The position numbers were made by a program, and so were the translations under genes. A stretch of DNA of 33,477 nt from Xinfangfangia pollutisoli (GTDB lineage Bacteria > Pseudomonadota > Alphaproteobacteria > Rhodobacterales > Rhodobacteraceae), in the NCBI RefSeq assembly GCF_020179405.1, contig NZ_JAICBZ010000045.1, positions 1 through 33,477 on the forward strand, in the 5' to 3' direction. Below the pieces are notes generated by a model. The model was not told the origin of the DNA. It did no database searches and saw only the letters and a list, made by a program, of their open reading frames with translations. Below are positions 1 through 33,477 of this stretch, piece after piece; position 1 is the first letter of the stretch; every line of letters begins with the position of its first letter.

Positions 1-273
1 CAGCACCTCGACCGCGACGGGCCAGGCGATCTCGCGCCCCTGCGGCAGGAAGGCCGCGGCGCGCGCGCGGTCGCGCGGCGACAGCGCGGCCAGCGACGAC
101 CGGCCCTCGAAGGGCAGAAGCCCCATTGCCGCCCGCAGCAGGCTGGTCTTGCCCGCGCCATTCGGCCCGATCAGCCCGACGCATTCCCCCGCCTCGATCT
201 TCAGCGAGACCTGGTCGACCACCGGGCAGCTGCCGCGGCGCGAGGTCAGGTTCTGCAATTCCAGCAGGCTCAT
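1..273 (-). CDS. btuD: Cobalamin ABC transporter ATPase (BtuD/FecE-like), N-terminal part
   Basis: This is the first 91 codons of an ABC transporter ATPase; the rest lies beyond the left edge of the window. Translation begins MSLLELQNLTSRRG. It contains a Walker A motif (GPNGAGKTS, about residues 41-49) and a Q-loop region (AAFLPQ) near residue 76. The family hydrolyses ATP in the cytoplasm to drive import of iron chelates or vitamin B12. The start codon overlaps the stop of the permease gene as ATGA, so the two are translationally coupled. The B12 assignment comes from the operon: the upstream riboswitch and btuB. From the fragment alone it could equally be a haem or siderophore importer ATPase. 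The Walker B and signature motifs lie outside the window. Confidence 0.85.
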   Translation of the reverse strand, partial: MSLLELQNLTSRRGSCPVVDQVSLKIEAGECVGLIGPNGAGKTSLLRAAMGLLPFEGRSSLAALSPRDRARAAAFLPQGREIAWPVAVEVL

Positions 274-1247
274 GCCTCGACCCTCCGCATCCGCCAGATC
301 AGATGCAGGAAGAAGGGCGCGCCGATCAGCGCCGTCAGCACGCCCAGCTTCAGATCGGCATCGGGCGCGATCAGCCTTGTGGCGATATCGGCGGCCAACA
401 GCATCGCAGCCCCGCCCAGCGCCGAGGCCGGCAGAAGGACCGAGGGCCGCGCGCCGGTCATCGGGCGCAGAAGATGCGGCACGACCAGGCCGATGAAGCC
501 CACCGACCCGGCCACCGCCACCGCCGCCCCCACCGCCGAAGCGGTGCCCAGGACCAGCACCAGCCGCAGCCGCGGCAGGTTCACCCCCAGGGCCTGGGCC
601 GCATCCTCGCCCAGGGTCAGCGCGTCGAAGCCCCGCCCCAGCGTCAGCAACGCCGCCATGCCCGCCAGCAGGAAGGGCGCGGCCAGCGTGACATGGGTCA
701 TCGAGCGGTCGGCAAGCGAGCCCATCATCCAGTAGACGATCTCCATTCCCGCGAAAGGATTGGGCGACAGCGACAGCACCAGCGAGCTGAGCGCGGCCGC
801 CAGCGCCGAAATGGCGATCCCCGCCAGGATCAGCGCCAGCGCGCCGCCGCGCGGGCCGGCCAGCAGCAGGATCAGCAGAACGGCGATCCCCGCCCCGGCC
901 AGCGCCGAAAGCGGCAGCGCGAAGGCGGCGGCCGCCCCGGTCTGCAGCGCGATCACCGCGCCCAGCGCGGCCGAGGCCGAGACGCCGATCAGCCCCGGCT
1001 CGGCCAGGGGATTGCGCAGATAGCCCTGCATCGCCGCCCCCGACAGGCCCAGGGCCGCGCCGACCAGCAGGCCCAGCAGCGCGCGCGGCAGGCGGATCTC
1101 GCGCATGACCAGCACGACCGGCCCGCCCTCGCCGCGAAACAGCGCCGCCAGGCTGTCGCCCAGGCCCAGGCCCGCCGGCCCGATCAGCAGCGAGGCGAAG
1201 AACAGAAGCACGACCAGCACCGACAGCAGCGCGAACCCGGTTTTCAC
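270..1247 (-). CDS. btuC: Cobalamin ABC transporter permease (BtuC-like, FecCD family)
   Basis: A 325-residue, strongly hydrophobic protein of the FecCD/BtuC permease family, which forms the membrane channel of type II ABC importers. The family pattern RLPRALLGLLVGAALGLSGA followed by Q-x-x-x-RNPLAEP lies at about residues 53-86, and most of the rest is transmembrane helix. The length matches BtuC/FecD (about 320-335). The start is GTG, overlapping the TGA stop of the binding-protein gene (GTGA). The stop overlaps the ATPase start (ATGA). It should pair with the BtuF-like protein outside and the ATPase inside to bring cobalamin from periplasm to cytoplasm. Substrate specificity is inferred from the riboswitch-controlled operon, since FecCD permeases also carry iron siderophores and haem. 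Confidence 0.88.
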   Translation of the reverse strand: MKTGFALLSVLVVLLFFASLLIGPAGLGLGDSLAALFRGEGGPVVLVMREIRLPRALLGLLVGAALGLSGAAMQGYLRNPLAEPGLIGVSASAALGAVIALQTGAAAAFALPLSALAGAGIAVLLILLLAGPRGGALALILAGIAISALAAALSSLVLSLSPNPFAGMEIVYWMMGSLADRSMTHVTLAAPFLLAGMAALLTLGRGFDALTLGEDAAQALGVNLPRLRLVLVLGTASAVGAAVAVAGSVGFIGLVVPHLLRPMTGARPSVLLPASALGGAAMLLAADIATRLIAPDADLKLGVLTALIGAPFFLHLIWRMRRVEA

Positions 1248-2083
1248 GGCAAGGCCTCGCGCGCGGCCTTCATCGCCGCCAGGGCCCGCAGGATATGCGG
1301 CGTGCCGCAGACCCAGTCGGCATCCGATGTCACCACGCTGCCGGCCCGCGCCCGCAGCGCGGCAAGGGCCGGATGGCGCAGGATTTCCTCGGACCGCGAG
1401 GCGCCGGGATAGGGGGTCGAGGTCACGATCAGATCGGGCGCGGCCAGAACCAGACGTTCCAGCGGCAGGGTGCCGCCGCCGGTCAGCCCGGCCGTGGCGC
1501 CCACATTGGTGAAACCCGTATGGTTCAGCACGTCATCCGCCAGCGTTCCTTCCCCCACCGTATAGCCGTTGGGATAGTAAAGCGCGGCCCTGCGGGGCGG
1601 AAGGTCGCTTCGCAGCGCGGCCAGCCCCTGTTCGAATTCGGCCACCAGCGCCTCGGCCGCCGCCGCGCGGCCCAGCGCCGCGCCCACGGCCCGGATCTGC
1701 TCGGGCACCTGATCCAGCGCATTGACCGGCGGCAGCTGCACCACCTCGACCCCCAGGTCGCGCAGCAGCGCCACCGAGGCCAGCGAGGTATAGGTGCCCG
1801 CCAGAACCAGATCGGGATGCATCAGAAAGATCTGCTCGGCCCCGCCCCGGTTCGCCGGATAGGCCGCCGCCTCGTCCACCATCGACGAGGACAGCGGGTC
1901 CGAGGCCAGATGCGAGACCGAGACCAGCTGCCCGGGCGCGGCCAGCAGCATGGCCAGCTGGTCGGTGCAAAGGTTCATCGAGACGACGCGCGCCGGGCCG
2001 GGTTCGGCACCGGCACGCATCGTCTCGGCCCTTGCCGCCTCCGTCCCCAGCACGGAGGCAGCAAGGAAGAGCGCAGGAAGCAT
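1244..2083 (-). CDS. btuF: Periplasmic cobalamin-binding protein (BtuF-like)
   Basis: A 279-residue substrate-binding protein of the BtuF/FhuD-type class. The chosen ATG gives a signal peptide (MLPALFLAASVLGTEAARA, with AxA cleavage near residue 19). A longer in-frame reading back to 2239 would run into btuB and lacks a signal peptide. The mature N-terminus has RVVSMNLCTDQLAMLL, typical of alphaproteobacterial B12-binding proteins, and a later HPDLVLAGTYTS segment matches the family. It should hand B12 from the receptor to the BtuC-like permease. It lies 40 bases downstream of btuB and overlaps the permease start, so it belongs to the same riboswitch-controlled transcript. Which corrinoid it binds cannot be read from sequence. 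Confidence 0.87.
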   Translation of the reverse strand: MLPALFLAASVLGTEAARAETMRAGAEPGPARVVSMNLCTDQLAMLLAAPGQLVSVSHLASDPLSSSMVDEAAAYPANRGGAEQIFLMHPDLVLAGTYTSLASVALLRDLGVEVVQLPPVNALDQVPEQIRAVGAALGRAAAAEALVAEFEQGLAALRSDLPPRRAALYYPNGYTVGEGTLADDVLNHTGFTNVGATAGLTGGGTLPLERLVLAAPDLIVTSTPYPGASRSEEILRHPALAALRARAGSVVTSDADWVCGTPHILRALAAMKAAREALP

Positions 2084-2123
2084 CGTCAGACGCCTTGGGC
2101 GGGAAGCCGATCCCGCCCCGGCA

Positions 2124-3989
2124 TCAGAAGGTGCTGCGCAGCCCGACAAAGACCTGGCGGCCGGGCTGTCCGTAGTTGCGTACCGTCTGATAATCTTCGT
2201 CGAACAGATTTTCAACGCGCAGATAGGCCTGGGTCGCATCCGTCACCTCATAGGTCAGCGTCAGGTTCGCGACCGTGTAATCCGGCATGGCCGAGACCGG
2301 ATCGGGATAGACCCCGTTGTCCAGGAAATCGGCGACATGCTGCAGCGTCAGGATGCCCGACAGCCGATCGGCCAACTGGCCCTCGACGCCCAGCGTCAGG
2401 TCGTGCCGCGGCACCCGCACCGCCCGCGTATCGACGCCCGCATCGGTGCTGACCGCATCGGTATAGGTGTAATTGCCGAACACGGTCCAGCCGGTGGCCA
2501 CAGGGGTTTCGCCTTTAAGCTCGATCCCGCGGGTGCGGGTCGTGCCCGGGATCTGCGCGTAGCAGCCCCAGCCCGAGGGGCAGAAGGTGGCGCCGGAATC
2601 GAAGCCGATCTTGTCCTCGATCTCGGTATTGAACAGCGTGGCCTGAATCGCCCCGCCGCCCGGCAGCAGATATTCGGCGCCCAGTTCGAAACTGGTGCTG
2701 GTTTCGGGTTTCAGATCGCCATTGCCATAGGCGCTGTGCAGTTCATACAGCGACGGCGCGCGGAAGCCGGTCGAGGCAACGGCGCGGATCACCCAATCTG
2801 CCGTCGGCCGCCAGGCCAGCGCGGCGCGGCCGGTGGTCTTGCCGCCGAACGTGTCGTGATCGTCATGGCGCAGGGCCAGCGACAGGTCCAGATCGCTGCG
2901 CGGCGTGTACAGAAGTTCGGCATAGATCGCCGAGGTCGCGCTGTCGCCCCGGTCGGAATCCGAGGTGAAGTCTTCCTCGGTCCGGTCCAGACCCCAGCTC
3001 AGCGTCACCTGCTCGGACGCATCCCAGCCGCCCTTGTAGGCCAGCTGGTCGCGCGTGCCTTCATACAGCTTGTAATAGCCCTGCGCGTAGAAGCGCGAGG
3101 TTTCGGTATGGGCATAGGACAATTCGTGCCGCACCGTGCCCAGATCCAGCTGGGCAAAGACCCGCCCGCCGCGCAATTCGCCCTTTTCGCTGTCGGCCGT
3201 GTCGGCGGTCTGGCTGTCATATTCCGAAGTGCTGTCGCGCCAGATCGCATTGGCGCCGATGGTCAGCGCATCGGTGGCCTTGTAGCTGCCATGGAAGGTC
3301 AGCGTGGTGGCGCGGAAGGCGTCATCCTCGGTGCCATAGGCATAGGCCGAGATGCCTTCGGTCACGGTGCGGCTGACCGAGAAGGCCAGTTCCAGCCGGT
3401 CGGTGCGCAGGCCCACCGCGGCCAGCCCGCTATAGGTGCCGTTCGAGCCGGCCTCGACCCCGATCTCGGCCGAGGTGCCGTCCTTGGTCGGGCGATAGCT
3501 GGTGATGTCGACAACGCCGCCGATCGCTTCCGAGCCGTACAGCGCCGATTGCGAGCCGCGCAGAACCTCGATCCGGCTGATGCCGCCCAGCGTGGTCGAG
3601 CCGAAATCATAGGCGCATTGCGTGCCCGAAGGGTCGGCCACGTCGATCCCGTCGACCCGCACGCCGATATAGGCGCCCGGCAGGCCGCGCAGCCGCAGCG
3701 CGGTCGAGGTGCCCAGCCCGCCATTGCGCGTCATGGTGACGCCCGGCAGGCGCGCCAGCATGCTGGCGACCGACTGGCCGCCGGTCTTCTTGATGTCGTC
3801 CTCGGTGACCACATCGACCGTGGCCCCGGTGTTCGACAGGCCCACCGGCTCGGTCGAGGCGGTGATGGTGATCGTGCCCAGCAGGATCGTGTCGTCGTCC
3901 TGCGTCTGCGCCCTGGCCTGGCCGACCGCGGCCGTGGCGCCGGTTGCGGCCAGTGCCGTGATCAATGCGATGCGTGAGATGCCCTGCAT
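2124..3989 (-). CDS. btuB: TonB-dependent vitamin B12 receptor BtuB
   Basis: A 621-residue outer-membrane beta-barrel receptor, close to the 614 of E. coli BtuB. A signal peptide runs to about residue 28 (AQA-like site, VGQARAQ). It is followed by a TonB-box-like stretch (GTITITAS, about 38-45) and a plug domain with VSMLARLPGV-like and RIEVLRGSQSALYGSEAIGG segments. The barrel ends in the terminal phenylalanine expected by the BAM machinery (GLRSTF). It binds corrinoids at the cell surface and imports them with TonB energy. A good Shine-Dalgarno (AAAGGGGAAG) precedes the ATG. The cobalamin riboswitch about 135 bases upstream on the same strand strongly supports B12 over an iron siderophore as ligand and predicts repression when B12 is plentiful. 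Confidence 0.95.
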   Translation of the reverse strand: MQGISRIALITALAATGATAAVGQARAQTQDDDTILLGTITITASTEPVGLSNTGATVDVVTEDDIKKTGGQSVASMLARLPGVTMTRNGGLGTSTALRLRGLPGAYIGVRVDGIDVADPSGTQCAYDFGSTTLGGISRIEVLRGSQSALYGSEAIGGVVDITSYRPTKDGTSAEIGVEAGSNGTYSGLAAVGLRTDRLELAFSVSRTVTEGISAYAYGTEDDAFRATTLTFHGSYKATDALTIGANAIWRDSTSEYDSQTADTADSEKGELRGGRVFAQLDLGTVRHELSYAHTETSRFYAQGYYKLYEGTRDQLAYKGGWDASEQVTLSWGLDRTEEDFTSDSDRGDSATSAIYAELLYTPRSDLDLSLALRHDDHDTFGGKTTGRAALAWRPTADWVIRAVASTGFRAPSLYELHSAYGNGDLKPETSTSFELGAEYLLPGGGAIQATLFNTEIEDKIGFDSGATFCPSGWGCYAQIPGTTRTRGIELKGETPVATGWTVFGNYTYTDAVSTDAGVDTRAVRVPRHDLTLGVEGQLADRLSGILTLQHVADFLDNGVYPDPVSAMPDYTVANLTLTYEVTDATQAYLRVENLFDEDYQTVRNYGQPGRQVFVGLRSTF

Positions 3990-4464
3990 CTGTCTTCCCC
4001 TTTGCTGCGGTCCTGCCGCCTGCGATGCGATCTGTCGCGAGGGAAATGGCCCGCCCGCGACGCTGACACGTCACCTCTGGCGGATGCCCGCCCTCCTCCA
4101 CGCACCCCGCGCGGCGGAAAGGGTGATCACCTTGGCAGGTCTCCTGGCTTGCGGGTCATCGCTCGGATGCGCCTTCCCGGTTTCCCAGTGGCCTGTCGCA
4201 CCGTCGCTCGCCGCCTACAGTTGCGGGGGCAGCCGCGGAATTGGGGCAGGCCCCGCACCGCGTTCCCTTTTGCCCGGGGCATGACCCCCGGAACCTAAGG
4301 CAGCCTTTCCTTGGCCGCCATGGACCGGCCTGTCAAGCGCCGCCCGGGCGCGGTCGCGCATTTCCCGGCAGGCGTCGCGTTTCGACCGCGCAGCAGGGGT
4401 TTCCGGGCTGGACCGTCCGAGGCTTCCCGGGCCAGCATGGCGGCGAAAGACAGGAGAGAGTCGG
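3990..4464. other. Divergent intergenic region between btuB and amidase gene
   Basis: This 475-base gap holds the btuB leader with its riboswitch on the minus strand, about 135 bases of leader between aptamer and btuB start, and about 165 bases (4298-4464) that must contain the promoters of both divergent transcripts. The amidase Shine-Dalgarno AGGAGAG is at 4452-4458. I could not pick convincing -35/-10 pairs. Reading frames that cross the leader lack other support as genes. Confidence 0.7.
4125..4297 (-). promoter_or_regulatory. Cobalamin (B12) riboswitch
   Basis: On the minus strand this stretch carries the conserved blocks of the cobalamin aptamer in order: GGTTCC (4290-4295), AAAAGGGAA then CGGTG (4271 down to 4256), the core CCCCCGCAACTGTAG (around 4229-4215), and the B12 box AAGCCAGGAGACCTGCC (4150-4134). 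Binding of adenosylcobalamin is expected to shut down the btuB-btuF-btuC-btuD operon. The expression platform is not obvious. I see no clear terminator with a T-run between the aptamer and the btuB start, so translational control or an unrecognised hairpin is possible. Confidence 0.96.
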
Positions 4465-5913
4465 ATGATCGGAGACCTTGGCGCGCGCGACGCAACCGAA
4501 CTGGCCGGGCTGGTGGCCCGGGGCGAGGTGACGCCGGACGAATTGCTGGATGCGGCGCTGGCCGCGGTCGAGGCACGCAATCCGGCGATCAATGCGGTGG
4601 TGCTGGTGCAGGAAGGCGTGGCGCGGGCGGCGATCAAGGCCGGGCTGCCGCCGGGCCCGTTCCGCGGCGTGCCCTTCCTGCTGAAGGATCTGGGCGTCGA
4701 GGCCAAGGATTTCCCCGCGCATAACGGCTCGCGCCTGCTGGCCGATACGATCTATCCGGGCGATTCCGCGATCTTCTCGCGGATCAAGGCCACCGGCGTC
4801 GTCACCTTCGGCCGCACCACCAGCCCCGAGGGCGGGATCGGCGCGGCAACCGAAAGCGCCGTCTATGGCGGGCCGACGCGCAACCCCTGGAACACCGACC
4901 ACACCTCGGGCGGCTCGTCCGGCGGCGCGGGGGCGGCGGTGGCGGCGGGGATCGTCAGCATCGCCCATGGCTCGGACGGGGGCGGCTCGGTGCGGATCCC
5001 GGCGTCTTCCTGCGGGCTGTTCGGCTTCAAGCCCACCCGCGCCCGCCTGCCCGACGGGCCCTATGCCGGCGAGGGCTGGGCGGGGATGGCGATTGACGGC
5101 TTCCTGACCCGCTCGGTCCGCGATACGGCGGTGATGCTGGATGCCTGCGCCGGCGCCGATCCGGGCGCGCCCTATTGGGCGCCGCCCTTGGACCAGGGCC
5201 ATGCCCAGGCGATCTCGCGCCCGCCGCGGCGGCTGCGGGTGGCGCTGTGCGACACCACCTTCACCGGCGAGGCGATCGACCCCGAAGTGCGCGCCGCGGT
5301 GCTGGACACGGCGAAGCTTCTGGAAAGCCTGGGCCATGAGGTGACCCCCGCCCTGCCCCGCGCCGATGTGCGCGGCATGATGCGGGCCTGGACCGATATC
5401 GTCGCCGTGGGCACGGCACTGGGCATCCGCCACGCGCTGGACGGCCGCCCGCTGAGCGACGCCCTGGTCGAGGGCGTCAGCCGCGGCGCCTGCGCCCATG
5501 CCGAGACGCTGCATCCGACCCGCTATCTGGAAGCCGTGGGCAAGATCCATGCCTTCGGCCGCGAAATGGCGCGGTTCTTCGCCTCGGAAACCGGCCCGGG
5601 CCATGACATCCTGCTGTCGGCCACCCTGGCCGAGCCGCCGGCCAAGGTCGGCCGCTTCAGCCATGCGACCGAGGATTACGTGGCCTTCCGCACCGGCCCC
5701 GGCGGGATCTTCGCCTATTCGCCCTTCTGCGCGGTGTTCAACGCCAGTGGCCAACCCGCCGCCAGCCTGCCCCTGGGCTGGTCGAAATCCGGCCTGCCGA
5801 TCGGCATCCACCTGGCCGCCCCCTTCGGCGCGGATGAAACCCTGATCAGCCTTTGCGCAGAACTTGAGCGTGCGGTCCCTTGGGCGCTGAAGCGCGCGCC
5901 GATTGCCGGCTGA
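4465..5913 (+). CDS. Amidase-signature family hydrolase (first of two flanking the importer)
   Basis: A 482-residue amidase of the GatA/FAAH/malonamidase family, which hydrolyses C-N amide bonds with a Ser-cisSer-Lys triad. The triad is visible: Lys74 (FLLKDLG), Ser151 in the TSGGSSGG loop, and Ser175 in DGGGSVRIP. The 24-residue distance between the two serines is the family value. There is no signal peptide, so the enzyme is cytoplasmic. AGGAGAG six bases upstream supports this ATG. It is 97 bases ahead of a polyamine-type ABC importer, on the same strand, and a second amidase follows that importer. I infer a role in breaking an imported amide. A GatA role in tRNA amidation is unlikely since no gatC or gatB is adjacent. 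The substrate is unknown. Confidence 0.9.
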
Positions 5914-6010
5914 TCGGGCAAGGAATCGCTCGACAAGCCGCGGGGCTGCCGCACAATATGATCAAATAAGGCCCGCAACGCGGCCGCGACCGATCAACGG
6001 GGAGCAAGAC

Positions 6011-7075
6011 GTGACGGCAGAGACGATCATCTCGGCCCGCAATGTGGTGAAGGCCTTCGGCCAGGGCGCGGCCGCGGTGCGCGCCCTGGACGATGTGTCG
6101 CTTGACATCCTGCGCGGCGAATTCTTCACCCTTCTGGGCCCCTCGGGCTGCGGCAAGACCACGCTTCTGCGCCTGATCGCGGGCTTCGAGATGCCGACGG
6201 GCGGACAGATCCTGCTGGATGGCGCCGATATCACCACCCTGCCGCCGAACCGCCGGCCGGTGAACACGGTGTTCCAAAGCTATGCCCTGTTCCCGCATCT
6301 GACCGTGGCGCAGAACGTGGCCTTCGGGCTGCAGATGCTGGGCAAGCCCGCGGCCGAGGTGAAGGCCACCACCGCGCGGATGCTGGCCTTGGTGAAGCTG
6401 GACCATCTGGCCGGGCGCAAGACGGCGCAGCTGTCGGGCGGCCAGCAGCAGCGGGTGGCGCTGGCGCGCGCGCTGGCGCCGCAGCCGAAGGTTCTGCTCT
6501 TGGACGAGCCCCTGTCGGCGCTGGACCTGAAGCTGCGCAAGGAAATGCAGGTCGAGTTGAAGCGGCTGCAGATCGAGACCGGCATCACCTTCGTCTTCGT
6601 GACCCATGATCAGGAAGAGGCCCTGACCATGTCGGACCGGATCGGCGTCATGTCGAACGGCAAGCTGCAGCAGGTCGGCACGGCGAAAGACATCTACACA
6701 AGGCCGCGGAACCGCTTTGTCGCCAGCTTCATCGGCGAGACCAATTTCCTGACCGGCACGGCCGAGGATGACGCGCTGCGCATCGCGGGCGGCGCGCGCA
6801 TCCCTGTGCCGGGCCTGCGCGCGGGTGGGGCGGCCACGGTGACGGTGCGGCCCGAACAGCTGCGGCTGGGCCCGCCGGCAGAGGGCGGCCTGCCCGCCAC
6901 GGTGCGCGATCTGGTCTATTTCGGCACTGACACCCATTGCCATCTGCTGCTGGAAGACGGCACCGAACTGGTGGCGCGGCTGCAAAGCCCGGCCTCGGGC
7001 GAGGCGGGATTTGTCACCGGCCAGAAGGTCGGCCTGCGCTTTGCCGAGGGCGCGGTGCAGAAGGTGGAGGAATGA
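6011..7075 (+). CDS. Polyamine-type ABC transporter ATPase (PotA-like)
   Basis: A 354-residue ATPase of the spermidine/putrescine importer class. It has Walker [10 protein letters not shown], the Q-loop region [12 protein letters not shown], the signature [15 protein letters not shown], Walker [13 protein letters not shown] and the switch histidine in [11 protein letters not shown]-terminal TOBE-like regulatory domain follows (IGETNFLTG, then [12 protein letters not shown]). I chose the GTG at 6011 because it sits behind a GGGGAG Shine-Dalgarno and gives the N-terminus normal for PotA. The in-frame ATG at 5903 lies inside the preceding amidase gene. The stop codon overlaps an alternative start of the next permease, so the transporter genes form one transcript. 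The ATPase powers the importer from the cytoplasmic face. Confidence 0.92.
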
Positions 7076-7077
7076 CC

Positions 7078-7992
7078 ATGAGCCCCGCCGAACTGCGCGA
7101 GACGCGACGCTCGGCCCGCAATGGCTGGCTTCTGTCGACGCCGGCGCTGATCCTGCTGTTCTGCGCCGCGGCCGGGCCGCTGCTGATCGTGGTGATCTAT
7201 TCCTTCCTGGCGCCGGGCAAATACGGCAATGTCGAATGGCAGTTCTCGACCGCGGGCTGGGTCGGGATCCTGTGGACCAAGGACATCTTCGACGAGACCT
7301 GGCATCTGGCCGACGCCCATCTGGCGATCTTCTGGCGCTCGGTCAGCCTGTCCCTGCTGACGACGCTGTTCACCTTTCTGGTGGGCTTCCCCACCGCCTG
7401 GTTCATCGCCACCCGCCCCGCCAATCACCGCGCCTTCTGGCTGTTCCTGATCACCATCCCGTTCTGGACCAACCTGCTGATCCGCACCTATGCGATCAAC
7501 GAGGTGTTGCGGAAGGAAGGCCTGGTCAACACGGTGCTGATCAAGCTGCATGTGCTGTCGGAACCGCTGGACATGCTGTACGGGCCCTTCGCGATCTTCG
7601 TGGGCATGACCTATGTCTATCTGCCGCTGATGGTGCTGCCGCTTTTCGCCTCGATCGACCGCTTCGACATGAAACTGCTCGAGGCCGGGCATGACCTTTA
7701 CGCCAGCCGCTGGCAATTGCTGCGCCGGGTGATCCTGCCGATCGTGAAGCCCGGCATCATCGCCGGCTCGATCCTGGTCTTCGTGCCCAGCCTGGGCGCC
7801 TATGTCACGCCGCGCGTCCTGGGCGGCGGCAAGCAGATGATGATCGGCAATTTCATCGAGCTGCAATTCGGCCAGGGCCGCAACTGGCCCCTGGGGGCGG
7901 CGCTGTCGATGACGCTGCTGATCGTGGTGACGGTCGCCCTGCTGGTCTATGTCCGCTATGCGGGCCGGGATGGAGACGCGCGCCATGGCTGA
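7078..7992 (+). CDS. Polyamine-type ABC transporter permease (PotB-like)
   Basis: A 304-residue inner-membrane permease with about six hydrophobic segments. It carries the PotB/PotC-type EAA loop (EAGHDLYASRWQLLRRVILP at about residues 202-221), which docks to the ATPase. IPFWTNLLIRTYA is typical of PotB. Two starts are possible: ATG at 7072, overlapping the stop of the ATPase gene, and ATG at 7078. The GGTGGAGG at 7063-7070 is only one base from the first but seven from the second, so I favour 7078. It should form a heterodimer with the next permease. Its 3' end overlaps that gene by eight bases. Confidence 0.92.
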   Translation: MSPAELRETRRSARNGWLLSTPALILLFCAAAGPLLIVVIYSFLAPGKYGNVEWQFSTAGWVGILWTKDIFDETWHLADAHLAIFWRSVSLSLLTTLFTFLVGFPTAWFIATRPANHRAFWLFLITIPFWTNLLIRTYAINEVLRKEGLVNTVLIKLHVLSEPLDMLYGPFAIFVGMTYVYLPLMVLPLFASIDRFDMKLLEAGHDLYASRWQLLRRVILPIVKPGIIAGSILVFVPSLGAYVTPRVLGGGKQMMIGNFIELQFGQGRNWPLGAALSMTLLIVVTVALLVYVRYAGRDGDARHG

Positions 7993-8794
7993 GAAGCATT
8001 TCGAAGTCTCGCGCCTGCCCGGCTTTGCCACCACCGCGATCATCGTCTTCGTGGCGCTTTACGTGCCGATCTTCACCCTGGTCGCCTACAGCTTCAACGC
8101 CTCGATGTCGGTTGCGGTCTGGGGCGGCTTCTCGACCGACTGGTATGTGAAGGCCTGGTCGAACCAGCAGATCAAGGATGCCACGCTGCGCAGCCTGATC
8201 ATCGCCTGTTTCGCCGCCGCGATCTCGACCGCGGTTGCGACGATGGCGGCCCTGGGCACGACGCGGCGCAAGGCCTTCAAGGGGCAGACCTTCATCTATG
8301 TGATGATCAACCAGCCGCTGATGGTGCCGGAAATCGTCACCGCCGTCGCCCTTTTGATCCTGTTCGGCATGATCAAGCAGGCGACCGGCATCCAGGGCAT
8401 CGGCTATGTGATCCTGGCCCACAGCGCCTTCTGCATTCCCTTCGCCTATCTGCCGATCCGCGCCCGGCTGGAGGGGATGGACCTGTCGCTGGAAACCGCC
8501 GCGGCCGATCTTTACGCCACGCCCTGGCAAACCTTCCGCCGGGTCACGCTGCCCCTGCTGGCGCCGGGGATCGCGGCGGGGGCGATGCTGGCCTTCGTGA
8601 TCTCGCTGGACGATGTGGTCATCACCGAATTCGTCAAGGCGGGCGGGCAGGACACGCTTCCGACCTATATGCTGGGCCAGATGAAGCGCCAGCTGACGCC
8701 CGAAATCAACGCGGTCTCCTCGATGCTGCTCTTGGTGACCGTGGCGCTGCTGACCGCCTTCTTCCTGCTGACGCGCAAGAAGAATGACGGCTGA
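7985..8794 (+). CDS. Polyamine-type ABC transporter permease (PotC-like)
   Basis: A 269-residue permease and partner of the preceding one. It has six hydrophobic stretches and an EAA loop (ETAAADLYATPWQTFRRVTL). The segment LAFVISLDDVVITEFV is a PotC hallmark. The ATG at 7985 has GGAG nine bases upstream. Earlier in-frame ATGs at 7949 and 7970 lie deeper in the PotB-like gene and are less well placed. The eight-base overlap with the upstream gene indicates translational coupling. The transported compound is set mainly by the binding protein that follows 42 bases downstream. Confidence 0.92.
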   Translation: MAEKHFEVSRLPGFATTAIIVFVALYVPIFTLVAYSFNASMSVAVWGGFSTDWYVKAWSNQQIKDATLRSLIIACFAAAISTAVATMAALGTTRRKAFKGQTFIYVMINQPLMVPEIVTAVALLILFGMIKQATGIQGIGYVILAHSAFCIPFAYLPIRARLEGMDLSLETAAADLYATPWQTFRRVTLPLLAPGIAAGAMLAFVISLDDVVITEFVKAGGQDTLPTYMLGQMKRQLTPEINAVSSMLLLVTVALLTAFFLLTRKKNDG

Positions 8795-8836
8795 CCCGAT
8801 CCACCGATAACAAGACCACCAACCGGGAGACGATCC

Positions 8837-9862
8837 ATGACCAAACTGCTTGGCGCAACCGCGATCCTGCTGGCGACGACCAGCCTGGCCGCGGCCGAGG
8901 GCGAATTGCAGCTGTTCAACTGGGGCAATTACACCAGCCCCGAGCTGCTGGAGAAGTTCAAGAAGGAAACCGGCATCACCGTGACGGTGACCGATTACGA
9001 CAGCAATGACGGCGCGCTGGCGAAGATCGAGGCCGGCGGCCATGGCTTTGACCTGGTGGTGCCGACCCATCAATATGTGCAGATCTATGCCGAGAAGGGG
9101 CTGATCGTGCCTCTGGATCTGTCGAAACTGCCGAACCACAAAAACATCGCCCCCGAATGGACCAATGTCGACTGGGATCCGGGCCGCGCCTACACGATCC
9201 CGTGGCAATGGGGCACGACCGGCGTCGGTGTGAACACCTCGGTCTATTCCGGCGACATCAACACCTCGGACATCTTCATGAATGTGCCGGCCGAGCTGAA
9301 GGGCAAGATCAACGTCGTGCCCGAGATGAACGACGTGGTGAACCTGGCGGTGATGTGGGCCGGCGGCGAGCCCTGCTCGGAAGATCCCGAAGTGCTGAAG
9401 AAGGCCCGCGACGCGCTGATCGCGGCCAAGCCCGACTGGATCTCGATGGATTACGGCGCCACCGAGAAGCTGTCGAACAATGACTGGGCCGCTTCGGTGA
9501 ACTGGAACGGCTCGACCATGCGGGCGCGGATCGCCAATCCTTCGGTGGCCTATGGCTATCCGAAGGAAGGCTATCCGATCTGGATGGATTCGGTGGCGCT
9601 GCTGGCCGATGCCCAGCATGTCGAAGAGGCCTACAAGTTCCTCGACTTCATCGAGCAGCCGGAAAATGCCGCGATGATCAGCGCGTTCGCGCGCTATGCC
9701 AATGGCATTGCCGGATCCGACGAATTCATGCCGGAAGACATGAAGACCGCGCCGGAAATCGTGGTGCCGGAAGCTTCGAAGGCGGCGGGCAAGTTCATTC
9801 CGACCTGCAGCCCCAAGGCGCAGGAATACATGACCGCGATCTGGACCGAGTTGCAGAAGTAA
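8837..9862 (+). CDS. Periplasmic polyamine-type substrate-binding protein (PotD/PotF-like)
   Basis: A 341-residue extracytoplasmic binding protein with a signal peptide of about 20 residues (LLATTSLAAA then EGELQLF). GGGAGA lies six bases before the ATG. Against my memory of E. coli PotD, the amine-contacting positions are largely kept: Trp29 and Tyr32 (NWGNY), Trp223 (NWNGS), and Trp249 with Asp251 (IWMDS). Acidic residues at Glu163 and Asp166 stand where PotD has Asp168 and Glu171. This supports a cationic amine ligand such as a polyamine or a conjugate. Differences elsewhere in the pocket, and the amidases on each side, leave room for an acylated or amide-bearing amine. A good terminator follows the stop. 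Confidence 0.92.
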   Translation: MTKLLGATAILLATTSLAAAEGELQLFNWGNYTSPELLEKFKKETGITVTVTDYDSNDGALAKIEAGGHGFDLVVPTHQYVQIYAEKGLIVPLDLSKLPNHKNIAPEWTNVDWDPGRAYTIPWQWGTTGVGVNTSVYSGDINTSDIFMNVPAELKGKINVVPEMNDVVNLAVMWAGGEPCSEDPEVLKKARDALIAAKPDWISMDYGATEKLSNNDWAASVNWNGSTMRARIANPSVAYGYPKEGYPIWMDSVALLADAQHVEEAYKFLDFIEQPENAAMISAFARYANGIAGSDEFMPEDMKTAPEIVVPEASKAAGKFIPTCSPKAQEYMTAIWTELQK

Positions 9863-9881
9863 GGCTAGGCTGCAACGGCAG

Positions 9882-9910
9882 GGCCGGGGTTCCGCGGGAC
9901 CCCGGCCTTT
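9882..9910 (+). terminator. Intrinsic terminator after the importer operon
   Basis: GGCCGGGGT (9882-9890) pairs with ACCCCGGCC (9899-9907), and three further inner pairs are possible with a bulged T. The stem is followed by a short TTT and GCGTCT. It lies 20 bases after the binding-protein stop. The stem is strong but the T-tract is short, as is common in GC-rich alphaproteobacteria. Confidence 0.7.
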
Positions 9911-9920
9911 GCGTCTGTGG

Positions 9921-9980
9921 CAGCCCCCGGGGGTTTCACACCCCCGGACCCCCGTGGGATATTTTTGGACAGATGAAAGA
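9921..9980 (+). repeat. Candidate Rhodobacteraceae intergenic repeat (hairpin plus AT motif)
   Basis: A perfect 8-bp stem with a 5-base loop (9927-9947; CCGGGGGT/ACCCCCGG) is followed by GACCCCCGTGGGAT and then ATATTTTTGGACAGATGAAA (9959-9978). I recall very similar elements scattered between genes in Rhodobacteraceae, but only this copy occurs in the window. That it is a repeat family is therefore memory-based. It may work as a second terminator. Its final ATG is the first in-frame start of the next amidase, so that start may be an artefact of the element. Confidence 0.5.
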
Positions 9981-11409
9981 GGCAGACGTGCTGGAATGGT
10001 CGGCAACAGACCTGTCGCGGGCGATCCATGCGCGGAAAGTCGCGCCGTCCGAGGTGATGGCGGCGCATCTGGCGCAGGTGCAGGCGGTGAATGGCGCGGT
10101 GAATGCGCTGGTGTCCTGCCGCGACCCGGATGTGCTGATGGCCGAGGCGCGGGCCCTGGACAATGTGGCGCCCAGGGGCTGGCTGCATGGCATTCCGCTG
10201 CCGGTGAAGGATCTGCAGGCAACCGCGGGGCTGCGCACCACCTGGGGCTCGCCCGTCTATGCCGATCATGTGCCGGCGCAGGACGATCTTCTGGCGGCGC
10301 GGATGCGGGCGGCAGGGGCGGTGTTCACCGCCAAGACCAATGTGCCGGAATGGGGCCAGGGCTCGCATTCCTACAACCCGATCTTCGGCGTCACCCGCAA
10401 CCCCTATGATCTGACACGCTCGGCCGGTGGGTCTTCGGGCGGGGCGGCGGCGGCTTTGGCCACGCGGATGGCCTGGGTGGCCGATGGGTCCGACATGATG
10501 GGCTCGCTGCGCAATCCGGCCGGGTTCTGCAATGTCTATGGCTTCCGCCCGACCTGGGGTCTGGTGCCGGGCGATGCGGTGGGCGACACCCATCTGGCGA
10601 CGCTGGCGACCGAAGGGCCGATGGCGCGCTGCGTCGAGGATCTGGCGCGGCTGTTGCAGGTGCAGGCGGGCGAGAACCCCGAAGTGCCCTTCCCCCGCGC
10701 GGTGCCGGATCTGCTGTCGGGGCTGGAGCAGGGCGTGACAGGGCTGCGGATCGGCTGGCTGGCCGATTGGGGCGGGGCCTATGCGATGGAGCCGGGCATT
10801 CTGGACGCCTGCGAGACCGGGCTGAAGGTGCTGGAAGGTCTGGGTGCCGTGGTCGAACCGCTGGCGCCGCCTTTCCCGGCGGAAAAGCTATGGTCGGCCT
10901 GGGTGACCCTGCGGGCCATGCTGTCGGCCGGCGGCAAGCGGGCGCTTTATGACGACCCGGCCAAGCGCGCCCTGACCAAGCCCGAAACGATCTGGGAGAT
11001 CGAGCAGGGTCTGGGCCTGTCGGCGCAGGCGGTTTACGAGGCCAGCGTGATCCGCTCGCGCTGGTATGCCCATGCGGCACGGCTGTTTTCGCGCTTTGAC
11101 GCGGTGGTTCTGCCCACGGCGCAGGTCTGGCCCTTCCCCGCCGAATGGGACTGGCCGAAAGACATCGCCGGGCGGAAGATGGACACCTATCACCGCTGGA
11201 TGGAGGTTGTGATCCCCGCCAGCCTGATCGGTCTGCCCGCCCTGTCGGTGCCCCTGGGCTTTGGGCCGCAGGGCCTGCCGTCGGGCATGCAGATCATCGG
11301 CCGGTCCGGCAATGATGCGGGCGTTCTGGCCATCGGACAGGCCTATCACCGCGCAACCGGCTGGCCGCAGCAGCGCCCGCCTCTGGCGGTGGGGTCGGTT
11401 TCGCGCTAG
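9973..11409 (+). CDS. Amidase-signature family hydrolase (second of two)
   Basis: A 478-residue amidase of the same superfamily as the gene at 4465 but clearly diverged from it. The triad residues are Lys79 (LPVKDLQ), Ser154 (SAGGSSGG) and Ser178 (DMMGSLRNP), with the usual 24-residue serine spacing. It has no signal peptide, so is cytoplasmic. The start is uncertain: the ATG at 9973 lies inside the hairpin/AT element. A GTG at 9988, with AAAGAGG five bases upstream, would give a normal N-terminus five residues shorter. The gene is separated from the importer by a terminator and is only 23 bases ahead of the Gfo/Idh/MocA gene. It may therefore be co-transcribed with the sugar genes rather than with the importer. 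The substrate is unknown. Confidence 0.9.
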   Translation: MKEADVLEWSATDLSRAIHARKVAPSEVMAAHLAQVQAVNGAVNALVSCRDPDVLMAEARALDNVAPRGWLHGIPLPVKDLQATAGLRTTWGSPVYADHVPAQDDLLAARMRAAGAVFTAKTNVPEWGQGSHSYNPIFGVTRNPYDLTRSAGGSSGGAAAALATRMAWVADGSDMMGSLRNPAGFCNVYGFRPTWGLVPGDAVGDTHLATLATEGPMARCVEDLARLLQVQAGENPEVPFPRAVPDLLSGLEQGVTGLRIGWLADWGGAYAMEPGILDACETGLKVLEGLGAVVEPLAPPFPAEKLWSAWVTLRAMLSAGGKRALYDDPAKRALTKPETIWEIEQGLGLSAQAVYEASVIRSRWYAHAARLFSRFDAVVLPTAQVWPFPAEWDWPKDIAGRKMDTYHRWMEVVIPASLIGLPALSVPLGFGPQGLPSGMQIIGRSGNDAGVLAIGQAYHRATGWPQQRPPLAVGSVSR

Positions 11410-11432
11410 GGCTGGCGAAAAGGGGGCGGAGC

Positions 11433-12368
11433 ATGCGGGTTCTGGTCATCGGCTCGGGGTCGATCGGGCGCCGGCATCACGACAACCTGGCCACGCTGGG
11501 TGCTGCGCCGCAGCTGCTGTCCTGGCGCGAGGCCGGGCTGGCGGGCGCGCTGTCGGCGATGGATCGGGCGGAGGCGGTGGTGGTGGCCACCGCAACCGAT
11601 ATCCGCCTGTCCGTGATCGAGGCCGCTGCCGCCCGCGACCTGCCGCTTTACATCGAAAAGCCGCTGGCCTTCACCCCCGACGAAGTCGAGGCGATTGCCG
11701 CCGTGACCGCGCCCGTCGCCGAACGCTCGGTCTTGGGCTATATGATGCGCTACCATCCCGCCCTGCGGGCCCTGGCCGAGGCGGATCTGTCGGATGTGTT
11801 CCAGTTCGCCCTGACCATCGGCCATGACGTGACGCAATGGCGGGCCAACTGGTTGTTTTCACAAAGCTATGCGGCGCGGTCGGAAGGTGGCGGCGTGCTT
11901 CTGGACCTGTGCCACGAGCTGGATATGGCAGCCTGCCTGTTCCCGGGGCTGGAGCTGACGGGCGTTGAATCGCTGGCCCATCCCGCCTTTCCCGGCGTCG
12001 ATTTCGCCAGCCGGATCTCGCTGCGCCGCGGCGCCCTGGTGGGCGATGTGTCGATGGATTACCTGACGCCGGGCCTGCATCGCCGCGCCCATCTGCGCGG
12101 GTCCGAGCGGATGCATGATTTCGATTTCGCCGCCCAGGCCTATCGGGTGACCGATGGCGCCGGCGGGCGGATGCTGGACCTGCCCCTGGAACGCAATGCG
12201 ATGTTCCTGGATGCGATGCGCGACTTCCTGGCCCTGGCCGTGGGCCGCGCGCCTTCGGCCAATCCCTTGCTGCCGCGTCTGGATCTGGCCATGGGCTCGG
12301 CCCGGCTGGTGGCCCAGGCCTGGGCCGCGCGGCGCTTTGTCGGACAGATCACGAAGGAGATCCCATGA
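11433..12368 (+). CDS. Gfo/Idh/MocA family NAD(P)-dependent sugar oxidoreductase
   Basis: A 311-residue oxidoreductase. The N-terminal Rossmann fold begins MRVLVIGSGSIGRRHHDNL (GxGxxG nucleotide site at residues 7-12). The EKP motif (YIEKPLAF, near residue 75) marks the Gfo/Idh/MocA family, and GGGVLLDLCHELDMA lies in the C-terminal domain with the conserved active-site His. Such enzymes oxidise or reduce hydroxyls of sugars or nucleotide-sugars. The next gene (CMP-sugar synthetase) overlaps it as ATGA and an SDR follows, so a role in making or modifying a nonulosonic acid is likely. Which carbon it acts on cannot be read from the sequence. GGGGGCGGA lies shortly before the ATG. Confidence 0.88.
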   Translation: MRVLVIGSGSIGRRHHDNLATLGAAPQLLSWREAGLAGALSAMDRAEAVVVATATDIRLSVIEAAAARDLPLYIEKPLAFTPDEVEAIAAVTAPVAERSVLGYMMRYHPALRALAEADLSDVFQFALTIGHDVTQWRANWLFSQSYAARSEGGGVLLDLCHELDMAACLFPGLELTGVESLAHPAFPGVDFASRISLRRGALVGDVSMDYLTPGLHRRAHLRGSERMHDFDFAAQAYRVTDGAGGRMLDLPLERNAMFLDAMRDFLALAVGRAPSANPLLPRLDLAMGSARLVAQAWAARRFVGQITKEIP

Positions 12369-13072
12369 TCCTGGGTCATATCGGCGCGCGGAAGGGCAGC
12401 AAAGGCGTGCCGCGCAAGAATTTCCGCATGATCTGCGGCAAGCCGCTGATCGACTGGTCGCTGGACCAGCTGTTCGCGCATCCGATGGTCGATGCGGTGG
12501 TGGTTTCCACGGATGACGAGGAAATCTACGACCATGCCGTCGCCAAGGGCGCCTTGGCGGTGGGGCTGCGGCCCGCGCATCTGGCCACCGATACGGCCGG
12601 CAAGTTCGGCGTCTGGCAGCATGCGCTTTCAGTGTCCGAGCCGCTTTGCGGCACGGTTTCGGCCTTTCTGGATCTGGACTGCACCTCGCCCCTGCGCCTG
12701 CCGGAAGACATCACTGGCGCGTTGGAGCTTTACAAAAGCGAACATCCCGACCTGGTGATGAGCTGCTGTGAGGCGCGAAAGAACCCATATTTCAACCTTG
12801 TCGAACCTGACGCCTCGGGTGCCCTGCATGTGTCGAAGCCGCTGCCCGGCGGCGTGGTCGCGCGGCAGCAGGCGCCGGTGGTCTATGAGCATGCGGCCTC
12901 GACCTATGTGGTCGCGCCGGATTACCTGCGTCGGGCCAAGGGCCTGTGGGAGGGGCGCGTGATCCCGTTTCTGATGCCCCCCGAACGCTGCGTCGATATC
13001 GACAGCCCTTTCGATTTCCGGCTGGTCGAATTTCTGCTGAAGGAGGCCCAAGGGGTTGAAAACAATGGCTGA
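12365..13072 (+). CDS. CMP-nonulosonic acid cytidylyltransferase (NeuA/PtmB-like)
   Basis: A 235-residue cytidylyltransferase that should activate a sialic- or legionaminic-type acid with CTP, releasing pyrophosphate. Visible motifs are the nucleotide loop ARKGSKGVPRKNF (residues 8-20), VVVSTDDEEI, LDLDCTSPLR and the metal site VDIDSPFDF. The phrases RKNPYFNLVE and RQQAPVVYEHAASTYV resemble Campylobacter PtmB (LegF, CMP-legionaminic acid synthetase) more than meningococcal NeuA, judged from memory of those proteins. The start overlaps the Gfo/Idh/MocA stop (ATGA) and the end overlaps the SDR start by eight bases. NeuB, which would make its substrate, is in the convergent operon. A Kdo cytidylyltransferase (KdsB) is less likely from the motifs. 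Confidence 0.88.
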   Translation: MILGHIGARKGSKGVPRKNFRMICGKPLIDWSLDQLFAHPMVDAVVVSTDDEEIYDHAVAKGALAVGLRPAHLATDTAGKFGVWQHALSVSEPLCGTVSAFLDLDCTSPLRLPEDITGALELYKSEHPDLVMSCCEARKNPYFNLVEPDASGALHVSKPLPGGVVARQQAPVVYEHAASTYVVAPDYLRRAKGLWEGRVIPFLMPPERCVDIDSPFDFRLVEFLLKEAQGVENNG

Positions 13073-13856
13073 GACTCTCAAGGGGCGTACCGTCTTCATC
13101 ACCGGATCGGGTGGCGTGCTGGGCAGCACCTATGTGCGCCGGATGCTGGCCGAAGGGGCGCGGGTGATCGCCTCGGACCTGCCCGGCAAGCGGGCCGAGG
13201 CGCTGATGGAAGCGCATGGCGCCAATGAGGCCTTCCGCTTCTACGAGCTGGACGTGGCCGACGAGGCCCAGGTCGAGGGCATCTTCCAGCGCATCCTGAA
13301 GGACGGCTGGGAGCCGAATGTGGTCTTGAACAACGCCGCGATCACCGGCGAACTCTTGATGGGCGCCGGCAAGGGCTTTCCGGATTTCTGCGACTTGACA
13401 GTGTCAGATTGGGAAAAGACCCTGCGCACCAACCTGACCGGCCCCTTCATGGTGGCCCGCCAGATGGACCGCGACATCGTGGGGAAATGGCCCTGCACGC
13501 TGATCAACGTGGCCTCGATGTATGCGCTGAACGGCGCGCATCATCCGATCTATGACGGCATGCCGTTCAAGAATTTCTCGGCCTATGGCGTGACCAAGGC
13601 GGGGATTCACGGGCTGACGGTCTGGCTGGCGGGCTATTGGGCGCCGCGCGGGGCGACGGTGAACACCATCGCGCCGGGCGCCGTCTTCAACAACCATTCC
13701 GAGGAATTCCAGCGCCGCGTGGGCGAGTTGATCATGCTGAACCGCATGGCCAAACCGGATGAGATCGCCGATGCGATGCTGTTCCTGGCCAGCGCGGCTT
13801 CGGGCTACATGACCGGGCAGCTGGTCAATGTCGATGGCGGGTTCAGCGCCTGGTAA
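13065..13856 (+). CDS. Short-chain dehydrogenase/reductase (PtmA-like) of the nonulosonic acid locus
   Basis: A 263-residue classical SDR from the ATG at 13065 (a TTG nine bases earlier is less likely). It has the cofactor motif TGSGGVLGS near the N-terminus, the NNAA motif (VLNNAAITG), an active-site Ser in NVASMYALNG, and the catalytic pair YGVTK. It ends in the common SDR tail GQLVNVDGGFSAW. Its place directly after a PtmB-like cytidylyltransferase matches the ptmA-ptmB pairing of Campylobacter flagellar glycosylation. The role of PtmA there is not well defined, so the reaction here is unknown. It overlaps the previous gene by eight bases. Its last 14 bases also encode the end of the GT30 gene on the other strand. 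Confidence 0.88.
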   Translation: MAETLKGRTVFITGSGGVLGSTYVRRMLAEGARVIASDLPGKRAEALMEAHGANEAFRFYELDVADEAQVEGIFQRILKDGWEPNVVLNNAAITGELLMGAGKGFPDFCDLTVSDWEKTLRTNLTGPFMVARQMDRDIVGKWPCTLINVASMYALNGAHHPIYDGMPFKNFSAYGVTKAGIHGLTVWLAGYWAPRGATVNTIAPGAVFNNHSEEFQRRVGELIMLNRMAKPDEIADAMLFLASAASGYMTGQLVNVDGGFSAW

Positions 13857-15123
13857 GCAGGGGCGCGATGGCGGCCATGGTCTTTTCCGTGGCGCCGGAA
13901 TGGGCGGCAAGGAAGGCCTGAATCGCTTGCGGATCAGGACCTTGCCAGCCTTCGGGCGTCAGGGCCCGGGCTAGGTCTTCCGGCGACTTCGCATGAAAGC
14001 AGACACCGTCGGCAATCGCCTCGACCGCCGGATATTCGATCGTGTGGATCTCGGGCCCGACGATCACCGGCCGACCCAGGGCCAGGGGTTCGATGATGTT
14101 ATGCGCGCCATGCGGGGTGAAGCCGCCGCCGGTCACCACGCGGTCGGCCATGGCCAGGTAGAAATACATCTCGCCCAGACTGTCGCCCAAAAGCAGATCC
14201 ATTGCCGGGGCCGCGCGTGGGGACAGATTTTCGTCGAAAATCTGCGACCGTCGCGCGAAGGTGATACCCCGCGCCGCAATCATCCCGGCCACGTCGTCAA
14301 AGCGTTCCGGCTTGCGCGGCACATAGATGACAAAGGGCCGGTCCGCGGCGGCAAGGCGGGTCTTGATGGTGTCAAGATAGAGGTCATCCTCGCCTTCCAC
14401 CGCCGAGGCAAAGCACAGGACCGGCCGGCCGGCGGCCAGCGCCTGCCGTGCAGCCGGAGCGGCGGCGGTCAGCCTCGGCGGGATCGGCTGGTCGAAACGC
14501 AACTCACCCGTGACCTGGATGTTCGGCACCCCGATCGCGGCGAAACGCTGGGCCTGCAGCTGCGATTTCACCAAGGCGCCGGCAAAGCCGCGCATCACGG
14601 CGGGGCGCAGCGGAAACCGCGCGTCGCGGGCGATGCTTTTGACCGGATATTGCGCATTACACATCACCAGCGGCACGCCGGCCGCCCGCGCCGCAAAGAC
14701 CATGCGCGGCCAGATCTCGATCTCCATCACCAGGCCCAGTTTTGGGCGAAAGGCGCGGAAGAAGCCCCGGAAGCACCAGGCCAGCTCGAACGGCACCCAA
14801 ACCGCGCGCAGCCGGTTCTGCGATCTTTCCAACGCAAAGACCCGCTCGGCCTCGCGCCGGCCGGCGGGGGTGAAATGGGTGGTGACGACCGTCTCGCCGC
14901 GGTCCAGCAGGGCGCGGATCAGCGGCACCGCGCTGCGCAATTCGCCCAACGAGACGGCGTGGATCCAGACCGCGCCCGGCAGCGGCAGGGCATGGCGGCC
15001 GAAGCGTTCGGCCAGATGCTGCGCATAAAGCGGATCCTTGCGGCCGCGACGGCGCAGATACAGCAGCACCAGCGGCAGGCACAGCGTCCAAAGCGCCGAC
15101 CAGATGGCCAGGAAAACCCTCAT
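13843..15123 (-). CDS. Kdo-transferase-like glycosyltransferase (GT30), second of a pair
   Basis: A 426-residue protein of the WaaA/KdtA family, which transfers Kdo from CMP-Kdo to lipid A. An N-terminal membrane anchor (about residues 5-23) is followed by WIHAVSLGE, whose Glu61 is the expected catalytic base. Next come TTHFTPAGRREAE, EIEIWPRMV, NAQYPVKS, TGELRFDQ, VPRKPERF and the CMP-site region GGGFTPHGAHNIIEPLALG. All family landmarks are present. It is the last gene of the operon and overlaps the first GT30 gene as ATGA. It is far from identical to that gene, so this is not a recent duplication. In an operon that makes CMP-sialic acid it may transfer a sialic acid rather than Kdo, but this is inference. 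A housekeeping waaA role cannot be excluded, though lpxK is not next to it. Confidence 0.85.
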   Translation of the reverse strand: MRVFLAIWSALWTLCLPLVLLYLRRRGRKDPLYAQHLAERFGRHALPLPGAVWIHAVSLGELRSAVPLIRALLDRGETVVTTHFTPAGRREAERVFALERSQNRLRAVWVPFELAWCFRGFFRAFRPKLGLVMEIEIWPRMVFAARAAGVPLVMCNAQYPVKSIARDARFPLRPAVMRGFAGALVKSQLQAQRFAAIGVPNIQVTGELRFDQPIPPRLTAAAPAARQALAAGRPVLCFASAVEGEDDLYLDTIKTRLAAADRPFVIYVPRKPERFDDVAGMIAARGITFARRSQIFDENLSPRAAPAMDLLLGDSLGEMYFYLAMADRVVTGGGFTPHGAHNIIEPLALGRPVIVGPEIHTIEYPAVEAIADGVCFHAKSPEDLARALTPEGWQGPDPQAIQAFLAAHSGATEKTMAAIAPLLTRR

Positions 15124-16340
15124 CCCAGCAGCCCCAGCAACGCGCGGGCCAAGGGCGCAAGGCTGCCCTGCGCGGCGTCGGACAGGGCCTTCGCCCGGGC
15201 CGCCATTGCCGAATGGTCTGCCGCGACCGCTGCCGGCAGATCGGCCTTGCGGACCAGAAGCGCCGCTTCGGCCGCATCCAGCGTGGCATAATCGGCGGCG
15301 AAATTCGCGGTGCAGGCGCCATGCAGCACCGCGCAGCCCAAGGCGGCCGCTTCCCAGGGGTTGTGCCCCTGCACCGGGCCGAAACTCCCACCGATCAGGG
15401 CAACCGGCGCCAGCCGATACCAAAGACCCAATTCGCCATATGCATCGGCGATGTGAACCTCGCCCGAAGGCGGCTCGCCGGCGGATTGCAGCGTGGCCTT
15501 GCGGCCAAGCCCGCGCGCGCGTTCGGCAATGCCGGGCCCATACGCGACATCCCGCGGCACGATCACCAGAAGCCGGTCTTCGGGCGGCAGGTCAAGCGCG
15601 AGGGCGGTTTCCTCGAAATGCGCCGAGGCGACCAGCCAGAGTTTGCGCCCCGCAAGCTGCGCCCGCAGATCGGCCAGCCGCGCATCGTCCACCGCCAAGG
15701 GCGGTGCCGCGGCCTTGAGCGATCCGGTGACCTGCGGCGACGGCGCGCCCAGCGCGGCCAGATGCCGTGCCGTTTCGGCATCCTGCGCGGCGACCAGACG
15801 GAAGCGCGCCAGCAGGTCGGCATAAAGCCCGCGCGCCCGCGCGCGCCGGGCAAAGGACTCGGCGTTCATCCGCGCGTTCACCAGCGCCAAAGGCACGCCC
15901 GCCGCATCGGCCGCAGCCACCGCGCCAGGCCACAGATCCTGCTCGGCCCAGATCGAAAGATCGGGACGCCAATGGTTTAGGAAGCGGCGCAGAAAGCGCG
16001 GCGCGTCCAGCGGCAGGAACTGGTGCTGGGTGCGCGGCGGCAGGTTCGCTTCCATCACCTGGGCCGAGGAGCGGGCCGAGGAGGTGACGAGAAAGGACAG
16101 GTCCGGCGCCTGTTCCGCCAGCGCGGCGATCAGCCCGCGCAGCGCCAGCACCTCGCCCAGACCCACGGCATGCAGCCAGATCAGCCGGCCCTCGGGGCGT
16201 GGCAGCGACGCCTGCCCCAGCTTTTCGCGCCAGCGCGCCGGGTCTTCCTTGCCGCGCGCCAGGCGCCGCCGCAGCATCAGTGCCGCAAGCGGGGTCAGCG
16301 CGCGCGTCGCCCCCCGATAGGCGGCCAGCTGCCAGGACAT
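15120..16340 (-). CDS. Kdo-transferase-like glycosyltransferase (GT30), first of a pair
   Basis: A 406-residue GT30-family protein. WLHAVGLGE places the expected catalytic base at Glu63. It has WAEQDLWPG in place of the usual METELWP, LVNARMNAES, VTGSLKAAAP, IVPRDV and the donor-site region GGSFGPVQGHNPWEAAALG. The usual TPTG loop after the first Rossmann strands is replaced by TSSARSSAQVM, a clear departure from typical WaaA. The start shares one base with the neuC stop (TGATG) and the stop overlaps the second GT30 gene (ATGA). Kdo and sialic acids are both CMP-activated 2-keto-3-deoxy acids, so a GT30 enzyme could plausibly use CMP-sialic acid. The function is otherwise not readable. Confidence 0.85.
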   Translation of the reverse strand: MSWQLAAYRGATRALTPLAALMLRRRLARGKEDPARWREKLGQASLPRPEGRLIWLHAVGLGEVLALRGLIAALAEQAPDLSFLVTSSARSSAQVMEANLPPRTQHQFLPLDAPRFLRRFLNHWRPDLSIWAEQDLWPGAVAAADAAGVPLALVNARMNAESFARRARARGLYADLLARFRLVAAQDAETARHLAALGAPSPQVTGSLKAAAPPLAVDDARLADLRAQLAGRKLWLVASAHFEETALALDLPPEDRLLVIVPRDVAYGPGIAERARGLGRKATLQSAGEPPSGEVHIADAYGELGLWYRLAPVALIGGSFGPVQGHNPWEAAALGCAVLHGACTANFAADYATLDAAEAALLVRKADLPAAVAADHSAMAARAKALSDAAQGSLAPLARALLGLLG

Positions 16341-17461
16341 CAGCCGGCGTCCTGGAAGGATTTCTGCAATCCGCGCGCCCAGAATTCGGGATCGGCCAGC
16401 ACCTGCACGAACCGGTCGGCCGCCAGCCCCTCGCCAAAGCCCGCATCGCGCGGCAGGCGATGGCCCCAGGCGCGGGCCAGGAAAGCCGCGATCTTGTCAC
16501 TGTCAAAGGCCGCGCAGGCAGTGACGGACCCGGCCTCGGACCGGTTCGACTGCCGCGTGCCGACATCCAACGAGGGCAGGCCCAGGAAGGGCGCCTCGCG
16601 CACGCCGGCGCTGGAATTGCCGACCATCACGGCGGCATGTTTCATCAGTTCCGAGAAATGCGCGAAACGCATCGAAGGCAGGACCCGGAATCTTGACGCT
16701 GGCAAGGCGTTGATCGCGGCGAAGATCGCCTCGGATCCCGGGTCGTTGTTCGGCGCGATCACCACGAAATTCCGCCCCGACGCCTCCAGCGCCTTGAACA
16801 GCGCCTGGGCCTGCGCGCCCATCGTCGCCTGTTCCGAGGTCACCGGATGGAAGACCGCGATGCCGAAATCGTCAAAGGGAATGGCGTAATGCGCGCGCAC
16901 CTGATCCAGCGTCACGCCCGAGGGCTTGGCGTGGAAATCCAGCTCGGGCGAGCCGATCACATGCACGCTGTCGGCAGGTTCGCCCAGCGCCATGACCCGG
17001 CGCTTGGCGCTGTCGGAGGAGACGAAGTGATGGGTGCAAAGCTTGGTGTTGCAGTGGCGAAACACCTCGTCGATCGTGCCCGACACCTCGCCGCCCTCGA
17101 CATGGGCCGAGCGGATGTAATTCGTGGCCGCCACCAGCGCACCTGCCAACGCCTCGATCCGGTCGCCATGGATCACCACCAGATCGGGGCGGTGTTCGAT
17201 CAGATAGTCGGAAAAGCCCATCACCGTCTTGGCCAGCACGATATCCTGCGGATCGCCGCTGCGCTGGTTGACGAAATCATAGACCCCGACCCCCGGCATG
17301 CGGGCCACCTCGAGCTTGGTCAGACCGTAGCGATCCAGCATATGCATGCCGGTCACGAAGAACGACACCCGGTGCCCCGCATCGCGCGCGGCGGCGGCCA
17401 GGGGTTCAAGCTTGCCGAAATCGGCGCGGGTGCCGGTGAGGAACAGGATGGAGCGGGTCAT
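16340..17461 (-). CDS. neuC: UDP-GlcNAc 2-epimerase, hydrolysing (NeuC)
   Basis: A 373-residue enzyme that converts UDP-N-acetylglucosamine to ManNAc and UDP, the first committed step to sialic acid. It begins with the family signature FLTGTRADFGKLEPL, then FVTGMHMLDRYG, VVIHGDRIEALAGA, HVEGGEVSGTIDEVFRH and NSSAGVREAPFLG, followed by VGTRQSNR. All are very close to my memory of meningococcal NeuC (SiaA), of similar length. This argues for the Neu5Ac route rather than a generic WecB-type epimerase. It is the fifth gene of the neuB operon, with ATGA overlap upstream and TGATG overlap downstream. It acts in the cytoplasm and feeds NeuB. A LegG-type enzyme acting on a different UDP-sugar is the main alternative. 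Confidence 0.92.
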   Translation of the reverse strand: MTRSILFLTGTRADFGKLEPLAAAARDAGHRVSFFVTGMHMLDRYGLTKLEVARMPGVGVYDFVNQRSGDPQDIVLAKTVMGFSDYLIEHRPDLVVIHGDRIEALAGALVAATNYIRSAHVEGGEVSGTIDEVFRHCNTKLCTHHFVSSDSAKRRVMALGEPADSVHVIGSPELDFHAKPSGVTLDQVRAHYAIPFDDFGIAVFHPVTSEQATMGAQAQALFKALEASGRNFVVIAPNNDPGSEAIFAAINALPASRFRVLPSMRFAHFSELMKHAAVMVGNSSAGVREAPFLGLPSLDVGTRQSNRSEAGSVTACAAFDSDKIAAFLARAWGHRLPRDAGFGEGLAADRFVQVLADPEFWARGLQKSFQDAG

Positions 17462-18240
17462 GCCGGGATCGTGCCTCCGTTCGAGGTCCAGTACTCGGCC
17501 ATCCAGCGCACGCGACCATGGCCCATATGGGGGAACCGGTCCCAGAAATAGGGCTTGCCGCGGATCAGGTCGATCGGACGGGGGCGGCCGTGGAAGGCCA
17601 GAACCCGCGTCTCGCCCGAGGGGGCCTTGGGGTCAAGCACCAGGTCCAGCCCGATGGGGCGGCGCAGGCTGCGCTTGAACGAGGCGACCCAGCCCTGCGG
17701 CCAGAAGCCGGCATCGGGGAAGCGCGAATGCAGATATTGCTGTTCCTGACGGAAGCGCGCCCAGACCGCCTGTTTGTCGGCGCGGAAATCCTCGGCCACT
17801 TCGGGGTGCTGGCCCGGGTTCCAGGCGAAGATCATCGAACCGAATTCCGGCGCTTCGGCGGCCTGGCCAGGCTTACCCCAGGACGGGCTGGCATTGGTGC
17901 CGATCACCGTGCCGGGCAGGTCGAAGAAGGCGTCCAGATCGCGCACGATCACCATGTCGAGGTCGATGAACAGCGCCCGGCCGCGCAAGCCGTGGAACTG
18001 CCGGTCGAAAAGCGAGACCTTCGGCCAGACGCCGGGGCGGAACCATTCCTCGGGCGCAAGGCCGGTTTCGGGGATCGGAAAGGTCTCGATCCCCGGCAGA
18101 AGGCCGGTCGCATCATCGGTCAGGCAGACGAAGCGCGCCGGGCGCGTCAGCGCCTTGCGGCTGGCATTGTACAGCACGTTCACATAATCGGCCGGATAGG
18201 CGCGGCCGTATTTCATGCAGACGATCAGCCGGTCGGTCAT
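17458..18240 (-). CDS. GT8-like glycosyltransferase
   Basis: A 260-residue protein of GT-A type. RFVCLTDDATGL, VWPKVSLFDR (about 71-80) and the metal-binding FIDLDMVIVRDLDAFFD (DxD at residues 93-95) resemble the GT8/glycogenin-like group, with GSMIFAWNPG and a Trp- and His-rich C-terminal half. It has no signal peptide or membrane helix and should act in the cytoplasm on a growing surface glycan. It overlaps its neighbours on both sides as ATGA. Donor and acceptor are unknown. The family normally uses UDP-hexoses or UDP-hexosamines, so it is unlikely to be the sialyltransferase of the locus. Confidence 0.72.
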   Translation of the reverse strand: MTDRLIVCMKYGRAYPADYVNVLYNASRKALTRPARFVCLTDDATGLLPGIETFPIPETGLAPEEWFRPGVWPKVSLFDRQFHGLRGRALFIDLDMVIVRDLDAFFDLPGTVIGTNASPSWGKPGQAAEAPEFGSMIFAWNPGQHPEVAEDFRADKQAVWARFRQEQQYLHSRFPDAGFWPQGWVASFKRSLRRPIGLDLVLDPKAPSGETRVLAFHGRPRPIDLIRGKPYFWDRFPHMGHGRVRWMAEYWTSNGGTIPA

Positions 18241-19733
18241 GCCAACCCCCGCTCTGCCGGGGCCGAGGCATCCGGGAAGGTCAGCGGCACCTTGCCGGTC
18301 AGGATGTCCAGCAGCTGGGCGCTGACCGTCCGGGTGTTGGCCTCGGCGTCATAGCCCTGCACGATCTCGGTATAGACGGTTTCCAGCACGCCCTGATGCG
18401 CCCGCGACAGCACCGCGCCCGCGGCCTTTTCCAGCGCGGCATGATCGACCGGCAGCGCGGCGATCTGGTGGAAATCCAGGCCCGGCCGCCAGGCGACGAT
18501 CCCGGGCAGCGACCGGTACCAGGCCGCGCCGAAGGCCACCGCCGCCTTGCCCTTGCGGATCGATTCCCAGCAGGCATTCGAGGTCACGGCCGCGGTGAAC
18601 TTTGCCCGCGACGACAGCGCATGGGTATTGGCATGCGAGGGCAGGAAGCGCACCGAAGGGATCCGGCTCAGCCGGTGAAAGAACAGCGGGCCGCGGGCAA
18701 AGGCGGTCTGGCGCGGGTTTTCCTTCACATAGATCTTCCAGCCCGCCGGCAGATCCTGGGCCAGCGCCTCGATCATCAGCAACTGGTCGCGCCAGATCCC
18801 GCCCAGGGCCGAGGTCGAAAGCTCGGGCTGGTTCTGCAGCGGCACATAGATGAAATCGGCCTCCAGATCGAAATCGCCGGACTCGTATTCGGCAAGATTC
18901 TCGAAGTAGGCCAGTTCGTTTTCGTGGAAGAACCGCGCGAAGGGATCGCGCCAGTCGGGCAGGCCTTGATAAAGCGCCGAAATCCGCCCCAGGGTGCGGC
19001 GCATATAGGCCGGGTTCAGCAGCTTCTTCGGATCGCGCAGCGCCATGAACTTGACGAAACGCGCCACGGCCCGGCCGCTGATCCTGCCGCGCGGCGCCTT
19101 TTCCTGCCAGCGCGCATCCATGTAGAACAGATCGGGCGACGATCCCTTTTCGATCGGCATCGGCGGCGCGTCGATGCCCGATGTGTCAAGCCGCCCCAGA
19201 TCCTCGACCCGCGCCATGGAAAAGAACTGGCCGGGAAACAGGGTCTGATACAGGACCACGGTCTTCAGCCCCAAGGCGCGCGCGACCTGATACAGGATCG
19301 TGTCATAGCCGACATGCGGCACATTCATGAACAGCGCATGGGTGGCGCCGGTTTCGCGGATGCGTTGGGCATAGGCGCCGGCGAGCAGATGGTAGAAATC
19401 CAGATAGTCCTGCAAGTTCCGCAGGTTGTGCGCGCGGTAGCGATAGGCGGCGTCGCTGCGCTGCAACTGGTCGATCGCGGTTTCGACCATCTGGTGATAG
19501 TCGGGCGACAGGATCAGCGGCAGATCCGCCCCCGACAGGCGAAAGCGCTGCATCAGATCGTCGGTGCCGGCATGGCCGGGGCGCATGCGGTTGATCTCGG
19601 GGCCCGACAGATCGGCGCCCACATCGCCCAGATGGAAGGCGATTTCCACCGCGCCCTGCGCGCGGGCGACCAGCTGTTCGACCATCGCGCGCCGATGCGC
19701 GCCGCGCCCGTCCACCACCAGCCGGATGGTCAT
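18237..19733 (-). CDS. Capsule-synthesis-like protein, possible KpsC/KpsS-type glycosyltransferase
   Basis: A 498-residue protein from the ATG at 19733, with GGAGG eight bases upstream and an ATGA overlap with the GT25 gene. A longer frame to 19853 lies inside that gene and is rejected. The C-terminal half resembles the capsule-synthesis family (KpsC/KpsS, which build beta-Kdo linkers from CMP-Kdo). The features are DFIYVPLQNQPE (about 293-304), WKIYVKENPRQ (332-342), SRAKFTAAVTSNACWESIRKGKAAVAFGAA split across 375-404, and the pattern of a final Rossmann domain. The N-terminal half (GDVGADLSGPEINR, LRNLQDYLDFYHLL) I do not recognise. The assignment is by overall pattern only. Like the GT30 proteins it is a candidate user of a CMP-activated acidic sugar. 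Confidence 0.6.
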   Translation of the reverse strand: MTIRLVVDGRGAHRRAMVEQLVARAQGAVEIAFHLGDVGADLSGPEINRMRPGHAGTDDLMQRFRLSGADLPLILSPDYHQMVETAIDQLQRSDAAYRYRAHNLRNLQDYLDFYHLLAGAYAQRIRETGATHALFMNVPHVGYDTILYQVARALGLKTVVLYQTLFPGQFFSMARVEDLGRLDTSGIDAPPMPIEKGSSPDLFYMDARWQEKAPRGRISGRAVARFVKFMALRDPKKLLNPAYMRRTLGRISALYQGLPDWRDPFARFFHENELAYFENLAEYESGDFDLEADFIYVPLQNQPELSTSALGGIWRDQLLMIEALAQDLPAGWKIYVKENPRQTAFARGPLFFHRLSRIPSVRFLPSHANTHALSSRAKFTAAVTSNACWESIRKGKAAVAFGAAWYRSLPGIVAWRPGLDFHQIAALPVDHAALEKAAGAVLSRAHQGVLETVYTEIVQGYDAEANTRTVSAQLLDILTGKVPLTFPDASAPAERGLA

Positions 19734-20524
19734 TTTCCGCCCTCCGTCAGATCCCGCCCGCAGCGCGGGAGCAGAAAGCCCTTCTTCAGCAGCCACCAGA
19801 AGCGGCGGAAGTAATTCGCCGCCCGCAGCCGGTAATGCGGCAGGCGGCGCCATTTCGGGAATTTCGCGACATCGCCAAATCCGGTGCCGGTGATCAGGCT
19901 TTGGCCCATATCGTCGACATGGCTGGGGAAGGGTTCCATCCCGAACAGGCGGAAGTCGTGTTTGAAGAAGCGGTTGATCTCGTGATCGGTGGCGCGGGTG
20001 ATCGGGATCATCCCGGGCAGGATCTTCTGCACCGTCTCGCGATGGATCAGATAGGCGCCCGTTCCCGTCGCCGGCCCCAGATAGGCGTTGATCCGCCAGC
20101 GGCCCAGGCGGCCCTGACAGATCGGCATCTTCGCCCGGATCCGGTTCAGCTTCAGCATGTCCCAGGCCTGGTCATTGGCCAGCGCCAGATCCACCGCTTC
20201 CAGGAAATCGTCATGGAAGACCACGTCGTCTTCCAGGATCAGCGCCGCGGGCTTGCCACTGTCAAGAAACGCCCCCCACACGCCCAGATGCGAGTTGTAG
20301 CAGCCGATCCCGCCCCACAGAACCTTGCGGCCCAGATTGCGTTCGAAGGCCGGCAGATCCATCAGCTTGACCAGCTCGTCCTTGCGCGCCTTGCCGTCCA
20401 CCCCGTCGAACACGGTATAGGGCAGGTCCATGCGGGCCAGCTGCGTCTCCATCCGCGCGCGCCGTTCGGTGGCGCGCGGCAGGTTGATCAGCCAGACCCC
20501 GATATCGGCGCGGCTCAGGCTCAT
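19730..20524 (-). CDS. Glycosyltransferase family 25 (LPS galactosyltransferase-like)
   Basis: A 264-residue GT25-family enzyme. It opens with VWLINLPRATERRARM, has FDGVDGK near residue 39, then GCYNSHLGVWGAFLDSG and LILEDDVVF (EDD at 98-100), which together define the LgtB/LpsA-type family. A C-terminal basic, aromatic stretch (NYFRRFWWLLKKGFL) could rest on the membrane. GT25 enzymes usually add beta-linked galactose from UDP-Gal to LPS-type acceptors, a common place for terminal sialic acid. The start chosen is the ATG that overlaps the neuB stop (ATGA). It also overlaps the capsule-like gene. Exact donor and acceptor are not known. Confidence 0.87.
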   Translation of the reverse strand: MSLSRADIGVWLINLPRATERRARMETQLARMDLPYTVFDGVDGKARKDELVKLMDLPAFERNLGRKVLWGGIGCYNSHLGVWGAFLDSGKPAALILEDDVVFHDDFLEAVDLALANDQAWDMLKLNRIRAKMPICQGRLGRWRINAYLGPATGTGAYLIHRETVQKILPGMIPITRATDHEINRFFKHDFRLFGMEPFPSHVDDMGQSLITGTGFGDVAKFPKWRRLPHYRLRAANYFRRFWWLLKKGFLLPRCGRDLTEGGK

Positions 20525-21561
20525 GCCAGGTCGGCCCATTTCAGCTGGGTGTTGCGGGTGACCGCGCGGGTCAGCCGCTTGCCAAGCACTTTGTCGAAAT
20601 CATAGGCCGCGATCTCGCCCGAACCCGGGCGGCGCGCCCAGATATCCTGTTCGCGGATCACATGGCCTTCCGGCAGATCGGCATCGGCCACGACCGAGCC
20701 GCGGGCGAAACGGTAGACGTCTTCTTCCGGGCCGGACCGCTGTTTCGGATTGTTCGCCGCGATCCAGATTTCCTTGGACCGGTCGATCAGGAACCGCAGT
20801 TCCGCCGGGTCCATCGAGTTGATGATATCCGGCCCCTTGCGATAGCGCGTGTCGGTATAGTGCCGTTCAAGGATGCAGGCGCCCAGCGCCACCGAGGCCA
20901 GCGCCATTTCCGGGCCGATCGAATGGTCGGAAAAGCCGACAACGGCCCTGGGGAAGGCCTCTTTCAACTCGGTCACGCCGCGCAGACTGACGATTTCCGC
21001 CGGGCTGGGGTACAGATTGGTGCATTCCAGCAGCGCATAGGGCACCCTGGCCGCATCCAGGATATCGACCGAGGCGCGAATGGTTTCAATGGTTTGCATG
21101 CCAGTCGACAGGATCACCGGCTTGCCCTTGCGGGCGATGTGCCGGATCAGCGGCAGATTGTCCGCCTCGCCCGAGCCGATCTTGTAGGCCGGCACATCCA
21201 GCCCTTCCAGATAATCCGCCGCCGCCCGCGAAAACGGGGTGGAAATCCAGATCATCCCCAGGCTTTCGGTATAGCGCTTCAGCTCGGCCTCTTCGTCCAG
21301 GCTCAGCGCGCAGCGTTCCATCACATGCCAGATCGAGACATCGGCATTGGGCGGGAAAATCGCCTTCGCCTCATCCGTCATCTCGTCTTCCAGAATATGG
21401 GTCTGGTGCTTGACCAGCTCGCAGCCGGCGCCGGCGGCGAGGCGGACCATCTCCTTGGCAGTGTCAAGATCGCCGCCATGGTTGATGCCGATCTCGGCGA
21501 TGACCAGGGGCGGATGGGCGGGGCCGATCTTGCGGCCGGCGATGGTGATCTCGTTGGGCAT
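20521..21561 (-). CDS. neuB: N-acetylneuraminate (sialic acid) synthase NeuB
   Basis: A 346-residue aldolase-type synthase that condenses phosphoenolpyruvate with ManNAc to give N-acetylneuraminic acid. The TIM barrel has VIAEIGINHGGD (20-31), KHQTHILEDEM (51-61), STPFSRAAADYL, YKIGSGEADNLPLI, STGMQTIETI, TNLYPSP and GFSDHSIG. The last 70 or so residues form the antifreeze-like SAF domain (SVVADADLPEGHVI, then WARRPGSGEI). The KHQTH and STPFSRAA phrases fit Neu5Ac-type NeuB rather than the KFQ type of LegI/PseI, from memory of those families. AAGGAG stands six bases before the ATG. It is the first of seven overlapping genes ending in the GT30 pair. Confidence 0.94.
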   Translation of the reverse strand: MPNEITIAGRKIGPAHPPLVIAEIGINHGGDLDTAKEMVRLAAGAGCELVKHQTHILEDEMTDEAKAIFPPNADVSIWHVMERCALSLDEEAELKRYTESLGMIWISTPFSRAAADYLEGLDVPAYKIGSGEADNLPLIRHIARKGKPVILSTGMQTIETIRASVDILDAARVPYALLECTNLYPSPAEIVSLRGVTELKEAFPRAVVGFSDHSIGPEMALASVALGACILERHYTDTRYRKGPDIINSMDPAELRFLIDRSKEIWIAANNPKQRSGPEEDVYRFARGSVVADADLPEGHVIREQDIWARRPGSGEIAAYDFDKVLGKRLTRAVTRNTQLKWADLA

Positions 21562-21577
21562 CGAAGGCTCCTTTGGG

Positions 21578-21594
21578 CCCCGTGCTGCACGGGG
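21578..21594 (-). other. Hairpin upstream of neuB
   Basis: A perfect 7-bp stem with a 3-base loop (CCCCGTG-CTG-CACGGGG on the plus strand) lies in the 45-base gap between the RNA ligase gene and neuB, five bases before the neuB Shine-Dalgarno (21573-21568). No T-run follows on the minus strand, so it is a poor terminator. It may instead influence neuB translation or mark an RNA processing site. Confidence 0.45.
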
Positions 21595-21606
21595 GCGGGC
21601 GGCTTG

Positions 21607-22149
21607 TCAAGAAAACGGATAGCGAGCGAGTTCCTCGTGCCGGGCGCCCCGCGCGCCGAGATGGCTTTGCCAAAGCACCATCTCGGCCACCTCCCAGGGG
21701 CCGGCACGAAAATCGGCGCCGGCCGCGACGGCGCGTTCCAATGCGGCGGTCTCGGCAAAGCCCGGCGGGCGGAACATGCCCAGCGTGACATGCGGCGAAA
21801 AGCGGCGGTGTTCGGGGTCAAGCCCGGCCAGACGCGCGGCACCTTCACAGCGGGCTTGCAGGCGGATCAGCGGTTCCGAGGGCGCCACGCCCGCCCAGGC
21901 CGCGCGGGGCCTGTCGCCACCGAAAAGACCAAGCCCCTGCAACTGCAGCGGAAACGGCGCGATGCGCAGGGCCGACCAGGCCTCATGCGCGGCCTCCAGC
22001 GCCGCATCGGGCGCTTCGGCCACGAACAGCAATGTCAGGTGGAACTGCTCGGGCGGGGCTTTCTTCGGCAAGGGCAGCAGGAATTGCTGCATCGCCAGCG
22101 CCGCGCGGATCGGATCGGGCAGGTCCAGCCCCAGAAAGACCCGCCTCAT
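21607..22149 (-). CDS. thpR: 2'-5' RNA ligase / cyclic phosphodiesterase family (ThpR)
   Basis: A 180-residue 2H phosphoesterase. Both His motifs are present: HLTL (near residue 41) and HVTL (FSPHVTLGMF, near residue 124). The protein begins MRRVFLGLDLPD as usual for the family, and the length fits (about 175-190). ThpR opens 2',3'-cyclic phosphates or joins 2'-5' RNA bonds in vitro; its cellular role is unclear. The start overlaps the stop of the HDAC-like gene (ATGA). The longer frame back to 22356 is rejected because it is inside that gene. It lies 45 bases ahead of neuB on the same strand and may be co-transcribed with the sugar operon, with no obvious functional tie. Confidence 0.9.
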   Translation of the reverse strand: MRRVFLGLDLPDPIRAALAMQQFLLPLPKKAPPEQFHLTLLFVAEAPDAALEAAHEAWSALRIAPFPLQLQGLGLFGGDRPRAAWAGVAPSEPLIRLQARCEGAARLAGLDPEHRRFSPHVTLGMFRPPGFAETAALERAVAAGADFRAGPWEVAEMVLWQSHLGARGARHEELARYPFS

Positions 22150-23357
22150 CGCCGCCTCAACACGGCAAGCCGTTCGCGGATCTCGGGCCGAACCGGGCCC
22201 TCGCGCGGGGGATCGACCAGGGTCTGCAAAAGCGCGGGCGCGGGCGGCGGTCGGGCGCCGCCATTCCAGGACAGGCCCGCCTGCACCACCACGGCCGCTT
22301 CGGGCAGCCGATCGGGCAGGTCCTGCCCCGACAGAAGCCCCCAGATCGCGGTCCAAAGCCGGCCCACCGTCCAGGGGTTGTAGCCGCCGCCGCCCAGCAC
22401 CAGAAGCCGCGGCGCCAGCGGGCGCAGCGCCGCCAGCGCCTCAAGATAGGCGCGACTCGACAGGGCCAGCCGCGACAGCGGGTCTTCCAGCAGGCTGTCG
22501 GCCCCGCATTGCACGACCAGCGCCTGCGGCGCATGTTCGGCCACGCGCGGCAGGATCAGATCCTGCAGCGCCGCCCGCGCCTCGGTGTCGTTATAACCGC
22601 GCGGCACCGGCAGGAAGAAGCCCGACCCGCCCGCCGTATCGGTCAGCGCGCCGGAAAACGGCCAGCGCGCCTCTTCATGGACCGAGATCATCCGCACCCG
22701 CGGATCGCCGGCAAAGGCGCTTTCCACCCCGTCGCAATGATGCGCGTCCAGATCGACATAGGCGATCCGGCTGAGCCCCGCGCGCAAGAGGACGGCGATC
22801 CCCAGCACCACATCGTTCAGATAGCAGAAGCCGTTCGCCCGGTCGCGCAGCCCGTGATGGGTGCCGCCGCCCGGCACATGGATCACGCCCGCGGGCGCCG
22901 CCGCCAGCGCCTCGGCCGCCCACATCGTGCCCCCGGCCCCGGTGGCCGGACGGCGGAACATCTGCGGGAAGACCGGGTTCGACACGGTGCCCAGACCGTG
23001 GCGGGCCCGCACCTCGTCGGTCACCGCACCCGCGGCCTCGGCCTGTTCCAGCGCCGCCAGATAGACCGGATCGTGCCACAGGCCCAGCGCCGCCGGTTTC
23101 GCCCGCGGGCTGATGCGGTAGCGCGTAGGCGGCAGCCAGCCCAGCGCCCGGCCAAGGTCGATCACCGTCGACACGCGCGGCACCCGCAGCGGATGCGCCC
23201 CGCCATAGGACGAGCCGCGATAGATCTCGGCCCCCAGGAACAGCGGCCCCAAAACCGGCCCAAACGCCGCTGGCGCCGCCGGCCCGGGCACGGGCGTGCC
23301 CACAGGGCTTCGGGCGGGCGGGCGGCTTTCGGGGGCGGGGGCGTCGGTCCTGTCCAT
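22146..23357 (-). CDS. Histone-deacetylase-like zinc deacylase (AcuC/HDAC family)
   Basis: A 403-residue arginase-fold deacylase. The zinc and catalytic residues are visible: the His pair His167-His168 (GGGTHHGL), Asp204 and His206 (VDLDAHHCDG), Asp287 (QCGADSL), and the transition-state Tyr326 in GGGGYNPW. The N-terminal IYRGSSYGGAHPLRVPR resembles AcuC-type proteins, which deacetylate acetyl-CoA synthetase, but bacterial members also act on acetylpolyamines. The first 35 residues are proline-rich and unlike the family core. The start at 23357 has AGGACCAGG directly upstream. It heads a minus-strand run (this gene, thpR, neuB onward). A polyamine link to the importer 13 kb away is possible but not shown. 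Confidence 0.88.
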   Translation of the reverse strand: MDRTDAPAPESRPPARSPVGTPVPGPAAPAAFGPVLGPLFLGAEIYRGSSYGGAHPLRVPRVSTVIDLGRALGWLPPTRYRISPRAKPAALGLWHDPVYLAALEQAEAAGAVTDEVRARHGLGTVSNPVFPQMFRRPATGAGGTMWAAEALAAAPAGVIHVPGGGTHHGLRDRANGFCYLNDVVLGIAVLLRAGLSRIAYVDLDAHHCDGVESAFAGDPRVRMISVHEEARWPFSGALTDTAGGSGFFLPVPRGYNDTEARAALQDLILPRVAEHAPQALVVQCGADSLLEDPLSRLALSSRAYLEALAALRPLAPRLLVLGGGGYNPWTVGRLWTAIWGLLSGQDLPDRLPEAAVVVQAGLSWNGGARPPPAPALLQTLVDPPREGPVRPEIRERLAVLRRR

Positions 23358-23522
23358 CCTGGTCCTGCAACGGCGGCCGAAGCGTGACCCTGGGGCGACG
23401 CCGGGTCAGGTTTTCCTTCGGTTTGTATTGAGAAAAGGCGTTACGACTACCAATTGCAAGGAAAGCATGGAAAACTCGGCGGAAAGGCACACCCCCGGCA
23501 GATCGGGGCAATGGCAGGCAGG

Positions 23523-24068
23523 ATGAGCAGTCAGGGACAGATCGTGGCGGATCCCGCACCCGGGATCGAGGCGGAGCATCATCAGGTGGCTGCGCTGTGC
23601 TGGCGTCTGCACGGGCGCCATGCCGAGGTGCTGCTGATCACCAGCCGCGACACTGGCCGCTGGATCGTGCCCAAGGGCTGGCCGATGGAAGGCAAGACCG
23701 CCGCCGCCACCGCTGCGCAGGAGGCCTGGGAAGAGGCCGGGGTGAAGGGCGCGGTGGCCGAGCAAAGCCTGGGCAGCTTCGTCTATCCGAAAACCTATCG
23801 CGATGCCGATCCGCGGATCTGCATGGTCGAGGTGTTTCCCCTGCGGGTCGAGGAACTGGCGCATCGCTATCCCGAACGCCGGCAGCGCCGCCGCAAGTGG
23901 TTTGCCGCCGCCAAGGCCGCCCGCAAAGTGGCCGAGCCGGAATTGCGCGCCCTGATCCTGAGCCTGGCCGAAACCCCGCCCGGCCCCCCCCAGGCGCCCG
24001 CGCCGGCCGAGGCGCTGCCCGATCCGGCGCTCGATCTGGCCCCGCTGCCCAGCGACCAGACCGCCTGA
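23523..24068 (+). CDS. NUDIX hydrolase with non-standard Nudix box
   Basis: A protein of 181 residues from the ATG at 23523; an ATG at 23511 and a TTG at 23454 are in frame, and the start is uncertain. It begins the Nudix fold with QVAALCWR, LLITSRDTGRW and PKGWPMEGK. The box reads as G-x5-K-x7-QE-x2-EE-x-G, so the usual first Glu is Lys and the usual Arg is Gln, while the metal-binding EAWEEAG core is intact. This PKGWPMEGK form is, as I recall, common in alphaproteobacteria and resembles diphosphoinositol-polyphosphate-type hydrolases. The tail is Pro/Ala-rich. The substrate is unknown. It diverges from the HDAC-like gene. The shared 165-base gap has an AT-richer stretch at 23410-23470 that may hold promoters. 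Confidence 0.85.
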   Translation: MSSQGQIVADPAPGIEAEHHQVAALCWRLHGRHAEVLLITSRDTGRWIVPKGWPMEGKTAAATAAQEAWEEAGVKGAVAEQSLGSFVYPKTYRDADPRICMVEVFPLRVEELAHRYPERRQRRRKWFAAAKAARKVAEPELRALILSLAETPPGPPQAPAPAEALPDPALDLAPLPSDQTA

Positions 24069-24096
24069 GGCCAGGCGCCGCCGGCCGCACGACCGC

Positions 24097-24128
24097 TTGA
24101 CGGCGCGGCCCGGCGCATTAGCTATGAT
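24097..24128 (+). promoter_or_regulatory. Candidate sigma-70 promoter for the DUF1178 gene
   Basis: TTGACG at 24097-24102 is a near-perfect -35 box. About 17 bases later comes ATTAGCTATGAT (24117-24128), which offers several -10-like hexamers (AGCTAT at the best spacing, TATGAT at a long spacing of 20). It lies about 75 bases before the DUF1178 start and after the NUDIX stop. Confidence 0.5.
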
Positions 24129-24200
24129 GGATCGGCCCGCGCGCCGGATCGCCTGGCATCTGGCCCGGCACCGGCGCCCCGGGTCGCAGAGACGAAAGCC

Positions 24201-24644
24201 ATGATCCGCTACACGCTGCATTGCGCAGAAGGCCATGAATTCGAAAGCTGGTTCGCCGATGCGGCGGGCTATGACCGGCTGCAGGCGGCCGGCCAGGTCG
24301 GCTGTCCGATCTGCGGCTCGGCCAAGGTCGAAAAGCGGCTGATGGCCCCCGCGGTGCGTCCGGCCCGCAAGGCCGCGGCCGCCGCGACGGTGGAAAGCCG
24401 CCCGGCCCTGGCCGATCCGGGCAGCGAGATCGAGGCAAAGCTGCAGGAACTGCGCCGCCAGGTCGAGGCGAATTCCGAATATGTCGGCATGAACTTCGCC
24501 ACCGAGGCGCGGCGCATCCATGACGGCGACGCCCCCGAACGCGCGATCTATGGCGAGGCCCGCCCGGAAGAGGCGCGCCAGCTGATCGAGGATGGCGTGC
24601 CGGTGGCGCCCCTGCCCTTCCGTCCCGCGCGCAAGCAGAACTGA
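24201..24644 (+). CDS. DUF1178 family protein
   Basis: A 147-residue protein of DUF1178, a family of unknown function common in alpha- and betaproteobacteria. It opens MIRYTLHCAEGHEFESWF and has a CPICGS knuckle (about residues 35-40). With the earlier Cys8 and His12, this could bind zinc like rubredoxin-type ribbons. The middle is Ala/Arg-rich. The C-terminal half (YVGMNFATEARRIHDG, then RAIYGEA) is the best-conserved block of the family. GAGACGAAAG lies just before the ATG, and a candidate promoter lies upstream. It ends seven bases from the convergent moaB stop, with no terminator visible between them. Confidence 0.9.
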   Translation: MIRYTLHCAEGHEFESWFADAAGYDRLQAAGQVGCPICGSAKVEKRLMAPAVRPARKAAAAATVESRPALADPGSEIEAKLQELRRQVEANSEYVGMNFATEARRIHDGDAPERAIYGEARPEEARQLIEDGVPVAPLPFRPARKQN

Positions 24645-24650
24645 AGCGGG

Positions 24651-25193
24651 CTATTTCCGCCGCTTGTGTTCCTCAAGCCGCGGAAAGATTTCCACGAAAT
24701 TGCAGGGGCGGTGGCGGTAGTCCAGCTGCGCGGCCAGGATCTCGTCCCAGGCGTCGCGGCAGGCGCCGGGGCTGCCGGGCAGCGCGAACAGGTAAGTGCC
24801 GCCCGCAACCCCGCCCGTGGCGCGCGACTGCACTGCCGAGGTGCCGATCTTCTGCATCGAGACGATGGTGAAGACAGTGCCGAAGGCCTCGATCTCTTTT
24901 TCATAGACATCGCGATGCGCCTCGACCGTCACGTCGCGGCCGGTCAGGCCGGTGCCGCCGGTCGACAGGATCACGTCCACCTGCGGATCGGCGATCCAGG
25001 CGCGCAGCTGGGCGGCGATCTTGTCGCGGTCATCGGTCACGATGCCGCGTGCCGCCAGAACATGGCCCGCCGCCGTCAGCCGCTCGACCAGCGTATCGCC
25101 CGAACGGTCCTCGGCCGCGCTGCGGGTGTCGGACACGGTCAGCACCGCGATGCGGACGGGGATGAAGTCTTTCGTCTCGTCGATCCGTCCCAT
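24651..25193 (-). CDS. moaB: Molybdenum cofactor biosynthesis protein MoaB
   Basis: A 180-residue MoaB/Mog-fold protein. It has IAVLTVSDTRSAAEDRSGD, DDRDKIAAQL, the molybdopterin-binding STGGTGLTGRDVT, and KIGTSAVQSRATGG followed by FALPGSPGACRDAWDEI. In the cytoplasm this family adenylylates or binds molybdopterin during molybdenum cofactor synthesis; in many proteobacteria MoaB stands beside MogA with an uncertain role. The ATG at 25193 has AAGGGG eight bases upstream; the longer frame lies inside the LysE gene and is rejected. It starts two bases after the LysE stop, so it is in the operon of the glycosylase and exporter genes. Confidence 0.93.
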   Translation of the reverse strand: MGRIDETKDFIPVRIAVLTVSDTRSAAEDRSGDTLVERLTAAGHVLAARGIVTDDRDKIAAQLRAWIADPQVDVILSTGGTGLTGRDVTVEAHRDVYEKEIEAFGTVFTIVSMQKIGTSAVQSRATGGVAGGTYLFALPGSPGACRDAWDEILAAQLDYRHRPCNFVEIFPRLEEHKRRK

Positions 25194-25195
25194 CG

Positions 25196-25825
25196 CTATC
25201 CCCTTTGCAGAACCGCCAGCCGCAGCGCCAGCCCGGCGAAGATCGCGGCCGAGGCGCGCGACAGCCAGCGCGACAGCAGGGCGGACCGCGCCAGCCGCCC
25301 GCCGATCGAGCCCGCGAAGACCCCGACCACCCCATTCACCGCCAGCCCGCCCAGACAGAAGACCGCGCCCAGCGTCAGGATTTGCGGCAGAACCGCGCGG
25401 GCGGGATCGACGAATTGCGGCAGGAAGGCCAGGATGAACAGAATGACTTTCGGATTCAGCAGGTTGACCAGCGCCGCCTCGCGGAACACCTGGCCCATCG
25501 GCCGCGCCGCGACCTGGGTCGCGACCGGGCCCGGGGCCCTCAGCGCCTTGACCGCAAGCCACAGAAGATAGGCCACGCCGGCCCAGCGGATCGCCTCGAA
25601 CGCGGCCGGATGGGCGGCGACCAGCGCGCCAAGCCCAAGGCCTGCCGCCAGAACCTGCACCATCCCGCCGGCGGCGATGCCCAGATTGGCGGCCATTCCG
25701 GCGCTCTTGCCACCCTTCAGCCCCTGGCCCAGGCAGAACATCATATCCGCCCCCGGCGTCAGGTTCAGCGCCAGCGCGGCCGGGGCGAAGGCCAGAAGCG
25801 TCAGCGGCTCGACCGGCAGGATCAT
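25196..25825 (-). CDS. LysE/RhtB family amino-acid exporter
   Basis: A 209-residue inner-membrane protein with about six hydrophobic helices. It carries the family signature [19 protein letters not shown] near residues 21-39 and [19 protein letters not shown] near 120. LysE/RhtB proteins export amino acids such as lysine, threonine or homoserine lactone; the substrate here cannot be told. The start overlaps the uracil-DNA glycosylase stop (ATGA) and the stop lies two bases before moaB. Upstream in-frame extension to 26338 lies inside the glycosylase gene and is rejected. Confidence 0.9.
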
Positions 25826-26658
25826 CGCCCGAGCCGCGCCTTCAGCGCCAGAAGGTCGGCCCAGGCCTCGCGCTTGGCAATCGGGTTGCGCAGAAGATAG
25901 GCCGGGTGGGTCATCGGCAGCAGCGGCCGGCCCAGCGCGGTCACCCAATTGCCGCGGGCGCGCAGGATGCCGCGATGGCCGGTCAGCGCCGACAGGGGCG
26001 TATTGCCCATGACCACGATCACTTCCGGGTCGACCAGTTCGATATGCCGGGTGACGAAGGGCTGCATCATCGCGATCTCGGCCGGTTCGGGGTCGCGATT
26101 GCCGGGCGGGCGCCAATACATGACATTGGTGATATACAGCGCCGCCTCGGCATCGGGGCTGTGGCGCGACAGGCCGATCGCCGCGAACATCCGGTCCAGC
26201 AACTGGCCGGCGCGGCCGACGAAGGGCTTGCCCTCGATATCCTCGTCGCGGCCCGGCGCCTCGCCCAGGATCAGGACCCGCGCCTTGGGGTTGCCGTCCG
26301 AGAACACCGTGTTGCGCGCGCCCTTTTTCAGGTCGCACAGCTCGAACCCCTGCACCGCCTCGCGCAGCGCCTCAAGCGAGCCGGCGGCGGCCGCCACCGC
26401 GCGCGCGACCGCGACCGGGTCTTCGGCCGGGCGGGGCGCGGGCTTGGGCGCGGCCGCAGCGGCGGGGGCGGTGCTGCGCGCCGATGCGGGGGGGCGGGCC
26501 GCGGTTTCCGCGGCCAAAGCGAAGCGGTCGACCGGGCCCTCGCCCAGCACCTCATCCACCCCGGCATCCAGCTGCCAGGCCAGCGCCGCAAGTGCGGCGT
26601 GCCAATCCGCGGCGATCCTCTCCGCAGCGATCCCGGTCATGGCGGTCTCGATTCCCAT
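25822..26658 (-). CDS. Uracil-DNA glycosylase, family-4-like, lacking Fe-S cysteines
   Basis: A 278-residue DNA repair enzyme that removes uracil from DNA. Core motifs are [20 protein letters not shown] (about 132-151) and HPAYLLRN (His251). An Ala/Pro-rich linker (about 53-85) separates an N-terminal segment from the catalytic domain. Canonical family-4 enzymes bind a 4Fe-4S cluster with four cysteines; this protein has one cysteine in all (Cys108, LCDLKKG), and the usual CRPPGNR reads WRPPGNR. An alternative start is Met7 at 26640. It diverges from pyrB across a 114-base gap and leads the exporter-moaB transcript with an ATGA overlap. Confidence 0.9.
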
Positions 26659-26719
26659 GCCCGCCAGCCTAGGGGTGGGCGCGGGCCGCGGCAATGGGCC
26701 CCGACCGGCAGGCTGCCGC

Positions 26720-26748
26720 TTGCCCCCTGCCCGCGGCTTTGCCATAAG
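26720..26748 (+). promoter_or_regulatory. Candidate promoter of the pyrB operon
   Basis: TTGCCC (26720-26725) and CATAAG (26743-26748) are 17 bases apart, giving an expected transcript start near 26755. The pyrB Shine-Dalgarno GAGGGGA (26758-26764) follows directly. The leader would be under 20 bases, leaving no room for a pyrimidine attenuator. Both boxes are weak matches. Confidence 0.4.
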
Positions 26749-26772
26749 CGGCCAAACCGAGGGGATTTGCCC

Positions 26773-27735
26773 ATGGCCTTCCGCGCGCGCCACCTTCTGG
26801 GGATCGAGCAGCTGACGCCGCTTGAGATCACCACCATTCTTGATCTGGCCGAGCGCTATGTCGACCTGAACCGCCGCACCGTGAAACAGTCGGATGTGCT
26901 GGCGGGGATGACCCAGATCAACCTGTTCTTCGAGAATTCGACCCGCACCCAATCCAGTTTCGAACTGGCGGGCAAGCGACTGGGCGCCGATGTGATGAAC
27001 ATGTCGGTGGCGAATTCCTCCGTGAAGAAGGGCGAGACGCTGATCGACACGGCGATGACGCTGAACGCCATGCATCCCGATCTGCTGGTGGTACGCCACC
27101 AGTCCTCGGGCGCGGTGAACCTTCTGGCGCAGAAGGTGGATTGCGCGGTTCTGAATGCGGGCGACGGGCGGCATGAACACCCGACCCAGGCTTTGCTGGA
27201 CGCGCTGACCATCCGCCGCGCCAAGGGCCGGCTGCAGCGGCTGACCGTGGCGATCTGTGGCGACGTGGCGCATAGCCGGGTGGCGCGGTCGAACCTGATC
27301 CTGCTCGGCAAGATGGAAAACCGCCTGCGCCTGGTCGGCCCGCCGACGCTGATGCCGCCCGGCGTCGCCGATCTGGGCTGCGAGGTCTATGGCGACATGG
27401 CCGAGGGGCTGAAGGGCGCCGATGTCGTGATGATGCTGCGGCTGCAGAAGGAACGGATGGACGGCGGCTTCATCCCGTCCGAGCGGGAATATTACCACCG
27501 CTACGGGCTGGATGCCGAGAAGCTGGCCCATGCCAAGCCCGATGCCATCGTGATGCATCCGGGTCCGATGAACCGCGGCGTCGAGATCGACGGCGAGTTG
27601 GCCGATGACATCAACCGCTCGGTGATCCAGGATCAGGTCGAGATGGGCGTGGCCGTGCGCATGGCCTGCATGGACCTGCTGGCCCGCAACCTGCGCGCCG
27701 AACGCGGCCGCAAGCTGGTGGGGACGATGGTATGA
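26773..27735 (+). CDS. pyrB: Aspartate carbamoyltransferase, catalytic chain (PyrB)
   Basis: A 320-residue enzyme joining carbamoyl phosphate and aspartate, the first committed step of pyrimidine synthesis. The carbamoyl-phosphate loop [20 protein letters not shown] (STRT at 56-59) is intact, as are the second-site loop [35 protein letters not shown] and [11 protein letters not shown]. The length matches unregulated bacterial chains of about 310-340 residues. There is no pyrI regulatory gene beside it. The operon instead carries a dihydroorotase-like pseudoenzyme, as in the class A transcarbamoylases of Pseudomonas, where such a partner forms a dodecameric complex. The stop overlaps the following small gene (ATGA). 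Confidence 0.96.
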
Positions 27736-27869
27736 CCGGTCGGCCCGACCGCGACCCCATTCCCGACCGCAAGCCCACAAGGGCCGAGATGCGCACCGGG
27801 GGCATGGTGGCGGCGGCGGTGCTGCTGTTTCTGGCCGTCTTCACCGTGATCTTCGTGGCGATGGGCTAG
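27732..27869 (+). CDS. 45-residue single-span membrane peptide in the pyr operon
   Basis: A small open frame starting [20 protein letters not shown]. It has a charged cytoplasmic-looking N-terminus of about 23 residues followed by one hydrophobic span ([20 protein letters not shown]) to the stop. It begins on an ATGA overlap with pyrB and ends five bases before the next gene, exactly filling the gap, which supports it as a real gene. I do not recognise a family. A membrane-anchoring or regulatory role for the pyr proteins is a guess. Confidence 0.65.
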
Positions 27870-27874
27870 CGGTC

Positions 27875-28318
27875 ATGGCCAAGATCTCGCCCGATCCGCT
27901 TCTGCGCCGCGACCTGCCGCTGGACAGCGACGAAAGGCTTTTGGCCGAATGGCGGGCCGATCCGGTCACCTATTGGAAGAACCACCTGATCCTGGCGGTG
28001 ATCCTGGGCTTTCTGGCCGGGCTGGTGCTGGTCTGGCTGGGCAATCCCTTTCCCTGGACCGGGCCGGTCGCGGCCGTTCTGGCGATCTTCGCCCGCGCCT
28101 TCTACCTGCGCTCGGAAGCCTTGGGCGACAGCTGGCGGCTGACCCAGCGCCGGCTTCTGGGCCCGGGCGGGCGCGAGATCTTGCTGCGTGCGATCAAGGA
28201 GGTGCGCCCCTTCCTGGGCGATGCACAGATCGTCACCCATTCCGGCGACAAGCATCTGATGAAATACTTGGCCGACGCCCGGGCGGTGATCGCCCGGATC
28301 GACGAGGCGCGGCGATGA
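27875..28318 (+). CDS. Hypothetical membrane protein with two helices and PH-like tail
   Basis: A 147-residue protein of unknown function. A charged N-terminus (about 1-35) is followed by two adjacent hydrophobic helices (about 37-55 and 62-78) and a cytoplasmic tail. In the tail, DSWRLTQRRLLGPGGREILLRAIKEV resembles the strand pattern of bacterial PH-like (DUF304-type) domains; I quote it only as a resemblance. It lies between pyrB and the dihydroorotase-like gene, and its stop overlaps the next gene (ATGA). The next protein has the same overall plan, so the two may form a complex. Confidence 0.8.
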   Translation: MAKISPDPLLRRDLPLDSDERLLAEWRADPVTYWKNHLILAVILGFLAGLVLVWLGNPFPWTGPVAAVLAIFARAFYLRSEALGDSWRLTQRRLLGPGGREILLRAIKEVRPFLGDAQIVTHSGDKHLMKYLADARAVIARIDEARR

Positions 28319-28953
28319 CCGACCTGGCCGAACCCGCGCTTTCTGCACCGCCGCCCGCGCCGGTTCCGGCAGGCTGGGACGGCATTCTTGACGCGGATGA
28401 GCGGATCCTGTGGCAGGACCAGCCCGTGCCGGGGGTAGACTGGGCGGCGCTGGTCGATCCGCGCACAGCCTTTGGCCTGTTCTTCGCCGGTTTCGCCCTG
28501 TTCTGGACCATGACCGCCCGCCAGATGCCCGGCACCGGCGCGGTCTTTCCCGTCTTCGGCCTGCCCTTCCTGCTTGCCGGGCTGCACATGGCCTTCGGGC
28601 GGGTGATCTGGGAGGCCCATCTGCGGGCGCGCACCCATTACACCCTGACCGACCGGCACGCCTTCATCGCCACCCGCACCCTTGGCAAGCGCCGGCTTGA
28701 CCGTTTCGCGCTGGATGCCCAGACGCCGCTGGTGCTGGAAATCGGCCCGCCCGGCTCGGTCTATTTCGGCGAAAGCGCGATCCGGCATGGCGTCTCGGGC
28801 CCGGGCTGGCATGGCATGGGCCGCCATGGCCGGACCCGCAGCTTCACCGAACGCCGCCGCCACGGGTTCGAGCGCATCGCCGATGCGCGCGCCGTCTACC
28901 AGCTTCTGCGCGAGGCCACGGCCCGCCTTTCCCCCGCGGACAAACACGCATGA
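28315..28953 (+). CDS. Hypothetical membrane protein, PH-like, partner of the preceding gene
   Basis: A 212-residue protein of unknown function. It has a Pro/Ala-rich N-terminus, a DADERILWQDQP segment like that opening many PH-like membrane proteins, helices at about 51-67 and 76-96, then THYTLTDRHAFIATRTLGKR, the phrase I associate with bacterial PH-like domains. The C-terminal part is rich in Gly, His and Arg (ending near ADKHA). The start overlaps the previous stop and the end overlaps the dihydroorotase-like start, both as ATGA. It is therefore tightly built into the pyr operon. No enzymatic motif is visible. Confidence 0.82.
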   Translation: MTDLAEPALSAPPPAPVPAGWDGILDADERILWQDQPVPGVDWAALVDPRTAFGLFFAGFALFWTMTARQMPGTGAVFPVFGLPFLLAGLHMAFGRVIWEAHLRARTHYTLTDRHAFIATRTLGKRRLDRFALDAQTPLVLEIGPPGSVYFGESAIRHGVSGPGWHGMGRHGRTRSFTERRRHGFERIADARAVYQLLREATARLSPADKHA

Positions 28954-30227
28954 TCCTTCACTTCTCCAATGCCCGCCTGATCGACCCCGAAAGCGGCAGC
29001 GATGCCCTGGGCACGCTGACGGTCCGCGATGGCCAGATCCTGGCCGTGAACGAGACCAAGCCGCCCAAGGGCGCCACAGTGGTGGATTGCGGCGGCAAAT
29101 GCCTTGCCCCCGGCATCATCGACTGGGGCGTGAAGATCGGCGAGCCCGGGGAACGGCACCGCGAAAGCTTCCGCTCGGCCGGGCTGGCCGCGGCGGCGGG
29201 CGGGGTGACCACGATCATCGCGCGCCCCGACACCACGCCCGCGATCGACACGCCCGAAACGCTGGAATTCGTCACCCGCCGCGCGGCCGAGGCAAGCCCC
29301 GTGCGCATCCGCCACATGGCCGCCCTGACCAAGGGCCGGCAGGGCCGCGAGATGACCGAGATCGGCTTTCTGCTGGATGCCGGCGCCCTGGCCTTTACCG
29401 ATGTCTTCGCCGTCTCGACCGATACCAAGGCGCTGGGCCGCGCGCTGACCTATGCGCGTTCTCTGGGCGCGCTGGTGATCGGCCATGTGCAAGAGCCGGG
29501 CCTGTCGGCCGGCGGGTCGGCGACCTCGGGCAAATTCGCCAGCCTGCGCGGCTTGCCGCATGTCTCGCCCATGGCGGAACGGATGGGGCTGGAGCGCGAT
29601 CTGGCGCTGGCCGAAATGACCGGCGTGCGCTTCCATGCCGATCAGGTGACCAGCGCGGTGTCGCTGCCGGCGCTGAGCCGCGCCAAGGCGGCGGGGCTGG
29701 ATGTGACGGCGGGCACCTCGATCCACCATCTGACGCTGAACGAATTCGATGTCGGCGACTATCGCACCTTCTTCAAATTCACCCCGCCGCTGCGGTCGGA
29801 AGAAGCCCGCCAGGCGGTGATCGCGGCGCTGGCCGATGGGCTGATCGACGTGATCGCCAGTTTCCACACCCCGGCCGATGAGGAATCGAAGCGCCTGCCC
29901 TTCGAGGAGGCGGCCTCGGGCGCGGTGGGGTTGGAAACCTTCCTGCCCGCGGCGATGCGGCTGTATCATGGCGGGCATCTGTCGCTGCCCGAACTGTTCC
30001 GCGCCATGGCCTTGAACCCCGCCAGGCGGCTGGGCCTGCCGCAGGGCCGGCTTTCGCCGGGCGCGCCGGCCGATCTGGTGCTGTTCGACCCCGACGCGCC
30101 CTTCCAGATGGACCGTTTCAAGCTGCGCTCGAAATCGAAGAACACGCCCTTTGACGGCGCGCGGATGGAAGGTAAGGTCCTGGCAACCTGGGTCGGCGGC
30201 GCCGAAGTGTTCCGGGCCGAGGGCTAG
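28950..30227 (+). CDS. Dihydroorotase-like pseudoenzyme (PyrX/PyrC' type)
   Basis: A 425-residue amidohydrolase-fold protein that standard annotation would call dihydroorotase. Key residues are missing. The metal-binding HxH after the PGxID strand reads DWGVK, so Gly60 and Lys62 replace both histidines. The later metal His (normally in HVST) is Gln232. The catalytic Asp (normally DHAPH) is Phe305 in SFHTPADEE. Asp151 and His179 remain. The fold is otherwise well kept, including the substrate-side phrase RPDTTPAID. In Pseudomonas a non-catalytic PyrC' (PyrX) stabilises aspartate carbamoyltransferase, and pyrB is in this operon, so a structural role is likely. A true dihydroorotase must be elsewhere in the genome. 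It starts on an ATGA overlap. Confidence 0.9.
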   Translation: MILHFSNARLIDPESGSDALGTLTVRDGQILAVNETKPPKGATVVDCGGKCLAPGIIDWGVKIGEPGERHRESFRSAGLAAAAGGVTTIIARPDTTPAIDTPETLEFVTRRAAEASPVRIRHMAALTKGRQGREMTEIGFLLDAGALAFTDVFAVSTDTKALGRALTYARSLGALVIGHVQEPGLSAGGSATSGKFASLRGLPHVSPMAERMGLERDLALAEMTGVRFHADQVTSAVSLPALSRAKAAGLDVTAGTSIHHLTLNEFDVGDYRTFFKFTPPLRSEEARQAVIAALADGLIDVIASFHTPADEESKRLPFEEAASGAVGLETFLPAAMRLYHGGHLSLPELFRAMALNPARRLGLPQGRLSPGAPADLVLFDPDAPFQMDRFKLRSKSKNTPFDGARMEGKVLATWVGGAEVFRAEG

Positions 30228-30237
30228 GGGCGAAGCC

Positions 30238-30259
30238 GCGGGCCTGCAAGAAGGCCCGC
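30238..30259 (+). other. Hairpin between the dihydroorotase-like gene and plsY
   Basis: A perfect 8-bp stem (GCGGGCCT/AGGCCCGC) with a 6-base loop begins 11 bases after the stop codon. It is followed by AACAAGG, not by Ts, so it is a weak intrinsic terminator at best. It may reduce read-through into plsY or stabilise the 3' end of the pyr message. Confidence 0.5.
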
Positions 30260-30281
30260 AACAAGGCTCTGGCGAAGGGGC

Positions 30282-30311
30282 CAGACAAGAACAGGGCAGA
30301 CAAGAACGGGG
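30282..30311 (+). repeat. Tandem 15-base direct repeat in the plsY leader
   Basis: Two adjacent copies, CAGACAAGAACAGGG (30282-30296) and CAGACAAGAACGGGG (30297-30311), differ at one base. The second ends eight bases before the plsY ATG, so each copy carries a purine-rich, Shine-Dalgarno-like tail. It may be a simple duplication that doubled the ribosome-binding region. Confidence 0.85.
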
Positions 30312-30319
30312 CGGGCATC

Positions 30320-30946
30320 ATGCCGGAACTGCTAAGCGACACGACGGTGCTGATCCTGACCGCGATCTGCGCCTATCTGCTGGGCTCGGTGCCCTTCGGT
30401 GTGGTCACCACGCGGCTGATGGGCCTGGGCGATCTGCGCCGGATCGGATCGGGCAATATCGGCGCCACCAATGTGCTGCGCACCGGCAACAAGCCCGCGG
30501 CGCTGGCGACGCTTTTGCTGGATGGCGGCAAGGGCGCGGTGGCGGTGCTGCTGGCAAGGGCGCTGGTGGGGGCCGAAGATGCGGCGCAAGTGGCTGGTCT
30601 GGCGGCGTTTCTGGGCCATCTTTACCCGGTCTGGCTGGGCTTCAAGGGCGGCAAGGGCGTGGCCACTTTCCTGGGCACGATGATCGCGCTGGCCTGGCCG
30701 GTCGGTCTGGCCTGCTGCGCCACCTGGCTGGTCGCGGTGCTGGTGACGCGCATCTCTTCGGTCGGCGCGCTGATGGCCGCGGGCCTGGCGCCCTTGTGGC
30801 TGTTCGTCTTCGATCACGGCCGCCTGCTGGCGCTGACCGCGATTTTCACCCTGCTGATCTACTTCCGCCACGCCGCCAATCTGGCGCGGCTGAAGGCCGG
30901 GACCGAGCCGAAGATCGGCCAGAAAAGCGCCCCCGGGCCCGGCTGA
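30320..30946 (+). CDS. plsY: Acyl-phosphate:glycerol-3-phosphate acyltransferase (PlsY)
   Basis: A 208-residue inner-membrane enzyme that acylates glycerol-3-phosphate using acyl-phosphate, the first step of phospholipid synthesis. The three conserved motifs are visible: GSGNIGATNVLRTG (about 43-56), LDGGKGAVAV, and GHLYPVWLGFKGGKGVAT. Five or so hydrophobic helices match the family and the length is usual (about 200). It is 92 bases downstream of the dihydroorotase-like gene, behind a hairpin and a tandem repeat. The distance suggests partly independent expression. GGGGCGGG lies just upstream of the ATG. Confidence 0.96.
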   Translation: MPELLSDTTVLILTAICAYLLGSVPFGVVTTRLMGLGDLRRIGSGNIGATNVLRTGNKPAALATLLLDGGKGAVAVLLARALVGAEDAAQVAGLAAFLGHLYPVWLGFKGGKGVATFLGTMIALAWPVGLACCATWLVAVLVTRISSVGALMAAGLAPLWLFVFDHGRLLALTAIFTLLIYFRHAANLARLKAGTEPKIGQKSAPGPG

Positions 30947-30958
30947 CCCCGAAGAAAA

Positions 30959-30992
30959 GGGGCGGCCCCAGGCCATGGCCCGGCCCCGCCCC
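30959..30992. terminator. Possible bidirectional terminator between plsY and a convergent gene
   Basis: GGGGCGG (30959-30965) can pair with CCGCCCC (30986-30992), enclosing a GGCCATGGCC palindrome. It sits in the 57-base gap between two convergent genes. On the minus strand the A-run before it would read as a T-tract after the stem (CTTTTCTTC). It would serve the minus-strand gene better than plsY. Confidence 0.45.
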
Positions 30993-31003
30993 GGCATCGC
31001 GCG

Positions 31004-31246
31004 TTACTTGGCAGCCAGCCGCTCGACCGCTTCGGCGGTGCGTTTGGTATTGTCGTGAATGCCGATCACGATGAAGAACATCCCGGCGAAGACGATGGCA
31101 TACAGAATGCCGCCGATGACGATGCCCAGACCCTCGATCCGGCCCTGGCCCATGGCCATGAAGCCCACCGCGATCCCGCCGATGGCGATCAGCGCCGCCA
31201 GGCACCAGACCAGCACGTCAAGCGAATTGATGATGAATGTGCGCAT
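31004..31246 (-). CDS. Small membrane protein of unknown function
   Basis: An 80-residue protein from the ATG at 31246; the longer frame to 31405 lacks support. It has two hydrophobic helices (about residues 9-30 and 42-62) separated by a glycine-rich turn (MAMGQGRIEGLG). A short charged cytoplasmic tail (HDNTKRTAEAVERLAAK) could form a coiled coil. Small two-helix proteins of this type are common in Rhodobacteraceae; I do not recognise a named family with certainty. GGGA stands about eight bases before the start. It is 177 bases downstream of gshA and converges on plsY. That gap contains an inverted repeat TGACC-TTG-GGTCA near 31349 that could be a regulator site or chance. Confidence 0.75.
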   Translation of the reverse strand: MRTFIINSLDVLVWCLAALIAIGGIAVGFMAMGQGRIEGLGIVIGGILYAIVFAGMFFIVIGIHDNTKRTAEAVERLAAK

Positions 31247-31423
31247 ATCCCGTTCCCTTTTGCTGTGAAATGCCCTGGGACAGGCCCGAAAACCGTGATT
31301 GAAAATGAAATGGGGCCCTGCCCGACGCAAACCTGCATCTGGCCATGACCTTGGGTCAAGCGGGGATTTCCCGCCCGGGCGGGCAGGTCGGGCGGCGGGG
31401 TTCACGCCTTGCGGGAAAGGGCG

Positions 31424-32770
31424 CTACAGGCTTGCCGCCGCGTAGATCGGCTCCAACCGGCCCTGCCATTCGCCGGTGTAAAGCGCAAGCCAGCGGTCGG
31501 CCTGGACCTGGCCGGTGGCCATGTTCTCGACCAGCGGCGCCAGAAGCCGCTCTTCGCCCAGGCCCCGCGCGGCCAGCCCGGCCTGCGACAGGTCCAGCGC
31601 GGCGCGGGCCAGATCCATCAGCCTGACGCCCCCCGCCTCGCCCTGCAGCGCGGAAACCGAGGCGGCAACCCGCAGCCCCTCGCGCGTTTCGGCATCCAGG
31701 CCCTTGACCAGATCCCAGGCCGCATCCAGCGCGCCCTGATCGTACATGAGCCCGGTCCAGAACGCCGGCAGCGCCAGAAGATGCGCCCGGTCGCCGGCAT
31801 CGGCGCCGCGCATCTCGATGTATTTCTTCACCCGCGCCTCGGGGAAGACCGTGGTCAGATGGTCCGCCCAGTCCGACAGCGTCGGCTTCTCGCCCGGCAG
31901 AGCCGGCAGTTCGCCCTTCAGGAAGGCGCGGAACGACTGGCCCAAGGCATTGATATATTTGCCGTCGCGATAGACGAAATACATCGGCACGTCCAAGACC
32001 CAGTCGACATAGCGCTGGAACCCCATGCCGTCTTCAAAGGCGAAGGGCAGCATACCGGTGCGGCTGTCATCCAGCCCGCGCCAGATGCGCGAGCGCCAGG
32101 ATTTATGGCCATTGGGCTTGCCGTCGAAGAAGGGCGAACTGGCGAAAAGCGCGGTCGCCACCGGCTGCAGCGCCAGCGCCACGCGCAGCTTCTGCACCAT
32201 GTCGGCTTCCGAGCCGTAGTCGAGGTTCACCTGCACCGTCGAGGTGCGGTACATCATCTGCGTGCCATGGGTGCCGACGCGGCCCATGTAATCGGTCATC
32301 AGCCGGTAGCGGCCCTTCGGCATCACCGGCATCTCGTCATGCGACCAGTCCGGCGCGGCGCCGATGCCCATGAAGCGGATGCCCAGCGGTTCGGCGATCG
32401 CCGCCACCTCGCTGAAATGATTGTCCAGCTCGGCCTCGGTTTCCAGCGCCGACCGCAGCGGCGCGCCCGACAGTTCGAACTGCCCGCCCGGTTCAAGGCT
32501 GATATTGGCGCCGCGCCGCGTCAGGCCTATGACGTTGTCGCCCTCGCGCAGCGGCTCCCAGCCGAAGCGCTGCTCAAGCCCTTGGAAGATCGCGGAAATC
32601 GAACGGTCTCCGGCATAGGGCAAGGGGGTGCGGCTGTCGGTCAGCCAGCCGAATTTTTCATGCTCGGTGCCGATGCGCCAATCGTCGCGCGGCTTGCAGC
32701 CGCTTTCCAGAAGCCCTGCAAGCTGATCAAAGCTTTCGATCGGCCCGCCGCCGGATTGAGGGATCGACAT
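31424..32770 (-). CDS. gshA: Glutamate-cysteine ligase, plant/alphaproteobacterial type (GshA)
   Basis: A 448-residue ATP-dependent ligase making gamma-glutamylcysteine, the first step of glutathione synthesis. It belongs to the group shared by plants and alphaproteobacteria, not the E. coli GshA type. Visible landmarks are WRIGTEHEKFGW (about 31-42), LEPGGQFELSGAPL, KGRYRLMTDYMGRVG, TSTVQVNLDYG, and FEDGMGFQRYVDWVLDVPMYF. There is only one cysteine (Cys25), so the redox disulphides that regulate the plant enzyme are absent. It is probably transcribed alone from the 136-base upstream gap, where a minus-strand TTGACA (32849-32844) is a possible -35 box without a clear -10. Confidence 0.95.
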   Translation of the reverse strand: MSIPQSGGGPIESFDQLAGLLESGCKPRDDWRIGTEHEKFGWLTDSRTPLPYAGDRSISAIFQGLEQRFGWEPLREGDNVIGLTRRGANISLEPGGQFELSGAPLRSALETEAELDNHFSEVAAIAEPLGIRFMGIGAAPDWSHDEMPVMPKGRYRLMTDYMGRVGTHGTQMMYRTSTVQVNLDYGSEADMVQKLRVALALQPVATALFASSPFFDGKPNGHKSWRSRIWRGLDDSRTGMLPFAFEDGMGFQRYVDWVLDVPMYFVYRDGKYINALGQSFRAFLKGELPALPGEKPTLSDWADHLTTVFPEARVKKYIEMRGADAGDRAHLLALPAFWTGLMYDQGALDAAWDLVKGLDAETREGLRVAASVSALQGEAGGVRLMDLARAALDLSQAGLAARGLGEERLLAPLVENMATGQVQADRWLALYTGEWQGRLEPIYAAASL

Positions 32771-32906
32771 GCAAAAGCTCCGCGTGCGTTAAGGTCTTGG
32801 CGCCCCCGCGGGGCCGCACAGAGGTGCAGCCGGGCCGCGCCACTGTCAAGCCCGCCACAAGAATGATCACGAAAGGTCATGGATCGCGGCGCTGGGCCGG
32901 GCCCGG

Positions 32907-33477
32907 TCAGACCGGCGCCAGCCCCTGCCCGCTGCGCCGCCAGACCAACCGGTCGGCCAGGGCCGGCGCGGGCAGCGTGCCGCCCGGCGGGGCCGGTCTA
33001 TTCAGTGCTGAGGGCCCGTCCAGCGCCGCGACCAGCCCGGCCGAGCCCAGACCCGGCAGGGCTGCGAAGGCGTCGAACAGCCGCTCGGCGCCGGCGGCAT
33101 CCAGCGGCACAAGCAGCGTAGCGCCCGACAGATCGCGCAGCCGCCAGACCCGCCGACCGCGCAGCGACAACAGCCGCAACTCGGCCAGATCGGTCAGGCT
33201 GATCTCGCCCGGCATGCGCGGATGCAGATAGCGCAGCCGGCCCTCGTCCAGTTCCACCAGCCCCGGCGAGGCGATTTCGGGGGCAAAGCGCAGCCGGCGC
33301 CAGGCCAGCAGCGCCCACCCGGCGCCCAAGCCCGCCAGGGGCAGGCCCAGAACCGGCAGCAGCCAGCCGCCGCGTGTGGCGATCCACAGGCCCAGCCCGC
33401 ACAGCGCCGCGCCAAGCGCCGGCTCGGCCCAGCGGGCAACGAAGCGCGTGGCCTCGGGGCGCAGGAAGGGGCCGCTC
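32907..33477 (-). CDS. Hypothetical membrane protein, C-terminal part (start beyond window)
   Basis: The frame is open from the right edge to the stop at 32907, 189 codons after a partial first codon. No ATG is present in this part; the first internal start codon is a TTG at 33329, which would cut the first helix. The protein begins GPFLRPEATRFVARWAEPA, then has two adjacent hydrophobic helices (AALCGLGLWIA and GGWLLPVLGLPLAGLGAGWA). The cytoplasmic domain (GLVELDEGRLRYLHPRMPGE, then RVWRLRDLSGATLLVPLDA) has a beta-rich, PH-like pattern. I do not know its function. The true start is probably only a few residues outside the window. It lies 136 bases upstream of gshA on the same strand. Confidence 0.7.
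   Translation of the reverse strand, partial: SGPFLRPEATRFVARWAEPALGAALCGLGLWIATRGGWLLPVLGLPLAGLGAGWALLAWRRLRFAPEIASPGLVELDEGRLRYLHPRMPGEISLTDLAELRLLSLRGRRVWRLRDLSGATLLVPLDAAGAERLFDAFAALPGLGSAGLVAALDGPSALNRPAPPGGTLPAPALADRLVWRRSGQGLAPV

Follow-up and report, generated by a model that had tools for sequence, protein, structure and literature searches.

A GT30 homologue at the end of a neuB/neuC operon in Xinfangfangia pollutisoli is a probable nonulosonic-acid transferase

A neuB/neuC operon of Xinfangfangia pollutisoli ends in two genes for glycosyltransferases of family GT30. To our knowledge, all known GT30 transferases use Kdo, and a literature search, whose coverage mostly excluded subscription journals, found no description of a GT30 nonulosonic-acid transferase. 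The locus raises the question of whether one or both of these proteins transfer CMP-activated sialic acid, as the initial annotation had proposed.

Gene order and GT30 assignment

The window, i.e. the whole stretch of DNA analysed, comprises 33,477 nucleotides. Its minus strand encodes two intact, overlapping GT30 genes (13843-16340), termed beta and alpha, which are located after neuC in the neuB/neuC operon. The features are listed below; S28 and all aligned positions mentioned later follow A. aeolicus WaaA numbering.

11433..12368, plus strand: Gfo/Idh-type oxidoreductase in a convergent neu gene run (PF01408, 29.7 bits, cut-off 24)
12365..13072, plus strand: CMP-sugar synthetase (neuA-like), convergent run (PF02348, 59.1 bits)
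13056..13856, plus strand: short-chain dehydrogenase (SDR), convergent neu gene run (PF13561, 139.4 bits)
13843..15123, minus strand: beta, GT30 homologue, predicted to transfer a nonulosonic acid (probably from a CMP-Neu5Ac-type donor) (PF04413, 148.5 bits)
15120..16340, minus strand: alpha, WaaA orthologue with S28 changed to G, predicted to transfer Kdo and to differ at the acceptor site (PF04413, 178 bits)
16340..17461, minus strand: neuC, hydrolysing UDP-GlcNAc 2-epimerase (TIGR03568, 339.6 bits, cut-off 235.9)
17458..18240, minus strand: glycosyltransferase-like protein, 260 aa (PHROG 1962 glycosyltransferase, 1.1e-13)
18237..19853, minus strand: KpsC-like PF05159 protein (weak, 23.5 bits, cut-off 20)
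19730..20539, minus strand: GT25 family glycosyltransferase (PF01755, 88.1 bits)
20521..21561, minus strand: neuB, nonulosonic-acid synthase (PF03102, 226.8 bits)

The best NCBIfam model for neuB, NeuB_NnaB TIGR03569, remained below its cut-off (335.2 vs. 399.65 bits), as did the PseF model for the CMP-sugar synthetase (90.5 vs. 205.7 bits), and the 260-aa protein matched nothing in Pfam or NCBIfam at E 0.001. The last base of neuC (16340) is the start of alpha, and the end of alpha (15120) overlaps the start of beta (15123), so that translational coupling across both junctions is plausible. The initial annotation had extended this coupling to neuB, which lies upstream in the same gene run but is separated from neuC by the GT25, KpsC-like and 260-aa glycosyltransferase-like genes. 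The open frame of beta extends back to a TTG at 15423; the ATG at 15123 agrees with its relatives.

The description of two adjacent, distinct GT30 proteins with intact catalytic glutamates was confirmed for alpha (406 aa, Glu63) and beta (426 aa, Glu61). Both pass the cut-off of 23.9 bits for the N-terminal domain PF04413, and their mutual phmmer score of 92 bits argues against a recent duplication. Structure prediction (pLDDT 95.2 for beta and 94.8 for alpha) followed by Foldseek returned WaaA 2xci as the nearest solved structure in both cases (E 3.1e-21 and 8.4e-19, respectively; TM-scores by query length 0.50-0.54), and the models thus place both proteins in a GT-B fold closest to WaaA. Unlike WaaA/KdtA, neither gene lies beside lpxK, and both proteins miss the NCBIfam WaaA cut-offs (beta best 351.7 vs. 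524, alpha best 246.7 vs. 617). This is, however, a weak test in Rhodobacteraceae, because the ordinary A' gene L006 fails it likewise (375.8 vs. 617).

Phylogeny and distribution of the two genes

The initial annotation had asked whether, in a GT30 phylogeny, the two proteins form clades apart from the lpxK-linked waaA of the genome. In the trees, beta forms a separate clade (support 100/100) outside the alphaproteobacterial WaaA group and groups with seven WaaA proteins from another family of the phylum (100/99; inner order open). Alpha is nested inside the Rhodobacteraceae WaaA. One alpha/A'-type gene was present in each of 192 matching genomes, and alpha is the sole A-type GT30 found in its genome; the trees and this single A-type gene per matching genome set alpha back as the main sialyltransferase candidate.

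The initial annotation would have been refuted by the lack of any other waaA in the genome, which is half the case. A third GT30 (C52) is encoded, probably on the lpxK side, and is cut by the contig end; its covered part has P31, D98, R102 and E162, and among 19 genes of this type E31 is kept in one, K162 in none and R212 in two. With the catalytic residues lost in the covered part, it was rejected as the housekeeping enzyme of this genome, which leaves alpha as the likely one.

To follow beta, 345 genomes of the family were searched with a beta profile at E<=1e-60. The search matched 59 genomes; G246 was removed, since the beta search and the alpha/A' search hit one and the same place in it, its A'-type gene, leaving 58. 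Outside the family, the profile also picked up ordinary WaaA at 1e-70 (125 of 398 phylum genomes), so that its specificity depends on the score. A NeuB-family synthase was found in 55 of the 58 beta genomes vs. 42 of the 287 remaining family genomes (Fisher p=3.3e-33, a value that overstates independence because genomes of one family share ancestry); the three beta genomes without it (G212, G252, G378) are assemblies of 230-370 contigs. The pairing also holds where the two genes are far apart: in the single-contig genomes G003 and G045, beta lies 1.1 Mb and 728 kb from neuB, respectively, and adjoins another CMP-transferase, and in G341 the 17-kb stretch round beta holds no neu genes, neuB being on another contig.

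We then inspected 80 named beta loci kept out of 579 confirmed ones. Depending on the locus, beta comes after NeuB/NeuC, a complete set of pseudaminic-acid genes, or a cassette of aminotransferase, CMP-transferase and GMC genes. The fetched flank contained neu, pse or aminotransferase/CMP-transferase genes in 74/80, which is no independent test because the loci were chosen for beta; the flanks of the other six (L163, L164, L165, L166, L167, L169) were without such genes, and ten neighbours scanned in four of these included no nonulosonic-acid gene. Alpha was absent from 11/80 loci; beta stands without it beside neu genes in Shimia (L124, L134, L186), Amylibacter (L149) and Silicimonas (L179, L184), and beside pse genes in L158, L160 and L180. 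L160 reads PseB, PseC, PseF, PseG, an unnamed gene, PseI and then beta, all five named Pse genes scoring over the NCBIfam cut-offs, and in L198 PseB, PseC and PseF (over cut-off) and PseI (339.2 vs. 340.25) are likewise followed by beta. L203 combines beta with neuB, neuC, GMC, CMP-transferase and DegT genes. Among labelled neighbours, CMP-sugar synthetases occurred in 56/80 loci, short-chain dehydrogenases in 36/80, Gfo/Idh-type oxidoreductases in 35/80, GT25 in 21/80 and the glycosyltransferase-like (17458..18240) type in 20/80. In NeuB-family loci without beta (L187-L194), ten genes scanned from L187, L188 and L192 included no glycosyltransferase besides a GT4-type protein (L187) and a KpsC-like protein (L192). 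Hence, sialic- or pseudaminic-acid genes accompany beta in almost every genome, mostly within one operon, and for this reason it is probably a transferase of CMP-activated nonulosonic acids, sialic or pseudaminic. Neu5Ac has been reported in the LPS of Rhodobacter capsulatus (PMC9631793, which cites Krauss 1992 and other work), a species with no genome among the 80 loci.

Alpha follows the same module. Among 42 alpha genomes, 39 encode neuB and 39 encode beta; the three without beta are assemblies of 340-520 contigs, one of which (G021) has beta cut at a contig end. In G417 (L219), from another class, an alpha sister that likewise has G in place of S28 is found next to beta and neuB/neuC. Because of this co-occurrence and the G417 sister, alpha could have a role specific to sialylation.

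Active-site residues

Residues were compared in aligned sets of 105 beta, 85 alpha, 31 A' and 30 outgroup proteins, with catalytic, CMP-binding and substrate-contact roles taken from section 14 of PMC6286764. In beta, G30, E31, E98, W102, P211 and R212 are kept in 105/105 and N273 and E276 in 103/105; in alpha, G30, E31, E98, R212, N273 and E276 are kept in 81-85/85, with D at position 98 in four of 85. Both thus share the catalytic and CMP-binding residues of WaaA and presumably its type of donor, a CMP-activated 2-keto-3-deoxy sugar. They differ from WaaA at the putative substrate contacts. K162, the proposed contact of the Kdo carboxylate according to the same source, is K in 30/30 outgroup, 31/31 A' and 85/85 alpha proteins, whereas beta carries R in 99/105 and K in 6; in addition, H184 is lost in all beta. 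Conversely, S28, which that source proposes to touch the 1-phosphate of lipid IVA, is S in 105/105 beta but G in 85/85 alpha. Alpha further keeps H213 in about 1% and has E187 changed to D in 96%, but not in the window copy.

The replacement of a TPTG loop by TSSARSS in alpha had initially been read as a sign of changed function. This reading does not hold, since TPTG is specific to the E. coli type of loop; the WaaA of alphaproteobacteria in our alignment also lack it (loop T-[TS]-[GS]-T-x-[TS]-S-A), so that TSSARSSA says little. By alignment, S28 to G is the telling change in alpha, which is probably a functional Kdo transferase whose acceptor site has changed. K162-to-R was considered as a marker of Neu5Ac vs. 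Pse and rejected, as two pse-linked beta groups differ at this position: K is kept in five PseI-linked beta of one clade (L051, L197-L200) and in L176, and R is present in the beta of L158, L160 and L180, likewise in pse operons.

Candidate transferases of the operon

The statement that no known sialyltransferase is recognisable here proved nearly right. At E 0.001, beta matched only PF04413 and, weakly, PF13579 in Pfam and no sialyltransferase model; none of its best 50 Foldseek matches was a GT38, GT42, GT52 or GT80 sialyltransferase. PF06002, PF07922 and PF11477 were each found in 0/24 beta-bearing genomes, including the source genome, and in none of the control genomes. Beta would share the CMP-sialic acid donor with GT38, GT42, GT52 and GT80, but these carry a (K/R)XHP motif according to PMC12887879, whereas the CMP site of beta reads VPRKPER, with P269, R270 and P272 invariant in beta.

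What the statement had missed is the KpsC-like protein (18237-19853) as a competing candidate. GT30 enzymes are classed as inverting. In contrast, KpsS1 (GT118), which transfers pseudaminic acid and is 30% identical to E. coli KpsS, and the Kdo transferases of GT99 and GT107 are described in PMC12887879 as retaining; these other families resemble the locus in their CMP-activated nonulosonic acid or Kdo donors, and the operon itself codes for a KpsC-like protein. That this protein is the nonulosonic-acid transferase here, with beta as an auxiliary, gains from KpsS1, from its PF05159 score and from a homologue (L192:5894-7390) that adjoins pseF and pseI in a beta-less locus. However, the label occurs in only 5/80 beta loci, once at 62 bits, and solved KpsC chains match it only at E 0.31-0.37, which makes this assignment unlikely; the protein may act as a second transferase, on a different acceptor.

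The roles could also be swapped, with Kdo transferred by beta, of the other WaaA lineage, and sialic acid by alpha, the old WaaA of Rhodobacteraceae. The clade-specific alpha changes at S28, H213 and E187 and the G417 sister would fit, but no alpha was found in 18 beta genomes (G246 and the broken G022 left out; some fragmented), in ten of which beta lies <=350 bases from a PseI- or NeuB-type gene, and G079, G258, G273, G373, G388 and other alpha-less genomes keep an A'-type gene. Together with the retention of K162 by alpha and the rarity of alpha without beta (fragmented assemblies throughout), this renders a swap distinctly improbable. Very unlikely, finally, is that alpha and beta each transfer Kdo, one residue after the other, and that their clustering with neu genes reflects only shared LPS core synthesis: both are GT30 proteins with catalytic residues, and Acinetobacter offers a precedent for a second, non-WaaA Kdo transferase according to PMC12856342, but the skewed distribution of NeuB-family synthases, the position of beta at the end of complete pse operons and K162-to-R speak against it.

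We therefore favour, with a probability of roughly 0.7, an operon that makes and uses sialic acid, in which beta attaches it and alpha is the working Kdo transferase. Of the two GT30 proteins for which sialic acid transfer had been proposed, beta is retained on account of its clade, co-occurrence with NeuB, position and active-site changes, and alpha is not, being a WaaA of Rhodobacteraceae type, the sole A-type gene and unchanged at 162. Gene order, phylogeny, co-occurrence, residue changes and predicted fold are shown here; donor, acceptor, linkage and the two activities we infer as follows. NeuC and NeuB would make sialic acid, and the convergent CMP-transferase would activate it. Beta, whose WaaA lineage comes from outside the alphaproteobacteria, would attach it to a core sugar or a glycolipid of the envelope by the WaaA mechanism, with Glu61 as the base, an Arg/Asn/Glu set holding CMP, and a pocket changed at the donor carboxylate end. 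Alpha would be a Rhodobacteraceae WaaA now beside beta, having lost a serine suggested to bind the 1-phosphate of lipid A.

More tentatively, and at somewhat less than even odds, beta may found a GT30 nonulosonyltransferase branch (Neu5Ac-type, pseudaminic, DegT/GMC amino sugar), with alpha co-evolved and the pair moving between classes; as part of this, alpha would be a Kdo transferase for modified lipid A, and alpha and beta one mobile unit. If beta has the proposed activity, it would be a candidate for the missing sialyltransferase of Rhodobacteraceae, its branch would show an essential lipid A enzyme turned sialyltransferase for nine-carbon sialic-acid-like sugars, and the beta set would offer natural variants for donor-specificity tests. 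The closest annotation models of the beta genes are those of WaaA, though their products are probably not Kdo transferases.

Layout of the operon carrying alpha and beta

The window corresponds to contig C129 in a Rhodobacteraceae genome of 4.41 Mb. Its minus strand carries, in order, neuB and genes for a GT25 protein, a KpsC-like protein and a glycosyltransferase-like protein, followed by neuC, alpha and beta; from 20539 to 13843 no frame starts beyond the end of its upstream neighbour. As listed, the KpsC-like frame and the GT25 gene share 124 bases; the former therefore probably has its true start further in. A Gfo/Idh gene, a CMP-transferase gene and an SDR gene converge on this operon from the plus strand.

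15120-16340, minus strand: alpha, GT30 gene
13843-15123, minus strand: beta, GT30 gene
18237-19853, minus strand: KpsC-like gene (PF05159)
4465-11409: ABC transporter genes (ATPase, permease, solute-binding protein) and two amidase genes, beside the neu genes

Alpha and beta both encode intact GT30 proteins, confirming what the initial annotation had observed in this neuB/neuC operon. The KpsC-like protein and a second PF05159 protein, encoded in a pse locus that lacks beta (L192:5894-7390), match one another at 376 bits; the two possibly represent a second family of nonulosonic-acid transferases.

Beta and its linked pathways

Two papers (PMC12887879, PMC5811610) place sialyltransferases in GT29, 38, 42, 52 and 80 and assign the CMP-Kdo transferases to GT30, GT73, GT99 and GT107; KpsS1, acting on pseudaminic acid, is given in the former as the founder of GT118. 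Neu5Ac is reported for Rhodobacter capsulatus LPS in a further paper (PMC9631793). The literature searched yielded no description of a GT30 nonulosonic-acid transferase.

A careful tree of 85 rows, 84 of which differ, places all 35 beta rows, including that of G417, a genome from another class of Pseudomonadota, in one clade with a support of 100/100. Beta groups (100/99) with seven WaaA proteins from one other family of the phylum, which we take to be betaproteobacterial; the branching order among them is unsettled. These relatives score 364-387 bits against the beta profile, and E. coli falls outside the group. Within the beta clade the linked pathway changes. One subclade is linked to PseI (loci L051, L197-L200) and another to a DegT aminotransferase, a PseF-like CMP-transferase and a GMC oxidoreductase (L048, L050, L176, L203); L181 and L204, identical to each other and neu-linked, fall in the latter. 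The remaining beta genes are mostly linked to neuB/neuC and contain a second pse-linked group (L158 and L160 by tree, L180 by context), in which PseB, PseC, PseF, PseG and PseI of L160 all score above the cut-offs and are followed by beta. The DegT/PseF-like/GMC/beta cassette (L048:5279-9949, L050, L176:6500-11300, L203:6226-13297, the last also with neuB and neuC alongside) may use oxidation and transamination to produce a nonulosonic acid, or Kdo, in amino form.

Among 345 Rhodobacteraceae genomes, 59 matched the beta profile (E≤1e-60), 97 encoded a NeuB-family synthase and 56 had both. The match in G246 (212.6 bits) was rejected as beta, being the genome's ordinary WaaA-type gene itself, found at the same place in the alpha-profile search; a contig end truncates the beta of G217 (296 bits), and all others reach 412 bits or more. 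Without G246, the counts for both, beta only, synthase only and neither are 55, 3, 42 and 245, and the resulting p=3.3e-33 should not be read literally because genera share history. We give more weight to the widely separated beta and neuB pairs (G003, G045, G341) and to the pathway change along the beta tree. Synthase genes scoring 210-265 bits lie mostly in beta genomes (55 of 64); of the 29 at 265 bits or more, two lie in such genomes, one of them that of G246. For 41 of 60 beta places (G246 included), neuB lies within 10 kb on the same contig; in G233, neuC and neuA adjoin beta and neuB is on a different contig. Nearly full flanks were available for only 52 of 80 named loci, so gene counts there are lower bounds.

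The G417 locus (L219:5218-11876) represents a transfer of the alpha/beta pair between classes. It comprises neuC, neuB and a 345-aa gene and, on the opposite strand, beta and a second GT30 gene that is sister to alpha (99/91) and has G at the S28 position (A. aeolicus WaaA numbering, as below); the beta-profile search listed one match in this genome, with four candidates scored there. Thus, genes of both types, alpha and beta, have moved together with neuB/neuC.

We aligned 105 beta proteins (102 of them different in their last 300 residues), 85 alpha proteins (83), 31 ordinary Rhodobacteraceae WaaA (A'), 30 outgroup and 19 proteins encoded beside lpxK (K); these are counts of sequences and not of independent events, since some named and unnamed loci share a genome (G010, L140). 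In beta the residues that bind CMP are retained, as is the catalytic glutamate. K162, the proposed holder of the donor carboxylate, is R in 99 of 105 beta proteins, position 160 is E in 104, and H184, present in 98% of outgroup and A' proteins, occurs in none. AlphaFold2 models (mean pLDDT 95.2 for beta, 94.8 for alpha) both have WaaA as best solved structural match, and by themselves do not settle the donor. With its own clade, the co-occurrence with NeuB and the linked pathways, beta is probably a nonulosonic-acid transferase (probability roughly 0.7), and the sialic-acid transfer initially proposed for it was right in kind.

Alpha among the WaaA proteins

The same proposal is probably wrong for alpha, which is nested within Rhodobacteraceae WaaA and retains the mapped donor residues. 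At E≤1e-100, with up to five candidates scored per genome, 192 of the 345 genomes match the alpha profile exactly once each, indicating that alpha occupies the place of the A'-type WaaA of other genomes. An alpha-type gene (500 bits or more, or by tree placement for G014 and G233) is present in 42 genomes, 39 of which have beta and 39 neuB; those lacking one or the other are assemblies of 340-520 contigs. S28, invariant in the outgroup, A' and beta proteins, is G in 85/85 alpha proteins. For A. aeolicus WaaA, one report describes lower activity when three residues are all changed to Ala (PMC6286764). From these sequence features we infer that alpha would be a Kdo transferase whose acceptor has changed, and we lean towards its being the housekeeping one.

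The GT30 gene beside lpxK

The PF04413 genes of the window's genome (G000) number three; besides alpha and beta there is one at the end of contig C52.

C52, 4147-4758: third GT30 gene (L004), cut by the contig end after 204 residues

It is preceded by a short gene, as are K genes elsewhere, and contig C104 begins with lpxK; together these suggest that it is probably the lpxK-linked K. Outside Rhodobacteraceae, 49 of 56 alphaproteobacterial genomes have a GT30 match, one each, and 27 of 30 fetched loci an lpxK-like neighbour, which in one of them scores just 41 bits. In Rhodobacteraceae, lpxK adjoins the GT30 gene in 18/18 K-region loci and in 10 of the 30 best-scoring A'-type loci. A very divergent fourth GT30 gene in G009 (L068:2028-3392) sits on a long branch of the tree, and no lpxK, neu or pse genes were found in the 6-kb stretch around it. 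K genes form a separate clade, whose 19 proteins (L004, L056-L067, L069-L074) rarely have E31 (1/19), E98 (3/19) or R212 (2/19) and never K162; that of the window's genome lacks E31, E98, W102 and K162, all covered by its cut sequence. Judged by these residues, K, beside lpxK in many Rhodobacteraceae, appears to be a conserved pseudoenzyme whose gene was retained while its catalytic residues were lost.
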